Assembly (NCBI GenBank): GCA_029553165.1
Contig: JAKPCT010000185.1
Span: forward strand, 62,001-126,000
Length of the DNA: 64,000 nt
DNA from: Bacillota bacterium
GTDB taxonomy: Bacteria; Bacillota; UBA4882; UBA8346
Reading direction: 5' to 3'
Part shown: positions 1 to 64,000 of the stretch, piece by piece
How the letters are laid out: every line of letters begins with the position of its first letter
How positions within the stretch are numbered: position 1 is the stretch's first letter
Position numbers and translations under genes: made by a program
Notes under the pieces: model-generated
Seen by the model: the letters and a program-made list of their open reading frames with translations, nothing else
Told to the model about the DNA's origin: nothing
Database searches by the model: none

Positions 1-590
1 ATCCCAGTGTTGAACATGATCAGATCGAACAAGACATTATTAACAAGGTAATCAAACATGTTATTCCAGCCAATTTAATTGATGCCAAGACCAGATTTTT
101 GATCAATCCGACCGGACGATTTGTCGTTGGCGGACCGCAAGGGGATTCCGGACTAACCGGCCGTAAGATTATTGTTGATACATACGGTGGAATGGCCAGA
201 CATGGTGGTGGCGCTTTCTCTGGTAAAGATCCTACTAAAGTTGACCGTTCTGCAGCTTATGCAGCAAGACATGCGGCTAAAAATATCGTTGCTGCCGGAA
301 TTGCTAAGAAATGCGAGATCCAATTGGCATATGCGATTGGTGTGGCCAAGCCGGTTTCGATTTTAGTAGATACTTTCGGGACCGGAATCATCGCCGATGA
401 AGCGATTGTGGAGTTGGTAGTGAAGACGTTTGACTTCAGACCGGCAGCAATTATTCGGGATCTTGATTTGCGAAGACCGATATATAAGCAAGTAGCGGCT
501 TATGGCCATTTTGGAAGAAATGATCTGGATCTACCTTGGGAAAAACTGAATAAGGTTGAGGAATTAAAAAAATATTTAAATACTAATTGA
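1..590 (+). CDS. metK: S-adenosylmethionine synthetase, C-terminal part (gene begins before window)
   Basis: Makes S-adenosylmethionine from methionine and ATP in the cytoplasm. The reading frame is open from base 3, so the gene is cut by the window edge and the TTG at 99 is internal. About 196 residues remain. The conserved family motifs [20 protein letters not shown], the DTYGG segment and the following [19 protein letters not shown] region (phosphate and metal binding) are all present, and the C-terminal helix region ends normally. A strong terminator lies 30 bases downstream, so metK is the last gene of its transcript. Identification is secure; only the N-terminal half is missing. Confidence 0.97.
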
Positions 591-618
591 TTAATTCTTC
601 ACTTAAAAAACTACACTA

Positions 619-654
619 ACCTCTGGATACAGTCTTCTGTAACCAGAGGTTTTT
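619..654 (+). terminator. Rho-independent terminator of metK
   Basis: An 8-bp stem ACCTCTGG (619-626) / CCAGAGGT (643-650) continues, after one A-A mismatch, into TACAG/CTGTA, and is followed by TTTTC. It separates metK from the two-component genes. Confidence 0.85.
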
Positions 655-752
655 CATTTGTTTCCAAAATTCTTTTTCCGAAAGTTTTACTATAAAGTTC
701 AATGCTTGCTTTGCCGAATTTTTAATTAACAGTTGAGTAAAGGTGTGATAAT

Positions 753-1913
753 TTGCCTGAAGCTCTTGACTTTAGTATTATTGACCGAATAATTAAGGAA
801 ACAATGGCGGCGATTGAATCAAGTAAAGAAAGCTTGTTCGATATTGCCGAGACTGCTAAAAGTGTTCAAAGTAAGATGCAGAGTGATCTGGAGAAAGTTA
901 ATGAAGAGGTTAAAAAAGTAATTATTGAGGTTGATAACCTAGAAATTAAGTATAAACATGCCCGTTTGCGATTGATGGAAGTTAGCAGAGACTTTTCCAG
1001 ATATACTGAGGAGGATATTAAGAGAGCCTACGCGCATGCCCAGGAACTGCAGATTAAACTAGCGGTTGAGCGTGAACGTGAATCCGGTTTAAGGCTGAAA
1101 AGGGATGAACTGTCCCGTTCAATTGTTAAAGTTAACGAGATGGCTCATAAAGCAGATGAACTGGTATCAAAAGTGGATATTGCGCTGACTTTTCTTAATG
1201 GCAATTTAAATGAATTCAGTCAGCAGATGGAAGGAATTCAACAAAAACAATTAATAGGTGGGAAGATCATTTTGGCTCAAGAAGAAGAACGTAAGCGTGT
1301 AGCCCGGGAGATTCATGACGGTCCGGCCCAGACCATGGCCAATGTTGTTCTCCGGGCCGAATTATGTGAGAAGTTATTAACGACTAACCGTGACGAAGTA
1401 ACAACTGAACTGCGTGACTTGAAGAAGGTTGTGAAAGAGAGTTTACAAGAGATTCGCCGGATTATCTTTAATTTGCGGCCAATGACCTTAGATGATTTGG
1501 GATTGATTCCAACAGTACGCCGTTATATTGAAGAGTTGAAAGTGCGGGAGAATTTTAATGTCCAGTTGGAGATCCATGGCGAGGAACAACGTTTGAAAAA
1601 CACGTACGAAGTAGCATTGTTTCGTTTGATTCAAGAGAGTTTGAACAATGCCCGCAAACATGCTAAGGCCAATAAAATCAAGGTCAATATTAATACCACT
1701 GAAACTGATATTTCCGTCTCAATCAGTGATGATGGAAAAGGGTTTGACCTTGAGAAAGTTATGAATGAAGCCGTCGGTAAGGAGAGTTTTGGTCTGCTTA
1801 GTATGAAGGAGAGAATTGAATTGCTCAATGGCAGCTTGAATATTGATTCAACTATTGGTGTTGGCACCACCATAACGGTCTGTATTCCGTTGGAAAACGC
1901 ATTACCATTATAG
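753..1913 (+). CDS. DegS-like cytoplasmic sensor histidine kinase
   Basis: Autophosphorylates on a histidine and passes the phosphate to the response regulator encoded next. No membrane segment is visible, so it should sense a cytoplasmic signal. Residues 1 to about 165 are a long charged coiled coil as in DegS. The HisKA_3 dimerisation/phosphoacceptor motif AREIHDGPAQTMANV follows, with the histidine at about residue 188. A HATPase domain has the N box NNARKHAKANK and the G box DDGKGFD. The length (386) matches the DegS family. The TTG start has AAAGGTG 5-12 bases upstream. Its position before the Tad pilus genes suggests it may control them, but this is inference. Confidence 0.88.
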   Translation: MPEALDFSIIDRIIKETMAAIESSKESLFDIAETAKSVQSKMQSDLEKVNEEVKKVIIEVDNLEIKYKHARLRLMEVSRDFSRYTEEDIKRAYAHAQELQIKLAVERERESGLRLKRDELSRSIVKVNEMAHKADELVSKVDIALTFLNGNLNEFSQQMEGIQQKQLIGGKIILAQEEERKRVAREIHDGPAQTMANVVLRAELCEKLLTTNRDEVTTELRDLKKVVKESLQEIRRIIFNLRPMTLDDLGLIPTVRRYIEELKVRENFNVQLEIHGEEQRLKNTYEVALFRLIQESLNNARKHAKANKIKVNINTTETDISVSISDDGKGFDLEKVMNEAVGKESFGLLSMKERIELLNGSLNIDSTIGVGTTITVCIPLENALPL

Positions 1914-1965
1914 GTGTTTTACAAAATCGATCCTTCCCAAATGCGGTTGTAAATTGAGGTGTAAT

Positions 1966-2643
1966 ATGTCAGCGATTAGAGTAATGATAGTTGATGACCA
2001 TCCATTAGCCCGTCAGGGATTAAAGCAGATTTTAAGCTTAGACTCTGATATTACAGTTGTTGGTGAAGCCCAACACGGTGATGAGGTTATTGAAACTGCT
2101 TTGTTGTTAAAACCGGATGTGATCCTGATGGATATTAATTTACCCGGGAAAAATGGTATTGAGTTGACTCAGGAAGTGAAAGAAAAACTGCCGGATACAC
2201 AAATTTTAGCACTTACAGTTGATAATGACCAATATCACGTCCATAAAATTATTAAAGCCGGTGCATTAGGCTATATTTTGAAAGATATTAACCCAGATAC
2301 ATTGATCGAGGCTATCAAAGTTGTTGCCCGAGGTGACGCTTACATTCAACCTTGCCTGTTGTCAAGGTTGCTGCTTGAATTCCGGCAACTGATGAATGAA
2401 GAGCGGCCGGGTACACCTCCTGAAGAATTAGGATTAACGCAGCGGGAATTAGAGATTGTCAGTTATATCGCCTGTGGTGAAAGCAATAAAGAGATTGCCG
2501 AAAAGTTATTTATCAGCGAGAAGACCGTCAAGAACCATGTCAGTAATATCTTGAGGAAGATGGCTTTGGTTGACCGTACCCAAGTGGCAGTCTATGCTTA
2601 CCGTAAAGGCTTGATCACTAACAAAAAAGAGAAAGATAATTAA
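1966..2643 (+). CDS. DegU/NarL-family response regulator
   Basis: DNA-binding partner of the preceding kinase. Residues 1-120 form a receiver domain with the acidic pair DD at 10-11, the phosphoacceptor D56 in ILMDINLPG, and the late conserved K in YILKDI. Residues of about 150-215 form a LuxR-type helix-turn-helix ([15 protein letters not shown] then [19 protein letters not shown]). ATG 1966 is chosen over TTG 1954 because the ribosome site GAGGTG (1955-1960) overlaps the TTG. It lies about 50 bases after the kinase and about 170 bases before flp. Likely targets are the downstream pilus genes, but no binding site was identified. Confidence 0.92.
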
Positions 2644-2737
2644 AGTAAGGACTTTAGTCCTAGTCAAAATAATCCGAATGGCGGATAGAACAAAAGAATA
2701 TCTGATGGTATTCTAAAGATAGAAACAGTCAAACAAA

Positions 2738-2788
2738 CCTTCCGAACCGGAAGGGAGTTGACAAGCCAACAAAATGGACTTTGTTGGT
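2738..2788 (+). promoter_or_regulatory. Paired hairpins in the flp leader
   Basis: Two inverted repeats stand just upstream of the pilin gene: CCTTCCG/CGGAAGG (2738-2744/2748-2754) and CCAACAAA/TTTGTTGG (2766-2773/2780-2787). A third small one, GGACT/AGTCC, lies at 2649-2660. They would fold in the 5' leader and may stabilise an abundant pilin mRNA or act as a regulatory leader. No known riboswitch consensus was recognised. Confidence 0.5.
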
Positions 2789-2814
2789 CAGGAAATAAAA
2801 TTAAAAAGGAGTGT

Positions 2815-2982
2815 ATGAAAATGTTGAAAAGATTTTTAAAAGAAGAAGCTGGACAAGGTATGGTTGAGTATGGTTTAATTATCGCTTTGGTAGCCGTCGT
2901 TTTAATCGCCGCATTGACCTTAATGGGTGGAAACCTTAAAGGAATGTTTGAAAATGTTGCTGATAAAGTTAGCGCACCCTGA
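2815..2982 (+). CDS. flp: Flp-type (class IVb) prepilin
   Basis: Major subunit of the Tad/Flp pilus. The protein is about 55 residues, typical for Flp. A short charged leader (KRFLKEEAG) precedes the prepilin processing motif G-QGMVEY, so cleavage should occur after the glycine with the Glu at mature position 5. A single hydrophobic helix follows (YGLIIALVAVVLIAALTLMG). ATG 2815 or ATG 2821 is the start: AAGGAG at 2806-2811 is 3 or 9 bases away, so 2821 is equally possible. An upstream TTG at 2758 is not used because it precedes the ribosome site. It is flanked by leader hairpins and a strong 3' hairpin, as expected for a highly expressed pilin. Confidence 0.93.
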   Translation: MKMLKRFLKEEAGQGMVEYGLIIALVAVVLIAALTLMGGNLKGMFENVADKVSAP

Positions 2983-2996
2983 TCGTTCTTTATCTT

Positions 2997-3035
2997 AGTG
3001 AGACTTTACCATCAGGTAAGGTCTCACTTTAATTT
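2997..3035 (+). terminator. Hairpin between flp and the prepilin peptidase
   Basis: AGTGAGAC-T-TTACC (2997-3010) pairs with GGTAA-G-GTCTCACT (3015-3028), giving 14 pairs with one wobble and an ATCA loop, followed by TTAATTT. It is probably a partial terminator or mRNA 3' stabiliser that keeps pilin levels above those of the downstream genes. Confidence 0.75.
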
Positions 3036-3046
3036 AGGAGCAAATC

Positions 3047-3586
3047 ATGGTTAATAATCTTTTTAAACTGATCAATCCTCAAATTATTTTGGCAATACTG
3101 GTTGGATGTATCGCAGTAATTTGGGATTTACGTTACCGGAGAATTCCAAATTGGCTAACTTTACCAGCGGTGATCATCGGATTTGTCCTATTTACAATCT
3201 CCAATCCGTCACGCTGGTATTTCTCACTTTTAGGAATTTTGTTAGGGTTATTGACCTTCTTGTTACCGTACTTACTGGGAGGTATTGGAGCCGGTGACGT
3301 CAAGCTGTTGATGGCTTTAGGAGCAATTTTTGGGCCGGTCATTCTGGTTTGGATAATGTTATTTACCGGTGTTGCCGGCGGAGTGATCTCCCTAATCCAA
3401 ATGTTAAAGAATTTTGGTTTTAAGGAAACCAGGCAAAAGCTCTCCCTGTTTTTACTGGGAATTTCGAATGGTTCTACTTATAAATTAAGTAACCATAATG
3501 ATCAAAAGAAGGACTGTATTCCTTATGGGTTAGCGATCTTTATTGGTTTAATTGCTGTAATTGTCTTTAAATATCAAAGCATTTAA
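3047..3586 (+). CDS. Type IV/Flp prepilin peptidase (A24 family, TadV/CpaA)
   Basis: Integral membrane aspartyl protease that removes the leader from Flp and from TadE/TadG-type pseudopilins. The 179-residue size corresponds to the short A24 form without the methyltransferase domain. Several hydrophobic segments are visible. The two catalytic aspartates are in place: D27 in WDLRYRRIPNWLT and D84 in GIGAGDVKLL (the GxGD motif). ATG 3047 has TTAGGAG seven bases upstream. Its position directly after flp is typical of tad loci. Confidence 0.9.
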   Translation: MVNNLFKLINPQIILAILVGCIAVIWDLRYRRIPNWLTLPAVIIGFVLFTISNPSRWYFSLLGILLGLLTFLLPYLLGGIGAGDVKLLMALGAIFGPVILVWIMLFTGVAGGVISLIQMLKNFGFKETRQKLSLFLLGISNGSTYKLSNHNDQKKDCIPYGLAIFIGLIAVIVFKYQSI

Positions 3587-3624
3587 TTTTTTTTGGAACC
3601 ACTCAAAATTTTGGGGGGTTTAAA

Positions 3625-4023
3625 ATGCAGAAAGTGTTTGAACTCCATAAATCTGAAAAAGGTTCAGTAATGGTGGAATTCGCAATTGTCTCTACCGTTC
3701 TGATTTTATTATTAGCCGGTATTATCCAGTTTGGACTGATCTTCAATGTGCAATTAGGTTTGGATAATGCTGCCCGCGAAGGGGCCCGCTTTGCCTCTCT
3801 ACCTAGCAATGCCAACAATAACTCGGCGACGATTGCTTTTATTACCAGTTTAAATCCGAATATTTCGCTTTCCAGCAGTAATATTACCATTTCACCCAGT
3901 GTTAGGCAGAGGGGACAACCGGTCCAGGTGAAGATCGAATATCAATATAAAATTCCGGTGACTTTAGGAGTGTTTCCGGAGAATATTAAACTGTCTGCGT
4001 CAGCTACAATGATGCAAAATTAG
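3625..4023 (+). CDS. TadE-like pseudopilin
   Basis: Minor pilin-like component of the Flp pilus machine. The N-terminal motif SEKGSVMVEFAIVSTVLILL resembles a prepilin leader and hydrophobic helix (GxxxxEF-type processing site). It is followed by FGLIFNVQLGLDNAAREGARFA, characteristic of TadE family proteins. The C-terminal half is a beta-rich extracytoplasmic domain. Its 132 residues are normal for the family. The start at 3625 is preceded by a G-rich stretch. TadF could be an alternative name; no separate TadF gene is seen. Confidence 0.85.
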   Translation: MQKVFELHKSEKGSVMVEFAIVSTVLILLLAGIIQFGLIFNVQLGLDNAAREGARFASLPSNANNNSATIAFITSLNPNISLSSSNITISPSVRQRGQPVQVKIEYQYKIPVTLGVFPENIKLSASATMMQN

Positions 4024-4072
4024 ATTGATTGCCTGTATCAGTCCGGAGTTTGGTGAAAAGGGGGTAATCAAG

Positions 4073-5020
4073 ATGAAAGGCAAGTTTCTGGGGAACAGAC
4101 GGAATTTGGATTCTGAAGAAGGTTCAATCGCTATTATTACGATATTAATATTGACAAGCTTATTTGGTGCTACTGCGTTGACAATTGATATGGGGCTTCT
4201 CTATCAAACTAAGTCCAGGATTCAGGCGGCGGCCGACGCGTCGGCGCTTGCCGGAGCCCAGGAGTTAATGGAGAGTGATGATGTAACTTATGCTGATCAG
4301 GTATGTGCTGACTATATTAGCAGCAATGTTTCCGAACCCTATAATTCCGATATTAATGTGGACCGCGGTTCCAGTTCGGTTACTGTCAAGCTCACTAAAG
4401 AAGTCAAATTTTTCTTTGCGCCACTCATTGGAATTGAAAAAACCACAGTCAGTGCTTCGGCAACTGCAGCGGCGAGTACAATTATCAGAATGCGCAATAT
4501 AGTCCCATTTGGTGTGGTCGATCAAGAATTTAAGTACGGTGAACAATATATTCTCAAATATGGCGCCGGAGGTAACAGCAATTCCTATCACGGCAACTAT
4601 GGAGCCTTGGCATTAGGGGGTAATGGCGCCAGCACCTATCGTGACAATATCAAATATGGCTATCAAGGTGAATTAGGGGTTGGAGATCGGGTTAATACGG
4701 AACCGGGTAATATGGCTGGACCAACCGACCAGGGAGTCAGTTACCGTAAGTCCCAATGTGTCCATGGTTGTAACTTTACAACCCAGATCGAAGCCAACTG
4801 TCCGCGGGTAGTAATTACTCCCGTTATTGATTCATTGGATGTCAATGGACGTAAAGAAGTAACGATCGTTGGTTTTGCAGCTTTCTTTTTGGAAGAAACA
4901 GTTCAAAGTGAGTCTAAGGGACAGAAAGATGTTGTTGGAAGGTTTTTGAAATGGACAACAACGGGTGAGCAGGGACAGGGGACAAATTACGGAGTTTATT
5001 CGGTAATGCTAATCAAATGA
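4073..5020 (+). CDS. TadG-like Flp pilus assembly protein
   Basis: Membrane-anchored, surface-exposed Tad protein. The N-terminal region EEGSIAIITILILTSLFGA, followed by a segment ending AAADASALAGAQEL, matches the putative Tad/TadG N-terminal domain. The remaining 230 residues are extracytoplasmic, with a Gly/Asn/Tyr-rich middle and two Cys near residue 220 (QCVHGC). ATG 4073 is chosen because AAAAGGGGG lies about 10 bases upstream. An in-frame TTG at 4025 has no ribosome site. It lacks the von Willebrand domain of longer TadG proteins. It ends about 20 bases before a very strong terminator. Confidence 0.85.
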   Translation: MKGKFLGNRRNLDSEEGSIAIITILILTSLFGATALTIDMGLLYQTKSRIQAAADASALAGAQELMESDDVTYADQVCADYISSNVSEPYNSDINVDRGSSSVTVKLTKEVKFFFAPLIGIEKTTVSASATAAASTIIRMRNIVPFGVVDQEFKYGEQYILKYGAGGNSNSYHGNYGALALGGNGASTYRDNIKYGYQGELGVGDRVNTEPGNMAGPTDQGVSYRKSQCVHGCNFTTQIEANCPRVVITPVIDSLDVNGRKEVTIVGFAAFFLEETVQSESKGQKDVVGRFLKWTTTGEQGQGTNYGVYSVMLIK

Positions 5021-5038
5021 TGTGTTTCTGACGATATA

Positions 5039-5092
5039 AGATATTGGTAAGGCAGAACGGGGTTCTGCCTTACCAATATCTATAACTTTTTG
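5039..5092 (+). terminator. Perfect 20-bp stem terminator between TadG-like gene and cpaB
   Basis: Bases 5039-5058 pair without mismatch with 5062-5081 around a three-base GGG loop, followed by ATAACTTTTTG. It divides the pilin/pseudopilin genes from the assembly-machine genes. Confidence 0.93.
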
Positions 5093-5176
5093 TTTGGATA
5101 TCCTTGATAATTTATTAGCCCTTTAAGTAGGTGTCGATCAATAAGTTAACCTGCTGATAATGCAAGGAGGTAAACC

Positions 5177-6016
5177 ATGCCTGGGAATAAAGTAGCATTA
5201 GGATTAGCTTTAATCTGTGCCTTAATTGCATCAATAATTGTATATCGGATTATGAAGCAGAATGATCAGCCACAAGTTGTTGAAGTGCCAAAAGTTCCAG
5301 TTGTTTATGCCAAGGCGACAATACCGGCACGGACAGTGATCAGCGCTGAACAGTTAGAGATTCGCCAGATTCCCGAAGATGCGGTAATTCCGGACTCTTA
5401 TTCGAAGATTGATGAATTGGTTGGTCTGGTCACTAAAGCTGAAATTGTACAAGGAGAACCAATCAATAAAAACCGCGTCTTACAAAAAGGGCAGACAATG
5501 GGTTTATCGTTCGTTATTCCTCCGGGTAAGCGGGCGATTACGATTTCGATCAATGAAGTTATTGGCGTAGCTGGATTTGTAAAACCGGGTGAACGGGTAG
5601 ATTTGATTGGGACGATTGAACCCAAAGATTCGGGCAGTGGTTCTGTCAGTTGGACAGTAATCCAGGATGTTGAGGTTTTAGCAGTTGCTCAAGAGATGGG
5701 TGAACCGGTTAAAGATGAGAAGAAAGATGCCAAGAAGACGGAGCCGAAACTGGCTACTTCGGTTACACTGGCAGTAACACCTCTTCAAGCGCAAAAGATT
5801 GCCTTAGCTGAAGAAAAAGGGGTATTACGGTTGACGTTAAGGCCGTTACTTCGGGAAGAAGAACTTAATTTGTTACCAGTCAGTGAAAGTAATTTAATAC
5901 CGGGGCGACCAACACCTCCTAGACCGGCCACTCCGGCTGAACCGCAACCTCAAATACCAAAACGTACTATTGAAGTTATTTCGGGTGGTAAATCACAAAT
6001 AATCACGGTTAATTAG
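5177..6016 (+). CDS. cpaB: CpaB/RcpC Flp pilus assembly protein
   Basis: Periplasmic or membrane-anchored assembly factor. It has an N-terminal membrane anchor (residues 5-25), a SAF domain (about 45-110, with VVYAKATIPARTVISAEQL), then the RcpC/CpaB domain (FVIPPGKRAITISINEVIGVAGFV and KPGERVDLIGTIE). A Lys/Glu-rich insert near residue 180 and a Pro-rich C-terminal linker (RPTPPRPATPAEPQPQ) are visible. ATG 5177 follows AAGGAGG. It is the first gene after the 20-bp terminator and probably starts a second Tad transcript running through tadC. Confidence 0.92.
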   Translation: MPGNKVALGLALICALIASIIVYRIMKQNDQPQVVEVPKVPVVYAKATIPARTVISAEQLEIRQIPEDAVIPDSYSKIDELVGLVTKAEIVQGEPINKNRVLQKGQTMGLSFVIPPGKRAITISINEVIGVAGFVKPGERVDLIGTIEPKDSGSGSVSWTVIQDVEVLAVAQEMGEPVKDEKKDAKKTEPKLATSVTLAVTPLQAQKIALAEEKGVLRLTLRPLLREEELNLLPVSESNLIPGRPTPPRPATPAEPQPQIPKRTIEVISGGKSQIITVN

Positions 6017-6042
6017 TTTAAGTTTAGGAGGAAGATCAATAA

Positions 6043-7269
6043 ATGAAAAAATATCGGTTGTTACTTATCTTGTTTATCACCTGTTTATTCTTTTCAATAG
6101 CATCAGTGTCGGCAGCAATCAAGGAACTGGATATGAATGTTGGTGACAGTAAGATTCTTCATGCTGAAGGGATTACCAGAGTGTCTACCAGTAATCCAAA
6201 TGTGATTGAGGTCGTAGTAACCGGAACTCAAGAGATCTTGTTAAATGCCAAAGGGCCGGGAGTATCAATGATCAATATTTGGGCACGTCGTGGTATTTTA
6301 ACATACCGGATCAAGGTCAATGATAACTATGCTAATCTTGAAAAAGAGATTGGCCGACTGATTGATAATCCCAATGTTAAGGTCATTGTCAATCAAAAAT
6401 ACGCCATTTTAAATGGGACAGTCGAGACCACATTAGAAGCAGATCGGGCTGTAGAGTATGCGAAGATGTACCGCGATAATGTGCTTAATAATTTGGATGT
6501 GAAGGTTAGGTATCAAGTGTTACTAACAATACTGGTTACGGAGATGAGGAAAGAATCCCAAAATAAGTATGGTTTTCGCTGGGGAAGTTGGGTCCAGACC
6601 AAAGATGGAATCGTCTTTTATGATTGGCAATGGGCGATGAAGGACACTGGTGGTTCGATCGCTAAGTATCCTGGTAACTGGAGTATCGGGACGATGGTTG
6701 AAGCAATGCAAAAAAACGGGGATGCGAAAATATTAGCGGCGCCCAGTATCTTAACGATCAGTGGTAAAGAAGCTTCCTTTTTGGCAGGTGGTGAGCTGCC
6801 GATTCCTCGTTCTGATGGGGATAAAGTAATCGTTGAATGGAAAGAGTATGGTGTGAAGCTTAAAGTAACCGCTACAATTGTCAAGGATGATGAAGTATTA
6901 TTGAGCGTAGCGCCGGAAGTAAGTTCACTGGACTGGGCCAATGCGGTTATGGTTGAAGGATATAAGATGCCGGCGATTGCGACTCGCAAAGCGTCAACCA
7001 ACCTGTTATTTAAAGAAGGGTCAACTTTGGTGATAGGTGGTCTGTTAAAACGGGAAGATTCGACGACGGTCTTTAAACTGCCGATAATTGGCGATCTGCC
7101 AATCGTCGGTTCGTTATTTCGCAGTAAGGAGTTTCAAAAAGGTGATACCGAACTGTTATTTTTTGTAACACCGCAGATCATTAAAGAAAACCATGAAATT
7201 GCTCCCGATGACTTAACGAAAGATCTTGATCAAGGCCCGTTCTTTCAATCTGATGCTGTAAATAAGTAG
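6043..7269 (+). CDS. cpaC: CpaC/RcpA secretin of the Tad pilus
   Basis: Would form the outer-membrane channel of the pilus. Residues 1-25 are a signal peptide ending SVSAA. A pilus-formation N-terminal domain follows (about 28-95, with STSNPNVIEVVVTGTQEILL), then a BON-like region. The secretin domain occupies about 150-395, with FLAGGELPIP and the C-terminal signature FKLPIIGDLPIVGSLFRS, GDTELLFFVTPQII. At 408 residues it is somewhat shorter than proteobacterial CpaC. Single-membrane Firmicutes with Tad pili normally lack this gene, so its presence argues for an outer membrane. Confidence 0.92.
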   Translation: MKKYRLLLILFITCLFFSIASVSAAIKELDMNVGDSKILHAEGITRVSTSNPNVIEVVVTGTQEILLNAKGPGVSMINIWARRGILTYRIKVNDNYANLEKEIGRLIDNPNVKVIVNQKYAILNGTVETTLEADRAVEYAKMYRDNVLNNLDVKVRYQVLLTILVTEMRKESQNKYGFRWGSWVQTKDGIVFYDWQWAMKDTGGSIAKYPGNWSIGTMVEAMQKNGDAKILAAPSILTISGKEASFLAGGELPIPRSDGDKVIVEWKEYGVKLKVTATIVKDDEVLLSVAPEVSSLDWANAVMVEGYKMPAIATRKASTNLLFKEGSTLVIGGLLKREDSTTVFKLPIIGDLPIVGSLFRSKEFQKGDTELLFFVTPQIIKENHEIAPDDLTKDLDQGPFFQSDAVNK

Positions 7270-7278
7270 GTGGAATAA

Positions 7279-8490
7279 TTGACAGGAAAAATTAAAGTAC
7301 TAGTTGTGGATGATATTGCCGATACACGGGAAAACCTACGCCGGTTACTCCAATTTGATTCGGAGATTGAGGTGGTTGGTGAAGCTGCTAATGGTGAAGA
7401 AGCAGTTATTTTTGCCCGAAACCTGTTGCCGGATATTATTTTAATGGATATTAATATGCCGGTAATGGATGGAATTCAAGCAACCAGTAAAATTTCGCTG
7501 GAATTTCCGCAAATCGGAGTCATTATTTTGTCAGTCCAAGGGGAACAGGAATATCTTCGTAAAGCAATGTCGGCCGGTGCCCGGGATTACTTGACCAAAC
7601 CGCCGGGTAGTGATGACTTGTTGCGGACGATTCGCCAGGTTTATGAGAATGAGAAGTTACGCTTGCAGATGCTGACAATACCCGAAGAACCACAACGGAA
7701 ATCCGGGCAAATCTTTAGTGTCTTCAGTACCAAGGGGGGAGTTGGTAAGTCAACGATCGCCGTTAATTTAGCAGCGGCAATTGCGCAAATATCAGGTAAG
7801 AAGACGGTCATTGTCGATCTGGATCTCCAGTTCGGCGATGTCGCAATGTTGCTTGATTTAGTACCGCGCAGGACTGTCTCGGATCTGGTAAGTGAACCGG
7901 ATCTGCTGGAACCGAAGACAGTTGAAAGTTATCTGTTGAACCACCCGTTAAGTGGTCTTAAGGTTTTACCGGCTCCGATCAGGCCTGAATATGCTGAAGT
8001 GGTCCATAATAATCACATTGAAAATATTTTAACCGTTTTAAAAGGGAACTATGATTATGTAATTGTTGATACCCGGCAATCATTTGATGATATCACATTA
8101 ACCGCTTTAGACCAGGCAGATACGATTCTGGTGGTATCAACATTGGATGTCCTGACAATTAAGAATGTGAAACTGGGATTGGAGGTAATGGCATCCTTAC
8201 ATTATGAATCTTCAAAGATCAAATTGATCTTAAACCGTGAAACAGCGGATATGGGTGTATCGGTTAAAGATTTGGAAGAGAGCATTAAGTTTCCGGTGAG
8301 CTGTTCGTTACCGAGCGATGGTAAGTTGGTCGTTATGGCAGCAAACCGGGGAACTCCGTTTGTAATCAGCGAACCAAAAGCGCCAATCTCCGATTCATTG
8401 TTTAAATTAGCGCATGACTTAACCGGAATCCCGGAAACCAAAAAAGACAAGGCCGGATTTGGATGGGGAAAACTGCTAGGAGGTAAGTAA
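7279..8490 (+). CDS. cpaE: CpaE/TadZ-type receiver–ParA ATPase
   Basis: Localises the Tad machine. Residues 1-125 are a receiver domain that keeps the phosphorylatable Asp (IILMDINMPVMDG) and the late Lys (DYLTKPP), unlike many TadZ proteins where these are lost. Residues of about 145-380 are a MinD/ParA-like ATPase with the deviant Walker A KGGVGKST (about residue 152) and DLDLQFGDVAMLL. The TTG start has AGGTGG ten bases upstream and sits 9 bases after cpaC. The retained Asp suggests it can be phosphorylated, possibly by the upstream kinase, but this is inference. Confidence 0.92.
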   Translation: MTGKIKVLVVDDIADTRENLRRLLQFDSEIEVVGEAANGEEAVIFARNLLPDIILMDINMPVMDGIQATSKISLEFPQIGVIILSVQGEQEYLRKAMSAGARDYLTKPPGSDDLLRTIRQVYENEKLRLQMLTIPEEPQRKSGQIFSVFSTKGGVGKSTIAVNLAAAIAQISGKKTVIVDLDLQFGDVAMLLDLVPRRTVSDLVSEPDLLEPKTVESYLLNHPLSGLKVLPAPIRPEYAEVVHNNHIENILTVLKGNYDYVIVDTRQSFDDITLTALDQADTILVVSTLDVLTIKNVKLGLEVMASLHYESSKIKLILNRETADMGVSVKDLEESIKFPVSCSLPSDGKLVVMAANRGTPFVISEPKAPISDSLFKLAHDLTGIPETKKDKAGFGWGKLLGGK

Positions 8491-8491
8491 G

Positions 8492-9868
8492 ATGTCACTG
8501 TTAGCCAGGATTGAGAAAGAGAAGAATACTTCGGCATCTCCGGTAGAGAAAGCAGAAAAGACTACAATTGGTTACCAACCAAAGCAAAATACCACTGATC
8601 CGTTGAAGAATATTAAAAAGCGAGTGCATGAAAGTTTATTAAAAGAGGTGGCTTCAGAGGTTTTGGACCGGAGTGATGAGCCAGAGATCCAGGAGCAACT
8701 TAAAGCTAAAATTGAGGAGATTATTGGGTTTATCCTTGATCATGAGTATCCTGCTACCACTCGAAATGAACGTCTGAAGATCATCAATGAAATCAATGAT
8801 GAAGTTTTAGGGTTTGGACCAATCAATTCATTGATCCTTGATCCAACGGTATCGGAGATTATGGTTAACGGACCCCAACAGGTTTATGTGGAACGGCAGG
8901 GCTTGTTGGAATTATCACCGGTTAAATTTCGGGATAATGATCATGTATTGCATGTGATTGAAAAGATCGTTTCTCCCATTGGACGGCGAATTGACGAGTC
9001 AAGCCCAATGGTTGATGCCCGATTACCGGATGGATCTCGTGTTAATGCAATCATTCCGCCCCTTGCTTTAAAAGGTCCGACAATTACGATTCGGAAATTT
9101 TCGAAAGAACCATTTACCGTTAATGATTTGGTTAACTTTGGAACCTTAACCCATGAGATGGCTCAATTTCTCGAAGCTTGTGTCAAGATCAAACTGAATA
9201 TTGTGGTCTCGGGTGGGACCGGTAGTGGAAAGACAACAACATTAAACGTGTTATCTTCTTTTATTCCGGCAAATGAGCGGATTGTAACAATTGAAGATGC
9301 AGCGGAGTTGCAACTCCGTCAGGAACACGTCGTTTCTTTGGAGACCAGACCGGCGAATATTGAAGGAAAAGGTGCGATCACCATGCGCGATCTGGTCAAA
9401 AATTCACTCCGGATGCGTCCGGACCGGATTGTAGTCGGTGAGGTCCGTGGTGGTGAGGCATTAGATATGTTACAGGCGATGAATACCGGGCATGATGGTT
9501 CGTTAACGACCGGGCATGCGAACACCCCGCGAGATATGTTGGCCAGATTGGAGACGATGGTGTTGATGGCAGGGATGGATTTACCAGTCAAAGCAATTCG
9601 GGAACAGATCGCGTCGGCAGTGGACCTGATCGTCCAACAGGCTAGGTTGCGGGATGGGAGCCGCAAGATCACCCATATTACCGAAGTTCAAGGGATGGAA
9701 GGAGATATCATTACGCTCCAGGATATCTTTGTCTTCGAACAGACGGGTGTTGATGAACGTAACAAAATTATTGGACGTTTAAAACCAACCGGGATTAAAC
9801 CAAAGTTCTTTGACCGCTTTGAAGTATCAGGAATCAAACTGCCACCGGAGTTATTTAGTAATTTCTAA
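8492..9868 (+). CDS. cpaF: CpaF/TadA pilus-assembly ATPase
   Basis: Hexameric secretion ATPase that powers Flp pilus extension (and retraction in some bacteria). It has a CpaF-type N-terminal domain (about 40-180, with GFGPINSLILDPTVSEIMVNG), Walker A GGTGSGKTTTL (about residue 241), an Asp box, Walker B DRIVVGEVRGGEALDML and the His box TTGHANTPRDMLARLE. Its 458 residues are typical. ATG 8492 follows GGAGG and is one base after the cpaE stop codon, so the two are translationally linked. Confidence 0.96.
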   Translation: MSLLARIEKEKNTSASPVEKAEKTTIGYQPKQNTTDPLKNIKKRVHESLLKEVASEVLDRSDEPEIQEQLKAKIEEIIGFILDHEYPATTRNERLKIINEINDEVLGFGPINSLILDPTVSEIMVNGPQQVYVERQGLLELSPVKFRDNDHVLHVIEKIVSPIGRRIDESSPMVDARLPDGSRVNAIIPPLALKGPTITIRKFSKEPFTVNDLVNFGTLTHEMAQFLEACVKIKLNIVVSGGTGSGKTTTLNVLSSFIPANERIVTIEDAAELQLRQEHVVSLETRPANIEGKGAITMRDLVKNSLRMRPDRIVVGEVRGGEALDMLQAMNTGHDGSLTTGHANTPRDMLARLETMVLMAGMDLPVKAIREQIASAVDLIVQQARLRDGSRKITHITEVQGMEGDIITLQDIFVFEQTGVDERNKIIGRLKPTGIKPKFFDRFEVSGIKLPPELFSNF

Positions 9869-9891
9869 TTATTAAGCTGTGGAGTATAGCC

Positions 9892-10881
9892 ATGATACTA
9901 GCAATTATTCTAATTTTTATCGCTGTTTTTCTGGTTATCTATTCATTGCTGGGGATGTTCTTCAATCGTGAGATTGATGTTAAAACCAGGATGAATACTT
10001 ATATTAATGCCGTTACTGCTGATTTAAAAGCCAAAGATAACAAAGTTAATATTAGTTTGCAAGCAAAGGACAGCGATAAAAATAAGCAGTTGCGGGAGAT
10101 CTTTGAAAAGTATGGTAAACAGTTTGAAAACCGTAGTTATATTAAGAAGATTGAGTTTGAATTGCAAAAAGCGGACCTGCCCTTGAGAGGGTATGAGTTC
10201 TTATTTATGGTTTTGGGGATGTGTGTCGGTAGTGTTTTCTTATTTTTTCTCATTAATCGCAATATCATTTCAATGGTAGTTGCCGGAATTTTAGGAATAA
10301 TCGGGCCGATCTTTTTTGTCAAGATTAAACAGCAACGGAAACTCCAAAAATTTAACAGTCAGATCGGGGATGCGTTGGTGTTAATCTCAAACTCGTTAAA
10401 AGCCGGATATGGATTTATGCAGGCAATTGATATGGTTGCCAAAGAGATGACCCCGCCAATCCAGACGGAGTTTGGACGGGTAATCCAGGATATTAACCTG
10501 GGGACAACGACCGAAGATGCATTAGTGCTGCTGACTGAGAGGGTAAAGAGTCCGGATTTGGACTTAGTAATTACGGCAATGTTGATCCAACGGCAGATTG
10601 GTGGTAATTTGGCCGAGATCCTGGACAATATCTCCAACACCATCAGGGAGCGGATCCGGATCCATGGAGAAGTAAAGACGTTAACTGCCCAAGGAAGATT
10701 ATCAGGCTTTATCATTGGATCGTTGCCGGTGGCTTTGGGCTTGCTATTACTACTGATCAATCCGAAATATATTACAGAGTTATTTACCGATCCCCGGGGA
10801 CAGTTGATGATTATCTATGCTGTGGTTGCCGAAGTGATTGCCATCTTAATTATCAAGAAGATTATCGCGATTAAAGTTTAA
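9892..10881 (+). CDS. tadB: TadB inner-membrane platform protein
   Basis: Polytopic membrane protein that couples the CpaF ATPase to the pilus. It carries an N-terminal membrane segment, paired segments near 110-150, the T2SSF domain (about 165-290, LVLISNSLKAGYGFMQAIDM) and two C-terminal segments. The length (329) is normal. ATG 9892 follows GGAG. It is paired with tadC, its paralogue, as in other tad loci. Confidence 0.92.
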   Translation: MILAIILIFIAVFLVIYSLLGMFFNREIDVKTRMNTYINAVTADLKAKDNKVNISLQAKDSDKNKQLREIFEKYGKQFENRSYIKKIEFELQKADLPLRGYEFLFMVLGMCVGSVFLFFLINRNIISMVVAGILGIIGPIFFVKIKQQRKLQKFNSQIGDALVLISNSLKAGYGFMQAIDMVAKEMTPPIQTEFGRVIQDINLGTTTEDALVLLTERVKSPDLDLVITAMLIQRQIGGNLAEILDNISNTIRERIRIHGEVKTLTAQGRLSGFIIGSLPVALGLLLLLINPKYITELFTDPRGQLMIIYAVVAEVIAILIIKKIIAIKV

Positions 10882-10903
10882 CAACAAGGGAGGCAAAAGT
10901 GAT

Positions 10904-11821
10904 ATGGTTGAGACCGCAATTATCCTAACTTTTATCAGCGTCTCTTGTTTAGCTTACAGTATAATTCAGGGCGTCACCGGCCGTGATCGCCAAATCAAGA
11001 CCAGACTGGAACGGTTAAAGCCGGTCCTGCCGATTTATAGTCAGACTGACAATTCATTGGATCAGCCCTTTATCAGTCGGATCTTAGGTCCTTTTTTTAA
11101 TAAAATTGCACAGGTTGCGTTACGGCTTACGCCACAAAATATTCGTAAGCGGACCGAACTGTTGTTGGATCAGGCCGGTAACCCTGCCAATTTGGGTGTG
11201 AATGAATTTCTAGTACTTAAAACCATGATTCGGCTGGGCCTGCCCTTAGTAACATTTTTAATCGTCAGGCCATCCAATAAGGTGGGTTTTTTATTAGTTG
11301 GAGCAGTGTTAATAATTGCCATGATCTTGCCTGATATGATTCTCAAGCGAATGGTCCAAAAAAGAAGAGAAACAATTGCTGCCGAATTACCTGATACCCT
11401 TGACTTACTGACAGTCAGTGTTGAAGCAGGTTTGGGGTTTGACCAGGCGTTACTGAAACAGGTTGAGAAGACAAAAGGACCACTCTCGCAGGAGTTTAAA
11501 CGGGTGTTACATGAGATCAGGATCGGGACAACCCGCAGGGACGCTTTGCGGAGTATGGCTGAACGTACGGCGGTTGAGGATTTGCAGACTTTTGTCGCTG
11601 CGGTCATTCAAGCCGACCAGTTGGGAGTCAGTATCGGAAATGTGTTGCGGATTCAGTCCAGTCAATTACGGCAGAAACGGAGGCAACGGGCGGAAGAGAA
11701 AGCCCAGAAAGCCCCGGTGAAGATGTTGATTCCGATGATCTTATTCATCTTTCCCAGTCTGTTCATTATCCTCTTAGGCCCCGGAATTTTGCAGTTGATT
11801 GATAACTTTATGAAGATGTGA
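10904..11821 (+). CDS. tadC: TadC inner-membrane platform protein
   Basis: Second T2SSF-family platform protein. The T2SSF domain includes LPDTLDLLTVSVEAGLGFDQAL, followed by IRIGTTRRDALRSMAERT and a C-terminal hydrophobic pair (MLIPMILFIFPSLFIILLG). It is 305 residues. ATG 10904 follows GGGAGG. It lies 22 bases after tadB. The next gene starts 10 bases after its stop codon, so the beta-helix protein is probably co-transcribed. Confidence 0.93.
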   Translation: MVETAIILTFISVSCLAYSIIQGVTGRDRQIKTRLERLKPVLPIYSQTDNSLDQPFISRILGPFFNKIAQVALRLTPQNIRKRTELLLDQAGNPANLGVNEFLVLKTMIRLGLPLVTFLIVRPSNKVGFLLVGAVLIIAMILPDMILKRMVQKRRETIAAELPDTLDLLTVSVEAGLGFDQALLKQVEKTKGPLSQEFKRVLHEIRIGTTRRDALRSMAERTAVEDLQTFVAAVIQADQLGVSIGNVLRIQSSQLRQKRRQRAEEKAQKAPVKMLIPMILFIFPSLFIILLGPGILQLIDNFMKM

Positions 11822-11831
11822 GGTAAAAAGG

Positions 11832-14456
11832 ATGAGGTTACGAGCAGGATCTTTTTTTACCAGATTAATTATAATTGGTATTCTAACGCTTATCCCATAT
11901 CAACAGGTACAGGCGGCGGTTCCTGCCGAAGTTGGAACTGGTCAGACAGTTACCATTACCATTGCTGATTCGGGGACGGTTGTTGATCATGATATTGTGG
12001 TGCGTAACGGCGGGACATTGATCATTGAGCCGGGAGTTACTTTGAAGTTTGCTGAACCGGCTACTAACATGATAAAAGTTGATGCTGGTGGAACTTTAAG
12101 GATCGGGTCACTCTCCGGCGCCAGAGCTCAACTGTTACCCGAAAACTATCCGGCTGAAACATCGCGTTTGAGTGGAATGAAAGGAATCGAAAACAGTGGA
12201 ACTTTAATTATAGAGAATGCATTGATCTGGGGAGCAAGTTCCGGAGTTGACAATAAGAATTCAGGAGTGGTTGAGGTAACCGGTTCGGAGTTTACCAGAT
12301 GTAACTATGGGATTAAATCAAATAACGGTCAGATAAAAGTATTTAACAGTAATTTTAATTATAATGGTGACGCCATTGCTGTAACTGATGTTTCAGCAGT
12401 GGCCAGTCAAACCTCACAAATATGTGGTAACCGTTTTTTAAATAATAACAGATCGATTCATCTTGCGGGAAGGAACAACATTAATATTCGTTACAATAAT
12501 TTTCAGGAGTCTTTTGATGATGAATTAGGCCAAATATGGAATGGCGAAACAATCTTGCTTGATTTTGGAAGCAATAATGATCAGGTCTTTATTGCTTATA
12601 ATAACTTTGACCATAGTCGGACTGTCTATGATCCTGAGAATGGCAATTACTATTATATCATCGGGAATAACGGCAGTCCGGTTGGGATTTATGACTGCTA
12701 TTGGAAGAACAATGATGTTGCGTATACGACAATTACAGCAATCACCAATGCAAATTTAGTAGGATTTACTGACGAAAAAGCTCCAAATAGTATTGTGGCT
12801 GTCCTTTCACCTCGTTCGACTCCGGTTAACATTACCGGACAAGACAATGACTCACCGGTATTAGTGGACGTAAGTCCATTAAAGGCGAGACGCGGGTTGG
12901 TCCATCTGACGGTAGTCATCAGTGATGAGGGCTGGGGGGTGGAGAGTTCTTCGGTGAAGGTCAAAGTTGGTGGGCAGGAAGCGACGTTGCACAGTACCGG
13001 TTATAACAGCCGCCAATACTTCTATTACCTGACGGTTAATCTTTCGGAAGAAGGTCACTATGAGTGGAAAGTTGATGCCAAAGACGTTGCGGGAAATCCT
13101 TTGGAGATCCCATCCGGTCTGGTCGGGAGAAAGCTGGAGATCTCCGATAAGTTTTCGGAACTTTGGACTCCGAAGGCTTGGGAGGACTTCGCGGCGGGCA
13201 CTTATCAACTGATCACCGTACCGATCTATCCGGTGGATACTGACCACAAACAGGTTTTAGGGATGGAGGCCCTGGGTTCGAATGTTGCCAGGTGGCAGAA
13301 TGGTAGTTATAAATATTACGGCAATCCGGAGTTGGAACCGATTGCTCCGGGCCGGGGGTTCTGGATTAAGTTTGATGCCAGCGAGAGCTATGAGTCAAAG
13401 AAGATTGAAGGTGATCGGCAGCTTGAACGCCAAAACTATCTCCAACAGACGTTACAGCCGGGATGGCATCTGATTGGAAATCCGTTTCCGACAGACATCA
13501 CCCTAAAGCATATTACATTCAAGACTCCGGATGGGAAACATTACAGTTTTGAACAGGCGGTCCTGGCAGGATATATCAACTATGGGCTTTGGTGGTTTGA
13601 CCGTGACCGTTACCGTTTCGAAAAAGAACGCCTGAAGAGTTGGACCGGATATTGGCTGCGAGTCAAAAAAGAGTGTGATATTGTCTACTGGTCGACGCCA
13701 CAGAATGTGTACGCCAGTTCAATCACTGATTGGGATGTGCAATTGACTGTCAGTCAGAACAATAGCTATGATGGCGCGGGTTATTTTGGGTTAATCCGGG
13801 CGGCTTCGGCCAGTATTGATAACTTTGATGCAATTAAACCGCCGGTATTATCCGACGGGATTAAATCATACTTTGTCTTAAATGCGGCCGGTCAGGAGTT
13901 TGGAGCTGATTTCCGCCCCGGAAACACCCGTCAGGAAAGCTGGGACTATGTTGTGACGGGGCTAACCCCCGGGGAAGCAAAACTGGAATGGAGTACTCTC
14001 AACAGTGTTCCACCGAATCAACAGTTAATCTTGAAGGACTTAACCACCGGAAAAGAGGTTGACTTACGGAAGACCAATGTCTATCAATTTTCCGTTGGTG
14101 GTGAGACCGAACGTAGATTTAAGATTACTTTAACCGATGTCGGTCAACAAGCGGTAACAATCGCGAACATTAGAATGAATAATAATCCTTTTGCGCCACT
14201 GCGGGAAGAGCTTGTGATCACATATGATTTGAATCTGGATGCGACGCTTGAAATCAAGATTTACGACTGGGTTGGCAATTTGGTCTATGTTTATCCCAAT
14301 ACTGCTGTAAGGGCAGGGACTGACTTGAATTTTCGCTGGAGAGGCGCCAATAACCGGGGAAAGATGGTGGCGAACGGGATTTATTTCTGTAAGATCACTG
14401 CCCGGGCTGGGAATTCACAGACAACCCAAGTAATTAAGATTGCGGTGGTGAACTGA
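11832..14456 (+). CDS. Large secreted beta-helix protein with FlgD-Ig-like C-terminal domain
   Basis: Exported protein of unknown role. Residues 1-29 are a signal peptide (ending VQAAV). Residues of about 50-300 contain repeated short Asn/Gly-rich strands (ENSGTLIIENALIWGA, SNFNYNGDAI, NNINIRYNNFQES) typical of a right-handed parallel beta-helix. An Ig-like domain follows at about 330-430, then a Trp-rich region with two similar segments ending APGRGFWIKF and SWTGYWLRV. The last 90 residues resemble the FlgD-Ig/T9SS-type C-terminal domain (NPFAPLREELVITYDL, NRGKMVANGIYFCKI). Its place at the end of the tad operon suggests a surface or adhesive role, but this is inference. No TadD or RcpB gene is present. 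Confidence 0.75.
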   Translation: MRLRAGSFFTRLIIIGILTLIPYQQVQAAVPAEVGTGQTVTITIADSGTVVDHDIVVRNGGTLIIEPGVTLKFAEPATNMIKVDAGGTLRIGSLSGARAQLLPENYPAETSRLSGMKGIENSGTLIIENALIWGASSGVDNKNSGVVEVTGSEFTRCNYGIKSNNGQIKVFNSNFNYNGDAIAVTDVSAVASQTSQICGNRFLNNNRSIHLAGRNNINIRYNNFQESFDDELGQIWNGETILLDFGSNNDQVFIAYNNFDHSRTVYDPENGNYYYIIGNNGSPVGIYDCYWKNNDVAYTTITAITNANLVGFTDEKAPNSIVAVLSPRSTPVNITGQDNDSPVLVDVSPLKARRGLVHLTVVISDEGWGVESSSVKVKVGGQEATLHSTGYNSRQYFYYLTVNLSEEGHYEWKVDAKDVAGNPLEIPSGLVGRKLEISDKFSELWTPKAWEDFAAGTYQLITVPIYPVDTDHKQVLGMEALGSNVARWQNGSYKYYGNPELEPIAPGRGFWIKFDASESYESKKIEGDRQLERQNYLQQTLQPGWHLIGNPFPTDITLKHITFKTPDGKHYSFEQAVLAGYINYGLWWFDRDRYRFEKERLKSWTGYWLRVKKECDIVYWSTPQNVYASSITDWDVQLTVSQNNSYDGAGYFGLIRAASASIDNFDAIKPPVLSDGIKSYFVLNAAGQEFGADFRPGNTRQESWDYVVTGLTPGEAKLEWSTLNSVPPNQQLILKDLTTGKEVDLRKTNVYQFSVGGETERRFKITLTDVGQQAVTIANIRMNNNPFAPLREELVITYDLNLDATLEIKIYDWVGNLVYVYPNTAVRAGTDLNFRWRGANNRGKMVANGIYFCKITARAGNSQTTQVIKIAVVN

Positions 14457-14815
14457 TGGCAGGGTCTGGTTTGGTGCTTTTTCGGGGCACGGAGGAGTTA
14501 TTGAGTAACATTCGGTTAGCAACGACTTTTCTTACCCGGTTGCGGGGCTTGATGTTTTATCAGCGAATGCCGCAGATTGACGGATTGTTGTTTAGTCCTT
14601 GCAATTCGATTCATACTTTTTGGATGCGGTTTGCGATCGATGTTATTTTTATGGATCGCAGCGGGAGAATCCTTGCGGTTTATGAGAAACTGCCACCAAA
14701 CCGGGTGACTAAAACCATAAAAAATGCTTATTATGTTCTGGAGGCCGAAGCCGGATTTGCAGATCGATTTAAGGTTAAAACAGGCGATTGTTTAAGATGG
14801 GAACCGCAAAATTAA
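14456..14815 (+). CDS. DUF192 family protein
   Basis: Small single-domain protein of 119 residues with the DUF192 signatures TFLTRLRGLMF and TFWMRFAIDVIFMDRSGRIL, and the late EAEAGFADRF segment. The biochemical function of the family is not established. No signal peptide is visible here, although many homologues have one. Its ATG overlaps the stop codon of the beta-helix gene by one base (TGATG), so translation is coupled and it is the last gene of the tad transcript. Confidence 0.85.
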   Translation: MAGSGLVLFRGTEELLSNIRLATTFLTRLRGLMFYQRMPQIDGLLFSPCNSIHTFWMRFAIDVIFMDRSGRILAVYEKLPPNRVTKTIKNAYYVLEAEAGFADRFKVKTGDCLRWEPQN

Positions 14816-15153
14816 ATTTTTAACGAGTCAGTGTTTTTCCTGGTTTCGGCCAGGATTTTGATTGGATAAGGGAATATTTTACCTGATATGTTCTTCATCT
14901 TCCTCTTTCAATCTGCAATTTTCTTGCCTTGATTCGCATTCGGGAGCTCTTTTGTTCACAGCAATCACCTTTTAAAATGCCATCATTAAATGGTAATAAT
15001 CAATATTATTTAAGTGCTGTTAATCGGAGTTTTAAAAATTATTACATCCAGAGGAATTTTCTTGTGTCGTTTTCTAATATTAATAGCAGGTAAGTCAGGG
15101 AAAGACTGCGAATATTAATATATTATTTAATTAAATTATTTGGAGGTTCAACT
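14816..15153 (+). other. Intergenic region with a weak terminator
   Basis: A 6-bp hairpin TCCTGG/CCAGGA (14838-14855) followed by TTTT probably ends the tad transcript. The rest is AT-rich. The leader of the kinase gene ends in a clear ribosome site (GGAGG) before TTG 15154. No other gene was found on either strand. Confidence 0.55.
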
Positions 15154-16824
15154 TTGGCTGAAACAACTGCTTTGCAATTTGAACTCGCGGATGGTTCACT
15201 GGTAACTTATCCGAAAGGATTATCATTATTTGAGATCGTAAAACCTCTGGCTGATAAAGCTGTATCTCCTATTGTTGCTGCCAAACTGGATAATCAATTA
15301 CGTGATTTGACATATGTACCAAAACAGGGTGGCAAGTTAATCTTAATTGACTTAACGGATGTTGACGGCAACCGTATTTATTCCCGCAGTCTCTGTTTGG
15401 TCTTGCTGCGGGCGGCTACTGAATTATACCCAAATTGTAAAGTCAAGATCGAACATTCATTAAGCAAGGGTTTTTACGGGGAGATTGATTGTGGCAATGA
15501 TAAGCCGTTTACCGGAGCCGAGTTGAATAATATTGCCACCCGGATGTCCGAGATCATCAAAGCTGATGAACCGATTTGTAAAAAGACAATTCCGCTTCAA
15601 GAAGCAATCGAATTGTTTGAAAGGACCGGACGTTTTGATAAAGTAAAGTTATTAAAATATCGGACCAAACCGGAAGTCAATCTTTATTGCTGTGGCAATT
15701 ATATTGACTATTTTTATGGTTATATGGTGCCGAGCACGGGATATTTGGACAAATTTGAACTCCGTTATTATTATCCCGGTTTCATCTTGAGGTTCCCATC
15801 AAAAGAACATCCTTTAGGAGTTCCGCCGTTTGTTGAGCAACGAAAGTTAGCACGGATCTTTTATGAATTTGATAAATGGGGCAAAATTTTGGAGATCTCT
15901 GATGTGGGATCATTAAACGAAGCAATTGCTGCCGGTAATGGCGGGCATTTGATCCGAATTGCCGAAGCATTGCATGAGAAGAAGATTGCGCAGATCGCTG
16001 ACCAGATTACGCAGGACCGGGAACGAATCCGGGTAATTTTGATTGCCGGGCCTTCTTCATCCGGGAAGACAACTTTTGCCCAACGTCTGTCGGTGCAGTT
16101 GACCGTTAATGGTTTAAGACCGGTGTCGATCTCGATTGATGATTACTTTGTAAACCGTGACAGTACACCGTTAGGGCCTGACGGTTTGCCGGATTATGAA
16201 TGTCTGGAAGCGATTGACACCGAACTCTTTAACCAGCATTTGGCAGCGTTGATTCAGGGAATGCCAATTAAAGTACCCCGTTATAATTTCCAAAAAGGAA
16301 TGCGTGAAGAGCGTGCCGAGAGCATTCAGATTACTGCGGAACAGCCAATTATCATTGAGGGAATTCATGGATTGAATAACAAGCTGACACAGAGCATTCC
16401 CAAGGATAATAAGTTTAAGATCTATATCAGTGCTTTAACGCAACTGAATATTGATGATCATAACCGGATTCCGACTACTGATAACCGGATTATTCGCCGG
16501 ATTGTCAGAGATAATCAGTTCCGTGGCCATGACGCGTTAAAAACAATTGGTCTATGGCCGATGGTCCGGCGGGGCGAGGAGCAACATATTTTCCCCTTCC
16601 AGGAAGAGGCTGATGTGATGTTTAACTCGGCATTGATCTATGAATTGGCGGTGTTAAAACAGTATGCGGAACCATTGTTGAAGAAGATAACTCCGGATTA
16701 TCCCGAGTATCCGGAGGCGAAAAGGTTATTAAAATTCTTAGGCTACTTTTTACCATTAGACGATACCGAAGTACCGTTAAACTCAATTTTACGGGAATTT
16801 ATTGGCAGTAGTTGTTTCAGATGA
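15154..16824 (+). CDS. TGS-domain nucleoside (uridine-type) kinase
   Basis: Fusion found widely in Clostridia. An N-terminal TGS domain (about 1-65) and a threonyl-tRNA-synthetase-like second domain (about 65-200, with the conserved IEHSLSKGFYGEID) lead into a uridine kinase/phosphoribulokinase domain. The P-loop is AGPSSSGKTTFAQRL near residue 300, and the Asp pair is in SISIDDYFVNRD. The true substrate of these fusions is not well defined. TTG 15154 has GGAGG eight bases upstream. It is monocistronic, with spaced neighbours. Confidence 0.88.
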   Translation: MAETTALQFELADGSLVTYPKGLSLFEIVKPLADKAVSPIVAAKLDNQLRDLTYVPKQGGKLILIDLTDVDGNRIYSRSLCLVLLRAATELYPNCKVKIEHSLSKGFYGEIDCGNDKPFTGAELNNIATRMSEIIKADEPICKKTIPLQEAIELFERTGRFDKVKLLKYRTKPEVNLYCCGNYIDYFYGYMVPSTGYLDKFELRYYYPGFILRFPSKEHPLGVPPFVEQRKLARIFYEFDKWGKILEISDVGSLNEAIAAGNGGHLIRIAEALHEKKIAQIADQITQDRERIRVILIAGPSSSGKTTFAQRLSVQLTVNGLRPVSISIDDYFVNRDSTPLGPDGLPDYECLEAIDTELFNQHLAALIQGMPIKVPRYNFQKGMREERAESIQITAEQPIIIEGIHGLNNKLTQSIPKDNKFKIYISALTQLNIDDHNRIPTTDNRIIRRIVRDNQFRGHDALKTIGLWPMVRRGEEQHIFPFQEEADVMFNSALIYELAVLKQYAEPLLKKITPDYPEYPEAKRLLKFLGYFLPLDDTEVPLNSILREFIGSSCFR

Positions 16825-16871
16825 AGGAACTTTGCAGTAAAAATGATCGTTAAATATTCAAAATGATGTGA

Positions 16872-17020
16872 TATAATTAAAATATTTGATAAGACAAATA
16901 CAATTTGGATGGGAAGCAAATAATTGAAGCGAATTTGTTGCTTGAAGATTCGCAGGTAAATTTTTGCTCAATCTGGTAAGCGGTTAGGAGCTGTTTTAAT
17001 CGCTTACTAGATTATTGTTT
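16872..17020 (+). promoter_or_regulatory. Structured leader upstream of the HD-domain gene
   Basis: A TATAAT at 16872-16877 is followed by two hairpins. GCGAAT/ATTCGC lies at 16929-16934/16948-16953. A 13-pair stem AATCTGGTAAGCG/CGCTTACTAGATT lies at 16970-16982/17001-17013 and ends in ATTGTTT. An alternative pairing AAGCAA/TTGCTT (16914-16919/16938-16943) excludes the first hairpin. This could be an attenuator-type leader or a small RNA. No known class was recognised, and no good -35 box was seen. Confidence 0.4.
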
Positions 17021-17037
17021 AAAGGAGTAGAAGAGGT

Positions 17038-17562
17038 TTGGGTGGATTGAAGCGGATGTTAAGTTTTAAGAAGGCAGAGTTATTACCGGTTGACTTGAAA
17101 TTGATCGACGATTATCTTGATGAGCCCAGTAAATTTCTCTTTTTTCAGATGAGTAAGATTGACCAGTGTCATTGTATGGATGTTGCTAAGACCATTCTGA
17201 ATGAAGCTGGTTATACCCGCAGTCTGAAGTTGGACAAAGTGATTAAGGCAGCATTGTTACATGATATTGGTAAAATTGACGGAGATTTAACTTTTTGTTC
17301 CCGATTGTTTGTTGGCTTGGTTCGGAGAGTTATGCCGGAGCTCCGGCGGAAGTTGGCTAAAAAAAGCAGCAATGGTTTTTGGAGCAAAATCCGTTATGGT
17401 TTTTATGTTGACCTGAATCATCCGTTACGGGGTTCACATATGGCGCGAATCTTTGGAATTGACCCGGCAATTGTAAGTTTGATCCGGCGACATCATGATC
17501 GGCTTCCGGACGGACAAGATGAAGAATTAGCGCTGTTACAGACTGCTGATAATAAAAATTAA
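17038..17562 (+). CDS. HD-domain protein
   Basis: Putative metal-dependent phosphohydrolase, 174 residues. The HD motif is seen in KAALLHDIGKIDGDL, with an upstream His in the QCHCMDVAKTIL segment and downstream candidates HPLRGSHMARI and RRHHDRLPDGQ. It lacks any other domain. The TTG start at 17038 follows AAAGGAG (17021-17027). It stands 12 bases before scpA and is probably co-transcribed with it. The substrate cannot be told from sequence. Confidence 0.75.
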   Translation: MGGLKRMLSFKKAELLPVDLKLIDDYLDEPSKFLFFQMSKIDQCHCMDVAKTILNEAGYTRSLKLDKVIKAALLHDIGKIDGDLTFCSRLFVGLVRRVMPELRRKLAKKSSNGFWSKIRYGFYVDLNHPLRGSHMARIFGIDPAIVSLIRRHHDRLPDGQDEELALLQTADNKN

Positions 17563-17574
17563 AAGTGGGTACAT

Positions 17575-18315
17575 ATGGATTACCAGATAATTTTGGATGG
17601 TTTTCAAGGACCGCTGGATTTATTGTTGCACTTAATCGAGAAAGACGAGATTGATATTTATAATATTCCGATTGCCACTATTACTGAAAAATACCTGGAG
17701 TATCTTCAAACAATCCAAATGCTTAATTTAGACGGTGTTGGCGATTTTCTGGTAATGGCGGCAACATTAATGCAGATCAAAGCGAAGATGCTGTTGCCTC
17801 AATTGAGTGAAACCGGATTGGAAGAAGGTACTGCCGAAGACGAAGAAGATCCCCGTTGGGAATTGGTCTGCAAATTGATTGAGTATAAAAAAATTAAGGA
17901 AGCTGCTGCCAGTTTACAGGTTATTGAAGCGAAACAGCTCCAGGTTTATACGCGGACAGCCGGTGAATTTCCGGACCAACAATATGCACTGGTTGATGAA
18001 TCGTTAAAAAAACTATCGGTTTGGGAGTTAATGGAGGCTTTCAAAGCGGTCATGGACAGTATGGAAGTGGCCCATTTGAAGTCGGCCATCCCGAAACCGG
18101 AGATCTCAATTAAACAAAGAATGGCTGAGATTTTACAGCTGGTTGAAGCAGAAAAACAGATCTCGTTTAAAAGTGTTTTTAGTAACGTTACAACTAAAAT
18201 TGACTTAATCACATGTTTCTTGGCAGTTTTGGAACTGATCCGGCTTCGTAAGTTGGAAGTTTATCAAGCAAATGTCTTTGATGACATTATCATAAAAGCT
18301 ACTTATAATGACTGA
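17575..18315 (+). CDS. scpA: Segregation and condensation protein A (kleisin)
   Basis: Kleisin subunit that bridges the SMC heads in the bacterial condensin. The N-terminal signature DGFQGPLDLLLHLIEKDEID is diagnostic, followed by IPIATITEKYLEYL and the C-terminal winged helix (about 170-245). Its 246 residues are typical. The ATG at 17575 has GTGGG a few bases upstream. scpB follows after about 30 bases, the usual pairing. Confidence 0.96.
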   Translation: MDYQIILDGFQGPLDLLLHLIEKDEIDIYNIPIATITEKYLEYLQTIQMLNLDGVGDFLVMAATLMQIKAKMLLPQLSETGLEEGTAEDEEDPRWELVCKLIEYKKIKEAAASLQVIEAKQLQVYTRTAGEFPDQQYALVDESLKKLSVWELMEAFKAVMDSMEVAHLKSAIPKPEISIKQRMAEILQLVEAEKQISFKSVFSNVTTKIDLITCFLAVLELIRLRKLEVYQANVFDDIIIKATYND

Positions 18316-18343
18316 AAAACTTGGATGAAGGTGTGGTTCTTTT

Positions 18344-18916
18344 TTGAATCTGATTATGGCGCGAGCAACAATAGAGGCATTAATCTTTGCTGCTTCGGAA
18401 CCACTTAACTCAAAAACAATCGCTGAAATTATTAATATTGATGAGCATACTGTTAAACAGTTGATCAATGATTTGATCGAAGATTACCGGAGAATGAAGC
18501 GGGGAATCCAAATCAATGAGGTGGCTAATGGCTACCAGTTTTGTACGCATCCCGAATGTGCCCCTTATTTGGAGAAATTGATGAAGACTCCGCGTAATGT
18601 CGGATTATCCCAAGCAGCAATTGAGACCTTGGCAATTATTGCCTATAAACAACCGATTACCAAAGCGGAGATTGAATCGTTAAGGGGAGTAAGTATTGAG
18701 AGTCCGTTGAACACACTGATCGAAAAGAATTTGATTGAAGAGGCCGGCCGAAAGGATGGCCCGGGGCGCCCGATATTATATCGGACATCCAAGAAGTTTT
18801 TACATTACTTTGGACTGAATGATTTGAACGAATTGCCGCGAATCTCTGATTGGATCGGACAGAACAGCGAGCCGTTGCCAAGTGCGGAAGAGGAAGGAGT
18901 AATAGAAAGTGATTGA
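18344..18916 (+). CDS. scpB: Segregation and condensation protein B
   Basis: Dimeric winged-helix partner of ScpA in the SMC complex. It shows the typical IEALIFAASEPLNSKTIAEI start, then LSQAAIETLAIIAYKQPITK and RGVSIESPLNTLIEKNLIEE, and GRPILYRTSKKFL. The TTG start at 18344 is about 10 bases from GAAGGTG; ATG 18356 would be too far from it. It overlaps the next gene by 8 bases. Confidence 0.95.
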   Translation: MNLIMARATIEALIFAASEPLNSKTIAEIINIDEHTVKQLINDLIEDYRRMKRGIQINEVANGYQFCTHPECAPYLEKLMKTPRNVGLSQAAIETLAIIAYKQPITKAEIESLRGVSIESPLNTLIEKNLIEEAGRKDGPGRPILYRTSKKFLHYFGLNDLNELPRISDWIGQNSEPLPSAEEEGVIESD

Positions 18917-19241
18917 GTTTATTCGGCGAATCACCAAGTTGAAACTGGAGCGGGATGACAATTATTATTGGGGTTTAATCCTGTTAAAGATTGGAATTGT
19001 TTCGTTATTTATTTATTTAATCTGTGATCTGTTTGAACCATTATCATTTTTAGTTACTTTCTTGATTTGTGGCTGGGGATTTGTTTTAATCTGGAAAAGC
19101 GATAATGACCTTCGTTTTAAGAATACCCAAGAAAAGATTGCCAGTCTTGAAAAAGAACTTACTGAATCACAACAGTTACTTGCGTCCCTTGGTTATCGAA
19201 AAAGGTATCACCGCTGGAAAAGGCGCAGAAATATTAATTGA
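18909..19241 (+). CDS. Small membrane protein with C-terminal coiled coil, unknown
   Basis: Not recognised. The 110-residue protein starts with GTG inside the end of scpB (8-base overlap), so it is translationally coupled. Two adjacent membrane segments (about 20-60) are followed by a predicted coiled coil (NTQEKIASLEKELTESQQLL) and a very basic tail (KRYHRWKRRR). The overlap with scpB and the clean terminator downstream support it as a real gene. Confidence 0.65.
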   Translation: MIEFIRRITKLKLERDDNYYWGLILLKIGIVSLFIYLICDLFEPLSFLVTFLICGWGFVLIWKSDNDLRFKNTQEKIASLEKELTESQQLLASLGYRKRYHRWKRRRNIN

Positions 19242-19278
19242 GAATGATTTTGAATATTGTAGTTTCGCTTTCCGGAAG

Positions 19279-19299
19279 AGCCTGCTGTTGCAGGTTTTT
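19279..19299 (+). terminator. Terminator of the scpAB operon
   Basis: CCTGC/GCAGG stem (19281-19285/19290-19294), extended by one A-T and one G-T pair, with a TGTT loop and TTTTT tail. Confidence 0.75.
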
Positions 19300-19319
19300 C
19301 AATCTAGTATTGGGGTGGT

Positions 19320-20438
19320 TTGGTGTTTGATGTAGCATGGGGGTTGGTTACCAAAGTGATTTCTGACGGGACGGACCTTCAGGAACTAGCAGTGCGGATG
19401 GATGATGGTACTGAACATAATGCTTACAATTATCCGGCTTTTAATAAGCGTTTGACTGTTGGCGAACGGGTGGCCTTAAATGTTACTGCAGTAAAGCTTG
19501 GTTTGGGAACAGGTGGCCGCCATTTTGTTTTGCCGGAATATAATGATGAGCTGCAGGAGGTGGATGCTCCTCCTAAAGGACATATTATGAAGTTGCGGTA
19601 CACTCCGTGGCAATTCCCGATTTTAGCGGCTGAAGAGGAGGCCGGCCCTCACCATCAGACGTTGAAAGACGTTGATTCGCTCAATGGTACGCCGGTGGTT
19701 GCTGCTTCGTTGCACAGCATGTTACCGGGGATTATTTTGGGATTCAGGCAGCAATACCGTAAACCTGCGAAGATCGTTTATATCATGAATGATGCTGCAG
19801 CACTACCGATTGCGCTTAGTAACCTGGTGAAAGAGTTAAAACAGAAAAAACTCTTGGACTTGACGATTACAGCCGGTAACGCTTTTGGTGGCGATCTGGA
19901 GGCAGTCAGCATTCCTTCGGCTATGTTGACAGCCGGCCAAGCTGAAAAGGCGGATTTGATCATTGTTGGCCTGGGCCCGGGGATAGTAGGGACCGGGACC
20001 AAACTGGGGTTTAGCGGAATTGAATTATCATGGGTGATTGATTTAACCGTACGTCTCAATGGAAATTCAATCATGGTACCGCGGATCAGTGGTGCTGATC
20101 CAAGAGCCAGACATTTCGGCTTAAGCCATCATACGGTAACTATTTTAAAGCTGGCTTCCCAGAAGACCAATCTGCCACTGTCAACGTTGCTTGAACCCAG
20201 GTTACGTCAAGAAGTTTTGGAGGCAATCAAGAAAAATGGTTTATTTAGTACCCAATCTTGGTATGCTACAGATGAACCGTCGGTATTAGAATTGTTTGCA
20301 GAGTACGGAATCAAGGTTAAAAGTATGGGCCGTGGCGTCGATGACGATCCGGCTTTTTTCCAGAGTACCGTTGCGGCCGGTTATCTGGCGGCACTTGTGG
20401 CTGAGAATCGACAAAAGGAGTTAACGAAGATTGAATAA
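19320..20438 (+). CDS. DUF3866 family protein
   Basis: Conserved Firmicutes/Actinobacteria protein of 372 residues with no known activity. It is often encoded beside a Nudix hydrolase, spoIIM and xerD, as here. Recognisable features are the FDVAWGLVTKVISD start, the KLRYTPWQFPILAAEEE region and a Gly-rich central segment (DLIIVGLGPGIVGTGTKLGF). No signal peptide is present. The start is TTG 19320 or GTG 19323, with GGGGTGG just upstream. It overlaps the Nudix gene by 8 bases. Confidence 0.85.
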   Translation: MVFDVAWGLVTKVISDGTDLQELAVRMDDGTEHNAYNYPAFNKRLTVGERVALNVTAVKLGLGTGGRHFVLPEYNDELQEVDAPPKGHIMKLRYTPWQFPILAAEEEAGPHHQTLKDVDSLNGTPVVAASLHSMLPGIILGFRQQYRKPAKIVYIMNDAAALPIALSNLVKELKQKKLLDLTITAGNAFGGDLEAVSIPSAMLTAGQAEKADLIIVGLGPGIVGTGTKLGFSGIELSWVIDLTVRLNGNSIMVPRISGADPRARHFGLSHHTVTILKLASQKTNLPLSTLLEPRLRQEVLEAIKKNGLFSTQSWYATDEPSVLELFAEYGIKVKSMGRGVDDDPAFFQSTVAAGYLAALVAENRQKELTKIE

Positions 20439-20982
20439 TTTAAAAAACAGTTTTCATGAGAACTTGATCAATAAAACGATCATTTATAAAAACAGTTTTA
20501 TGGAACTCCATTCGGATATTATCCGGCTGCCCAATGAAAAGCAGGCTACCCGGGATTATTTGCACCATCCGGGTTCAGTTGCCGCTGTGCCAATCTTAGA
20601 TAATGGCAAAGTATTGCTGGTTAAACAATACCGTCATCCGGTCGGAACTACTTTACTGGAGATTCCTGCCGGCAAACTGGAAGCCGGTGAAGATCCTGTC
20701 GAATCAATTCAACGGGAATTAACGGAAGAGATTGGTTATAAAGCCAATCGAATCGAGTTATTGTTATCCTTCTGGAGTTCACCGGGGTTTAGTGATGAGA
20801 TCCTGCATCTGTACTTGGCAACTGATTTAGAACCTTGTTCGGCAAAACAGGATGACGATGAATTTATTGAGATTGTTACAATGTCAAAGGAAGAACTGCT
20901 TGAGTATCTTAAAAACGAAGCCAGGGTTGATGGCAAGACGGCACTAGCAGTAAATACACTGATCGCCAACAATAAATGGTGA
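20431..20982 (+). CDS. nudF: Nudix hydrolase, ADP-ribose pyrophosphatase type
   Basis: Cleaves ADP-ribose to AMP and ribose 5-phosphate. The Nudix box is complete: GKLEAGEDPVESIQRELTEE followed by IGY, matching Gx5Ex7REUxEExGU. The upstream PVGTTLLEIPAG is typical of the ADP-ribose subfamily. It has 183 residues. TTG 20431 has AAAGGAG ten bases upstream and lies inside the end of the DUF3866 gene, so the two are coupled. Confidence 0.92.
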   Translation: MNNLKNSFHENLINKTIIYKNSFMELHSDIIRLPNEKQATRDYLHHPGSVAAVPILDNGKVLLVKQYRHPVGTTLLEIPAGKLEAGEDPVESIQRELTEEIGYKANRIELLLSFWSSPGFSDEILHLYLATDLEPCSAKQDDDEFIEIVTMSKEELLEYLKNEARVDGKTALAVNTLIANNKW

Positions 20983-21035
20983 TCTTCCAATAAACCTGCA
21001 ATAAGACAGTTGAGGACGATGAGGTTAGTTTATCA

Positions 21036-21707
21036 ATGAACAGTGTTAACTTGGTCTTTAATGCCTCCGGAGCGGCCGAAGCCGGCCGCCGGGGTGATGT
21101 CGTAGTAATTGTCGATATTATTGATATGTCCACCAGTGCGGAAGTGGCGTTGGAAGCGGGGGCAATTGCTCTGTTTGGAGCCGCGCCAACGAACTGTAAA
21201 GCACCGGTTAATCTTAACCCGGAGCGGATGGGTTATCTTGCCGGGAAGACGGCCTTGAAACACAAGACACAGTTGGTTGTGGTTGCTGAACCACGTTATG
21301 GAACCGAAGAAGAGCGACGTAAACGGGCTGAAACGGCGCTTCTGGGTGTAGCCCGTTCCGGAGCGGCGATCAGTGAAATAGTTCCGAATATTGGTTCCGA
21401 GATTAATAAACTGGTTGATTTTAAAGAAAAAGTTGCTTTGTTTGTTTCGGACACTGGCGGGGTAGCTTTTGATGCTGCTTTTATTAGCGGAGCACCGGCA
21501 GTAGTTACAGCTACGGTAACCCGTACTCCGGAGAAAAAAGGAATTGCTCCGGCACTGGCTGGAGTACAACGGGCAATTGAGCAGGCACAAAAATTTGATT
21601 GCGGGATTTCGGTAGTTGCAGCAAGTTCGAATTCGATGGAAGATGTTCTTGCCGCACAATTTTTGGTCCAATTAATCGTCAACCAGGGTTTTTTGGCGTT
21701 AAAGTGA
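21036..21707 (+). CDS. ComB-like (2-phosphosulfolactate phosphatase family) protein
   Basis: The N-terminal part VVIVDIIDMSTSAEVALEAG resembles the ComB family start (VVDVLRATST type) and the general length (223) agrees. The Arg normally found after VVDVL is replaced by Met here, and the rest of the family signature is weak. Coenzyme M synthesis is unlikely in this organism, so the true substrate is unknown. It lies 53 bases after the Nudix gene and ends at a strong terminator. Confidence concerns the family; the gene itself is clear. Confidence 0.55.
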   Translation: MNSVNLVFNASGAAEAGRRGDVVVIVDIIDMSTSAEVALEAGAIALFGAAPTNCKAPVNLNPERMGYLAGKTALKHKTQLVVVAEPRYGTEEERRKRAETALLGVARSGAAISEIVPNIGSEINKLVDFKEKVALFVSDTGGVAFDAAFISGAPAVVTATVTRTPEKKGIAPALAGVQRAIEQAQKFDCGISVVAASSNSMEDVLAAQFLVQLIVNQGFLALK

Positions 21708-21732
21708 CTATTTAAGATATTTTGATCACGAG

Positions 21733-21757
21733 AAACCTGTGCATTACAGGTTTTTTT
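21733..21757 (+). terminator. Terminator after the ComB-like gene
   Basis: Perfect 8-bp stem AAACCTGT/ACAGGTTT (21733-21740/21746-21753) with a GCATT loop and a T-rich tail. Confidence 0.9.
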
Positions 21758-21863
21758 ATTTTGCAGGAAGATATTAGCAGATGTTCGAATTAAGAGGTCT
21801 ATAAGGGGAAAAGTCAGGGCCGTAAATCTATATGAAAGATAATCAATAAGAGAGGGATTTAGT

Positions 21864-22424
21864 ATGAGGAAATATGTACCGGTTGAAGCAATTATTAATT
21901 TGTCAGAAACTCAAAAAGGTGCGTTGCGGGACCTGTGGCAGCCAGAACAGTATGACCGGATTATCATTCCAATCTGCCAGGATGTTGAACGTGATCTTTA
22001 TTCTTATGAAATCTATGTGATTAAAGATATTGTAATAAATGCGATTAATCAGGATAAGCGGTTTAATACGTTTAGAGTTCCGGTTCATGGCTATGATTAT
22101 TATCAGATGTTCTTTGAAGTTGCTCCGGTAACCGATCCTGCAATATCCGAGGAGTTTGCGCAGTTGGATGATGATACTATTGAAGATTATGATAATGATA
22201 ATACGGATGATGATGTCGACTCAGAAATATTTTTCAATAAGGAAGAGTGCCTGCCGTTTCTGGATATCTCGCAACTGATGGCGATGATCTTCAGTAATCA
22301 ATTAACTTCCAATCTGTCGATCGAACGGTATGATGGTGTATTTCGATGCCTTGTTGCGGGAGAAGAGTTTGAAAATGAAAATCTTTGTGATTTGTTGTGG
22401 GAAGCAGTGAAAAAGATGCTTTAA
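21864..22424 (+). CDS. Acidic cytoplasmic protein, unknown
   Basis: Not recognised. It has 186 residues, no signal peptide or membrane segment, and is strongly acidic with an Asp-rich central linker (DDDTIEDYDNDNTDDDVDSE). ATG 21864 is preceded by GAGAGGGA. It stands alone between a terminator and spoIIM. Codon use looks like that of its neighbours, so it is probably a native gene. Confidence 0.6.
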   Translation: MRKYVPVEAIINLSETQKGALRDLWQPEQYDRIIIPICQDVERDLYSYEIYVIKDIVINAINQDKRFNTFRVPVHGYDYYQMFFEVAPVTDPAISEEFAQLDDDTIEDYDNDNTDDDVDSEIFFNKEECLPFLDISQLMAMIFSNQLTSNLSIERYDGVFRCLVAGEEFENENLCDLLWEAVKKML

Positions 22425-22544
22425 GTTAATTCTAAGCGGCCAGAAATAAAATTGAATCGTTGTATAAAACTAAACTTATAAAATTATCATATTTCCCCCT
22501 ATTTGACCATAAAATTGTTAATGGAGTGGACAAGGGGGGATTTT

Positions 22545-23168
22545 TTGTTGCCAAAGTTGAAAACGTTAATTGCGTTGTACTTTAAAGACCGGATCTTTTT
22601 AGTGGCGCTGGTGCTGATTCTTTTTGTTATGGGGATAATATTTGGCGTTTTAGCTGCACGATTAATGGAATTTGATCAAAAAGCCGATTTAATTAAATAT
22701 GTAACCCAAGGACTTCATGAAACAACAATTGTCCAAAACAATGCTTATACCAAACAGACGATTATTGCCAATATTCAGACCGTCTTTTTCCTGTTTTTCA
22801 TGGGGATCAGTGTGATTGGGATTCCATTAGCATTACTGCTAATCTTTACCCGGGGTTTTATTCTGGGATTTTGTATGGGTTTTCTCCTTCAGAACATGGG
22901 ATTGAAGGGTGCGGTTGTGGTAATGGCCGGGATCGTGCCGCATAATTTATTGATCATCCCGGGGCTGTTATTGATGGTGGTGGCAATGATCGATTGTGCT
23001 ACGGCATTAGCTAAGATTAGGTTTACCAAACGGCAGGTCCCGATTGGGGAAGAACTGATTCGAAGTGCGGTTTTAACTCTGATTGTGTTGGTGGTAATGA
23101 TTGTCGCCGGATTGGTCCAAGGATATTTGACACCGGCATTGACTGGTTGGGTAGGCAGACTAATTTAA
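22545..23168 (+). CDS. spoIIM: Stage II sporulation protein M
   Basis: Membrane subunit of the DMP complex (SpoIID-SpoIIM-SpoIIP) that drives engulfment during sporulation. About 207 residues with five or six membrane segments; the family pattern is seen in FLALVLILFVMGIIFG-type start, GFCMGFLLQNMGLKGAVVV and VPHNLLIIPGLLL. TTG 22545 (or 22548) is chosen because AAGGGGGG lies 5-8 bases upstream. The in-frame TTG at 22503 lacks a ribosome site and would lengthen the protein beyond the usual size. Confidence 0.88.
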   Translation: MLPKLKTLIALYFKDRIFLVALVLILFVMGIIFGVLAARLMEFDQKADLIKYVTQGLHETTIVQNNAYTKQTIIANIQTVFFLFFMGISVIGIPLALLLIFTRGFILGFCMGFLLQNMGLKGAVVVMAGIVPHNLLIIPGLLLMVVAMIDCATALAKIRFTKRQVPIGEELIRSAVLTLIVLVVMIVAGLVQGYLTPALTGWVGRLI

Positions 23169-23269
23169 TAATATCAAATTGGAAATCTTTCCTGTCTGCT
23201 TAAAAAAGGAGTTTATTTTAAAACTGTCGAAATTGTTAGAGGTTAAGTTAACAAAAGGAGTTGACCAAA

Positions 23270-24160
23270 TTGTACGATACCCTACAAGATTATCTTAATT
23301 ATTTGTCAGTTGAACGCGGGTTATCAAAAAACACTTTGGAATCTTATGAAAGAGATCTACGGCAATACTTGACTTATTTAAAAGAGAAAAAACGGATGGG
23401 ATTATCAGAAACAACTCAGGCTACTGTTATTGGATACTTACTCCAACTACAGGCTCAAGGAAAAGCGACGGCAACGCTGTCAAGAAGTTTAGCGGCAATC
23501 AAGTCTTATTATCATTATCTGTTTCGTGAAGATAAGATTGAGCGGGATCCAACGATCAATCTGGATGCGCCGAAACAAGAGAAGAAGTTACCCAAGGTTT
23601 TATCGGTTGAAGATGTTGAACGTTTATTGGCGCAACCTGATCTCAAAACACCGGCCGGGATTCGTGACCGGGCAATGTTAGAAATCTTATATGCTGCCGG
23701 TTTAAGGGTATCCGAACTGGTTTCGTTACGATTGGGAGACGTAAATTTGGAGATGGGCTATATCAAATGCTATGGTAAAGGATCAAAGGAACGAATTGTG
23801 CCACTTGGATTATATGCCACAAAGCATATTAAATTATATATTGAACATGCACGTAAGTTCCTTGCTTCCAGTATGAATGAGGATACTTTATTCTTAAACC
23901 ACCATGGTCATCGTTTGACACGGCAAGGTTTCTGGAAGATCATTAAAAAATATGCTGAAAATATCAATCTTGAAAATGAAATTACTCCGCATACCTTAAG
24001 ACATTCATTTGCAACCCATCTGTTGGAGAATGGCGCTGACCTGCGCTCGGTCCAAGAGATGCTTGGTCATGCTGATATCTCCACTACACAGATTTATACG
24101 CACCTTACCAAAAGTAAGATTAAAGAGGTCTACGACAAGACTCATCCACGCGCGTTATAA
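23270..24160 (+). CDS. xerD: XerC/XerD tyrosine recombinase
   Basis: Resolves chromosome dimers at dif with a partner recombinase. The core-binding domain is at about 1-85 (LSVERGLSKNTLESYERDL). The catalytic domain has Arg at about 146 (AAGLRVSELVSL), HTLRHSFATHLL, GHADISTTQIYTHL and the nucleophile Tyr at about 276. The length of 296 is exactly that of XerD. TTG 23270 is preferred to TTG 23261, which abuts the ribosome site AAAGGAG. The neighbourhood (spoIIM–xerD) is typical of Clostridia-like genomes. Confidence 0.92.
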   Translation: MYDTLQDYLNYLSVERGLSKNTLESYERDLRQYLTYLKEKKRMGLSETTQATVIGYLLQLQAQGKATATLSRSLAAIKSYYHYLFREDKIERDPTINLDAPKQEKKLPKVLSVEDVERLLAQPDLKTPAGIRDRAMLEILYAAGLRVSELVSLRLGDVNLEMGYIKCYGKGSKERIVPLGLYATKHIKLYIEHARKFLASSMNEDTLFLNHHGHRLTRQGFWKIIKKYAENINLENEITPHTLRHSFATHLLENGADLRSVQEMLGHADISTTQIYTHLTKSKIKEVYDKTHPRAL

Positions 24161-24234
24161 GTTTGGTTTAAGTGATGTTCTATTAATTATAACGGATTAG
24201 CTGGACTTAAGTTACAAAGTTAAATGAATTTTTT

Positions 24235-24267
24235 AAAGGAAGTTTTCAGAACTTCCTTTATTTTTTG
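24235..24267 (+). terminator. Terminator of xerD
   Basis: 10-bp stem AAAGGAAGTT/AACTTCCTTT (24235-24244/24250-24259), TTCAG loop, then ATTTTTTG. Confidence 0.9.
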
Positions 24268-24413
24268 TTTTTCGAAGGAATTTGTGGAATACTTGAAGAA
24301 AAAACTAAATCAGCAAACGACAAATAGTAAGTCAAATTTTTCACAATAGGCTGTAAAAATTTTGACTTTGTTGAACGGTTAATAGATTAGGACTGCAAAA
24401 GTGAGGTTAGAGG

Positions 24414-25247
24414 ATGGATTCGACGATTCACTGGTATCCAGGGCATATGGCTAAGGCTAAGCGACAACTGAATGAGTTGATTAAATACCTGGATGTTATT
24501 TTAGAGATTAGAGATGCTCGGGTTCCGTTAGCGAGTCATAACAGCGATTTGGAGGTTATCTTAAAGAAACGGCCGAATATTGTCTTATTAAATAAGATTG
24601 ATCTTGCCGATCCCAAGGTGACTAAAGCCTGGAAGGAATGGTTTAACCGGCAGGATTATCCGGTGATCGAAGTGAATGGGAAGAATGGCGCCGGAACCAA
24701 TCAGATCTGGCAACTGCTTAATACCAAATATTCGCCGTCTGGGTTTCGCAAATCGGTCCGGGTTGGGGTTGTGGGGATCCCCAATGTCGGGAAATCAACG
24801 ATTCTTAACCGGTTGATTGGAAGTGGGACCGCCAAGACCGGTAATATTCCGGGAATAACCAGAGGAAAACAGTGGATTAAGAAAAAAGGAATTGAAGTTC
24901 TTGATATGCCGGGTATCCTGCCGCCGAAGATCACCGATCAGGATGCCGGTTTGAAGCTGGCATTAATCGGTACGATTAAGGAACAGTTACTTCCGATTTA
25001 TGATCTGGCGCTCTATCTGTTAGAACATTACGGAGAAGTGATCTTTCGGTGGAATGAAGCCGGGATTGAGGTTGATTCAGCTGAGTTGGGTTTGGAATGG
25101 TATGCAAGAAAAAGAGGCTTTTTACTAAAGGGAGGCGAACTTGACTTAAACCGTGCTGCAACTACCTTGCTGCAGGAATTTCGGAATGGACGCCTCGGTC
25201 AGATAAGCTTAGAGGTTCCAATTATGACTGCGGCGCAGGACGATTAA
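24414..25247 (+). CDS. rbgA: Ribosome biogenesis GTPase RbgA (YlqF)
   Basis: Circularly permuted GTPase needed for late 50S subunit assembly. The G4 motif (LLNKIDLADP) precedes the G1 P-loop (GIPNVGKSTILNRL), then G3 (DMPGILPP), which is the permuted order. N-terminal IHWYPGHMAKAKRQL is the family hallmark. It has 277 residues. ATG 24414 follows GAGGTTAGAGG. In B. subtilis rbgA precedes rnhB, ylqG and ylqH; here the same order holds but an opposite-strand membrane gene sits between. Its 3' end overlaps that gene by 26 bases. Confidence 0.95.
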   Translation: MDSTIHWYPGHMAKAKRQLNELIKYLDVILEIRDARVPLASHNSDLEVILKKRPNIVLLNKIDLADPKVTKAWKEWFNRQDYPVIEVNGKNGAGTNQIWQLLNTKYSPSGFRKSVRVGVVGIPNVGKSTILNRLIGSGTAKTGNIPGITRGKQWIKKKGIEVLDMPGILPPKITDQDAGLKLALIGTIKEQLLPIYDLALYLLEHYGEVIFRWNEAGIEVDSAELGLEWYARKRGFLLKGGELDLNRAATTLLQEFRNGRLGQISLEVPIMTAAQDD

Positions 25248-26253
25248 CAATCCGCAGCAAAATAATCCCCCCAACAAAAGTAATCAGATTGTAGTTTAAT
25301 AATCGTAAACAGAAGATGAAAAGTGCACGAATTTGCATCGGTACGAAATTAAAAAGGGTAAAGAAACCAAGCTCAAACAGGCCTGCTCCTCCAGGGACAG
25401 GCAGGTAAGAAATGATAAATACTAAGACAAACTGGATTAAAACGCTTTTAATAAAGATCCCTGTGGCTTTAATATTAAAAGCATAGATCAGAAAGGGAGC
25501 AATTGCAAAATTACAGATCCAGTAAGCCAAAGTAGCAGCAACTACCAGAAAAAAGCTATAACCTTTGCGGAACTGTTGGACCGAATCGTGAAACAGCTCA
25601 ATTTCAGCAAGAAATTTATTAATTTGCGGTTCAATCTTCAGATAAAACCGGGTTTTCTCCAGCCGTTTTAAAGGGTAAGCGATTAACACTTTTGACAGTT
25701 TAGGATTGATGACAAATAAGATCAGGAATGCTGAAATGACGATTGAGATTGGAATCGCAACCGTTGTAACCTGATGTAAAATGCCATCAGGGAAATTGGT
25801 CCGGTAAAACCAAAGTAAGATTGGGGCAAACAATGTGAATAAAAGCGTTGATAAAACAACCCTCATTGTCACAATAGCGCTGGATTTACCGGGTTTAATT
25901 CCGGCTTGACAGAGCAGGAAAATTTGGGTCGGAACACCACCGGAATAAAATGGGGTAATATTTCCGATAAATGTCGCGGCAAGGTTGATATTAATAATCT
26001 GTTTCAGAGATATTTTTTCTCCCAAAGCATGAGCAATCAGCAGAACGCGTAGCGCTTCAATAAACCAGGAAACCAATAAAGCCAATAAAGCTAAACCGGC
26101 GGCGGAATAGTTTAATTTCGTCCAATTTAAGTGATATCCGGATTGGTTATAAGATTGGAAAAGCAGGATTCCTGAGATGATCAGGGTGATGAACAAGACG
26201 ATGCTTAATCCGGTTGGTATCCATCTTTTAATTTGGTTAGGCAGTTGTACCAC
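25222..26253 (-). CDS. Lysylphosphatidylglycerol synthase TM region/UPF0104-like membrane protein
   Basis: Polytopic protein with about eight membrane segments. It matches the flippase/LPG-synthase transmembrane family (AATFIGNITPFYSGGVPTQI and YLPVPGGAGLFELGFFTLF). It lacks the C-terminal aminoacyl-transfer domain, so it is probably a transporter or flippase-like protein, not a synthetase. Start GTG 26253 is chosen because GAGGAGG lies six bases upstream; the longer frame from TTG 26268 would overlap that site. It is convergent with rbgA and interrupts the usual rbgA–rnhB pair. Confidence 0.82.
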   Translation of the reverse strand: MVQLPNQIKRWIPTGLSIVLFITLIISGILLFQSYNQSGYHLNWTKLNYSAAGLALLALLVSWFIEALRVLLIAHALGEKISLKQIININLAATFIGNITPFYSGGVPTQIFLLCQAGIKPGKSSAIVTMRVVLSTLLFTLFAPILLWFYRTNFPDGILHQVTTVAIPISIVISAFLILFVINPKLSKVLIAYPLKRLEKTRFYLKIEPQINKFLAEIELFHDSVQQFRKGYSFFLVVAATLAYWICNFAIAPFLIYAFNIKATGIFIKSVLIQFVLVFIISYLPVPGGAGLFELGFFTLFNFVPMQIRALFIFCLRLLNYNLITFVGGIILLRIVNRPAPQS

Positions 26254-26491
26254 AAGGGACCTCCTCAAAGAATATATAAGTTAAGTTCGTTTAATAGTAT
26301 GATATTTCCTGCATGCAATTGCTGAATCTAAATATAAAAAATTCCAACAGAGTACCTTTTTAAAGTTTTTTTTTCAAGTACCGATAATTATAATGTTGAT
26401 TGTTATTGGTGTTCTTAGATTAGTATATCGAACTTGAGTTGAAAAAATATTTATATTTATATTATAAAAACTTTTCAAAGAAGATTGTGAA

Positions 26492-27169
26492 ATGGCCAAA
26501 AAAATTAAACAACCAAAAAAAGTACTCACCTATGAAGAACGTTTAGTTGAGGAGAGAGCTTGTTGGAGTCAAGGTTATTTGAGAGTTGCCGGCCTTGATG
26601 AAGCTGGGCGGGGACCGTTAGCCGGCCCGGTGGTGGCGGCAGCTTTTATTTTGCTGCCTGAGTTTAAGCTGGAAGATCTTAATGATTCAAAGCAACTAAG
26701 TGAGAAGCAACGGGAGGAGTTTTATCACTATTTGACCTCCGGTGAATGGGATTATGGGATCGGGATTGTTGAACCTGCGGAGATTGACCGGGTTAATATT
26801 TATCAAGCTTCACGTTTGGCAATGTTGCAGGCTTTACAGAATCTAAAGAATCCCCCAGACTATTTGCTGGTAGATGCTCTGGTTGTCCCGGAGACGGATC
26901 TCCCCCAAAAGTCGTTAATTCACGGTGATGCCCGTTCAATAGCAATAGCGGCAGCTTCGGTAATTGCCAAATATACTCGCGATCAGATCATGCTCGATTA
27001 TGACCGGCAATATCCAGGTTATTGTTTTGCGCAACATAAAGGCTATCCAACCAAGAAACATTATGAGATGTTAAGTAAGCTGGGGCCATCACCGATTCAT
27101 CGTCGTTCGTTTCGCTTAGAACCACGTACCAATCAATCTCTGGAACTCTTTAAGGAGCTGGATGCCTGA
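26492..27169 (+). CDS. rnhB: Ribonuclease HII
   Basis: Removes ribonucleotides and RNA–DNA hybrids from DNA. Catalytic acidic residues D36 and E37 lie in GLDEAGRGPLAGPVVAAA, with the later Asp in LLVDALVVP and the downstream DGDARSIAIAAASVIAKYTRD-type segment (here HGDARSIAIAAASVIAKY). The C-terminal HRRSF is typical. A basic N-terminal extension of about 30 residues is present. Its stop overlaps the next ATG by one base (TGATG). Confidence 0.96.
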   Translation: MAKKIKQPKKVLTYEERLVEERACWSQGYLRVAGLDEAGRGPLAGPVVAAAFILLPEFKLEDLNDSKQLSEKQREEFYHYLTSGEWDYGIGIVEPAEIDRVNIYQASRLAMLQALQNLKNPPDYLLVDALVVPETDLPQKSLIHGDARSIAIAAASVIAKYTRDQIMLDYDRQYPGYCFAQHKGYPTKKHYEMLSKLGPSPIHRRSFRLEPRTNQSLELFKELDA

Positions 27170-28323
27170 TGAAGATTAACCTTCCTATCGCAGGCGTTAA
27201 ACCGGTTAGTAGCATTGAAGTCCTCAATCTGCGGATAGGACAACAGATTGCCGGGAAAATAATCTCCGTTACTAATGACGAAGTTTTGCTTCAGATGGCG
27301 GGATATTCGTTGAGAGCAAGGTTGGACGGGGTTACGGTTAATCCCGGCTCCCATTATCGGTTTCAGGTGTTAGAGAGTAACAACGGTGATCTTAAACTGA
27401 AGCTTTTAGCAGCACTCGATGGTGCGCCAGAAGCTAATCAAAGTATAGTCGCTGTTGATGAGAGGGTCAGCCCAAATCAAAATTTAATCAATTTGCTCAA
27501 TAAGTATGGGTTGGATCAAAACAGTGTCCCCAAATTAGTTGAAGAACTGCAAAAGTTTGAAACAAAGCATCAGTATCCGCTTAAACCGGAAATAATGGCT
27601 TTTATGTTAGCCCAACAGTGGGCAGTAACTCCTGGAACAACTATGTTTGCTTGGATTGCTAATGATCCGGAGTTACGAAACACCATCTGGAAGCTGCTCA
27701 AACAGTTATTGCCTGCTGACCAAGCTGACCGGGTACTACTGAATTCTGAAAGTGAAGCTGAAGTTATTAAAGAATATCTGATTAAAAATCATGGACATCT
27801 GCATTCTCAAACTAAAACCGATGCAAGTGCCAGTACGGAACCGATTAATCATCGTGTTGAGAATGATGCTGAACCGGATTTACCTGAACAGTTACAAAAA
27901 TTATTAGAGGCCAGTTGTCAATTACGTCCCAAAACTCAAACGGAAACCAATCTTTCCGTTGATAGCGCAGTGGTCCGTTTTCCGGTGCTTGATTTCCAAC
28001 AACAGATTCATGAAGCTTCGATTGAATGGCAGTCGAACGGTAATCCCAACGAACCAGATCACTGTCAGCAACTGGTTAAATTGAAGGTCCCTACTGCTAA
28101 TTTGGGTTTGATTGAAGTAGCAATAGGAGTGAATATGGACCTCCTGAAAGTTAATTTTACGGTTGAGAAAGAGCTGGTTAAAAATTTACTGCTGAGTAAT
28201 AACGCAGAGTTAAAACGGTTACTGGAGGAGCAGTCGCTTAGTACGACGGCGCTGATCAATGTGAAGTTGAAACCGGATCAGACGATCAATGTTGGGACAG
28301 GAGAATTAGATTTGTGGATGTAA
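27169..28323 (+). CDS. YlqG-like, FliK-type protein
   Basis: 384-residue cytoplasmic protein in the place of B. subtilis ylqG. The N-terminal part has a small beta domain (LRIGQQIAGKIISVTNDEVLLQM type). The C-terminal 100 residues (LVKLKVPTANLGLIEVAIG and LSTTALINVKL) resemble the flagellar hook-length control FliK C-terminal domain. The middle is Gln/Glu-rich linker. It overlaps rnhB by one base and the FlhB-like gene by 10 bases. No flagellar genes are in this window, so a link to flagella cannot be tested here. Confidence 0.7.
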   Translation: MKINLPIAGVKPVSSIEVLNLRIGQQIAGKIISVTNDEVLLQMAGYSLRARLDGVTVNPGSHYRFQVLESNNGDLKLKLLAALDGAPEANQSIVAVDERVSPNQNLINLLNKYGLDQNSVPKLVEELQKFETKHQYPLKPEIMAFMLAQQWAVTPGTTMFAWIANDPELRNTIWKLLKQLLPADQADRVLLNSESEAEVIKEYLIKNHGHLHSQTKTDASASTEPINHRVENDAEPDLPEQLQKLLEASCQLRPKTQTETNLSVDSAVVRFPVLDFQQQIHEASIEWQSNGNPNEPDHCQQLVKLKVPTANLGLIEVAIGVNMDLLKVNFTVEKELVKNLLLSNNAELKRLLEEQSLSTTALINVKLKPDQTINVGTGELDLWM

Positions 28324-28604
28324 CTAAAAGAAACCCGCCTAAACAGCCAAAATATGCAGCGGCGCTTCGTTATCAGCCGGGGATTGATCATGCTCCGGTA
28401 GTGGTAGCATCAGGACAAGGAAGGATTGCCGAAATAATTATGCAACTGGCGCAGGAGGCTGGGGTTCCTAGCCATGTTGAACCGACCTTGGCAAAGGTGT
28501 TGTCAGGGTTAGAGCCGGGAACTCCAATTCCTGAAGAAACTTATCATTTAGTTGCAACAATACTTGCTTTTATTTGGAAGATGGACCAAAAATATCAACA
28601 ATAG
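28314..28604 (+). CDS. FlhB C-terminal-domain homologue (YlqH-like)
   Basis: A 96-residue stand-alone version of the cytoplasmic domain of the export switch protein FlhB: YAAALRYQPGIDHAPVVVAS and GRIAEIIMQLAQEAGVP align with its post-cleavage half. The NPTH autocleavage motif and membrane domain are absent, as is usual for YlqH. GTG 28314 overlaps the end of the FliK-like gene and has AGGAGA upstream. The gene pair is conserved beside rnhB in many Firmicutes. Confidence 0.88.
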   Translation: MDVTKRNPPKQPKYAAALRYQPGIDHAPVVVASGQGRIAEIIMQLAQEAGVPSHVEPTLAKVLSGLEPGTPIPEETYHLVATILAFIWKMDQKYQQ

Positions 28605-28618
28605 CAGGAGAGTGACTA

Positions 28619-29488
28619 ATGAAGAAAGTTCGCATCGAAGATTTGCAACCAGGGATGGTCTTAGCACGCAGTATCTATTCACCCGATGGGAGAATTCTGG
28701 TTAAGGAGAAGACGGAATTGACCGGTCAACTGTTAACCAGGCTCAGTGGTTTAGGACTGCCGGCTGCATATATTGAATCTGTTCAGGAGATCAATGTTGC
28801 AGAACTTGTTTCGGATATTACCCGGGTTGACCTGATCAGGGGGCTTTCCAAACTTGATCAGGAGATCCGGGCCGGTAAAAAACTGAACTTGTTATCAAAT
28901 AAACAGCTATTATATTCATTGATTGATGAGATCAACAGTAACCGGAATAATCCGCTTAGTGAATTTCCGGATATCCGGCTTCATAGCGACTATCTCTATG
29001 GCCATTCGGTGAATGTTTGTGTTATCGCAGTGAAGATGGGGTTGAAACTGACTTATAATCAATTAAAACTGGCCGATTTGGCAATTGGGGCATTATACCA
29101 TGATATTGGAATGACCCAAATCCCGTTAACAATTTTAGATAAAAAACAGCCTCTGACTGAAGCAGAGACCAAAATTATTAGAACACACCCTGAAATAGGC
29201 TATAATTTCCTCAAGGGTAACGATGGACTCTCACATGTTTCGATTCATGTGGCTTATCAACACCATGAACGCTATAATGGCAGTGGTTATCCTCGTGGAA
29301 TGGCCGGAACGGCAATTCACGAATTTGCAAGGATTGTAGCGATTGCGGATGTATTTGATTCATTGATCACCGAGAAGATCTATCGTAAAGCAAAGAGTTT
29401 TGAAGAAGCGGTAGATTATATCCAGAGTAATTCGGGGACCGAGTTTGATCAGGAGATGGTAGAAGTATTTCTAAAGATTATTAAATGA
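28619..29488 (+). CDS. HD-GYP domain phosphodiesterase
   Basis: Probable cyclic-di-GMP phosphodiesterase. It has an N-terminal 100-residue domain with the common RIEDLQPGMVLARSIYSPDG start. The HD-GYP domain follows: HD in ALYHDIGMTQIP, a second His cluster in AYQHHERYNGSGYPRG (containing the GYP triplet) and ARIVAIADVFDSL. No sensor or membrane segment is present. ATG 28619 follows CAGGAGAG, 15 bases after the FlhB-like gene, so co-transcription is likely. Confidence 0.9.
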   Translation: MKKVRIEDLQPGMVLARSIYSPDGRILVKEKTELTGQLLTRLSGLGLPAAYIESVQEINVAELVSDITRVDLIRGLSKLDQEIRAGKKLNLLSNKQLLYSLIDEINSNRNNPLSEFPDIRLHSDYLYGHSVNVCVIAVKMGLKLTYNQLKLADLAIGALYHDIGMTQIPLTILDKKQPLTEAETKIIRTHPEIGYNFLKGNDGLSHVSIHVAYQHHERYNGSGYPRGMAGTAIHEFARIVAIADVFDSLITEKIYRKAKSFEEAVDYIQSNSGTEFDQEMVEVFLKIIK

Positions 29489-29507
29489 GGGATCTGATCA
29501 GGCAAGT

Positions 29508-29537
29508 TGTTGGGTTTAAATTATGCCCAGCATTTTT
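29508..29537 (+). terminator. Terminator after the HD-GYP gene
   Basis: TGTTGGG/CCCAGCA stem (29508-29514/29526-29532, one G-T pair) followed by TTTTT. It overlaps the 3' end of the opposite-strand gene. Confidence 0.75.
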
Positions 29538-29997
29538 AAGGTTTGTTTGGCTCTGGGACGCTCCAATGTGCCACTAAATAACCGGTCAAAATACCAAAAA
29601 CTAAATTATCAAAGAACAAGGAGAGATTTGTGCCCAAATCCCAAGGAATTATTTTTGGACCGCCCATCGCAAAGATAAACCCATAAACCATGGTATACAT
29701 GATTGCGTTGGAGACAATTGCTCCTTTTAACCACCAGAAATCTTTACCGGTCCAGAATATGATATAGCTCGTAATAATCCCCAGAATTGCTGCCATTAAG
29801 ATCCAGGTTAATATTCCTAATAAAATCCCTCCGGGTGTCAGCGTTAATTTTTTAAAGAGATAAATACTGCCGGAGATCTGAAAGCTATAATATTTTGTAA
29901 ATCCCAGTTGTACAGCGCAAACGTTGAGTAATAGTTGGGGAATAGTTGCAATTTGAGCCGCCAAAGCTCCCAACGCAAAACGGTCACGGATAATCAT
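29536..29997 (-). CDS. Four-segment membrane protein, unknown
   Basis: Not recognised. It has 153 residues with about four membrane segments (LLGILTWILMAAILGIITSY is one) and short polar ends. The start at 29997 has GGAGGG nine bases upstream on this strand, which supports a real gene. It is monocistronic and convergent with the HD-GYP gene. No catalytic motif is visible. Confidence 0.65.
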   Translation of the reverse strand: MIIRDRFALGALAAQIATIPQLLLNVCAVQLGFTKYYSFQISGSIYLFKKLTLTPGGILLGILTWILMAAILGIITSYIIFWTGKDFWWLKGAIVSNAIMYTMVYGFIFAMGGPKIIPWDLGTNLSLFFDNLVFGILTGYLVAHWSVPEPNKP

Positions 29998-30328
29998 ACA
30001 TAAACGCCCTCCATTTGTTTATAAGCTATTATTTCCAGAGTGTTGACTTTTTAAACCGCCTTCCTAAACATTTCACAACTGTTAAACCTGCCAATTTATC
30101 AACCATCTTTCTATAGCAAGGTGATGTATAAAAATGTTAAAATTATAGAATATGTGTATTTATTGAATAAACTTTTTATGAAGTACTTGGCCAACTTTTA
30201 ATACCTCTAATCTCTCGACTATTTTTAATCTTTTTAACCTCTCAATCACAAATGTACTAACCCATCAAAACCGTAAAAAAATTAATATATTAAAAAGGAA
30301 AAATTTCCAAGATAACGAAATAACATAT
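29998..30328 (+). other. AT-rich intergenic region
   Basis: Contains the divergent upstream regions of the minus-strand membrane gene and yraN. Apart from the ribosome site of the former and several AT-rich runs, no convincing promoter, hairpin or small gene was identified. Confidence 0.5.
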
Positions 30329-30700
30329 ATGCAAAAAAATACAAGTAAAAGAAAATTTGGTAACCAGGGTGAACGGATTGCCGTTGATTATCTGCAGCAG
30401 AACGGCTATCAAATCATTGCCTGTAACTATCGCTGCCCGTTTGGAGAGATTGATATTATTGGCCAGCAAGCCGGTGTCTGGTGTTTTATTGAAGTGAAGA
30501 CGAGGCATACGAATAACTATGGGTATGGCTATGACGCAATTAATGCTTCCAAGAAAAAGCATCTGATCAAGGCGACATTACATTTTTTGACCAGCCGTTC
30601 GTTGAATGATGTTGCAATCCGGTTTGATGTTGTATCAATTGATTATCAGTCACAGCAAAGTTATCAGATTAAATTAATTCAAAATGCTTTTTCCGGTTGA
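30329..30700 (+). CDS. yraN: YraN/UPF0102 family nuclease-like protein
   Basis: Small (123 residues) endonuclease-fold protein. The restriction-endonuclease-like core is seen in GNQGERIAVDYLQQNGYQII, the Asp of FGEIDIIGQQ and FIEVKTRH (the ExK motif). The function is unproven in most bacteria. It lies 53 bases before comM, the usual pairing in Firmicutes after rnhB/ylqH. No good ribosome site precedes ATG 30329. Confidence 0.9.
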   Translation: MQKNTSKRKFGNQGERIAVDYLQQNGYQIIACNYRCPFGEIDIIGQQAGVWCFIEVKTRHTNNYGYGYDAINASKKKHLIKATLHFLTSRSLNDVAIRFDVVSIDYQSQQSYQIKLIQNAFSG

Positions 30701-30753
30701 AATTTGATACTTAAATTTATATAATTGGTTACTTATATGGGGGTCAGTTTGAT

Positions 30754-32280
30754 TTGTTAGCTAAAGTCGAAAGCCTTGCGTTTGCAGGTATTGATGGCTA
30801 TTTGGTCCAGATTGAGGTTGATTTGGGCGGTGGAATCCCATCATTTGAAATTGTTGGGTTACCTGATTTGGCGGTCCGGGAAGCGCGAGACCGGGTCCGG
30901 GCTGCGATTAAGAACTCCGGACTGGAGTTCTATTTTCACCGGATTACGGTCAATCTTGCTCCGGCCAATATTAAAAAAGAAGGTTCCGGTTTTGATCTTC
31001 CGATCGCTTTAGGTGTTTTAGCTGCCAAAGGTGATGTGAGGGACGAGAAAATTGGCGATTCGGTGTTTATTGGCGAGTTAGCTCTGGATGGCAGTGTGCG
31101 ACCGGTTGCCGGGATGTTGGTGATGGCACTGGCGGCGCGTGATGCCGGTAAAAAATATTTGGTGCTTCCGGCTGCCAATTTGAATGAGGTCTTGGTTGTG
31201 ACCGGGATCGAACCAATTCCTGTTGAAAATCTCCATCAAGCCTGTGAATTTCTCAATGGTAACTGGGTACCACAGCTTTTTGATGCCAATTCGTTCGGGG
31301 GACAGGTTGCTGCTGCATTAGAACTTGATGAAGATTTGGCTGATGTCCGTGGTCAGGAACAGGCAAAACGCGCATTGGAAGTAGCAGCAGCCGGCGGTCA
31401 TAACATTATGATGGCCGGCCCGCCGGGATCGGGGAAAACGATGCTGGCGCGGCGGTTACCGGGAATTTTACCAACCCTTTGTCTTGAAGAAGCGATTGAG
31501 ATAACCAAAATCTATAGTGTCGGCGGTCTTTTGGCACCGGGGAATTCGCTGATCCAAAAACGGCCGTTTCGGGCGCCGCATCATACTACCAGTGCCGCAG
31601 GGTTGATTGGTGGAGGAAGGATTCCGCGTCCTGGTGAAGTTAGTCTGGCACATCACGGAGTGTTATTTTTAGATGAGTTGCCGGAGTTCCCCCGTGAGGT
31701 GCTTGAGGTGTTACGGCAGCCATTAGAAGATGGCAAGGTCACCATTGCCAGAGCGGCTTCCACCCTTTCATTTCCGGCCCATTTTATGCTGGCGGCATCG
31801 ATGAATCCATGCCCGTGCGGATTTCTAAATGATCCCTATAAAGCCTGTTCATGCAGTCCGGTCCAGATTCAACGTTATCAAAGCCGGATCTCCGGGCCGC
31901 TGATGGATCGTTTTGACATCCAAATCGAAGTCCCAAGGCTGCAAGAATATGAGTACGATTCGGTCCAAAGAGGGGAATCATCTTATGAGATCCGGCAACG
32001 GGTGGAGAAAGCCCGCCTGCGGCAACGGGCCAGGTTTGCCGGGAAGAGTTACTACTGCAATGCCCAGATGAGCAGTAAAGACATTAAAAAATATTGTGAG
32101 TTGGATCCAGCCGGGCGTGATCTGTTACGGCAGGCGGTCCAACGTTTTTCACTTAGCGCCAGAGCTTATTACCGGATTCTAAAGGTAGCCAGGACGATTG
32201 CTGATCTTGATGAATCAGCCACGATTGAAATCCCTCATTTAGCCGAGGCGATTCAGTACCGGAGTCTGAAGGAAAATTAG
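30754..32280 (+). CDS. comM: ComM/YifB Mg-chelatase-like AAA+ helicase
   Basis: Hexameric AAA+ protein. In transformable bacteria ComM is a branch-migration helicase aiding integration of incoming DNA. It has an N-terminal ChlI-like Lon-S5 domain (about 1-165, with IEVDLGGGIPSFEIVGLPD), Walker A GPPGSGKTMLARRLPGIL (about residue 220), Walker B LFLDELPEF, and the Cys-rich CPCGFLNDPYKACSC typical of YifB. The length of 508 is normal. TTG 30754 follows GGGGG. dprA usually comes next in related genomes but is not found here. Confidence 0.95.
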   Translation: MLAKVESLAFAGIDGYLVQIEVDLGGGIPSFEIVGLPDLAVREARDRVRAAIKNSGLEFYFHRITVNLAPANIKKEGSGFDLPIALGVLAAKGDVRDEKIGDSVFIGELALDGSVRPVAGMLVMALAARDAGKKYLVLPAANLNEVLVVTGIEPIPVENLHQACEFLNGNWVPQLFDANSFGGQVAAALELDEDLADVRGQEQAKRALEVAAAGGHNIMMAGPPGSGKTMLARRLPGILPTLCLEEAIEITKIYSVGGLLAPGNSLIQKRPFRAPHHTTSAAGLIGGGRIPRPGEVSLAHHGVLFLDELPEFPREVLEVLRQPLEDGKVTIARAASTLSFPAHFMLAASMNPCPCGFLNDPYKACSCSPVQIQRYQSRISGPLMDRFDIQIEVPRLQEYEYDSVQRGESSYEIRQRVEKARLRQRARFAGKSYYCNAQMSSKDIKKYCELDPAGRDLLRQAVQRFSLSARAYYRILKVARTIADLDESATIEIPHLAEAIQYRSLKEN

Positions 32281-32312
32281 ATGTGGCAGTTTCATGGTTT
32301 GTACGCTGTCTA

Positions 32313-33383
32313 TTATAACCTTGACGGCATAACGATGTATTGGTAGTCGTTTTGATCTTTTAATTTAAGCACTGCCGGCTTGTTGTCTCCGTTATACTTA
32401 AATTCGATTTTTTCGGTATCAATAGCCTTGAGGAAGTCAAGTAAATACTTTACTTTAAATCCAACCGTCGAAAGGTCTCCTGATTGTGCAATTGGTAGTT
32501 CCTCCCTAAATTGACCGCTGTCGGTTGCGGCTGATGATAAAATTATACTGTCGTTTCGAATTTCAAGTTTTACTGATTCCGAAACCAAACTGGTCCTTTC
32601 AAGTGACTTTATGAAGGCATCTCTTTCCAAAATTATTTCACCCATAAATTTTTGAGGGATTAATTGTTGATAGTTTGGAAATTGGTCAATGATCAGTTTT
32701 GAGTTAATTGTGATCTCTTGATTCATTACAAATATTTGCTCATCGTCAATCATAAAAGTTACTTCACCATCGATTATTTCGGCAATTTCTTTGAGGGATT
32801 TAACTGGTACTAGTATTGATCTGCTGATTTTGCTTTGAACTGGTATTTCTTTGACTGTAATTCTCCTGGCATCAGTTGCTACTAATCGTAACATCCCTGG
32901 TTTGATTTCAAACAACACCGAACTTAGATATGGTTTCAGAAGCTCAGAAGTTGTTGCGAATATTGTTTGTTTGATTGCTGTTTTCAAGTTGTCTGCATCA
33001 ACTATATACGTTACTCCACTTGGTCCCTGCATTTCCGGAAAGTCAGCTGCTGACAGTGAAGGCAATTCAAATTCAGCTTGCTTTGACTGGACAATAGCTT
33101 TATTAGTATCAGCAGTAAGTTTGATTTGTCCTGGTGATAAACTGCTCACAACATCAGTAAACTGTTTTCCGGAAATCAATAGCTTTCCACTCGCTCCGAT
33201 TTGCACATCAGGAACTTTCATTCGAATTGCCAATTCGGTATCAGTCGCTGAACAGTATACTGCAGTATCAGTTGCATCGATCAGGATGCCATTTAAAATG
33301 GGCATTGGTGGTTTTGTGGCAATACCTCTCGATACTACTGCTAACACTTTTTCTAATACAGCTTGGTCAAAAATGAGTTTCAA
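32313..33383 (-). CDS. dnaN: DNA polymerase III beta sliding clamp
   Basis: Ring-shaped processivity clamp. Three successive clamp domains are recognisable in the 356 residues (KPPMPILNGILIDA; PYLSSVLFEIKPGMLRLVATDARRI-type in domain two; YLLDFLKAIDTEKIEF in domain three), ending with YIVMPSRL, the usual clamp C terminus. It is slightly shorter than the common 366-378. TTG 33383 follows GGAGGTGA. dnaN normally lies next to dnaA at the origin; here it is alone, convergent with comM and downstream of a toxin–antitoxin pair. It may therefore be a second, acquired clamp, but one cannot tell from this window. Confidence 0.92.
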   Translation of the reverse strand: MKLIFDQAVLEKVLAVVSRGIATKPPMPILNGILIDATDTAVYCSATDTELAIRMKVPDVQIGASGKLLISGKQFTDVVSSLSPGQIKLTADTNKAIVQSKQAEFELPSLSAADFPEMQGPSGVTYIVDADNLKTAIKQTIFATTSELLKPYLSSVLFEIKPGMLRLVATDARRITVKEIPVQSKISRSILVPVKSLKEIAEIIDGEVTFMIDDEQIFVMNQEITINSKLIIDQFPNYQQLIPQKFMGEIILERDAFIKSLERTSLVSESVKLEIRNDSIILSSAATDSGQFREELPIAQSGDLSTVGFKVKYLLDFLKAIDTEKIEFKYNGDNKPAVLKLKDQNDYQYIVMPSRL

Positions 33384-33470
33384 TTAATTCACCTCCGCAG
33401 GAATTTTGATTGCCCCTTTACTGTCGGTTTCTGTTACTATGTTTTAATCTGTTGCTGTGAATGGATTACC

Positions 33471-33490
33471 CTCTGTTAATTTTAACAGAG
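33471..33490. promoter_or_regulatory. Inverted repeat between the antitoxin gene and dnaN
   Basis: CTCTGTTAA (33471-33479) and TTAACAGAG (33482-33490) form a near-perfect palindrome 90 bases before the dnaN start. No T-run follows it on the minus strand, so it may be an operator or a weak processing site, not a terminator. Confidence 0.4.
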
Positions 33491-33497
33491 TGGAGAT

Positions 33498-34535
33498 TTA
33501 ATTAAAATCTTTAAGCTCTTTTGCAAAACTATATGAAATTAGTTGATATTTTTCGGTTTTTATATAAGCTTTTTCCCTATGCATATAATCACTTATTTGC
33601 CTACCTGTCATATTTTTAAAATAATTAGATACAGTTGTTAAAATTTCTAATTCGCTAGTTGAAAATAGATTTAAATTAACTTCTTTAGTAGGATAAATTC
33701 TGTACCAAGCACCATTATCTGTTACTTGTTCTTCTTCAACTTTTATTGATGGCAAACGTAGTATTTCTTCGTGTGCTTCCGGAACCGCTCCTAGAGGCAA
33801 ATGACAGTACACTAATCCGGTTATTGATTTATTGTATTTTTTAAAATGTAAAGCATCTGTGTACCATAATAATTTCATGAGCCTTACTTTGTATAAAGGA
33901 TCATTATATTTGGCAAAAAAGGCTAATATATTTGCAATTTTGTCAATATCAATTTTTTTATAACCATTTAGTTCAGATTCTTCTTCATATTGAATGTAAA
34001 TGTTTTTTATTGACTGAATAATTAATGATAGATTTTTTTTCTCCCTAATTTGATTTTTTAAAATATTTCTAATTTGATTATATCTATCCTCTTGAAAATT
34101 ATTTCTGTGTTTATCCAATTGATTTAATGCAAATGCAGGATCCTCTCCGACTAATCTGATTAATTGATCATAGGTTTCATCCTGAATTAATTTTTTTTCA
34201 TAGCGTTGAATTGTTACATCTCCCCAACCAAGCAAATTAGAAAACTCTACTTGGTTAAGGCCATAATTGTTGCGATATTTTTTTATTTGTTCAGAGGTTA
34301 ATAATCCTTTTTGTTTTCGATATGCATCTCTAGCTTTTAATAAATTTTGGTCCAAAATTTTGTCTGGAGTAAATTCCTCATCTTCAATTGGACAATAATA
34401 GTAAGTTTGTTCATATTCTACTACTGTATCTTTTACTAAGGCTTTGGTTATTCTTTTGTGAATTTCTATAGAATGAAGATTGTCGCAAAATGGACATTCA
34501 TAGTTAATTTTTTCTATTAAGGTATCATTATTCAT
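33498..34535 (-). CDS. Antitoxin: zinc-ribbon, XRE-type HTH and Panacea (SocA/DUF4065) domain
   Basis: Neutralises the toxin encoded just upstream and probably represses the pair. It has an N-terminal MqsA-like zinc-ribbon remnant (CPFC near residue 15; only one Cys in the second half, YYYCPIEDEEF). An HTH follows at about 75-130 (NNYGLNQVEFSNLLGWGDVTIQRYE). The C-terminal Panacea domain starts near 190 (KVRLMKLLWYTDALHF, SITGLVYCHLPLGAVP). ATG 34535 is chosen because AAAGGAG lies nine bases upstream; ATG 34544 abuts that site. The gene pair is more AT-rich than its neighbours, which suggests transfer. Confidence 0.85.
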   Translation of the reverse strand: MNNDTLIEKINYECPFCDNLHSIEIHKRITKALVKDTVVEYEQTYYYCPIEDEEFTPDKILDQNLLKARDAYRKQKGLLTSEQIKKYRNNYGLNQVEFSNLLGWGDVTIQRYEKKLIQDETYDQLIRLVGEDPAFALNQLDKHRNNFQEDRYNQIRNILKNQIREKKNLSLIIQSIKNIYIQYEEESELNGYKKIDIDKIANILAFFAKYNDPLYKVRLMKLLWYTDALHFKKYNKSITGLVYCHLPLGAVPEAHEEILRLPSIKVEEEQVTDNGAWYRIYPTKEVNLNLFSTSELEILTTVSNYFKNMTGRQISDYMHREKAYIKTEKYQLISYSFAKELKDFN

Positions 34536-34554
34536 AACTCTCATCTCCTTTATC

Positions 34555-34951
34555 TCACTTATAGGGACTATTTTTTAGTTTATATTTGGCATAATGAAAA
34601 GAAACGCAAAAAATCTTTTTTGGAGATTTAATTTTTAGTTTTATATAAATTTCTTTTGCATTAATCACTTTTCCAAAAACCCAGAAAGGAGGTAGCTTAC
34701 TATCTTTATCATCAACAATATTTTCTATATAATCACTAATTTCTAGTTGACTAAGTTCTCTTCTAACATCTTCACTATCATATTCTAAATCCAGTAGTGT
34801 GTTTTCTGTTGTAGATGAGTCACATGGATCTTCGTGCTTTTTTTTTAGGTATAATATCAAGAATGGATTCTTTGTTTGAAAGTATATTTCTAAGTTCTTC
34901 GAGAAATCTATTGACTTCATATATTGATACTTGATAACTATTAGAGTTCAA
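34555..34951 (-). pseudogene. Toxin gene with a frame break at an A9 run
   Basis: Partner toxin of the Panacea antitoxin. Translation from TTG 34951, which has GGAGG 10 bases upstream, gives 35 codons including EVNRFLEELRNIL. The frame then reaches nine A (34838-34846 on the plus strand as T9) and stops eight codons later. Removing one A joins it to the remaining frame, which contains FWVFGKVINAKEIYIKLKI and FCVSFHYAKYKL, typical of a family of about 110-130-residue toxins. The continuous product would have 131 residues. The in-frame ATG at 34920 has no ribosome site. The break could be a real mutation, slippage-controlled expression or a sequencing error. Confidence 0.65.
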
Positions 34952-34977
34952 TATTATTGTACCTCCCATTCAATACT

Positions 34978-34995
34978 ATTATACCATCAATTGAT
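34978..34995 (-). promoter_or_regulatory. Putative promoter and operator of the toxin–antitoxin pair
   Basis: TATAAT on the minus strand (34983-34978) is overlapped on its upstream side by the palindrome ATCAATTGAT (34986-34995), with another TTGATT farther up that can pair with AATCAA. This arrangement fits autoregulation by the HTH antitoxin. The -35 element is poor. Confidence 0.45.
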
Positions 34996-35217
34996 TGTTT
35001 TTTAAATATTTTTAATCAACTAATGGTTTTTAAGTGAATGATAAAAAAGCGCAAATATACTAAGGGACTTTTCTATTAAGAAGTTGGTAGTGGTTGACAA
35101 AGATATGAATAAATATTAACATGATAGTAACAAAGTGTAATTAAATTTTGGTACAGTTGTATATTAGGTTAATGATTTTGATGAGTAATTTAATCAATTT
35201 AAATCAAGAGGTGTACA

Positions 35218-36480
35218 ATGCGGGAGCAGATCGATAGAATTCGAGAAAAATTAATCAAAGCCAAAGCTAAGGATGACCAATTGCAAACTTTTGGTTCCAA
35301 TAAACATCGCTACGAGCTTAATCCGCCACTTAGTCGTGAAGCGATTGCTGCCTTTGAAGCTAAAAATGGGATAACGCTCCCGGAAGAGTATCAATTATTT
35401 CTTACTGAGTTAGGTAATGGCGGAGCCGGTCCGTATTATGGCATTTATCAACTGAAGATCGATGTCTATGATCCTTATTTAGCGAAACATTGCAGGATAC
35501 ATCCCAATCTTAGTGATGAGGAATGGGCGGAACTGATTAAATTTTCAGAGCAGGATGATTGGGATGATGAAGAGTATAATGCGCTGTTTCAAGGGATGTT
35601 GGAGATTGGGACGCAAGGGTGTACATATTGTATGATGCTGGTTATCAGCGGTGAGAATCGGGGCCGGATTGTTTACTGCGATATGGATCTTCAGAAACCA
35701 TTCTTCACTTATGAAGCTAACTTTTTGGATTGGTATGAACGGTGGCTGGATGAGATTATCAATGGTTATGAAATGAGTTGGTTTGGATATAAGATGGGCG
35801 GTGATGACACCAAGCTGCTTGAGGTTTTTAGAAGTAGTAATGATGAAAAGCAGCAATTGGTTGCACTTGATGGGATGTATCGATTGCCTTCGTTATTAGA
35901 TGATACGATTATTTTTCTCGAAGAACAATGTCAAACAGGATCTGTTAATATTAAATCTGCTGCTTTAGGGCTGTTGACCAAACATTCATTTATTAAAGTA
36001 AAACCATTTTTACTGGAGCTGTTGGCAGATGAAGAAGAGTCGGTAAGGCTGATTGCTTTAAAATATATTTATTGGTATGGAAATATTGATGAGGTAGCTG
36101 GTGTAGTCAAAGCGCTGCTACCAAAGACTAATAGTGATGAAAACTTCCGATTTATCACTTATATCTTAGAGAAGAGCGCAATTGATGATGTTGCAATCTA
36201 TATTCCTTTCTTCTATCATTCGGACCGTGAGATTAGAAGAAGCGCCATTTATGCAGTTGGTAAATCAGTTAAGAAAGTCCAATACCTTAAGGACTTTATC
36301 AATTGTTTGCAGGATGATGATCCGGGAGTAATTCATGCTGCTGTCCAAGCGTTGAAAGGGGTAGTTAATCCCAGTCTGTTGCCTTATTACTATCAATTGC
36401 TGGAGAAGTATCCTAACGGGGAGCATTATATCAAATCAAATGTTCAAAGTAGGTTAGCTGAATTTAAACAACGTTATTAG
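35218..36480 (+). CDS. SUKH (SMI1/KNR4) domain protein with HEAT-like repeats
   Basis: The N-terminal half carries an SMI1/KNR4-type domain (ITLPEEYQLFLTELGNGGAGP, followed by an acidic segment). This fold is common in immunity proteins against secreted toxins but also in other roles. Residues of about 200-420 are alpha-helical HEAT-like repeats (VNIKSAALGLLTKHSF, EEESVRLIALKYIYWYG, DREIRRSAIYAVGKSV, DDPGVIHAAVQALKGV). ATG 35218 follows AGAGGTG. No toxin gene is adjacent, so an immunity role is unproven. The nearest neighbours are a toxin–antitoxin pair and a membrane-protein pair. Confidence 0.75.
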   Translation: MREQIDRIREKLIKAKAKDDQLQTFGSNKHRYELNPPLSREAIAAFEAKNGITLPEEYQLFLTELGNGGAGPYYGIYQLKIDVYDPYLAKHCRIHPNLSDEEWAELIKFSEQDDWDDEEYNALFQGMLEIGTQGCTYCMMLVISGENRGRIVYCDMDLQKPFFTYEANFLDWYERWLDEIINGYEMSWFGYKMGGDDTKLLEVFRSSNDEKQQLVALDGMYRLPSLLDDTIIFLEEQCQTGSVNIKSAALGLLTKHSFIKVKPFLLELLADEEESVRLIALKYIYWYGNIDEVAGVVKALLPKTNSDENFRFITYILEKSAIDDVAIYIPFFYHSDREIRRSAIYAVGKSVKKVQYLKDFINCLQDDDPGVIHAAVQALKGVVNPSLLPYYYQLLEKYPNGEHYIKSNVQSRLAEFKQRY

Positions 36481-36587
36481 CTTATTCTTATCAAGGGTGA
36501 TTAAAGATAACCCTGGTTGATTATTTTGTTACCGATTATAATTGAATTAAAGATAGATGAATTCTGTTGATGAAAGAGGTTGTCAAT

Positions 36588-39104
36588 ATGGATCTAAAAG
36601 ACCGGATTATTGAGTTAAAGAAGAGTCAACAAAGGATTTTGGACGAATATAATCAAATCATCGCTGATGTAAATACTGACGGAATAATTCAGGAGAATGC
36701 CGAATTAAAGAAAACACTGGCTGAGTACAGTAAAGAATTAGCTCAATTTAAGCAGAATGTTGCAAAACTGACTCAAGAGAATAACAAGCTGAAGTCAGCC
36801 TTGTATGAACAGTTGCTCAATGAGAAATTGAGTATCTTAAAGATTACCAATGAAAAACTGCAGACTTATTTTAAAAATGAGTTAGTCGCCAATAATGATC
36901 GTTTGAGTGAGCTGGTGCAAATAACCAGGTCGCGACTTGACAGACTTAAAGAAATCGCAGAAAAACGCTTAACATTGAAGAAGGAAGAATTCAATATAAA
37001 GATCAAAGAGCTGGAACAGCACTTTGAAGCGGAGTTAAGGCGTGAAGCGCAAGAATATCAGCAATCTTTTTCACAAATATCCAATGAAACAACCGTACGA
37101 AGGCAAGAATTAGAAACCGAAGGAATTTCTCAGGCAACCATTGAGAAGCGGATCAGGCAAAATCAATGGGAGTTTAAGATTGGGTTAAATTTAATTAATA
37201 AACTGGGGATTTTGTTAATTTTAATTGGCGTTGGGGCGTTCTTCCGGTATTCATATGAAAATTTTATGACCGATCAGTTGCGGGCACTCTGCTTCTTTGT
37301 ACTGGGCGGGGCTTTTTTGGTCGGTGGCGAGTGGTTCTACCGGAAAAAACAGCAGATCTTTGCTACCGGTTTATTGGGTGGAGGAATTGCGATCCTGTAC
37401 CTGTCGATTTTTAACAGTGTATTTGGTTTCAAAATCATGGATTTGCAGACTGCGTTATTAATCTCGGTTTTACTGGCTTTGGTTACCGTTATTTTGTCGA
37501 TCCGCTATAGTTCGCAAACAATTGCCGCAATGGCTTTAATCGGAGGTTTTTTACCCTTTGTGTTTTATTCGTCAAATTATCCATTAACCGGAATGCTGGT
37601 CCCAGCGATGGGTTATTTGTTGATCTTTAATCTGATTTTGTTAGCGATCTCATTAAAAAAACGTTGGGATTACATTAAATATCTTAGCTTTTTAATGAAT
37701 ATTCCGGCGATGGTGTTTCTGGTTTTTCAATCAGATTTGTCATGGTTAACAATCGGTTACAGCTTGCTGACTTTTATAATGTATATCGTAACAGTGATGA
37801 GTTTTCCGGTTATCTACCAGGCAAGACTTCGCGTTGGTGATTATCTTTTGTTAGGTTTAAATACAATAATCAATTGTATTATCGTTTATTATCAGTTTAT
37901 TGAGCTGGATCTCCATCGTTACCTGGGATTATTTGCAATGATCTTCTGTGTGAGCTATTTGGCATTGGGTCAATATATTCGGCGGAGATTGGCTATTGAA
38001 AAAGCCGCACGAATCATGTTTTATGCAACAGCGCTTGGCTTTGCCGTATTAATTGTCCCATTCCAGTTTAATATCGTGTGGTGGCCGCTTGGCTGGTTGG
38101 TTCAAGGTATGGTAATGATGTTTGCAGGGGCTAAGAATAAGTACCGGGGATTGGAGTTTTCCGGTTGGGGAATCTTTGGGTTGTGTATAGTTTCGTTTTA
38201 TCTGGTGACTCTGTGGACAATTTTAACCGGAGGATCCGGGATTACCTTGAAATATTCAATTATTATAGTCGGAAAGATTGCAGTATTGTTGTTTTATCTC
38301 TACCTGATTCATCGAAATGAAATCCCGTCATTGAGCCCAATGAAGAGCTTTATAATGGTCTATAAGTATTATACCATTATTGCTGTTTGGATCTTTTTAC
38401 TGTATAGTTCTTACCAATTGTCGGTAAAATTGATTCCTCTATATTATCAAACTTCATTTATCAATTGGATCCTGGTTGCTCTGGTAACGTCGCTGTTAGG
38501 GCTTAGCATCTCCCGAATCCCACTCCTGGTTGATAGAGCGGTAAAGGGTTTAAGTTGGTTCTTCTATATTATTGCGGACTTAATCGGCATTAGTCTGACA
38601 TTGTCTTACCCAGTGTTAACGGAGCTTCAAATGTATTCAAGTTTAAAATATTATGGATTAGCCGTATTATTTGTAATGAATATTCTGGTATTTTTGAATA
38701 TCAAAACAATCATCAAGCTGCTTTTGACAAGAGAAACCTTCAATATTGATAACTATTCATTCTGGCTGGGGCTGATCTTACTGGGGAACATAACTGTGTT
38801 TTTGATGTTTCAGTTGAATTTAAGCAGTACCAGTTTGATTATCAGTATCAGCTATCTGATTATGGCAGTAAGTTATATCAGTTATGGCTTCAGCAAAAGA
38901 TTGGTCTTGATTCGCAGATTAGGCCTTGGCTTGATTCTGTTTGCGACTGCCAAATTATTCTTATATGATCTTGCCTTCTTAAAAACCGGTGGCCGAATAA
39001 TTGCCTATTTTGTTTTCGGATTTGTCTTATTGCTGATTTCCCTGATCTATCAGCGGATTAAGAACAGCTTGGAGGCTCAAAATGAAGTCAATAAAATTTT
39101 ATAA
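36588..39104 (+). CDS. DUF2339 multi-pass membrane protein
   Basis: About 838 residues. Residues 1-200 form a cytoplasmic coiled coil, and the remainder holds more than 20 membrane segments starting with NLINKLGILLILIGVGAFF, the DUF2339 hallmark, and ending FVFGFVLLLISLIYQR. The function of the family is unknown. ATG 36588 is chosen because AGAGG lies about eight bases upstream; in-frame starts at 36567 and 36570 lack a site. It overlaps the next gene by 23 bases, and this pair occurs together widely. Confidence 0.88.
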   Translation: MDLKDRIIELKKSQQRILDEYNQIIADVNTDGIIQENAELKKTLAEYSKELAQFKQNVAKLTQENNKLKSALYEQLLNEKLSILKITNEKLQTYFKNELVANNDRLSELVQITRSRLDRLKEIAEKRLTLKKEEFNIKIKELEQHFEAELRREAQEYQQSFSQISNETTVRRQELETEGISQATIEKRIRQNQWEFKIGLNLINKLGILLILIGVGAFFRYSYENFMTDQLRALCFFVLGGAFLVGGEWFYRKKQQIFATGLLGGGIAILYLSIFNSVFGFKIMDLQTALLISVLLALVTVILSIRYSSQTIAAMALIGGFLPFVFYSSNYPLTGMLVPAMGYLLIFNLILLAISLKKRWDYIKYLSFLMNIPAMVFLVFQSDLSWLTIGYSLLTFIMYIVTVMSFPVIYQARLRVGDYLLLGLNTIINCIIVYYQFIELDLHRYLGLFAMIFCVSYLALGQYIRRRLAIEKAARIMFYATALGFAVLIVPFQFNIVWWPLGWLVQGMVMMFAGAKNKYRGLEFSGWGIFGLCIVSFYLVTLWTILTGGSGITLKYSIIIVGKIAVLLFYLYLIHRNEIPSLSPMKSFIMVYKYYTIIAVWIFLLYSSYQLSVKLIPLYYQTSFINWILVALVTSLLGLSISRIPLLVDRAVKGLSWFFYIIADLIGISLTLSYPVLTELQMYSSLKYYGLAVLFVMNILVFLNIKTIIKLLLTRETFNIDNYSFWLGLILLGNITVFLMFQLNLSSTSLIISISYLIMAVSYISYGFSKRLVLIRRLGLGLILFATAKLFLYDLAFLKTGGRIIAYFVFGFVLLLISLIYQRIKNSLEAQNEVNKIL

Positions 39105-39960
39105 AGCAATTCTCTTCGCGCTCCTTTTATGGAGTAACAGCGCTTTAGCGATGAATGACTGGAGTTTATGGCGTGGTTATGGCGTAGTTACAGTTACGGG
39201 AGAAGAGCAGTATCAGGCTGTTGAGCTTCCGGAAAGATGCTATCGGTATTGTAATGAAGATTTAAGTGATTTAAGGATTGTTGATCGAAATAATAAAATA
39301 GTTCCGTACTTCATCGATAATCACGGAAAGAATCACATTATTAAAGTAACCGAACTACAATACCAGGTTGAAAATCAGGCTGACCAAAGTATAATAACGA
39401 TTGATAATGAAAACTGTCTGAAGATAAATGAAATCAAATTGGAGATTGATGGCAATTACCGGCGCCATTATACAATCTCCGGTGCTAACCGTGGAATTTC
39501 GTTTAACGGTGAGATCTACAATATCAAGTTTAAAGATGTTGCTCTTAACAGTTCAACTATTAATTTTAATGATTGCACTTTGAATGATCCGCAAATTAAA
39601 CTGATCATTTATAATCAGGATGATCTTCCCTTAACAATTAAAAATATTGAGGTTAAGTATCATGTAGATCGGGTTATTTTTGATAAATCATCCGGGTTGC
39701 AGCCATTCCTGATTTACTTTGGGAATCGTAGTGCCACCAAACCGGTGTATGATTTAGAGAAGTTTCGGGAGTATGTTGTTAAGGAAAAGATTAGTAAGGC
39801 TGTTATCACTGATATTCAGCTTAATGAACAAATACCGGATGTTAAAGTGAAGAACAATCAGGGTCATGAACAGTATTTCAATCTTGTTTTAATAATAATT
39901 ACGCTGATTTTAGTTGCCTTCATCATTATCAAGCTCAATAATGAGCAAACTAAAGATTAG
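39082..39960 (+). CDS. DUF3999-like exported protein
   Basis: Partner of the DUF2339 gene in many genomes. Signal peptide 1-23 (LLLWSNSALA), an extracytoplasmic beta-rich domain with YQAVELPERCYRYCNEDLSD and LRIVDRNNKIVPYF, then one C-terminal membrane segment (about 268-286) and a short charged tail. It is shorter (292) than typical DUF3999 proteins. ATG 39082 has GGAGG inside the upstream gene. The biological role is unknown. Confidence 0.72.
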   Translation: MKSIKFYKAILFALLLWSNSALAMNDWSLWRGYGVVTVTGEEQYQAVELPERCYRYCNEDLSDLRIVDRNNKIVPYFIDNHGKNHIIKVTELQYQVENQADQSIITIDNENCLKINEIKLEIDGNYRRHYTISGANRGISFNGEIYNIKFKDVALNSSTINFNDCTLNDPQIKLIIYNQDDLPLTIKNIEVKYHVDRVIFDKSSGLQPFLIYFGNRSATKPVYDLEKFREYVVKEKISKAVITDIQLNEQIPDVKVKNNQGHEQYFNLVLIIITLILVAFIIIKLNNEQTKD

Positions 39961-40154
39961 TATCTTTCTAAAGTTGTTTTATTTCGAGTGTTAATCACCT
40001 CATCAAAACCGTTTCTCCGGTTTAATTCTTCGTTTAGTGACATTAAATATCCGCCAGTAACATCCCAAAAATGATTCGGATTTAATTTTAAAGCAAGCCT
40101 TTGTTGGCAAACAGCTATGTTTTTTTAAAGGAATCAGAATTTGTAAGGAGAAAT

Positions 40155-40180
40155 AAAAAAAGACTCCCTTTGAAGGAGTC
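40155..40180 (-). terminator. Minus-strand terminator of the small membrane-protein gene
   Basis: GACTCC/GGAGTC stem (40162-40167/40175-40180). On the minus strand the stem is followed by seven T (plus-strand A run 40155-40161). It lies 11 bases beyond the stop codon of the 51-residue gene, and no T-run serves the plus strand. Confidence 0.8.
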
Positions 40181-40190
40181 AGTCAAAAAG

Positions 40191-40346
40191 TCAGACAGTT
40201 AAGACACCAATCAGTGTTATGAAGAAGTTAAATATGATAATGAGGGCGTTGACTACTAAGATGAAATAAAATATCCCCAATAAATTGTGTTTGAGTCTTT
40301 GAAAAAACGTCAGTTTGGTGTGGGAACTTGAGAGATAGAGTTTCAA
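40191..40346 (-). CDS. 51-residue single-pass membrane protein (small gene), unknown
   Basis: A TTG start at 40346 has GGGAG eight bases upstream, and the frame ends TGA at 40191, just before a dedicated minus-strand terminator. The product has a basic N-terminal third (KLTFFQRLKHN) and a strongly hydrophobic C-terminal helix of about 28 residues (GIFYFILVVNALIIIF and on), with no charged residue after position 20. It resembles in size and shape small membrane peptides such as type I toxins or regulators, but no family was recognised. It competes with an overlapping longer frame in another register that is hydrophilic and has no ribosome site. Confidence 0.6.
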   Translation of the reverse strand: MKLYLSSSHTKLTFFQRLKHNLLGIFYFILVVNALIIIFNFFITLIGVLTV

Positions 40347-40445
40347 GGACCTCACTCCCTTTCATTATCAATAATACTCTAATTATCGGCAGGATTTTGC
40401 TAATGATTAACCCAAAGTTTATATAAAATAGTGGAGGAAAAGGAA

Positions 40446-40844
40446 ATGAGATCAACAATGCAGTTTAGAGTCAGATACCAGGAAACAGATCAGATGGGAA
40501 TCGTCCATCATTCGGTCTATTTCATCTGGTTTGAGATGGGACGGACGGAGTTGATGCGCGAACGTAATCTCTCCTACCGTGAATGTGAAACAAGGGGATG
40601 GTTATTACCTTTAGTTGAGAGTGGCGCGCAATATATCAATCCGGCCCGTTATGATGATCTGATTGAACTTGAGACGGAGATGGTTTTGGATAAAGGCGCT
40701 GCCTTTGTATTTAACTATGTTGTCCGTAATGCCGTTGATCATCAGATTCTGGCAAAGGGTTTTACGAAACATGTTTGTGTAAACAGAGAATTTAAGATCG
40801 ATAAACAAGCTACGAAAGAATTAAAAGAATTGTTTCAATTGTGA
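40446..40844 (+). CDS. YbgC-type acyl-CoA thioesterase (4HBT)
   Basis: Hotdog-fold thioesterase of 132 residues. The active-site signature YQETDQMGIVHHSVYFIWFE contains the catalytic Asp, and MGRTELMRERNLSYRECE follows. ATG 40446 has GGAGG eight bases upstream; the GTG at 40431 would lie before that site. The physiological acyl substrate is unknown. It is monocistronic. Confidence 0.88.
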   Translation: MRSTMQFRVRYQETDQMGIVHHSVYFIWFEMGRTELMRERNLSYRECETRGWLLPLVESGAQYINPARYDDLIELETEMVLDKGAAFVFNYVVRNAVDHQILAKGFTKHVCVNREFKIDKQATKELKELFQL

Positions 40845-40889
40845 TAATGGCATAGTTTATTCACCGCCAATAACTGTTGGGCATATCAT

Positions 40890-40930
40890 GTATCAGAATA
40901 GGCATACCTGCTTCGCAAGGGATCTGATAC
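40890..40930 (+). other. Hairpin downstream of the thioesterase gene
   Basis: GTATCAGA (40890-40897) pairs perfectly with TCTGATAC (40923-40930), enclosing a smaller CCTGC–GCAAGG-type stem. No T-run follows, so it may be part of the leader of the LuxR-type gene or an RNA-processing element. Confidence 0.4.
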
Positions 40931-41077
40931 AGTAGATTAGGGTTAAAGGTTGAGGTACTGTATCGTTTCAATATAATAAGTAATAGAAATGGAGGAATTA
41001 ATATTAGTTAAGTTTGTCGACTTTTTACCTAATAGTTCACTTCTCCGCCCGTGCGAAGTGGTAGGAGGAGGAGAGGC

Positions 41078-41350
41078 ATGTCACCGTTAATGAATGGTAA
41101 TTGCCAACCTGAGCTTATGGAGAGGCTGAGTCCACGCGAACGAGAGATTTTACCCTTGGTTGCTCAAGGTTTAGATAATAGAGAAATTGGTAAAAAACTG
41201 TTTATCAGCGAAAAAACCGCTAAAAATTATATTACCAGCATCAGAAAGAAATTAGGATTGGCAAACCGGACTCAAATTGCCTTATATGCGCTTAGGGAAG
41301 GGCTAATCGAGTTAAATTCAAAGGAAGAGAAAGAATCTCCAACAGGCTAA
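41078..41350 (+). CDS. Stand-alone LuxR/GerE-type DNA-binding protein
   Basis: A 90-residue protein consisting of little more than the helix-turn-helix: LSPREREILPLVAQGLDNRE then [19 protein letters not shown]. It lacks a receiver or sensor domain, as in the late-sporulation regulator GerE, and its HTH closely resembles that of the DegU-like protein at 2 kb. ATG 41078 is chosen because AGGAGGAGAGG lies directly upstream; the GTG at 41051 overlaps nothing useful. A role in sporulation is plausible from the spore genes nearby but is inference. Confidence 0.82.
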   Translation: MSPLMNGNCQPELMERLSPREREILPLVAQGLDNREIGKKLFISEKTAKNYITSIRKKLGLANRTQIALYALREGLIELNSKEEKESPTG

Positions 41351-41356
41351 GAACTT

Positions 41357-41436
41357 AAAAAAGAGCCCTAATGAATCCCATGATTGTTGGCGAAACGTTA
41401 ACAGTTGGGGTAAAATTCATTTTGCGGCTCTTTTTT
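41357..41436 (+). terminator. Long compound terminator after the LuxR-type gene
   Basis: AAAAAAGAGCC (41357-41367) pairs with GGCTCTTTTTT (41426-41436). Inside are AATGAAT/ATTCAT and CCCA/TGGGG pairings, giving an 80-base hairpin with U-runs suited to both strands. Confidence 0.8.
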
Positions 41437-41587
41437 GGTAAGATCTACGCCTGTTTCCCGATTTTACATAAAGGGATCAATCAATAAAAGGAGAATCAGT
41501 GTAATACCGAAATAGTTAGACGGTTTAATTCGAAGCAATCATTACAGCAAACAATCAAGCAAAATAAGGAGTAACCAAGACAGCACT

Positions 41588-42169
41588 ATGAAACTTACTT
41601 TTAAAAAAATAATCATCGCCTGCAACACAGTAACACTGGCAGTTATTCTCATGGCAACAAACGCATTAGCAGTAGAAGCAGCTATCAGTAATAATCCTAG
41701 TAATTACCGAAGCATTAAAACTGTATCGAGAATCAGCCACTCAGGTTCAAGACGGTTAACCGGCTCTAATTTGGAAGCTCTAGCCATCTTAACTCCGGAG
41801 GAGGAAGTGATGGTGAAGCTGATAAATCAGGAAAGAATGGAAGCTGGTTTGGAAAAATTGGAGCTTGATGTTACCTTGATTGAACTAGCGCGGTGCAAGA
41901 GTACTGATATGGTCCGTTATAACTATTTCGGCCATTGTTCCGAACGACTGGGAACCATCTATCAACAATTAGAATCGGAAAAGATAATCTATGATGTAGT
42001 TGCTCAAAATTTGGTAGGGGCTCCAAACTGTATTAAGGCGTTCCAGAGGTTGATGCGTAGTCCAGTCCATCGGAGTAATATCCTAAATCCAAATGTAAAA
42101 AAATTGGGAATCGGAATTATCAAAGGCGGACCCTATGGGAAGATGATTACGCAGATTTTTTTAGGATAA
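41588..42169 (+). CDS. Secreted CAP-domain (SCP/YkwD-like) protein
   Basis: Signal peptide 1-31 (ending NALAVEA), a linker, then a CAP domain from about residue 75: LINQERMEAGLEKLELD, CKSTDMVRYNYFGHCS, AFQRLMRSPVHRSNIL and a C-terminal LGIGIIKGGPYGKMITQIF. The CAP core His and Glu positions appear conserved except for changes typical of bacterial YkwD proteins. Bacterial CAP proteins have various proposed roles at the cell or spore surface. ATG 41588 is 16 bases from AAGGAG, which is farther than usual. Confidence 0.85.
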   Translation: MKLTFKKIIIACNTVTLAVILMATNALAVEAAISNNPSNYRSIKTVSRISHSGSRRLTGSNLEALAILTPEEEVMVKLINQERMEAGLEKLELDVTLIELARCKSTDMVRYNYFGHCSERLGTIYQQLESEKIIYDVVAQNLVGAPNCIKAFQRLMRSPVHRSNILNPNVKKLGIGIIKGGPYGKMITQIFLG

Positions 42170-42223
42170 TTGAGGATAGTTGAAATATTTATTCTATTTT
42201 TTAAATAGTGATTTTGTGGGTAG

Positions 42224-42265
42224 AGCTGTGGCAAATGAGGATAGAGTTTGCTGACAGCTTTTTTT
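42224..42265 (+). terminator. Terminator of the CAP-domain gene
   Basis: AGCTGT-G-GCAAA (42224-42235) pairs with TTTGC-TG-ACAGCT (42247-42259), followed by T7. Confidence 0.85.
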
Positions 42266-42548
42266 GTTTGATTTCATTTTCTCTTCTTCTAATTGAAGAA
42301 GGTCTCAACATAAATAATCTAGCTTGTTTATAATAATATTCTTTTAAAATAACCAGCTCTAGATGGTTTTTTTAGCCAATCAAGAAGGTTGGCGTTGCGG
42401 GGAATCTGAAACAGGATGTTTCATTGACATCGCCATCGGAAGCCTTAGTTCTATAATACTCTAACCTGTTCATTAGGATGGATGAATATTCTATAAAAAG
42501 AGTTCTGTACAATTTAAATGGACCTTAAATAATATGCTCTAATTTCAC
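42266..42548 (+). other. Intergenic region before the SPOCS gene
   Basis: No gene was found. It holds a 7-bp hairpin CTTCTTC/GAAGAAG (42283-42301), a weak AACCA/TGGTT hairpin with a T7 tail (42351-42374), a GAAAC/GTTTC hairpin, and a TATAAT (42329-42334) lacking a matching -35. Confidence 0.4.
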
Positions 42549-42575
42549 ACCTCTGTCGAACGAACGCATATACTA
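42549..42575 (+). promoter_or_regulatory. Putative sigma-K promoter of the four-SPOCS gene
   Basis: AC (42549-42550), 16 bases, then CATATACTA (42567-42575) match the published sigma-K consensus AC-N16-CATANNNTA exactly. It lies about 180 bases before the SPOCS start, leaving a long leader. Mother-cell expression would suit a spore-coat-type protein. Confidence 0.55.
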
Positions 42576-42756
42576 TACTAAGATTTCAATAAATTTGGGA
42601 TAAGAATTCAGCAGTACCTAATAACAGCCTTAAATTTATAGATGGTTGTTTGATGCAATACTGAATTCTTTTCAGATAGATATTCAAGATTCAGTAGGAC
42701 TTCAGGCAATTTGCTGCTTGAGGATACTACTGAGTGACAAGAAAGGAGGTAAGGAC

Positions 42757-45075
42757 ATGGAAAATGATGATTTCAGGGATGAAAGCTTAGGATTAAATGG
42801 AGAAAAACCTAAGAAGTCTAAGAAGAAAAAAGCTGTACTGGAAGACGGTACAGATAAAATAGATGTGAATTCTCAAACTCAAACTAAAAAAGTAAAGTCC
42901 AAGAAAAAATCGACTTCCAAGCGGAATAAAAATAAAAAATCAACTGTGGTTGAAGTTGCCCAAAGTGATTTAGAGAAAACAGGTAGCCTTCAACCAACGG
43001 GTCAGGGTATCGTCCATGATTTACAGGTTCGAGTTGTTGAAAAGAAAAATCTTAACCGGGCAGCGAATGAACAATTGGATTTAATACCGGAGGTAAAAAA
43101 TTTACAAGGCGGTAAAGTACAGTTGGGTCCTGTACTTTCGCAAAAAAAGGTTGTTGAAACAGCTCAGTCAACAATTCTGCCGTTTGCAGCAGTTAAAGTT
43201 CGAAATATTGATGTTAAGATTAAAAATTTAACAACTGAAATAATCCCTAATAAAGTGATTGTTCAAGGGATTATTCATGAACAACTGTATTTTGTAGGTA
43301 CCGATGATATTGTTCATCATTTGGCAGATGATATTCATTTCAGTACTTTCTTAGATATGCCTGGGGCAATGCCTGGGATGAATGCCACTGTGAATGTAGT
43401 TGTTGAAGATGTTATTACCGAACTGGCTCCGGATGGGCTTTCAATAACTAAAAAGGTCGTCCTTGAAGTTTTTGTAAAGGTTACTGAAACAGTCCAGGTA
43501 AGCTTTTTACCAGGGTCCGGACCACCGCTGTTATTAAAAGAGGTTATTGGTGAAGATTCGACCCAAACATTGATTGAAACTGATTTCACTTTACCAGAGC
43601 CGGCAATCAAAGTTGATGAGATCGTTGGTAGAATTGATGATCTTGAAGTTGAAATAATCCCAGATAAAGTTATTATCCAAGGAGTTCTCCACAAACAGAT
43701 CTTCTTTGTAGGGAACGATAACATTGGCAAACATCAGGCTGAAGATGTTCATTTCAGCACGTTTGTAGACATCCCCGGAGCAGCGCCCGGTATGGATGTC
43801 CATGTGTCTCCGCGGATTGAAGCAATCATCTTCCATTTGGTAAGTCCTACTTTACTTCGCCAAAAAGCAGTACTGGAGTTCTTTGTTAAAGTAACTGATA
43901 CGGTACGTCAAAATGTAACCGTTGGTGCCGGACCACTCTTTAAAGTGGAAGAGTTTATCGGTGAAGGTGTCGTGCAGGAATTGAGTGAAACTGTAGTAAC
44001 TCTTGATCTGCCGGCAATTAAAGTACGGGAGATTGTCGCCCAAATTAGAGACTTAGAAACATTTATTATTACCGATAAAGTAATTGTTCAAGGAATAATA
44101 CATAAACAGATCTTCTATATCGGAACCGATAATATTGAGCATCATCAAGCAGAAGACATTCCGTTTGCAGTCTTCATCGATATCCCTGGTGCAGTGGCAA
44201 CCGATCAGGTTCAGATCAATCCGGTAATTGAAGCAGTCTTCTTTGAATTGATTGCCCCAACGCAACTGCGACAAAAGGTGATCGTTGCAATCAATGCTGT
44301 TGTCGCCCGTGAACTCCAAATCAATCTGGTACTTGACATTGGACCGCTTTATAAAGTGGAACAGGTAATTGCGGAAAACACCAAACAGGAAATGGTTGTA
44401 CGCCGTGAAATGATACCTCCGCCACCGCCGGTACTTCCAATTACGATCTCTGAAGAAATATTAGTCTTCCCGGAGGTTGTAAGGGGCGAACAACAGATCA
44501 TCGTCCGGAACGAAGTTGATTTACCAGTAACGGCAGTCAAGATTAAAGAGATCCAGGCAATGATTACCGACCTGAAAGCAAATGTGATTGCTGACGCTGT
44601 CGTTGTTGAAGGAACAGTTGAAAAGACCGTCTTCTTTGTCGATACTGACAATCTGGTCCGCAGCCTCACTGAAGAGGTACCGTTCTCGATTCTGGTTAAT
44701 ATACCTGGAATTACGCCGGAGCAAGCGGTTAGTGTTGCCGTCGAGATTGAGAATATCAGCTTTGCCTTGGATGATGATGGTAATACTGTAATCCAAAATA
44801 TCGTCCTGAAAGCGATTGTCACCGGTCAAGAGGGAACAGAAGTCAGTGTGGTCACTGATGTTACCGGACCCGGAATTGTACAGACCAAAGTCAGAGTAAG
44901 AGCTTTCGTGTTAACTCCGGACGGTCCGGTGTTGCAAGAGCTTGATGTTGTAACCGACGTCTCCGGGCCGGGAATTGCTGGAGTAGAGCGGCAAACCTTA
45001 CTGTTGGATGTAGTTGATGATGGTAATCCAAACCCGGTGCCGGTAGATGTCGTGGTACGGGTAATCTTGGAGTAA
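42757..45075 (+). CDS. Protein with four SPOCS (DUF3794) repeats and a Lys-rich N terminus
   Basis: 772 residues, probably a spore-coat or spore-envelope structural protein. Residues of about 20-60 are a highly basic Lys/Ser-rich region (KPKKSKKKKAV; KSKKKSTSKRNKNKK). Four homologous SPOCS units begin near 144, 282, 419 and 592, each with the pattern A-KV-EI-xx-I-DLE, PDKVIIQGVLHKQIFFVG and a D-HFS-F-DIPGA segment. The C terminus has two shorter repeats (VTDVTGPGIV; VTDVSGPGIA). SPOCS domains occur in SipL and other spore-morphogenesis proteins. ATG 42757 follows AAAGGAGG; the upstream TTG lacks a site. No LysM domain is seen. Confidence 0.85.
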   Translation: MENDDFRDESLGLNGEKPKKSKKKKAVLEDGTDKIDVNSQTQTKKVKSKKKSTSKRNKNKKSTVVEVAQSDLEKTGSLQPTGQGIVHDLQVRVVEKKNLNRAANEQLDLIPEVKNLQGGKVQLGPVLSQKKVVETAQSTILPFAAVKVRNIDVKIKNLTTEIIPNKVIVQGIIHEQLYFVGTDDIVHHLADDIHFSTFLDMPGAMPGMNATVNVVVEDVITELAPDGLSITKKVVLEVFVKVTETVQVSFLPGSGPPLLLKEVIGEDSTQTLIETDFTLPEPAIKVDEIVGRIDDLEVEIIPDKVIIQGVLHKQIFFVGNDNIGKHQAEDVHFSTFVDIPGAAPGMDVHVSPRIEAIIFHLVSPTLLRQKAVLEFFVKVTDTVRQNVTVGAGPLFKVEEFIGEGVVQELSETVVTLDLPAIKVREIVAQIRDLETFIITDKVIVQGIIHKQIFYIGTDNIEHHQAEDIPFAVFIDIPGAVATDQVQINPVIEAVFFELIAPTQLRQKVIVAINAVVARELQINLVLDIGPLYKVEQVIAENTKQEMVVRREMIPPPPPVLPITISEEILVFPEVVRGEQQIIVRNEVDLPVTAVKIKEIQAMITDLKANVIADAVVVEGTVEKTVFFVDTDNLVRSLTEEVPFSILVNIPGITPEQAVSVAVEIENISFALDDDGNTVIQNIVLKAIVTGQEGTEVSVVTDVTGPGIVQTKVRVRAFVLTPDGPVLQELDVVTDVSGPGIAGVERQTLLLDVVDDGNPNPVPVDVVVRVILE

Positions 45076-45094
45076 AGATAGATCGATAGAAGAG

Positions 45095-45146
45095 AAGGCT
45101 GTTGTCAAAATACTTTTCAAGTAGAGGCAACGGCCTTTTCTTTTTA
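45095..45146 (+). terminator. Terminator of the four-SPOCS gene
   Basis: AAGGCTGTTG (45095-45104) pairs with CAACGGCCTT (45128-45137, one G-T pair), followed by a T-rich tail to 45146. Confidence 0.85.
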
Positions 45147-45219
45147 CCAAGGTTTCTATCAATTTTGTGCGCTTTTTATGTATTCTTCGATAACTTTTTT
45201 ACCCTTTTCATTGCAGGTA

Positions 45220-45702
45220 TTATACTTGTGAACATTTGTTGGTTAATACAGGGAGGGTTTCTTTTGATAAGATTGTAATTTGAAGATTGATGTTGGTCCA
45301 ATAGTCGATCTTGTTGCCGGTGATGTAGGAATAGGTTGTTGTATCAACATTCCATTTTGCTTTCATATCGGGATTAATGCCGGATACCTTTTGAAGCACT
45401 GAAAAAGGTGCTTGGGAGGTAAACGTCAGGTACTGATTATGCTTAGTGATAACCGTAAAATAATATGAGCAAAGGCCACTGATAATAATATTGTTGTTAA
45501 GCAAAACAACACTGATATTTTTGATTTCAGTTGTTAACTTTCTTATTTTCATAATTTCTTCCGGCAATTGAAGTTTATTATGTTGAGTGAGACTGAGTTT
45601 TAAATTAGCTACAACCAAGTCGACTTCGGCTAGGATTTCGGATGGCAGACAAGCAGTGAGCGTAATCCGGTTATCTTTATTCACAGCAATATTGGTAAAC
45701 AT
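45220..45702 (-). CDS. Single-SPOCS-domain protein
   Basis: 160 residues. The second half shows the SPOCS pattern seen in the four-repeat protein next door: ISVVLLNNNIIISGLCSYYF, then TFTSQAPFSVLQKVSGINPD and a final beta segment ending INLQITIL. The first 65 residues are unassigned. It is the last gene of a minus-strand operon containing a zinc-ribbon gene and three glycosyltransferases. ATG 45702 is preceded by GGGTGA. A role in the spore envelope is inferred from the domain and neighbours. Confidence 0.72.
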   Translation of the reverse strand: MFTNIAVNKDNRITLTACLPSEILAEVDLVVANLKLSLTQHNKLQLPEEIMKIRKLTTEIKNISVVLLNNNIIISGLCSYYFTVITKHNQYLTFTSQAPFSVLQKVSGINPDMKAKWNVDTTTYSYITGNKIDYWTNINLQITILSKETLPVLTNKCSQV

Positions 45703-45743
45703 GTCTTTTTCACCCGACTTGATCTAGATTAGCTGGATGGAGA

Positions 45744-45986
45744 TTATATCGAGACTTCCCAGGATTCAGTACAATTAGGACAGTTAACGACCACATTCTT
45801 GTGAGGGAGATTAACACTGGCCTCTTGATAACCGCATTTTGGACAAGTAAGATCCAGTTTAATAAAGTTTTGATTTGTACCAACGACTTTAATTACTTGA
45901 CCGCAGATGTTGCAAGTGACCCACCAGGTTCCGGTCAGTTCCGGAACATTCTCTTTCGTGCCACATTTGGGACAGCAAAGTTGCAT
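45744..45986 (-). CDS. Double zinc-ribbon protein
   Basis: 80 residues with two zinc-ribbon units: CCPKCG…CNICG in the first half and CPKCG…CPNC in the second, each followed by a short beta strand (WWVTC; VVVNC). No other domain is present. It could bind nucleic acid or another protein. It sits 19 bases downstream of the GT2 gene and 41 bases before the SPOCS gene in the same operon, so its function is probably tied to surface assembly. The family is not named. Confidence 0.75.
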   Translation of the reverse strand: MQLCCPKCGTKENVPELTGTWWVTCNICGQVIKVVGTNQNFIKLDLTCPKCGYQEASVNLPHKNVVVNCPNCTESWEVSI

Positions 45987-46005
45987 TGGTTTACTCCTTT
46001 CCTAA

Positions 46006-46716
46006 TTAGGGAATGATTTTACCGGCAATCCATTTCTCTAATTTGATTTGATCGGGAGGTGCGAGTACGCTTTGAAGATGTTCACTGTGGTCGTGTTTAC
46101 TGTAGCGTGTGTATTTATTGTTAATATCTTCAGGGCGTAACCAGCCATAGTGTTTGACACGCAGATCCGACTGATAGACTCGTGGATATTTTAGAACTTC
46201 CAGCGGAACGCGGCCACAGTGGAGCTTACTCCTGCTCCAGGTGTAGGTTTGTTGCGGAATATATCGAAAAAGCATCCGGACTTTTTTGACCCAGGGATTC
46301 CAACCGCCATCGATACGGTAATGTTCTGGATCACCCCAGAGATCAAAGAGGCGGAATTCGACTGCATCAAATTCATCTTGATTGATTAGATCTTTTACTT
46401 CATAAGGGAAGCGTTCTTCAAAGATTTCATCAGCATCAATTGCCAAGATCCAGTCTGGATTAGCTTGAATGGTATAGTTCCACAGCTTTAACCGGACAAG
46501 GCTCTCATCGGTTTCAAAGAGCGGTTCTTCTTCCTGGCAAAGGAGTACTTTTGGGAAAGAACGGCAAATTGAAGGAGTATCATCCGTGGAAGCATCATCA
46601 AGAATGATAATCTGGTCGGCATAAGATGAAAGATGGGTTAAGACCTCCTGCAAGTAACGGTTAGCTTCATTACGGACAATCATCATCGCGGTTAGACGTT
46701 GCCTTAAATCACTCAA
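46006..46716 (-). CDS. Family 2-type glycosyltransferase
   Basis: GT-A-fold glycosyltransferase of 236 residues. Nucleotide-sugar binding is seen in MMIVRNEANRYLQEVLTHL and IIILDDASTDDT, and the metal-binding DxD in ILAIDADEIFE. The C-terminal part has several Trp/Arg-rich segments for the acceptor. It resembles SunS-like or LPS core transferases in its RNEA start. TTG 46716 follows AGGAGG. It is third in the minus-strand operon. The sugar and acceptor are unknown. Confidence 0.85.
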   Translation of the reverse strand: MSDLRQRLTAMMIVRNEANRYLQEVLTHLSSYADQIIILDDASTDDTPSICRSFPKVLLCQEEEPLFETDESLVRLKLWNYTIQANPDWILAIDADEIFEERFPYEVKDLINQDEFDAVEFRLFDLWGDPEHYRIDGGWNPWVKKVRMLFRYIPQQTYTWSRSKLHCGRVPLEVLKYPRVYQSDLRVKHYGWLRPEDINNKYTRYSKHDHSEHLQSVLAPPDQIKLEKWIAGKIIP

Positions 46717-46728
46717 AACGGTATCCTC

Positions 46729-47859
46729 CTAAATGATTGTTCTGCTGATCAAATCCTGCCAGCGCTTTTTCCAATTTTGCAGTGTAAAACATTGGGCGGT
46801 CGCGTGGGCATTGGCCCCCAGTCTTTGACATTCCGCTCTGTTTTCAATTAACATTTTTACCGTCTCTAAAATACTGTGACAGCTTGGATTGATTATTAAG
46901 CCGTTATGGTCATGAATAATATAATCAGTTAACCCGCTGTTCTGACCGGTAATGATTGTTTTGCTGGCAGCCATTTGGCGCAGGCATTCCATCCCTAATT
47001 CCTGATGTTGTTTGGCGGGGAATAAGACGATGTCAATCGCTTTGGAAACATCGTCAGAGAATGGCTTCACGCTAAAGAAAGAGCGTTGGTGCGTGGTGGA
47101 CCATTCTTTTAAAAAGTTAACTGCGGTTTCAGGACCATTGGCGTTGATCAGGAAATTTACTGAAGAATGGTCATTAAGAAGAATCTCCATTGCCTGAAGG
47201 GTTTCACTGATTCCCGAACCGGGCAGGAGTGTCCCGTAAAAGAGGATGTTTACTGAATCAGCATTCAAATCAATCTTTAGATCAGCCAGACGAAATTGTT
47301 GGTCAACTTCAGACTCCGTAGGTACGAATTCCGGAATAACTTCAAATTGATGCTGTAATCCGGTCCAGGTTGCCGTAGCCCAATGGATCAGAGTACTCCC
47401 GGGGGTGACCACCTTTAGCGGTGAATTGATGGCGATCAGGAGTCGCCTTTTCCATTCTTTACGGTCAATCTCTGTTGGTAAGGAGGATTCAAATAAGGGA
47501 TCATCCCAATTAATCGAGTGTGCAACAGCGATCGAACGTTCATGGACTTGGGGGTAGGCAAGGATTAAATCAAAGTAAATTGCCCAGTCGACACCTTGAG
47601 TTTTTTCGTAAAAATCGTCGGAAGCCTTGGGGTAGGTATAAAATTGGTGCTCGGGACTTAAATATCCCAATAATGGTACTCCGGGGAGAAGCTCGGCTTT
47701 CCAACCATTGCCGATTTGGAACCAGCTAACTTCATAGCCGAGTTCAATCAGAAGTTTTGTCAATTCGACAGCGTAGATCCATCTTGATGGGGAAATGATC
47801 TTATATGAGATTGGGTCAACTAACATTAAAGTAGCAATTCCAACATTCCCTTTTGACAT
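46729..47859 (-). CDS. GT-B glycosyltransferase, divergent paralogue
   Basis: 376 residues and clearly related to the next gene upstream (shared AVELTKLLIELGYEVSWFQI and LLPGVPLL segments). Compared with that paralogue, the N-terminal Gly-Gly-Ala-Glu motif is replaced by SPSRW. The second Glu of the E-x7-E motif is lost (ELGMECLRQM against EGTSLSCLEAM). It may therefore be catalytically altered or act as a partner subunit. ATG 47859 follows GGGAG and lies 19 bases after the paralogue. Confidence 0.8.
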   Translation of the reverse strand: MSKGNVGIATLMLVDPISYKIISPSRWIYAVELTKLLIELGYEVSWFQIGNGWKAELLPGVPLLGYLSPEHQFYTYPKASDDFYEKTQGVDWAIYFDLILAYPQVHERSIAVAHSINWDDPLFESSLPTEIDRKEWKRRLLIAINSPLKVVTPGSTLIHWATATWTGLQHQFEVIPEFVPTESEVDQQFRLADLKIDLNADSVNILFYGTLLPGSGISETLQAMEILLNDHSSVNFLINANGPETAVNFLKEWSTTHQRSFFSVKPFSDDVSKAIDIVLFPAKQHQELGMECLRQMAASKTIITGQNSGLTDYIIHDHNGLIINPSCHSILETVKMLIENRAECQRLGANAHATAQCFTLQNWKKRWQDLISRTII

Positions 47860-47878
47860 CTTAAACTCCCATAAATTA

Positions 47879-49000
47879 TTAACTAAAAATCTGCATAATG
47901 ACCTTAGCCCAGCGTGCTTTCCAGCGTCCGAGGCTGAAAGCTTCTGCGGTCAGCTGTGCCTGTTTTCCCAATTTCGTTGCAAAATCCCGTTCGTTAATCA
48001 GTAATTCCAGCGCTTTGATTAGGGTTCTGGTATTCAGAGGCCGTAACAGCAGTCCATTATAACCATCAATGATTAAGTCAGTGAGTCCGCCGACACATCC
48101 GGCAATAACAGCTTTGCCACTGGCCATTGCTTCCAGACATGATAATGATGTACCTTCGGATGCTTTGGTCGGTATCAGGACAATATCTGCTTTACGGTAA
48201 ACCCCGGCCATTTGATGGGGTGGCTGCCAGTAGTAGTATATGTTTTCAAAGTTACTGGCCCACTTTAACAGATCGCGTTCCTGGAAATCAGTATGGCCTC
48301 TGCCAACAATATGAAATTCAACTTGCGGATATTTGGCTGTCAGATATTCAGCGGCGGCAATTGTCTCATTGATACCACGGACGGAAGTTAAGCGCCTTGG
48401 AAAGAGTACTTTAATTTTCCCGGGTGATGTTGCCGATTGATTCGGGTAAAAACAATTTAAATCAACGAAGTTGGGGATGTATTCCAGTTTATTGCCAAGA
48501 CCAGGCCATGTTGCATTGATAAAACGGATCGTGGCTGTATCACAGGAGACCACCTTTGTTGGCCGATTGATGGCGCAATACCAACGGTAACGCCATTCTG
48601 TACGCTCGTGTTCAGTAGGAATAATACTGTCCCAGATGGAGTAATCCCAATAGATACCATGGGAGATCGAGATACTCTTCGGATAAGCCTGCGGATAAGC
48701 CAAAAGAGTACTGAAATAAATTGCATAATCAATTTGTTCGGCTTGTTCATGGAAGGCTTGGTTGAGAGTGGGACAAGTCTGATAATCACTTTTGCCAATT
48801 GGAATACTGAGTAACGGGACCCCAGGAATGATCTCTTGCTCCCATCCGGAACCAATCTGCCACCAGGCAACATTATATCCTAGTTCTAATAGTAATTTGG
48901 TAAATTCCACACCATAACGTTCGGCTCCGCCGTAAATTATTCGTTGGCCGTCGTTGTGCAGATGATAAGTTGTGAGAATTCCGACACGTTTTTTTGTCAT
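47879..49000 (-). CDS. GT4-type glycosyltransferase
   Basis: GT-B enzyme of 373 residues. It has GGAERYGVEFTKLLLELGYN at the acceptor-domain start, KVLFPRRLTSVRGINETIAA at the beginning of the donor domain, and the complete E-x7-E motif in SEGTSLSCLEAMASG. Retaining transfer from a nucleotide sugar is expected. ATG 49000 follows CAGGTG. It lies directly downstream of the TasA-like genes on the same strand, and a decayed copy of its first 30 codons survives at about 49652-49751. Confidence 0.88.
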   Translation of the reverse strand: MTKKRVGILTTYHLHNDGQRIIYGGAERYGVEFTKLLLELGYNVAWWQIGSGWEQEIIPGVPLLSIPIGKSDYQTCPTLNQAFHEQAEQIDYAIYFSTLLAYPQAYPKSISISHGIYWDYSIWDSIIPTEHERTEWRYRWYCAINRPTKVVSCDTATIRFINATWPGLGNKLEYIPNFVDLNCFYPNQSATSPGKIKVLFPRRLTSVRGINETIAAAEYLTAKYPQVEFHIVGRGHTDFQERDLLKWASNFENIYYYWQPPHQMAGVYRKADIVLIPTKASEGTSLSCLEAMASGKAVIAGCVGGLTDLIIDGYNGLLLRPLNTRTLIKALELLINERDFATKLGKQAQLTAEAFSLGRWKARWAKVIMQIFS

Positions 49001-49086
49001 AATTCACCTGACATCAATTAATTATTTGTTAGTAATTTCAAGTTGGCCATTCATTACTGATTGCTCAATTTTAAATTTTGTACTGG

Positions 49087-49545
49087 TTAACCTGACACTG
49101 AAATTGCCACAAATACAAAATCAGTATGGAGTGATTTATTGAGTAGTGTTGGGCCGCTCCGGTTATCCGGGACAACCAGTGAGATATTAATTGCAACCTC
49201 TTCTGTTGGGGTAAAAGTAGAAATAACTAATTGGTTTTGCAAACTAATTAGGCTTCCACTGTATTTTTGCTCAGGATTAGTGGCTGAAATATAGACTGTA
49301 GCCTCTAATGCATTGGCTAACATGGTTGCATCCAGATCAGTAGTCCCCAAAGCAGGCCCCCAGTCAGCGGTCAGATATACCTGTGCATTGACGCTACCGG
49401 TATTTACGACGGCAATAGTTTCGGCTATTGTCTCACCAACCTCTAAAACTCGATTGAAGATTGCGGAGGAGGGATTAATTGAGATCTCTAAGTTATAGGT
49501 TCCAGCTTGATTGTTACTGTTGGTTTGGGAGAAAGTAAAGGCCAT
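49087..49545 (-). CDS. TasA/camelysin-like protein, copy 1
   Basis: 152 residues with no signal peptide. The layout matches the TasA/camelysin fold: LEVGETIAETIAVVNTGSVN then AQVYLTADWG, LANALEATVYIS, YSGSLISLQNQ and INISLVVPDNRSGPTL, ending FVFVAIS. The N terminus (MAFTFSQTNSNNQAGTYNLE) resembles the start of mature, already processed TasA. It is about 70% similar to the two upstream copies. Its own leader has lost the sigma-K-like box that copies 2 and 3 keep (TATAAACTG instead of CATAAACTA, and no AC). Expression may therefore depend on read-through. Confidence 0.72.
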   Translation of the reverse strand: MAFTFSQTNSNNQAGTYNLEISINPSSAIFNRVLEVGETIAETIAVVNTGSVNAQVYLTADWGPALGTTDLDATMLANALEATVYISATNPEQKYSGSLISLQNQLVISTFTPTEEVAINISLVVPDNRSGPTLLNKSLHTDFVFVAISVSG

Positions 49546-49610
49546 GCTTGATTCACCATCCTTCTGTCAGTTTATAGGTATTACCTAGTATATTGCAGAA
49601 AGAGATAGAT

Positions 49611-49751
49611 GTGACTAAAGCATGGTAGTAGTTTTTGGAGCTTTTGATGAAATTTATTTTCCACACCATAACGTTCCGGTTCAGCCGTAAATCTTCGTTG
49701 GCCGTTGTACAGATGGTAAGTTGAGAGAAGTCCGACGCTTTTTTGTTATAG
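49611..49751. pseudogene. Fused remnants of two gene starts (cgeB-like and GT4)
   Basis: Bases 49611-49655 match the leader and start of the cgeB-like gene (compare 51036 onward: GTGACTAAAGCA, then a GGAG site and TTGATGAAA). Bases of about 49652-49751 match the first codons of the minus-strand GT4 gene (compare 48901-49000; CCACACCATAACGTTC and GTTGGCCGT are shared). The GT4 start codon has decayed (ATG to ATA). The two halves face each other, which is what a tandem duplication followed by a deletion would leave. Confidence 0.8.
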
Positions 49752-49774
49752 TCCATCTAACATAGTTAATAACT

Positions 49775-49809
49775 AAAATTGGCCATTCATTACTGAATTG
49801 ACCAACTTT
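49775..49809 (-). terminator. Terminator-like hairpin after TasA-like copy 2
   Basis: AAAATTGGCC/GACCAACTTT (49775-49784/49800-49809) form a stem using G-T pairs where the copy-3 hairpin has standard pairs. The stem is thus kept despite base changes. A poorer version follows copy 1 (about 49040-49073). Confidence 0.6.
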
Positions 49810-49829
49810 AAATTTTATGCTGGTTGGGC

Positions 49830-50282
49830 TTAGTTTGCAATTGCCACAAATACAAAATTAGTATGGATTGATTTACTGAGTAAGGTGGGACCGCTCCGGT
49901 TATCGGGGATAACCAGCGAGATCTGAATAATAGTGTTACTTGTTGGAGCACAATCATTTATAACTTGTTGGTTTATAAGGCCAATTAGGCTTCCATGATA
50001 TTTTTGATCTGGAGGATTAGCTGAAACAACGACTGTAGCCTCTAATGCATTGGCTAACAGGGTTGCTTCCAGATCAGTAGTTCCTGAAGCAGGACCCCAA
50101 TCGGCTGTCAGGTATACATCAGCATGAGCATTACCGGTATTTACGACGTTAATCGATCCGTGAATTGTATCACCAACTCCTAAAACCTGATTGATGATTG
50201 CGGCGGCAGGGTTGATCGAGATCTCTAAGTTATAGGTTTCAACGTGGTTGTTACTGTTGGTTTGGGCAAAAGTAAATGCCAT
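49830..50282 (-). CDS. TasA/camelysin-like protein, copy 2
   Basis: 150 residues, same fold and start as the other copies (MAFTFAQTNSNNHVETYNLE; LGVGDTIHGSINVVNTGNAH; VYLTADWGPASGTTDLEATL). It carries one Cys (NDCAPTS) that the others lack. No signal peptide and no membrane segment are present. It has its own leader with a sigma-K-consensus promoter and its own 3' hairpin, so it can be expressed as a single gene. Function is inferred from the fold: fibre- or surface-forming protein. Confidence 0.75.
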   Translation of the reverse strand: MAFTFAQTNSNNHVETYNLEISINPAAAIINQVLGVGDTIHGSINVVNTGNAHADVYLTADWGPASGTTDLEATLLANALEATVVVSANPPDQKYHGSLIGLINQQVINDCAPTSNTIIQISLVIPDNRSGPTLLSKSIHTNFVFVAIAN

Positions 50283-50314
50283 GCTTAATTCACCAACTTT
50301 CTCCGGTTTGATAA

Positions 50315-50341
50315 TAGTTTATGGTAGAAAGAAATAAGAGT
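50315..50341 (-). promoter_or_regulatory. Putative sigma-K promoter of TasA-like copy 2
   Basis: On the minus strand AC (50341-50340), 16 bases, then CATAAACTA (50323-50315) match AC-N16-CATANNNTA exactly, about 33 bases before the start codon. Confidence 0.7.
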
Positions 50342-50410
50342 TAACAGTAGAAAAGAATGAATAATGCAATCATTTTGGTGTTGAATATCAATTAATTTTT
50401 AGTTGATAAA

Positions 50411-50449
50411 TTAAAGTTGGCCTTTCATTACAGAATTAGCCAACTTTAA
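50411..50449 (-). terminator. Terminator-like hairpin after TasA-like copy 3
   Basis: TTAAAGTTGGC (50411-50421) pairs perfectly with GCCAACTTTAA (50439-50449); on the minus strand it is followed by a T-rich stretch. Confidence 0.7.
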
Positions 50450-50462
50450 ATCTTTGTACCGG

Positions 50463-50921
50463 TTAAGCTTCGACTGAAATCGCCACAAACACAAAATCAG
50501 TATGGAGTGCTTTATTGAGCAAGGTTGGGCCGCTCCGGTTATCTGGCACAACCAGTGAGATATAAACTGTGGTATCTGCTGTTGCGGATATATCAACAAT
50601 TTGTTGGTTTTGCAGGCCAATTAAGCTTCCACTATACGCTTGGGTAGGATCGGGATCGGCTGAAACATAGACCGTGGCCTCTATTGCATTGGCTAAAAGG
50701 GTTGCTTCCAGATCCGTGGTCCCTGAACCAGGACCCCAATCAGCTGTCAGGTATACCCGGGCATTAACGTCACCGGTATTTACAATGGTAATATCTTCGG
50801 CTACTGTATCGCCAACTTCTAAAACTTGATTGATGGTTCCGGCAGCGGGGTCAATGGAGATCTCTAAGTTATAGGTTTCCATCTGGTTGTCACTGTTGGT
50901 TTGGGAGAAAGTAAATGCCAT
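50463..50921 (-). CDS. TasA/camelysin-like protein, copy 3
   Basis: 152 residues and the first gene of the array. It shows LEVGDTVAEDITIVNTGDVN, VYLTADWGPGSGTTDLEATL, YSGSLIGLQNQQ and LVVPDNRSGPTLLNKALHTD. The leader is divergent from the cgeB-like gene and carries a sigma-K-consensus box. Signal-peptide loss is shared by all three copies, so it is ancestral in this array and not a local truncation. Export could follow mother-cell lysis if these are spore-coat or crust proteins. This is inference. Confidence 0.75.
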   Translation of the reverse strand: MAFTFSQTNSDNQMETYNLEISIDPAAGTINQVLEVGDTVAEDITIVNTGDVNARVYLTADWGPGSGTTDLEATLLANAIEATVYVSADPDPTQAYSGSLIGLQNQQIVDISATADTTVYISLVVPDNRSGPTLLNKALHTDFVFVAISVEA

Positions 50922-50953
50922 GCTTAATTCACCAACTTTCTTTGGTTTGCTAT

Positions 50954-50980
50954 TAGTTTATGGTGTAAAACAATAAAAGT
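50954..50980 (-). promoter_or_regulatory. Putative sigma-K promoter of TasA-like copy 3
   Basis: On the minus strand AC (50980-50979), 16 bases, then CATAAACTA (50962-50954) match AC-N16-CATANNNTA exactly, 33 bases before the start codon, the same geometry as in copy 2. Confidence 0.7.
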
Positions 50981-51070
50981 TAATAGTAAAAATGAATGAT
51001 TAATGCAACCATTTTGATTGGTGCTGAATATCATAGTGACTAAAGCACTGCAGTAGTCTTGGAGGTATTG

Positions 51071-52045
51071 ATGAAAGTTCTTTTTACTAATGATGCACCG
51101 TTGATCAAGTATGGAATGGCAGCCGGGTTTTCGCAGGCAGGGCACCAGGTAAAGATTATGTATGGTCCGGAGGAACAGTTATGGGGGATTGAACCGGAGG
51201 ATCAGGTGAAACGCCTCTCAACTGCTTTGGAAGATTACCGTCCCGACTTGGTTTTTACCGAAGGGCATCCCCGAATTGAACCCAGTGCGATTTGTGAAAC
51301 GGTCAAAAAATTTGGTATCCCTCATTTTTACTGGGCGATTGAAGATCCGGTCTGTACTGATTTAACAATTGCCACTTATGCGCCACGGGTCGACTATATC
51401 TTTACGACAACGGTTGAATGTATCCCGAAATATAACAAGATTGGCCAGAAAGCAGAGGTGCTGTTGTTCGGTTGTAATCATGAATTTCACCGTTTTGTAG
51501 GGATTAATCAGGAGTATCAGTACGATCTTGTTCTGGTTGCCAGTAATTATTCGTCCCGTTATGAAGAGGCGGAATGGTTTGTAATGCCTTTGGTCCGGAG
51601 CGGCTATAAGATTAAAATTTGGGGAATCTGGTGGGATGATGCCACCAGGCCGGTTAACCTGCTGAAGTATCCTCATGTCTACGGCGGAATCTTGCCGTAC
51701 GAAATGCTCCCCGTGGTCTACAGTTCGGCCAAGATTGTCTTAGGAATGAACTGCGATGACAGTTCGAAGACCCAAACCTCAATGCGTCCTTATGAGGTTT
51801 TGGCTTGTGGCGGGGGATTATATGTGGGGCATTATACCAAAGCCCAGGAGTATTTATTTAAAGACATGATTTATCAACCGCGCAATACCAGTGAAACTTT
51901 GACTACGGTGCGAAGGATCTTGGCTAAAACAGACGCTGAGCGTAAAGCTCAGGCCAAACGTGGCCAATTGTTTGTATATCAGAATCATTCCTATGCTGCA
52001 AGGGCAAGACAGATCTTAGAGGCTTATAACAAAATTGTGAGATAA
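51071..52045 (+). CDS. CgeB-like glycosyltransferase
   Basis: 324-residue GT-B protein resembling CgeB, a spore maturation protein involved in glycosylation of the B. subtilis spore surface. N-terminal KVLFTNDAPLIKYGMAAGFS and HFYWAIEDP are followed by a CgeB-type C-terminal domain (YDLVLVASNYSSRY, LPVVYSSAKIVLGMN, TSMRPYEVLACGG). ATG 51071 is chosen because GGAGG lies seven bases upstream; the in-frame TTG 51059 overlaps the site. It is divergent from the TasA-like array and heads a plus-strand run of sugar genes. Confidence 0.82.
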   Translation: MKVLFTNDAPLIKYGMAAGFSQAGHQVKIMYGPEEQLWGIEPEDQVKRLSTALEDYRPDLVFTEGHPRIEPSAICETVKKFGIPHFYWAIEDPVCTDLTIATYAPRVDYIFTTTVECIPKYNKIGQKAEVLLFGCNHEFHRFVGINQEYQYDLVLVASNYSSRYEEAEWFVMPLVRSGYKIKIWGIWWDDATRPVNLLKYPHVYGGILPYEMLPVVYSSAKIVLGMNCDDSSKTQTSMRPYEVLACGGGLYVGHYTKAQEYLFKDMIYQPRNTSETLTTVRRILAKTDAERKAQAKRGQLFVYQNHSYAARARQILEAYNKIVR

Positions 52046-52082
52046 AAATTCGTTTAGTGAAGAAGTTGAGGAGGAGAGCGGA

Positions 52083-53252
52083 TTGCCGGTGATAGTTCCC
52101 TTCGAAGTATGCAGAACGCAACAGAAAAAATTGATTATTTGTATGTCGTCGACGCATTGGCATTTTCTATGGCAGCGACCGCAGCAACTAATGTCGCGGT
52201 TGAGTAAGTATTATAACATTTTATATGTTGATCCTCCCTTTCAAGTGGCAACTGAAAATAAACCAGGGTTACTTCATCCCAGTTTATTCGCGCGTCGAAT
52301 TGCTACTATCAGTCATTCCCTTAAAGTTTTGTCACCGTTTCAGGATCAAGCAGCGGATGCGATCGAAAATCTGCAATTGTTGGTCAGTCAGATCCGCAAA
52401 GCCCTAAGTCAGTTACACTGGTCTGAGCAACCTTTGTTATGGATTTATAATTTGCCGGCAAGTCAACTGATTGGCAGTTTACGGGAGTATGGCGTTGTCT
52501 ATGATTGTGTTGATAGTTTTACCTCATTTAGCTGGGCTGATCCGCAAACTGCCGAATGGGAGTCACAACTGCTTCACAGAGCTGATTTGGTTTTTACTTC
52601 AGCGAAAACGCTCTATAGTGAACGGGTGCAACAAAACAAGCATACTTATTTAATTCCTAATGCAGCAGATTATGGGCATTTTGTCAGGAGTGGCAGTTAT
52701 GATACTGAGCCGCCGGAATTTAAGTCAATCCCCCGACCCCGTTTGGGATTTATCGGAGCCGCCTATGAGTGGGTTGATTTTAAACTGTTGCAAGCAGTTG
52801 CCCAATCAAATCCCTCATGGAACCTGATAATGATTGGACCACGTCAACATGGACTTGAGCTTCCTCTCGAACCCAATATCCATTGGTTGGGAGCCCGCGA
52901 CTACAAAATGTTGCCCTGGTATCTTCAGTACCTTGATTTAATGATCATTCCTTTTATCCGGAATGAGACAACAGTTCATGCCAATCCGATCAAACTGTGG
53001 GAGTATTTGGCGGCCGGTAAGATGGTTGTTGCTACGGACCTGCCTGAAGTTCCGGCGGTTTCCGAGCTTATCTGGAAATGCCAAAATCCGGAAGAATTTA
53101 TGACCCAATGCAGTCAAGCGTTAGAATTACTCAAAAATAATGCCCTTCGCTTGGAAGCAAGCAAACGCGCCCGCGACATCGCTAAAAAGAACTCTTGGGA
53201 GCGAAGATGTGAGGAGATTCGGGCCTATTTAAAACAGTATTTTAATATTTAG
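52083..53252 (+). CDS. GT4-type glycosyltransferase
   Basis: 389 residues. The start IICMSSTHWHFLWQRPQQLM is typical of a transferase family often found in exopolysaccharide clusters. It has the linker region VVYDCVDSFTSFSW, RPRLGFIGAAYEWVDFKLL at the donor domain, and NPIKLWEYLAAGKMVVATDL as the nucleotide-sugar motif. TTG 52083 follows GAGGAGAG. It is 37 bases after the cgeB-like gene, so probably the same transcript. Confidence 0.85.
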   Translation: MPVIVPFEVCRTQQKKLIICMSSTHWHFLWQRPQQLMSRLSKYYNILYVDPPFQVATENKPGLLHPSLFARRIATISHSLKVLSPFQDQAADAIENLQLLVSQIRKALSQLHWSEQPLLWIYNLPASQLIGSLREYGVVYDCVDSFTSFSWADPQTAEWESQLLHRADLVFTSAKTLYSERVQQNKHTYLIPNAADYGHFVRSGSYDTEPPEFKSIPRPRLGFIGAAYEWVDFKLLQAVAQSNPSWNLIMIGPRQHGLELPLEPNIHWLGARDYKMLPWYLQYLDLMIIPFIRNETTVHANPIKLWEYLAAGKMVVATDLPEVPAVSELIWKCQNPEEFMTQCSQALELLKNNALRLEASKRARDIAKKNSWERRCEEIRAYLKQYFNI

Positions 53253-53431
53253 AAAGGACTTTAGTCAAGTTACATTTTTTTGTGCTATAAATATTATTAA
53301 AATTAAACTGATATAAGAGGGAAGCAGGTCTATCAAGAATTAAGTCAAGGCCAACGTAACTTTGAAATCTGTAAAGTTTGTGGTTGGTCACGTTAACGTT
53401 TTAAAAAACAAATAGTTAAGAGGTAGGATAA
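53253..53431 (+). other. Gap with a start-less CxxC reading frame
   Basis: The frame 53307-53396 is open for 29 codons and ends GQRNFEICKVCGWSR, which looks protein-like, but it has no start codon. It may be the tail of a lost gene. No terminator was recognised. AGAGGTAGG before 53432 is the ribosome site of the next gene. Confidence 0.3.
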
Positions 53432-54478
53432 ATGCGTATTGCAATTTTATCTAACGACTTACAAAGCTTTATAATTCAATTGGCTGAAGGATTGCAACGT
53501 TTATTCCGTAAGTTAAATGTTGATTCTGAAGTTTTTTATGACGGCTATGATCTGCTTCAATCAGATGATTACTTTAATAAATATTGGAGTAAGCTCAATA
53601 AATTTGATGTTGTTATTGCTGTTGTAAATATTCCGACAGCATTTCGCCGTGATTGTTTTGTTAATCTGGAGAAGTTGCGGCAACTGATCCCTGTGGACCC
53701 GATCATCTATTATGCAAACTATCAACTGCCAACACGGGGACCATGGGCAGAGTGGTTGAAAGACGGTAATCCCGAAAAAGGGGTTCGATCCAATAATAAC
53801 TGGGGTCTAGAACGATATGACTGGTATTTGAGTTCTTCAATCGTCAGTGAATTTCCATTACCGCAATATGATTGGCCGTTTTCGGTAATTGGAGTTAATT
53901 TAGATGACGGTACGCTTTATCCCGAACAAAAAGAATTTATTGCCTTGGTTGACTTTGAACGGACAGGATTTGAAGCAGAACGTGAGGTGCAGATTCGCGC
54001 CTTGCAGGCTACTAATACGAAGTTTATTGAGTTAAAAGGTCAATACAGTGTTGCTGCGATCCGTAAGATCTATCGTCAATGTAGTATTTATTTTATCGCT
54101 TTCCGGGAAAGCTTTGGACTTCCGATCTGTGAATTACAAGCTTGTGGCAGCTACATATTTACTCCATATGCTCATTGGGTCCCTTCACATTGGATTAAGC
54201 CGGATCTGTCAGTGCCAGGCCCCGGAGAAATATCGCCCAACTTTATTGTCTATCACAATGATTTAGAAACTTTAAAAAATAAGATCATCCAGATAAAAAA
54301 GAGTTTTGACGCCAAGCAGGTCCGGCAAAGATTTTTAAAGTATCATCCCCAATTATTCTACGGCGATTTAAAAGAGTTACAACGTTTTGTCAATCTGCTT
54401 CAGACCAAGCAGATAACCAGTCAGTCTCATTTGAAATACCCTAATATATCTGAAGTGGTTCGTTTAATTGGAAACTAA
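53432..54478 (+). CDS. GT-B glycosyltransferase
   Basis: 348 residues. The second half contains the E-x7-E-type donor motif ESFGLPICELQACGSYIFTP, supporting a GT-B retaining transferase. The N-terminal half (MRIAILSNDLQSFIIQLAEG; IIYYANYQLPTRGPWAEWL) is not close to any family I can name. ATG 53432 follows AAGAGGTAGG. It lies in the plus-strand sugar run. The sugar specificity is unknown. Confidence 0.72.
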   Translation: MRIAILSNDLQSFIIQLAEGLQRLFRKLNVDSEVFYDGYDLLQSDDYFNKYWSKLNKFDVVIAVVNIPTAFRRDCFVNLEKLRQLIPVDPIIYYANYQLPTRGPWAEWLKDGNPEKGVRSNNNWGLERYDWYLSSSIVSEFPLPQYDWPFSVIGVNLDDGTLYPEQKEFIALVDFERTGFEAEREVQIRALQATNTKFIELKGQYSVAAIRKIYRQCSIYFIAFRESFGLPICELQACGSYIFTPYAHWVPSHWIKPDLSVPGPGEISPNFIVYHNDLETLKNKIIQIKKSFDAKQVRQRFLKYHPQLFYGDLKELQRFVNLLQTKQITSQSHLKYPNISEVVRLIGN

Positions 54479-54516
54479 TGACTGAATCAAAATAAGCAAA
54501 TTGGGGGTAAAAGGCT

Positions 54517-55293
54517 ATGGATCAAATTAAAATTTCAGTGGTTATCCCAATGTATAATCGGGCCAAAACTATTGGATACTGTCTTGACTCAGTTTTAGCG
54601 CAAACCTATAAACCGTATGAAATTATTTTAGTAGATGACTGTTCAAATGATGATACCAAAAAAGTGCTTCAAAAATATAATGATCCAAAGATCCGCTACT
54701 TAGAGCTGAAGCAACGTTCAGGAGCTCAACGGGCTCGTAATCAAGGGATTTTAGCGGCAAAAGGTGATTGGATTGCTTTTCAGGATTCAGATGATGAATG
54801 GCTTCCGACTAAACTCGAAAAACAAGTTCAAAAATTGAGTGAAGTAAACTTTGACCCGTTAACAGTAGTCCATACCAATGCAATCTTTCGGGAGACAGCG
54901 ACCGGACGTACTTTGGATAACTATATTGCCGTAGAAGGTGTTAATATTTATGCTACTTTACTGCAACGGATTGGACCGATGTTTCAGGGAATGTTAGTAT
55001 CAGTTAAAGCATTACAATTAATCAATTATCTTGATGAACGAGTCCCTTCTTATCAAGAATGGGATACTTCAATCCGGTTAGCAAAACACTGCCGGTTTAT
55101 TTACATCCCGGAACCACTATTTATTTATCATTTACACGAGGGCGATACTATCTCTAAGAATAAACAGTTGGATTATGAAGGCTATAAATACGTGGTTATG
55201 AAGTTTGAGAATGAGATCAAGCAGTATTGCGGGAATGCGGTTTGGGAGGAACATCTAAGGGCGATTGAGAGGAGAAGAGCTGCAATTACATGA
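54517..55293 (+). CDS. Family 2 glycosyltransferase
   Basis: Classical GT-A transferase of 258 residues: ISVVIPMYNRAKTIGYCLDS, IILVDDCSNDDTKKVL, QRSGAQRARNQGILAAKGDW and the DxD-type AFQDSDDEWLPTKLE, then YQEWDTSIRLAKHC. No membrane segment. ATG 54517 has GGGGG about 10 bases upstream. It is followed without gap by the cupin and aminotransferase genes, so it probably transfers the sugar those genes help to make. This is inference. Confidence 0.92.
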   Translation: MDQIKISVVIPMYNRAKTIGYCLDSVLAQTYKPYEIILVDDCSNDDTKKVLQKYNDPKIRYLELKQRSGAQRARNQGILAAKGDWIAFQDSDDEWLPTKLEKQVQKLSEVNFDPLTVVHTNAIFRETATGRTLDNYIAVEGVNIYATLLQRIGPMFQGMLVSVKALQLINYLDERVPSYQEWDTSIRLAKHCRFIYIPEPLFIYHLHEGDTISKNKQLDYEGYKYVVMKFENEIKQYCGNAVWEEHLRAIERRRAAIT

Positions 55294-55316
55294 GCTGCCC
55301 ATATGTGGAGGTATCA

Positions 55317-55745
55317 ATGGTCGAAACAATTATTCACCACAATCAAATTCTGGCGATCATTATCTTTAAAGACTTTAGTATGGGTGAAGGGGTTCATTTT
55401 TTTACACCGGATGAATTTTCGCAGCAATTAGGTTATATTCATCATCCGGCTGGAAAAATTATTCAACCCCATTTACATAAAATACAAATGCGTCAGATTA
55501 GTTATACGCAAGAAGTGTTAGTGATTAAAAGAGGGAAGATTAGAGTGGATTTTTTTGATGACAATCGGCAGTTTATTAAAAGCCGGACTTTGACGAGTGG
55601 CGATTTGATCTTGTTAGCTTCAGGCGGGCATGGTTTTGAAACGCTCGAAGAAGTTGAGATGATTGAGATTAAACAAGGGCCATATTCAGGCGAATGTGAT
55701 AAAGAACGTTTTGATTGCAGTGAAACAATGGGAGATCTCCAATGA
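55317..55745 (+). CDS. Cupin-fold protein of a sugar-modification cluster
   Basis: 142-residue single cupin domain. Metal- or substrate-binding residues are visible in PHLHKIQMRQISYTQEVLVI and the Gly/His segment LLASGGHGFETLEE, ending EMIEIKQGPYSG. Related small cupins are commonly found just before DegT-type aminotransferases in O-antigen-like clusters, but their reaction (isomerase, dehydratase or other) is not established. ATG 55317 is preferred because GGAGG lies upstream of it; ATG 55290 overlaps the GT2 stop. It overlaps the aminotransferase by four bases. Confidence 0.78.
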   Translation: MVETIIHHNQILAIIIFKDFSMGEGVHFFTPDEFSQQLGYIHHPAGKIIQPHLHKIQMRQISYTQEVLVIKRGKIRVDFFDDNRQFIKSRTLTSGDLILLASGGHGFETLEEVEMIEIKQGPYSGECDKERFDCSETMGDLQ

Positions 55746-56860
55746 ATCAATGGATTGCAGTAAATGAACCGTTGTTAATCGGTAACGAGCTTCAGTACCT
55801 TGAAGAGTGTATTAAGACCGGTTGGATCTCTTCAGAAGGACCGTTTGTAAAATGCTTTGAGGCAGAATTTGCAGCTCGGATTGGTCAAACTTACGGAGTG
55901 GCTGTTGCTAATGGATCAGCGGCATTAGACTTGGCAATGCTCGCCTTAGATCTGGAACCCGGCGCGGAAGTTATTATGCCGACCTTTACAATTATTTCTT
56001 GTGCAGCTGCAATTCTTCGGGCAGGCGCAATTCCAGTATTGGTTGATGCCGACCCGCTTACTTGGAATATGGATGTTAGTCAAATTGAAGCCAAGATTAC
56101 TGCGCGTACTAAAGCGATAATGGTTGTCCATATATACGGACTGCCAGTTGATTTGGATCCTGTACTAAAGATCGCCGCTAAATATGGCTTAGCAATAATC
56201 GAAGATGCAGCCGAAGCGATTGGTCAGACTTATCGCGGCAAACCTTGTGGCAGTTTCGGAGATCTAAGTGTATTTAGTTTTTACGCTAATAAACATATTA
56301 CCACCGGAGAAGGCGGAATGATAGTGACCAGCAATCCCATCTATGCTGAGCGTTGTTGTTCTTTACGGAATCTTTGTTTTAAACCCGAAAGGCGTTTTGT
56401 CCATGACCAGTTAGGTTATAACTATCGATTGACCAATATTCAGGCGGCATTAGGATTGGCGCAGTTGGAACGGTTGGACCAGATTATTGAGTTAAAAAGG
56501 GCGATTGGCAATCAATATCAGGTTCTTTTATCCGATTTGGCTGAAGTACAACAACCTTTAGCTAAAACCGAATATGCAGACAATATCTACTGGGTTTACG
56601 GTTTAGTGCTAAGAGACTGCTGTTCGCAGAGTGTTTCAGAAATAACTGCCGAACTGTATGCCAATAAAATTGCTACCCGTCCGTTTTTTTGGCCAATTCA
56701 TGAACAGCCGGTCTTTCAAAGGCTGGGACTGTTTCAGGAAGAAAGCTATCCGGTTGCAGAAAAAATTGCACGGCGTGGTTTTTATCTTCCCAGTGGGTTA
56801 GCATTGACTACTGAACAGATTGAGAGAGTGGCGATGGTTTTAAAAAGTATTTTGGAATAA
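55742..56860 (+). CDS. DegT/DnrJ/EryC1/StrS-type sugar aminotransferase
   Basis: PLP-dependent aminotransferase that makes an amino sugar from a keto-sugar nucleotide. 372 residues: GWISSEGPFVKCFEAEFAAR, VANGSAALDLAMLALDLEPG, PTFTIISCAAAILRAGA, AIIEDAAEAIG, the PLP-lysine motif SFYANKHITTGEGGMI, and NYRLTNIQAALGLAQL. Its ATG overlaps the cupin stop (ATGA). It is the last gene of the plus-strand run, ending eight bases before a convergent methyltransferase. Confidence 0.95.
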   Translation: MNQWIAVNEPLLIGNELQYLEECIKTGWISSEGPFVKCFEAEFAARIGQTYGVAVANGSAALDLAMLALDLEPGAEVIMPTFTIISCAAAILRAGAIPVLVDADPLTWNMDVSQIEAKITARTKAIMVVHIYGLPVDLDPVLKIAAKYGLAIIEDAAEAIGQTYRGKPCGSFGDLSVFSFYANKHITTGEGGMIVTSNPIYAERCCSLRNLCFKPERRFVHDQLGYNYRLTNIQAALGLAQLERLDQIIELKRAIGNQYQVLLSDLAEVQQPLAKTEYADNIYWVYGLVLRDCCSQSVSEITAELYANKIATRPFFWPIHEQPVFQRLGLFQEESYPVAEKIARRGFYLPSGLALTTEQIERVAMVLKSILE

Positions 56861-56868
56861 ATCAATCA

Positions 56869-57603
56869 TCATTTTTTTCTGGCAATTACCCATAAATCCC
56901 AGCAATTTGGGTTCAAATCATAAGTCGTAAATTGTTCCAGGGTAAAGCCGGTCAACTGGAGCGCCAGTTGAAGTTCAGGACGGAAAAAATAACGGATCGC
57001 ATGAGTTTCTTTGATTTCTGTGGTTTTAATACTGGTGATCGAATTGATAAACAGGTGATAGTTTACTAAAACGGTATTATTACTTTCATCCAGTACCGGT
57101 TCAGCGATCCGGGTGATTTCAATAGTCGGGTCGTTAACCCGTTTGATTCGCACTGTTGGTCGTTCCCGGAGTACCGTTGGTCCATACCAACAGTCGAAGA
57201 TCAATAACCCGCCCGGTACCAAATGGTGAAATACGGTCTTTAAACTTTGATATAAATCTTGATTGGAAGTTTGATAACTGATGACATGAAAGAGGGCAAT
57301 TGCCACATCAAAAGTCTGATTGAGCCGGACGGAACGGATATCGCCTAATGTAAAGGGAATGTCTTTATTTTCAGAACGGGCAATTTCTAACATCGAATTA
57401 CTGCGATCGACCCCGTGCAGGCTGTAGCCTTTGTCGCTTAACAGTTTGGCATGACGACCGGTGCCACAACCAAGATCGAGGATCGTTTTGGCATCAGGTT
57501 TTAATGATTGAATCAAATTATGGATGAAGTTGGATTCGCTTGGATAATCTTTATCGCGGTATAATAAATTATAGTATTGGGAGTACTCGGCAAAGGTTTC
57601 CAT
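56869..57603 (-). CDS. SAM-dependent methyltransferase
   Basis: Class I methyltransferase of 244 residues with motif I ILDLGCGTGRHAKLLSDKGY, the acidic residue after it in LHGVDRSNSMLEIAR, and motif region LFDCWYGPTVLRE. C-terminal RPELQLALQLTGFTLEQF is typical of sugar- or small-molecule methyltransferases. ATG 57603 follows GGGGGAAAG. It is co-oriented with the upstream glycosyltransferase (17 bases apart). The substrate is unknown, but a sugar of this locus is likely. Confidence 0.88.
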   Translation of the reverse strand: METFAEYSQYYNLLYRDKDYPSESNFIHNLIQSLKPDAKTILDLGCGTGRHAKLLSDKGYSLHGVDRSNSMLEIARSENKDIPFTLGDIRSVRLNQTFDVAIALFHVISYQTSNQDLYQSLKTVFHHLVPGGLLIFDCWYGPTVLRERPTVRIKRVNDPTIEITRIAEPVLDESNNTVLVNYHLFINSITSIKTTEIKETHAIRYFFRPELQLALQLTGFTLEQFTTYDLNPNCWDLWVIARKK

Positions 57604-57620
57604 CTTAACTTTCCCCCTTG

Positions 57621-58715
57621 TTAATTAATAATGTTTAGAATTTTTTGGTAAATCGGTTTCATATAGCGATCAAAGTTATATTTTTCACTGGCTAAATAAA
57701 GCGCTTTTGCTGAAAAATCAGTAGGATTAGCTTCATATTGTTGGAATGCATTTTGTAAGTTAAGTTCATTGATCTCCTTGATGAAAAGAAATGGCGGCTG
57801 GTGGGTTAATTCATGGTCGATGTTGGTGATGACCGCTAATCCATTCCACAGGTATGAGGCGATCTTTCCCGAGGAAAAAATTAGATTATCAAAATTACCG
57901 GAAATAGACGGACTTTGATAAAGAGCCAGACCCAGATTGAAGGAACGGAGCATTTGATAATAGTTGCTGTCATTATAATAATTGGTATCGAGCCTTACAT
58001 TCGGAATTTCCCTGATGATGTTTTTGATTGATTCTACATAATAATCAGTCCCCATCGAATGACCGTGTAACACTAATTCATAATTTTTAAATGAGGGACA
58101 GTTTTTAAGTTCATTAAGCAGCTTTGTTAAACAGGACCACTCTGCAAAGTAACCGGAATAGATTATTCTGAACGGTTTGGTTTTAACTTTGGTAATTTCA
58201 AAGGATTTTAAAGGGCGGAGCGCCACCGGTAAATACTCAAAGTCAATTGCGGTATTAAGATATTTGCTAATCGTTTCTCCCCGTTCAACGCTTTGGACGG
58301 TAATTAAACCACAGTTGGAAATTGTTTTGGCAGCATAAGTCTTATCAAAAAATGCCAAATAATCTATTCCTTCAAGCGATAAGAAGACTACCTTCGATAA
58401 ATCAGCATTAAGTTGATTGATAATATTTAATGCCAGAAAATCAACAGCAAAGATTATATTGTAATGGTTGATTTTTGTTTTTATAGAGTCAATGAAACTC
58501 TTTGTTTTGGATTGTGAACTGTCATTAGGGGATTTCTGGTTAATTATATTGGTTTTTTTAAGTGCAAGATTAGGATAACGTCTTAATGAGTCAACGTAGA
58601 TATCAACAACCCAGTTTTGTTCGGTTAGATAGGAACAAATATTGAGGATTGTAGGTGATACTTCAATTGAATACTCATAGCTGATGATTGCAGCCGAATT
58701 ATTCTGAATTCTCAT
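57621..58715 (-). CDS. GT-B-like glycosyltransferase
   Basis: 364 residues. The donor-domain start FRIIYSGYFAEWSCLTKLL and the later LIFSSGKIASYLWNGLAVI segment resemble the GT4-type sugar-nucleotide site. The N-terminal half is less conserved and has a Ser/Lys-rich loop. It lacks a clear E-x7-E motif (Lys in SSGKI may replace it). ATG 58715 follows CGGAG. It has only distant similarity to known families. It is transcribed with the methyltransferase. Confidence 0.72.
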   Translation of the reverse strand: MRIQNNSAAIISYEYSIEVSPTILNICSYLTEQNWVVDIYVDSLRRYPNLALKKTNIINQKSPNDSSQSKTKSFIDSIKTKINHYNIIFAVDFLALNIINQLNADLSKVVFLSLEGIDYLAFFDKTYAAKTISNCGLITVQSVERGETISKYLNTAIDFEYLPVALRPLKSFEITKVKTKPFRIIYSGYFAEWSCLTKLLNELKNCPSFKNYELVLHGHSMGTDYYVESIKNIIREIPNVRLDTNYYNDSNYYQMLRSFNLGLALYQSPSISGNFDNLIFSSGKIASYLWNGLAVITNIDHELTHQPPFLFIKEINELNLQNAFQQYEANPTDFSAKALYLASEKYNFDRYMKPIYQKILNIIN

Positions 58716-58850
58716 TTTTTACTCCGTGGTTTCATAGATAGCTATCAAACAAAATCTTCTTTTTTCGGAATACCAAATAACGTGAGATTCCTTCTCCAAC
58801 AGTTAGGAATAAACCTTGATTTCCATGGGGAGAAAAAACGCGTTTTATAT

Positions 58851-58931
58851 CTATTCCAAATAGTCTCCTACAGATAAGTTGGCTGCTCTCGCAGCAGCTA
58901 CAGTCTTATCCGCAGCAATGTAACCTTTCAA
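58851..58931 (-). other. 26-codon reading frame with a strong ribosome site (short gene or gene-start remnant)
   Basis: TTG 58931 has GGAGG six bases upstream and leads to a 26-residue frame containing AARAANLSVGDYLE and ending TAG. Another frame continues downstream for about 40 codons (HGNQGLFLTVGEGISRYLVF) before stopping near 58737. The pattern looks like the start of a longer gene broken by a frameshift, but a true short peptide cannot be excluded. Confidence 0.45.
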
Positions 58932-59046
58932 TATAAACCTCCATTGTCATATTAAAAATAAACGCGATTAAGTTTAGTTATTTCAATTCTATGATTGTGT
59001 ATTGAGCTTTAGAAGTGAAGGATTTGTTTGGATGTTTTAGATATTA

Positions 59047-59074
59047 ACCGTTACTCTTTTTTCAGCATACTTTA
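59047..59074 (+). promoter_or_regulatory. Near-consensus sigma-K-type promoter
   Basis: AC (59047-59048), 17 bases, then CATACTTTA (59066-59074) match the sigma-K consensus except for a spacer one base longer. It lies 48 bases before the glycosyltransferase start at 59122. Confidence 0.45.
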
Positions 59075-59121
59075 ACTAAGAGGTAGCATTTGTGTGAATA
59101 AAAAGCTTGGGGGAGAAAAAA

Positions 59122-60195
59122 TTGCGTATTGCGATAATTGCTGACCGTTTGGTACTGGGGGGATTGGAAACCCATTTAATCTCCGTAATCAATGAGTTAT
59201 TAAAACGGGGGCATCAGGTCCTGTTGAATGCCGCTTATATTAATCCGAAGTTACTGGCGCAATTTAACCCTACGAATTCACCCGCATTTCAGTATCAGCT
59301 CTGGACTGAAGATCCGGTCTTTGATGTGCAACGATTTGATCCCGAGGTAATCCATGCCCATCCGTTTACGGCAATTTTTCGGGGGTTTAATGTCGCCCAA
59401 ACACTTGGGAAACCGCTGGTAGTAACAATCCATGGTTTTTATGATTTCGGAGTCGATCGCTCACCATTAGGAAATCAGGTGAGTGAGTTTGCGAAGGCGA
59501 TCATTGCAGTCGATGACGGAGTTGCTGAAGTCGTATCCGGCTCTACGGCCCATCCGGAGAAGCTTAAAGTTATCTATAACGGGATTGACCTTGAGCAGTT
59601 TACTCCATTAGCTGCCAATCAGGGAAACCGGGCCGACTATGGATTGATCCCGCATTGGAAGACGATTGTCGTTGTCAGTCGGTTAGCTGACGGTAAAGAT
59701 GGGCCAATCGTCCAGTTGTTACAGGTAGCAGTGAAATTAGCCAAGGTCCTGAAAGGATTAAACGTTGTAATTGTTGGTGACGGTGACAAACGCGATCTGA
59801 TTCAAACTCAAGTAAACAATCTCAATTCACTTGGGGACTTGAAGATATTCTTTGCCGGCGCTTGCGAGAGAGTAATTGAGTTTCTCGGTCTGGCCGACCT
59901 GGTCTTAGCCTGTGACCGTGCTGCATTGGAGGCAATGGCCTGTGAACGGGCGGTTTTTGGAATGAATGCGGCCGGTTTTGCCGGGGCGATTACCAACAGT
60001 AACTACCAACCGGTCTTGTTTTACCGCCGGGGCTATCGTAAATATACTGATGGACAACTGATTCAGGAGTTACAATCGTTATTACAACATCATAATCAGC
60101 TTCGTACCTTAGCATTAATGGGGCATTCAATTGTGCTAAGGCATTTTAATATCGTTGATACGGTTAACCGGTTAGAGACGGTCTACCAACAATGA
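59122..60195 (+). CDS. GT4-type glycosyltransferase
   Basis: 357 residues with IADRLVLGGLETHLISVINE (acceptor side), VIHAHPFTAIFRGF, the hinge VIYNGIDLEQFTP, the donor start WKTIVVVSRLADGKDGPIVQ and LADLVLACDRAALEAMACER containing the last Glu of the motif. TTG 59122 is chosen because GGGGGAG lies 6-12 bases upstream; TTG 59107 precedes that site. It heads a run with gmd and fcl, so it may transfer a GDP-sugar such as fucose. This is inference. Confidence 0.88.
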   Translation: MRIAIIADRLVLGGLETHLISVINELLKRGHQVLLNAAYINPKLLAQFNPTNSPAFQYQLWTEDPVFDVQRFDPEVIHAHPFTAIFRGFNVAQTLGKPLVVTIHGFYDFGVDRSPLGNQVSEFAKAIIAVDDGVAEVVSGSTAHPEKLKVIYNGIDLEQFTPLAANQGNRADYGLIPHWKTIVVVSRLADGKDGPIVQLLQVAVKLAKVLKGLNVVIVGDGDKRDLIQTQVNNLNSLGDLKIFFAGACERVIEFLGLADLVLACDRAALEAMACERAVFGMNAAGFAGAITNSNYQPVLFYRRGYRKYTDGQLIQELQSLLQHHNQLRTLALMGHSIVLRHFNIVDTVNRLETVYQQ

Positions 60196-60284
60196 TAAAT
60201 AGGATAATGGCGCTAACACCGATAATAGTTTAGCCTCATAGATTATATAAAAGTTAGAGTCTGAAGAAACATGAGGGGAAAACT

Positions 60285-61343
60285 ATGGCAAAGACTGCTT
60301 TAATTACTGGAATAACCGGACAGGATGGCGCTTATTTAGCAGAATTGCTGTTGAATAAAGGCTATGAAGTGCATGGGATCAAGCGGCGAGTTTCATTGAT
60401 TAACACCGCTAGGATTGACCACTTATATCAAGATATTCATGAAGAAAACTGCCGTTTTAAATTACATTATGGCGATATGACCGATTCAACCAATTTAATC
60501 CGGATTTTGCAGGAGGTTCAGCCCGATGAAATCTATAACTTAGCAGCCCAAAGTCATGTAATGGTTTCATTTGAAACCCCGGAATATACGGCTAATGCAG
60601 ACGCTATCGGTACCCTCCGTCTGTTGGAAGCGATCAAACTGTTAAAACTGACCGATAGGACCAGGTTTTATCAGGCGTCTACCAGTGAACTGTACGGTAA
60701 TACGCCGGTCATCCCCCAAACCGAGACTACTCCGTTTCGCCCCAGAAGTCCCTACGCCGCAGCAAAACTCTATGCTTATTGGGTAACCGTAAACTATCGT
60801 GAAGCATACAATATTTTTGCCTGTAACGGCATCCTGTTCAATCACGAATCTCCGTTACGTGGAGAGACGTTTGTAACCCGTAAAGTAACTATCGGTATCG
60901 CCAAGATCAAATACGGGTTGCAGGAGAAGCTTTATTTAGGTAACCTGGATGCTAAACGTGATTGGGGTTATGCCGGAGATTATGTGGAAGCAATGTGGCG
61001 CATCTTGCAACAGCCGGAACCGGATGATTACGTTATCGCTACCGGGATGACCCATACGGTCCGGGAGTTTGTCGAGTTGGCATTTGCTGAGGCAGGAATT
61101 GATCTAGTCTGGGAGGGGACCGGCGTTGCCGAACGAGGAATTGACCAACAGACCGGTAAAGAGTTGGTTGTGGTTGATCTCCGTTATTTCCGTCCGACCG
61201 AGGTTGATTTATTGTTGGGTGATTATTCAAAGGCGCAGCAACGACTGGGCTGGAAACCGACGGTTACCTTTCCTGAATTAGTAAAGATGATGGTTGAGCA
61301 TGATTTGAAGCTGGTAGAAACTCAATTAGGAATTAAGAGGTAG
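60285..61343 (+). CDS. gmd: GDP-mannose 4,6-dehydratase
   Basis: First step from GDP-mannose to GDP-6-deoxy sugars. Extended SDR enzyme of 352 residues: Rossmann motif [20 protein letters not shown], the family's [19 protein letters not shown] region, catalytic [10 protein letters not shown] and [12 protein letters not shown] (YxxxK), and [20 protein letters not shown] 60285. The next gene completes GDP-L-fucose synthesis four bases later. Confidence 0.97.
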
Positions 61344-61346
61344 CAG

Positions 61347-62288
61347 ATGGATAAACAAGCAAGAATTTTTATTGCCGGACATAAGGGATTGGTTGGAACC
61401 GCGTTAATTAATCAATTGCGTTCGTTGGATTATCAAAATTTAATTGTGGCTACCAAAGAAGAGTTGGATTTGCGAGATCCATTGGCAGTTGACGCGTTTT
61501 TTGCCGCTACGCAGCCGGAGTATATTTTCCTGGCAGCAGCCAAGGTTGGCGGAATCCATGCTAACAATACTTATCCAGCAGAGTTTATCTATGATAATTT
61601 AATGATTCAGACGAACGTAATCCATAATGCCTATAAGTATCAGGCTAAAAAGTTGCTGTTTTTAGGCAGTTCCTGTATCTATCCTAAGTATGCCCCACAA
61701 CCAATCCGTGAGCGGTATTTAATGACTGGGCTTTTGGAACCGACCAATGAGGCATACGCGATTGCCAAGATTGTGGGGATTAAAATGTGTCAGAGTTATA
61801 ACCGGCAATATGGTACTAACTTCATTACCGTGATGCCGAGTAATCTGTATGGACCATTCGATAATTTTGACCTGGAGACTTCGCATGTCTTACCGGCATT
61901 GATTCGTAAATTCCACGAAGCAAAAGTTAATAAGGCTTCCTTGGTTGAGCTGTGGGGGAGTGGAAGCCCGCGCAGGGAGTTTCTCCATGTTGCTGATTTG
62001 GCTTCAGCCTGTCTGTTTTTGATGGAACATTATTCAGATAACGAACCGGTTAATGTTGGCGCCGGATTTGACATCAGTATTGCAGAGTTAGCTCAAATGG
62101 TCAAAAAAATAATTGGTTATCATGGCAAGATCGTTTGGGACAGTTCGAAACCTGATGGAACGCCACGCAAACTGTTGGATATCAGGAAGATTACCGGTAT
62201 CGGTTGGAAGCCAAAGCTTTCATTGAAAGAAGGGATTAAACAGACGTATGAGTGGTTTTTGGCAAATAAAGAATTGATAACGAGGTAA
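61347..62288 (+). CDS. fcl: GDP-L-fucose synthase
   Basis: Epimerase–reductase that converts GDP-4-keto-6-deoxymannose to GDP-L-fucose. 313 residues with IAGHKGLVGTALINQL, the catalytic FLGSSCIYPKYAPQPI and NEAYAIAKIVGIKM (YxxxK), VMPSNLYGPFDNFDLETSHV and WGSGSPRREFLHVADLASAC. Its ATG is four bases after the gmd stop codon. Together they indicate fucose or a derived 6-deoxyhexose in the polymer made by this locus. Confidence 0.97.
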   Translation: MDKQARIFIAGHKGLVGTALINQLRSLDYQNLIVATKEELDLRDPLAVDAFFAATQPEYIFLAAAKVGGIHANNTYPAEFIYDNLMIQTNVIHNAYKYQAKKLLFLGSSCIYPKYAPQPIRERYLMTGLLEPTNEAYAIAKIVGIKMCQSYNRQYGTNFITVMPSNLYGPFDNFDLETSHVLPALIRKFHEAKVNKASLVELWGSGSPRREFLHVADLASACLFLMEHYSDNEPVNVGAGFDISIAELAQMVKKIIGYHGKIVWDSSKPDGTPRKLLDIRKITGIGWKPKLSLKEGIKQTYEWFLANKELITR

Positions 62289-62540
62289 TGCTATGTTGTT
62301 TGATTACAAAATAGTATTAGGTTTTTAGGCTTAATATGTAAAAATGCAGGTGAAACAATTGATTTATCGATGCAAAGATGATTGGGATGGATAACTGTTT
62401 GCTGATTCCACGATACACTTACCCGGTTGTCTGTTAACATGTCAACTTTCATAGCCAGATGATTCAGTAATGATTTAACCGGTATTTTTATTAACCCTAA
62501 AATGAGTTATTAATATCAATTGGATAGCGAGGATTTGCCG

Positions 62541-63425
62541 ATGAGAGCTTCTTTAATGATTGTCTTTAATCAACCTTTCGTAGAGAATATCCCCAAGTTA
62601 GAGCAGTTGTACCGGGGGCGGTTCCCGGACCTGGATTATCTGGTTCCGTTTGTGCCTGATTCGCCGCATATCTTTGCAGTTCATTGCCGCAGTGATATTT
62701 TCCAGGGCTACTTTGCCGAGGTCTATCCCAGAATTCGGAACAATCCGTTTAGCCATTTTATCTTTTGTGCCGATGACCTGTTACTCAATCCCAGCCTTAA
62801 CGCAGGAAATATTTTGGGCATCTTAAATTTAAAACCGGGGGTTGGTTACATCAAGGAAGCAATACCTTTAGCGCACGGATTTCATAATGGTTGGATGCAT
62901 ACGATGCCAGCATTTGCGGCAATTTCTAAAGCACAATATAATGGGATTCTGCCAAGGCCAGAAACGGCAGCTCAACTGATTGGTAGACACGGGATCCCAT
63001 GGGTTCCAATTAACAAAGAACATCTGGCGAAATACCAACAAACAACCACCCAACCTGACGGTTATACTGCCGAATTAACCGGATTGGTTGCCAGATTTGG
63101 TGATTATTACGCCTATCCGTTAGTCTACGGTTATTCAGATTTTATTGTTGTCCCGGCAGAAGCTTTCAATCTCTTTGCCCACTATTGCGGATTATTTGCC
63201 TCCATTAATCTGTTTGTAGAAGTTGCCGTTCCAACGGCGTTATTGATGAGTTGTAACGCGGTTAACACCGAAGCGCATATAAACTGGGAGGGCACAGAAT
63301 ATTGGGATGCGCAGCGGATTGAGAAGTTACAAAGATTTAACTATAATTTACCAAGTTTATTGCAATCTTTTGAATCCAACCAGCTTTATATTCATCCGGT
63401 AAAATTATCGCAATGGAGACTGTGA
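62541..63425 (+). CDS. Hypothetical protein paired with a STELLO-type transferase
   Basis: 294 residues, not recognised. It has the look of a GT-A-type protein: RASLMIVFNQPFVENIPKLE at the start, HFIFCADDLLLNPSLN as a possible DxD-like acidic motif, and an aromatic-rich second half (RFGDYYAYPLVYGYSDFIVV). No signal peptide or membrane segment. ATG 62541 is preferred, with GAGGA about 10 bases upstream; TTG 62520 has none. Its stop codon overlaps the next ATG by one base, so the two proteins are translationally coupled and probably work together. Confidence 0.65.
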   Translation: MRASLMIVFNQPFVENIPKLEQLYRGRFPDLDYLVPFVPDSPHIFAVHCRSDIFQGYFAEVYPRIRNNPFSHFIFCADDLLLNPSLNAGNILGILNLKPGVGYIKEAIPLAHGFHNGWMHTMPAFAAISKAQYNGILPRPETAAQLIGRHGIPWVPINKEHLAKYQQTTTQPDGYTAELTGLVARFGDYYAYPLVYGYSDFIVVPAEAFNLFAHYCGLFASINLFVEVAVPTALLMSCNAVNTEAHINWEGTEYWDAQRIEKLQRFNYNLPSLLQSFESNQLYIHPVKLSQWRL

Positions 63426-64000
63426 TGGAAAATGGTGCGCTTAAACGAACGATTGTGATCACTACAATTTACCAACCTTCAAAGGCAGTCCAGTTATATT
63501 CACAACAAGAGGAGTATTCATTAATTGTAGTCGGTGATTTAAAGACGCCGTCTGACTGGCATTATGATGATAGCTTGTATCTTTCGGTCGAGTACCAAAA
63601 AAAGTGGAATTCAAAACTTGTCAGCAGTATTCCCTGGAACCATTACTCCCGCAAGATGATTGGCTATCTTTATGCAATTCAGGCAGGAGCGGAAATAATT
63701 GTTGATACTGATGATGATAATATTCCATTACCGAATTGGGGATTCCCTGATTTTGAAGGTAGTTTCAATTTAACCGAAGCGGACCAGGGATTTGTCAATG
63801 TCTACTCTTATTTTGGCACACAATCAGTTTGGCCGCGGGGGCTACCGTTAACCCGGATCCGGCAGAAGGTTACCGATTACCATCGGACCACGCTTAAAGT
63901 TTCAATTTGGCAAGGGCTAGCGAATGAGGATCCGGATGTTGATGCCATCTTTCGCCTGACCAGAGGTGAAACAATATTCTTTCAAAAGCGAAGACCACTT
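63425..64000 (+). CDS. STELLO/DUF288-like glycosyltransferase, N-terminal part (runs off window)
   Basis: Open from ATG 63425 to the last base (192 codons). IVITTIYQPSKAVQLYSQQE, SLIVVGDLKTPSDW, the YLSVEYQKK segment, SRKMIGYLYAIQAGAEIIVD and the acidic run DTDDDNIPLP match the DUF288/STELLO pattern, in which DTDDDN is the presumed metal-binding site. The homologues best known are eukaryotic Golgi proteins; bacterial members are scattered. The ATG overlaps the preceding stop codon (TGATG). Confidence 0.8.
   Translation, partial: MENGALKRTIVITTIYQPSKAVQLYSQQEEYSLIVVGDLKTPSDWHYDDSLYLSVEYQKKWNSKLVSSIPWNHYSRKMIGYLYAIQAGAEIIVDTDDDNIPLPNWGFPDFEGSFNLTEADQGFVNVYSYFGTQSVWPRGLPLTRIRQKVTDYHRTTLKVSIWQGLANEDPDVDAIFRLTRGETIFFQKRRPL

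Follow-up and report, generated by a model that had tools for sequence, protein, structure and literature searches.

TasA-type proteins are known as exported fibers of the biofilm matrix. Among described systems, the TasA/CalY (camelysin) group, represented by Pfam PF12389 (Peptidase_M73) and NCBIfam TIGR04090 (BsaA), is one of the closest to the genes reported here. Within TasA fibers, the N terminus of TapA resembles the TasA donor strand and starts fiber formation (PMC9674648). Archaeal donor-strand filaments have been described as TasA-like (PMC9674648, PMC11952670), and the F-ENA study assigns TasA and the archaeal bundling pili to a donor-strand category of their own (PMC11952670). On the spore side, sporulating Bacillota carry short, beta-rich spore proteins of the Ena1/Ena2/Ena3 and F-ENA (DUF4183) types, the latter with a conserved N-terminal M-P-hydrophobic hook and likely O-glycosylation (PMC11952670). 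Finally, in Clostridioides difficile the GT2 gene sgtA adjoins bclA3, both genes are sigma-K dependent, and SgtA O-GlcNAcylates BclA3 (PMC7157674, PMC3789822).

Here, we analyzed a stretch of 64,000 nucleotides (the window) containing three tandem open reading frames (ORFs), which belong to a signal-less TasA-like family that we call TAS. Like TasA/CalY, TAS has a TasA-like predicted fold and can be aligned with M73 profiles over its full length; it starts where mature TasA starts, with its N-terminal strand in the donor-strand position. Unlike TasA/CalY, it has no SipW leader, neither a sipW nor a tapA neighbor was seen, it is preceded by a sigma-K promoter and lies in an operon with glycosyltransferase and SPOCS-like genes, and its members, at about 150 residues, score below the Pfam and NCBIfam cutoffs. 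Judging from sequence, we consider it likely that TAS is a spore-surface structural protein that lacks a signal peptide, is driven by sigma-K, and is made in the cytoplasm of the mother cell.

The coordinates of the three genes and of the features around them are given in the table. The TasA/camelysin layout proposed in the initial annotation for the 150- to 152-residue products is indeed present, with small variations in the quoted motifs (LANAIEATV in copy 3; YHGSL and LVIPDNRSGPTL in copy 2). Each ATG is preceded by a ribosome-binding-site (RBS)-like stretch. The copies are 70 to 72% identical to one another (about 71%), and dN/dS between them is 0.38 to 0.48, so that they are coding genes under constraint. 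Tandem duplication gave rise to the array: direct repeats 300 and 143 nt long are found again at spacings of 737 and 639 nt, and in the scar between copies 1 and 2, what remains of the region preceding the CgeB-like gene is fused to leftover sequence from the 5' end of the GT4 gene. A search of the genome found no further TAS copy. The absence of a signal peptide was upheld as well: each reading frame is closed shortly before its start (stops 7, 12, and 12 codons upstream), so that a signal peptide cannot be encoded in these ORFs.

Table. Features of the TAS locus (window coordinates)
Feature	Position	Strand	Evidence
Four-SPOCS-domain protein, 809 aa, spore morphogenetic type	42646..45075	+	Pfam SipL, 4 stretches, 1.5e-50
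Small SPOCS-like partner, 160 aa, N terminus MFTNIAVNKDNRI resembling TAS	45220..45702	-	Pfam SipL/SPOCS, E 0.003; motif test
Double zinc-ribbon protein, 80 aa	45744..45986	-	Homologue adjoins TAS in another branch
GT2, SunS/GmaR-like, candidate protein O-glycosyltransferase	46006..46716	-	PDB GmaR 3.3e-9, SunS 8.7e-6; NCBIfam SunS 3.9e-8
Second GT4 glycosyltransferase	46729..47859	-	Pfam Glycos_transf_1 1.2e-11; same order in L037, L038, L039
GT4 glycosyltransferase, conserved operon partner	47879..49000	-	Pfam Glycos_transf_1 5.6e-26
TAS copy 1, 152 aa	49087..49545	-	ORF; 71% identical to copy 3
Duplication scar between copies 1 and 2	49611..49760	.	Direct repeats D5, D7, D8
TAS copy 2, 150 aa	49830..50282	-	ORF; AF2 model; best PDB match TasA fiber 8aur
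Sigma-K promoter of copy 2, ACTCTTATTTCTTTCTACCATAAACTA	50315..50341	-	Pattern search and reading of the sequence
TAS copy 3, 152 aa, promoter proximal	50463..50921	-	ORF; family profile versus M73; family search
Sigma-K promoter of copy 3, ACTTTTATTGTTTTACACCATAAACTA	50954..50980	-	Pattern search and reading of the sequence
Divergent CgeB-type glycosyltransferase	51059..52045	+	Pfam Glyco_trans_1_2 1.9e-18, DUF3880 5.5e-6

The resemblance to TasA is weak when single sequences are searched and becomes solid only with family profiles. As single sequences, the window proteins reached no better than E 0.03 against Pfam M73 (PF12389; 14.6 bits versus a cutoff of 22.5) and a score of 13.5 against BsaA TIGR04090 (cutoff, 60); the single-sequence matches in Pfam, NCBIfam, and the PDB were set aside as subthreshold or spurious. 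In a set of 31 family members, matches below the cutoffs were found to Pfam M73 for 9 (best, 2.8e-4) and to BsaA TIGR04090 for 6. An hhalign comparison of the TAS family with nine SipW-type M73 proteins, by contrast, gave a full-length alignment of 138 columns with a probability of 98.4 and a score of 98, versus at most 17.6 for column-shuffled and reversed controls. Profile matches to designed repeat proteins and a lectin among PDB sequences were discarded as due to composition or chance. The initial annotation had TAS begin exactly where mature TasA begins, and the profile alignment agrees, starting directly after the SipW leader: column 3 of the TAS family pairs with column 35 of the camelysin/M73 alignment. 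No protein of the genome scored above the cutoff for the M73 family, and for the one SipW model searched (TIGR02228) none exceeded 51.85, the two weak candidates scoring 27 to 28 bits, in line with the lack of a sipW-like gene reported for the window. On these profile comparisons, we regard TAS as homologous to the TasA/camelysin superfamily but as devoid of the export feature that defines its SipW-dependent members.

Structure prediction points the same way for one of the copies, and a predicted fold unrelated to TasA, named at the outset as a refuting outcome, was not what that copy gave. The AlphaFold2 model of copy 2 (pLDDT 77.5, pTM 0.70; alignment of five sequences) found as its top PDB match the cryo-electron microscopy structure of the TasA fiber (8aur; E 5.7e-6, prob 1.00, TMq 0.68), while monomeric TasA (5of2) gave a TMq of 0.56. 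The second and third matches were the archaeal bundling pili (7ueg) and the Sulfolobus 0406 filament (7pnb), at low TM-scores (0.38 to 0.39); these differ from TAS in being exported surface filaments. For copy 3, a weaker and ambiguous model was obtained (pLDDT 68.6), with nonspecific fold matches among which TasA ranked 44th. That TasA comes first for copy 2 and not for copy 3 is a weakness of these predicted folds, and given this dependence on the query, the sequence-profile result was treated as primary.

TAS is a widespread and apparently undescribed family. A sample of 399 genomes from across the phylum was searched with a profile of the three window proteins; 47 of them (about 12%), belonging to 29 genera, had matches. 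The 31-member profile gave much the same strong matches, along with other proteins at lower scores, which brings the total at E <= 1e-5 to 59 genomes; the weaker matches include G150:C1:324415-324840, independently identified as the locus of a SipW-type M73 protein. Members are about 148 to 158 residues long and begin with M-[PAS]-F-T or similar. Misannotated starts, raised at the outset as a way in which the proposal might fail, do not account for the missing signal: homologues from other genera and families are likewise signal-less, and since an in-frame stop lies 0 to 2 codons before the start in eight sampled loci, the absence characterizes the family itself and does not stem from faulty annotation. 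At three places (G204:C63, G321:C9, and G161:C153) the match is split into several pieces, possibly reflecting decaying copies or sequencing errors. Open-access literature searches turned up no report of spore TasA proteins without a signal peptide, and no link could be made between TAS and the spore proteome of Moorella thermoacetica (PMC8745062).

The AC element sets sigma-K apart from sigma-E promoters (PMC3789822). Copies 2 and 3 carry AC-N16-CATAAACTA 59 nt upstream of the start, confirming for these two copies the sigma-K-type boxes reported for this array; this does not hold for copy 1, whose upstream region contains no box by the strict pattern and whose expression may depend on read-through. 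Across the family, the strict pattern (AC-N16/17-CATANNNTA within 150 nt upstream, its elements matching the consensus in PMC3789822) precedes 18 of 41 TAS genes, where 0.31 was expected and 4 of 216 control genes had it (background: Markov shuffles and 216 other genes of the same loci). Some of the TAS genes without a strict box may be internal genes of an operon or be served by a different promoter. The genome encodes sigK (over the cutoff) and spoIVA, and spoIVA is present in all 47 TAS genomes versus 335 of 398 overall, a comparison of lists made by eye that ignores kinship. The suggested mother-cell setting is backed by conserved sigma-K promoters, by the neighborhood of glycosyltransferase and SPOCS-like genes, and by the restriction of TAS to spoIVA-bearing genomes.

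On the minus strand of the window, the three TAS genes are followed by two GT4 genes, the GT2 gene, the zinc-ribbon gene, and the gene for the small SPOCS-like protein. The order TAS-GT4-GT4-GT2-SPOCS is kept across genera, in L037, in L038 (which coincides with L007), and, up to the end of its contig, in L039. Of 41 loci examined for same-strand genes within 5 kb of TAS, 31 have a glycosyltransferase homologue, 23 have a SPOCS-like gene, and 8 have a zinc-ribbon gene; GT4 homologue matches number 40 at less than 4 kb and 1 at 4 to 9 kb, and GT2 homologue matches 25 and 1, respectively. The array thus has its conserved partners in the downstream, same-strand GT4, GT4, GT2, and SPOCS-like genes and not in the upstream cgeB-like gene. 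That gene opens a cluster of sugar-nucleotide and glycosyltransferase genes reaching position 62288; beside this long cluster, at 60285 to 62288, a GDP-mannose 4,6-dehydratase and a second NAD-dependent epimerase/dehydratase may make sugar for a surface glycan. In six loci from other lineages (L040 to L043, L056, and L071), the zinc ribbon is the sole partner, with no glycosyltransferase nearby; a SPOCS-like gene is the single partner in two further sampled loci, and in two others no partner was recognized, so that glycosylation by neighboring enzymes is not universal.

GmaR is the enzyme that O-GlcNAcylates flagellin in Listeria, and SunS attaches sugar to a peptide; both thus modify polypeptides in the cytoplasm, and since the GT2 of the operon resembles these protein glycosyltransferases, it is a candidate for polypeptide modification. 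An exclusive association of this GT2 with TAS was rejected, because homologues without TAS occur in other contexts in three genomes of the same family. In one same-family genome without TAS, a DUF6385 protein (L114:503-1276) is encoded beside a glycosyltransferase gene cluster and is possibly an alternative glycosylated surface protein. Elsewhere in the window (2758 to 11821) lies a Flp/Tad pilus locus with a Flp pilin, a secretin, and a T2SSE ATPase; the secretin suggests an outer membrane, i.e., a diderm, spore-forming member of the Bacillota. Similarly, a 1,172-residue inverse autotransporter (IAT_beta, 6.6e-29) that a same-family relative encodes some 2 kb ahead of its TAS operon (L007:2342-5860, upstream side) suggests a diderm lineage.

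A further link between TAS and its partner lies at the N terminus. The motif M-x(0-2)-F-T-x-x-A-x-N-x-x-N opens both TAS and small SPOCS-like partners (MFTNIAVNKDNRI beside MPFTFQALNENN, for example), namely, the one in the window and those of L055, L060, L062, and L070. A matrix built from TAS N termini ranked the partners above other genes with an AUC of 0.876 (for sequences that are related to one another, which makes the p-value no more than nominal), and several of the top-scoring other genes look like unrecognized partners. By the parallel with TapA, this suggests that the SPOCS-like partner is an anchor or starter. The window partner scores 18.2 bits against Pfam SipL/SPOCS (cutoff, 23.6), and several of its relatives also fall below the cutoff. 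The 809-residue four-SPOCS protein has a lysine-rich N-terminal region.

TAS is not a member of the Ena, F-ENA, or BclA families. It shares with Ena and F-ENA the general type of a short, beta-rich protein of sporulating Bacillota, but its predicted fold matches TasA, and neither the window proteins nor the family members had a Pfam match to DUF3992 or DUF4183. The likeness to BclA3-SgtA (PMC7157674, PMC3789822) lies in the arrangement of a sigma-K-dependent GT2 gene next to the gene of its spore-surface substrate (a putative substrate in the case of TAS); BclA3 itself is collagen-like, whereas TAS is without collagen repeats and has a TasA-type predicted fold.

We propose that TAS proteins are TasA/camelysin-fold structural proteins that lost the SipW leader and now start at the ancestral mature N terminus. 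Transcribed by sigma-K in the mother cell late in sporulation, they would stay in the mother-cell cytoplasm, where the forespore surface is directly accessible. There, the cotranscribed cytoplasmic glycosyltransferases would probably put an O-glycan on them, the GmaR/SunS-like GT2 acting first and the GT4 enzymes extending, after which TAS would be deposited on the forespore within the coat, crust, or exosporium. The likely adaptor in this step is the small SPOCS-like protein. From sequence and gene context, we infer that the spore location, the role of TAS as glycosylation substrate, and the adaptor function are all probable. More speculatively, TAS might polymerize through its N-terminal strand by donor-strand exchange. 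The full version of this idea, a glycosylated TasA-type donor-strand fiber built in the cytosol onto the forespore and both started and anchored by the motif-bearing SPOCS-like partner, much as TapA starts TasA fibers outside the cell, would make TAS a new class of endospore appendage or coat polymer; we put it forward tentatively, rating it as rather less probable than its opposite. Promoter, operon, and fold would also fit a coat or crust subunit that does not form donor-strand fibers but is monomeric or builds a lattice, its N-terminal strand folded back as in soluble TasA; this is a subcase of the spore-surface explanation and does not exclude it, and we regard it as quite possible, if somewhat short of an even chance. 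Soluble TasA is self-complemented by another strand (PMC9674648), and TAS members are short (150 residues), without an extra N-terminal extension; on the other hand, the best structural match is to the fiber and not the monomeric form of TasA, and the N-terminal motif is conserved and common to the SPOCS-like partner, just as TapA shares the TasA donor strand (PMC9674648).

The tight linkage of several glycosyltransferases to TAS and the large sugar-nucleotide and glycosyltransferase cluster next door could also be read as signs that TAS is a cytoplasmic scaffold or acceptor (a primer or carrier) for a spore polysaccharide and not itself a structural layer. This strikes us as improbable, since some loci have only a zinc-ribbon or SPOCS-like partner with no glycosyltransferase nearby, and the closest structural matches are filament or matrix subunits. 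Homology to exported TasA/camelysin might point to a vegetative, extracellular protein that either has a signal peptide overlooked in annotation or exits nonclassically; the stops shortly before the start, both in the eight family genes and in the window, contradict a missed signal peptide, which was rejected, and with an RBS directly upstream, sigma-K promoters, and a genome without an M73 or SipW-type match over the cutoff, we hold an extracellular role to be very unlikely. Least credible of all is a camelysin-type cytoplasmic metallopeptidase, to which the metallo-endopeptidase label of Pfam M73 and the weak TAS matches to that family might point: the invariant residues of the 31-member alignment are P, G, N, W, L, A, and F, with no invariant His, Glu, or Cys, and because the catalytic and metal-binding residue types are not invariant, this reading was rejected.

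As a spore-surface structural protein, TAS would represent a TasA domain redeployed without export, in an apparently sporulation-specific operon found in about 12% of the sampled genomes of the phylum, many of its carriers belonging to poorly studied lineages with uncharacterized spore surfaces. For glycosylated spore surfaces, it provides a defined gene list (structural protein, protein glycosyltransferase, and adaptor), and it makes the cytoplasmic assembly of TasA polymers directly testable. TAS suggests that cells also assemble proteins of the biofilm-fiber type onto spores from within and prompts the question of whether the spore form or the biofilm form is evolutionarily older.
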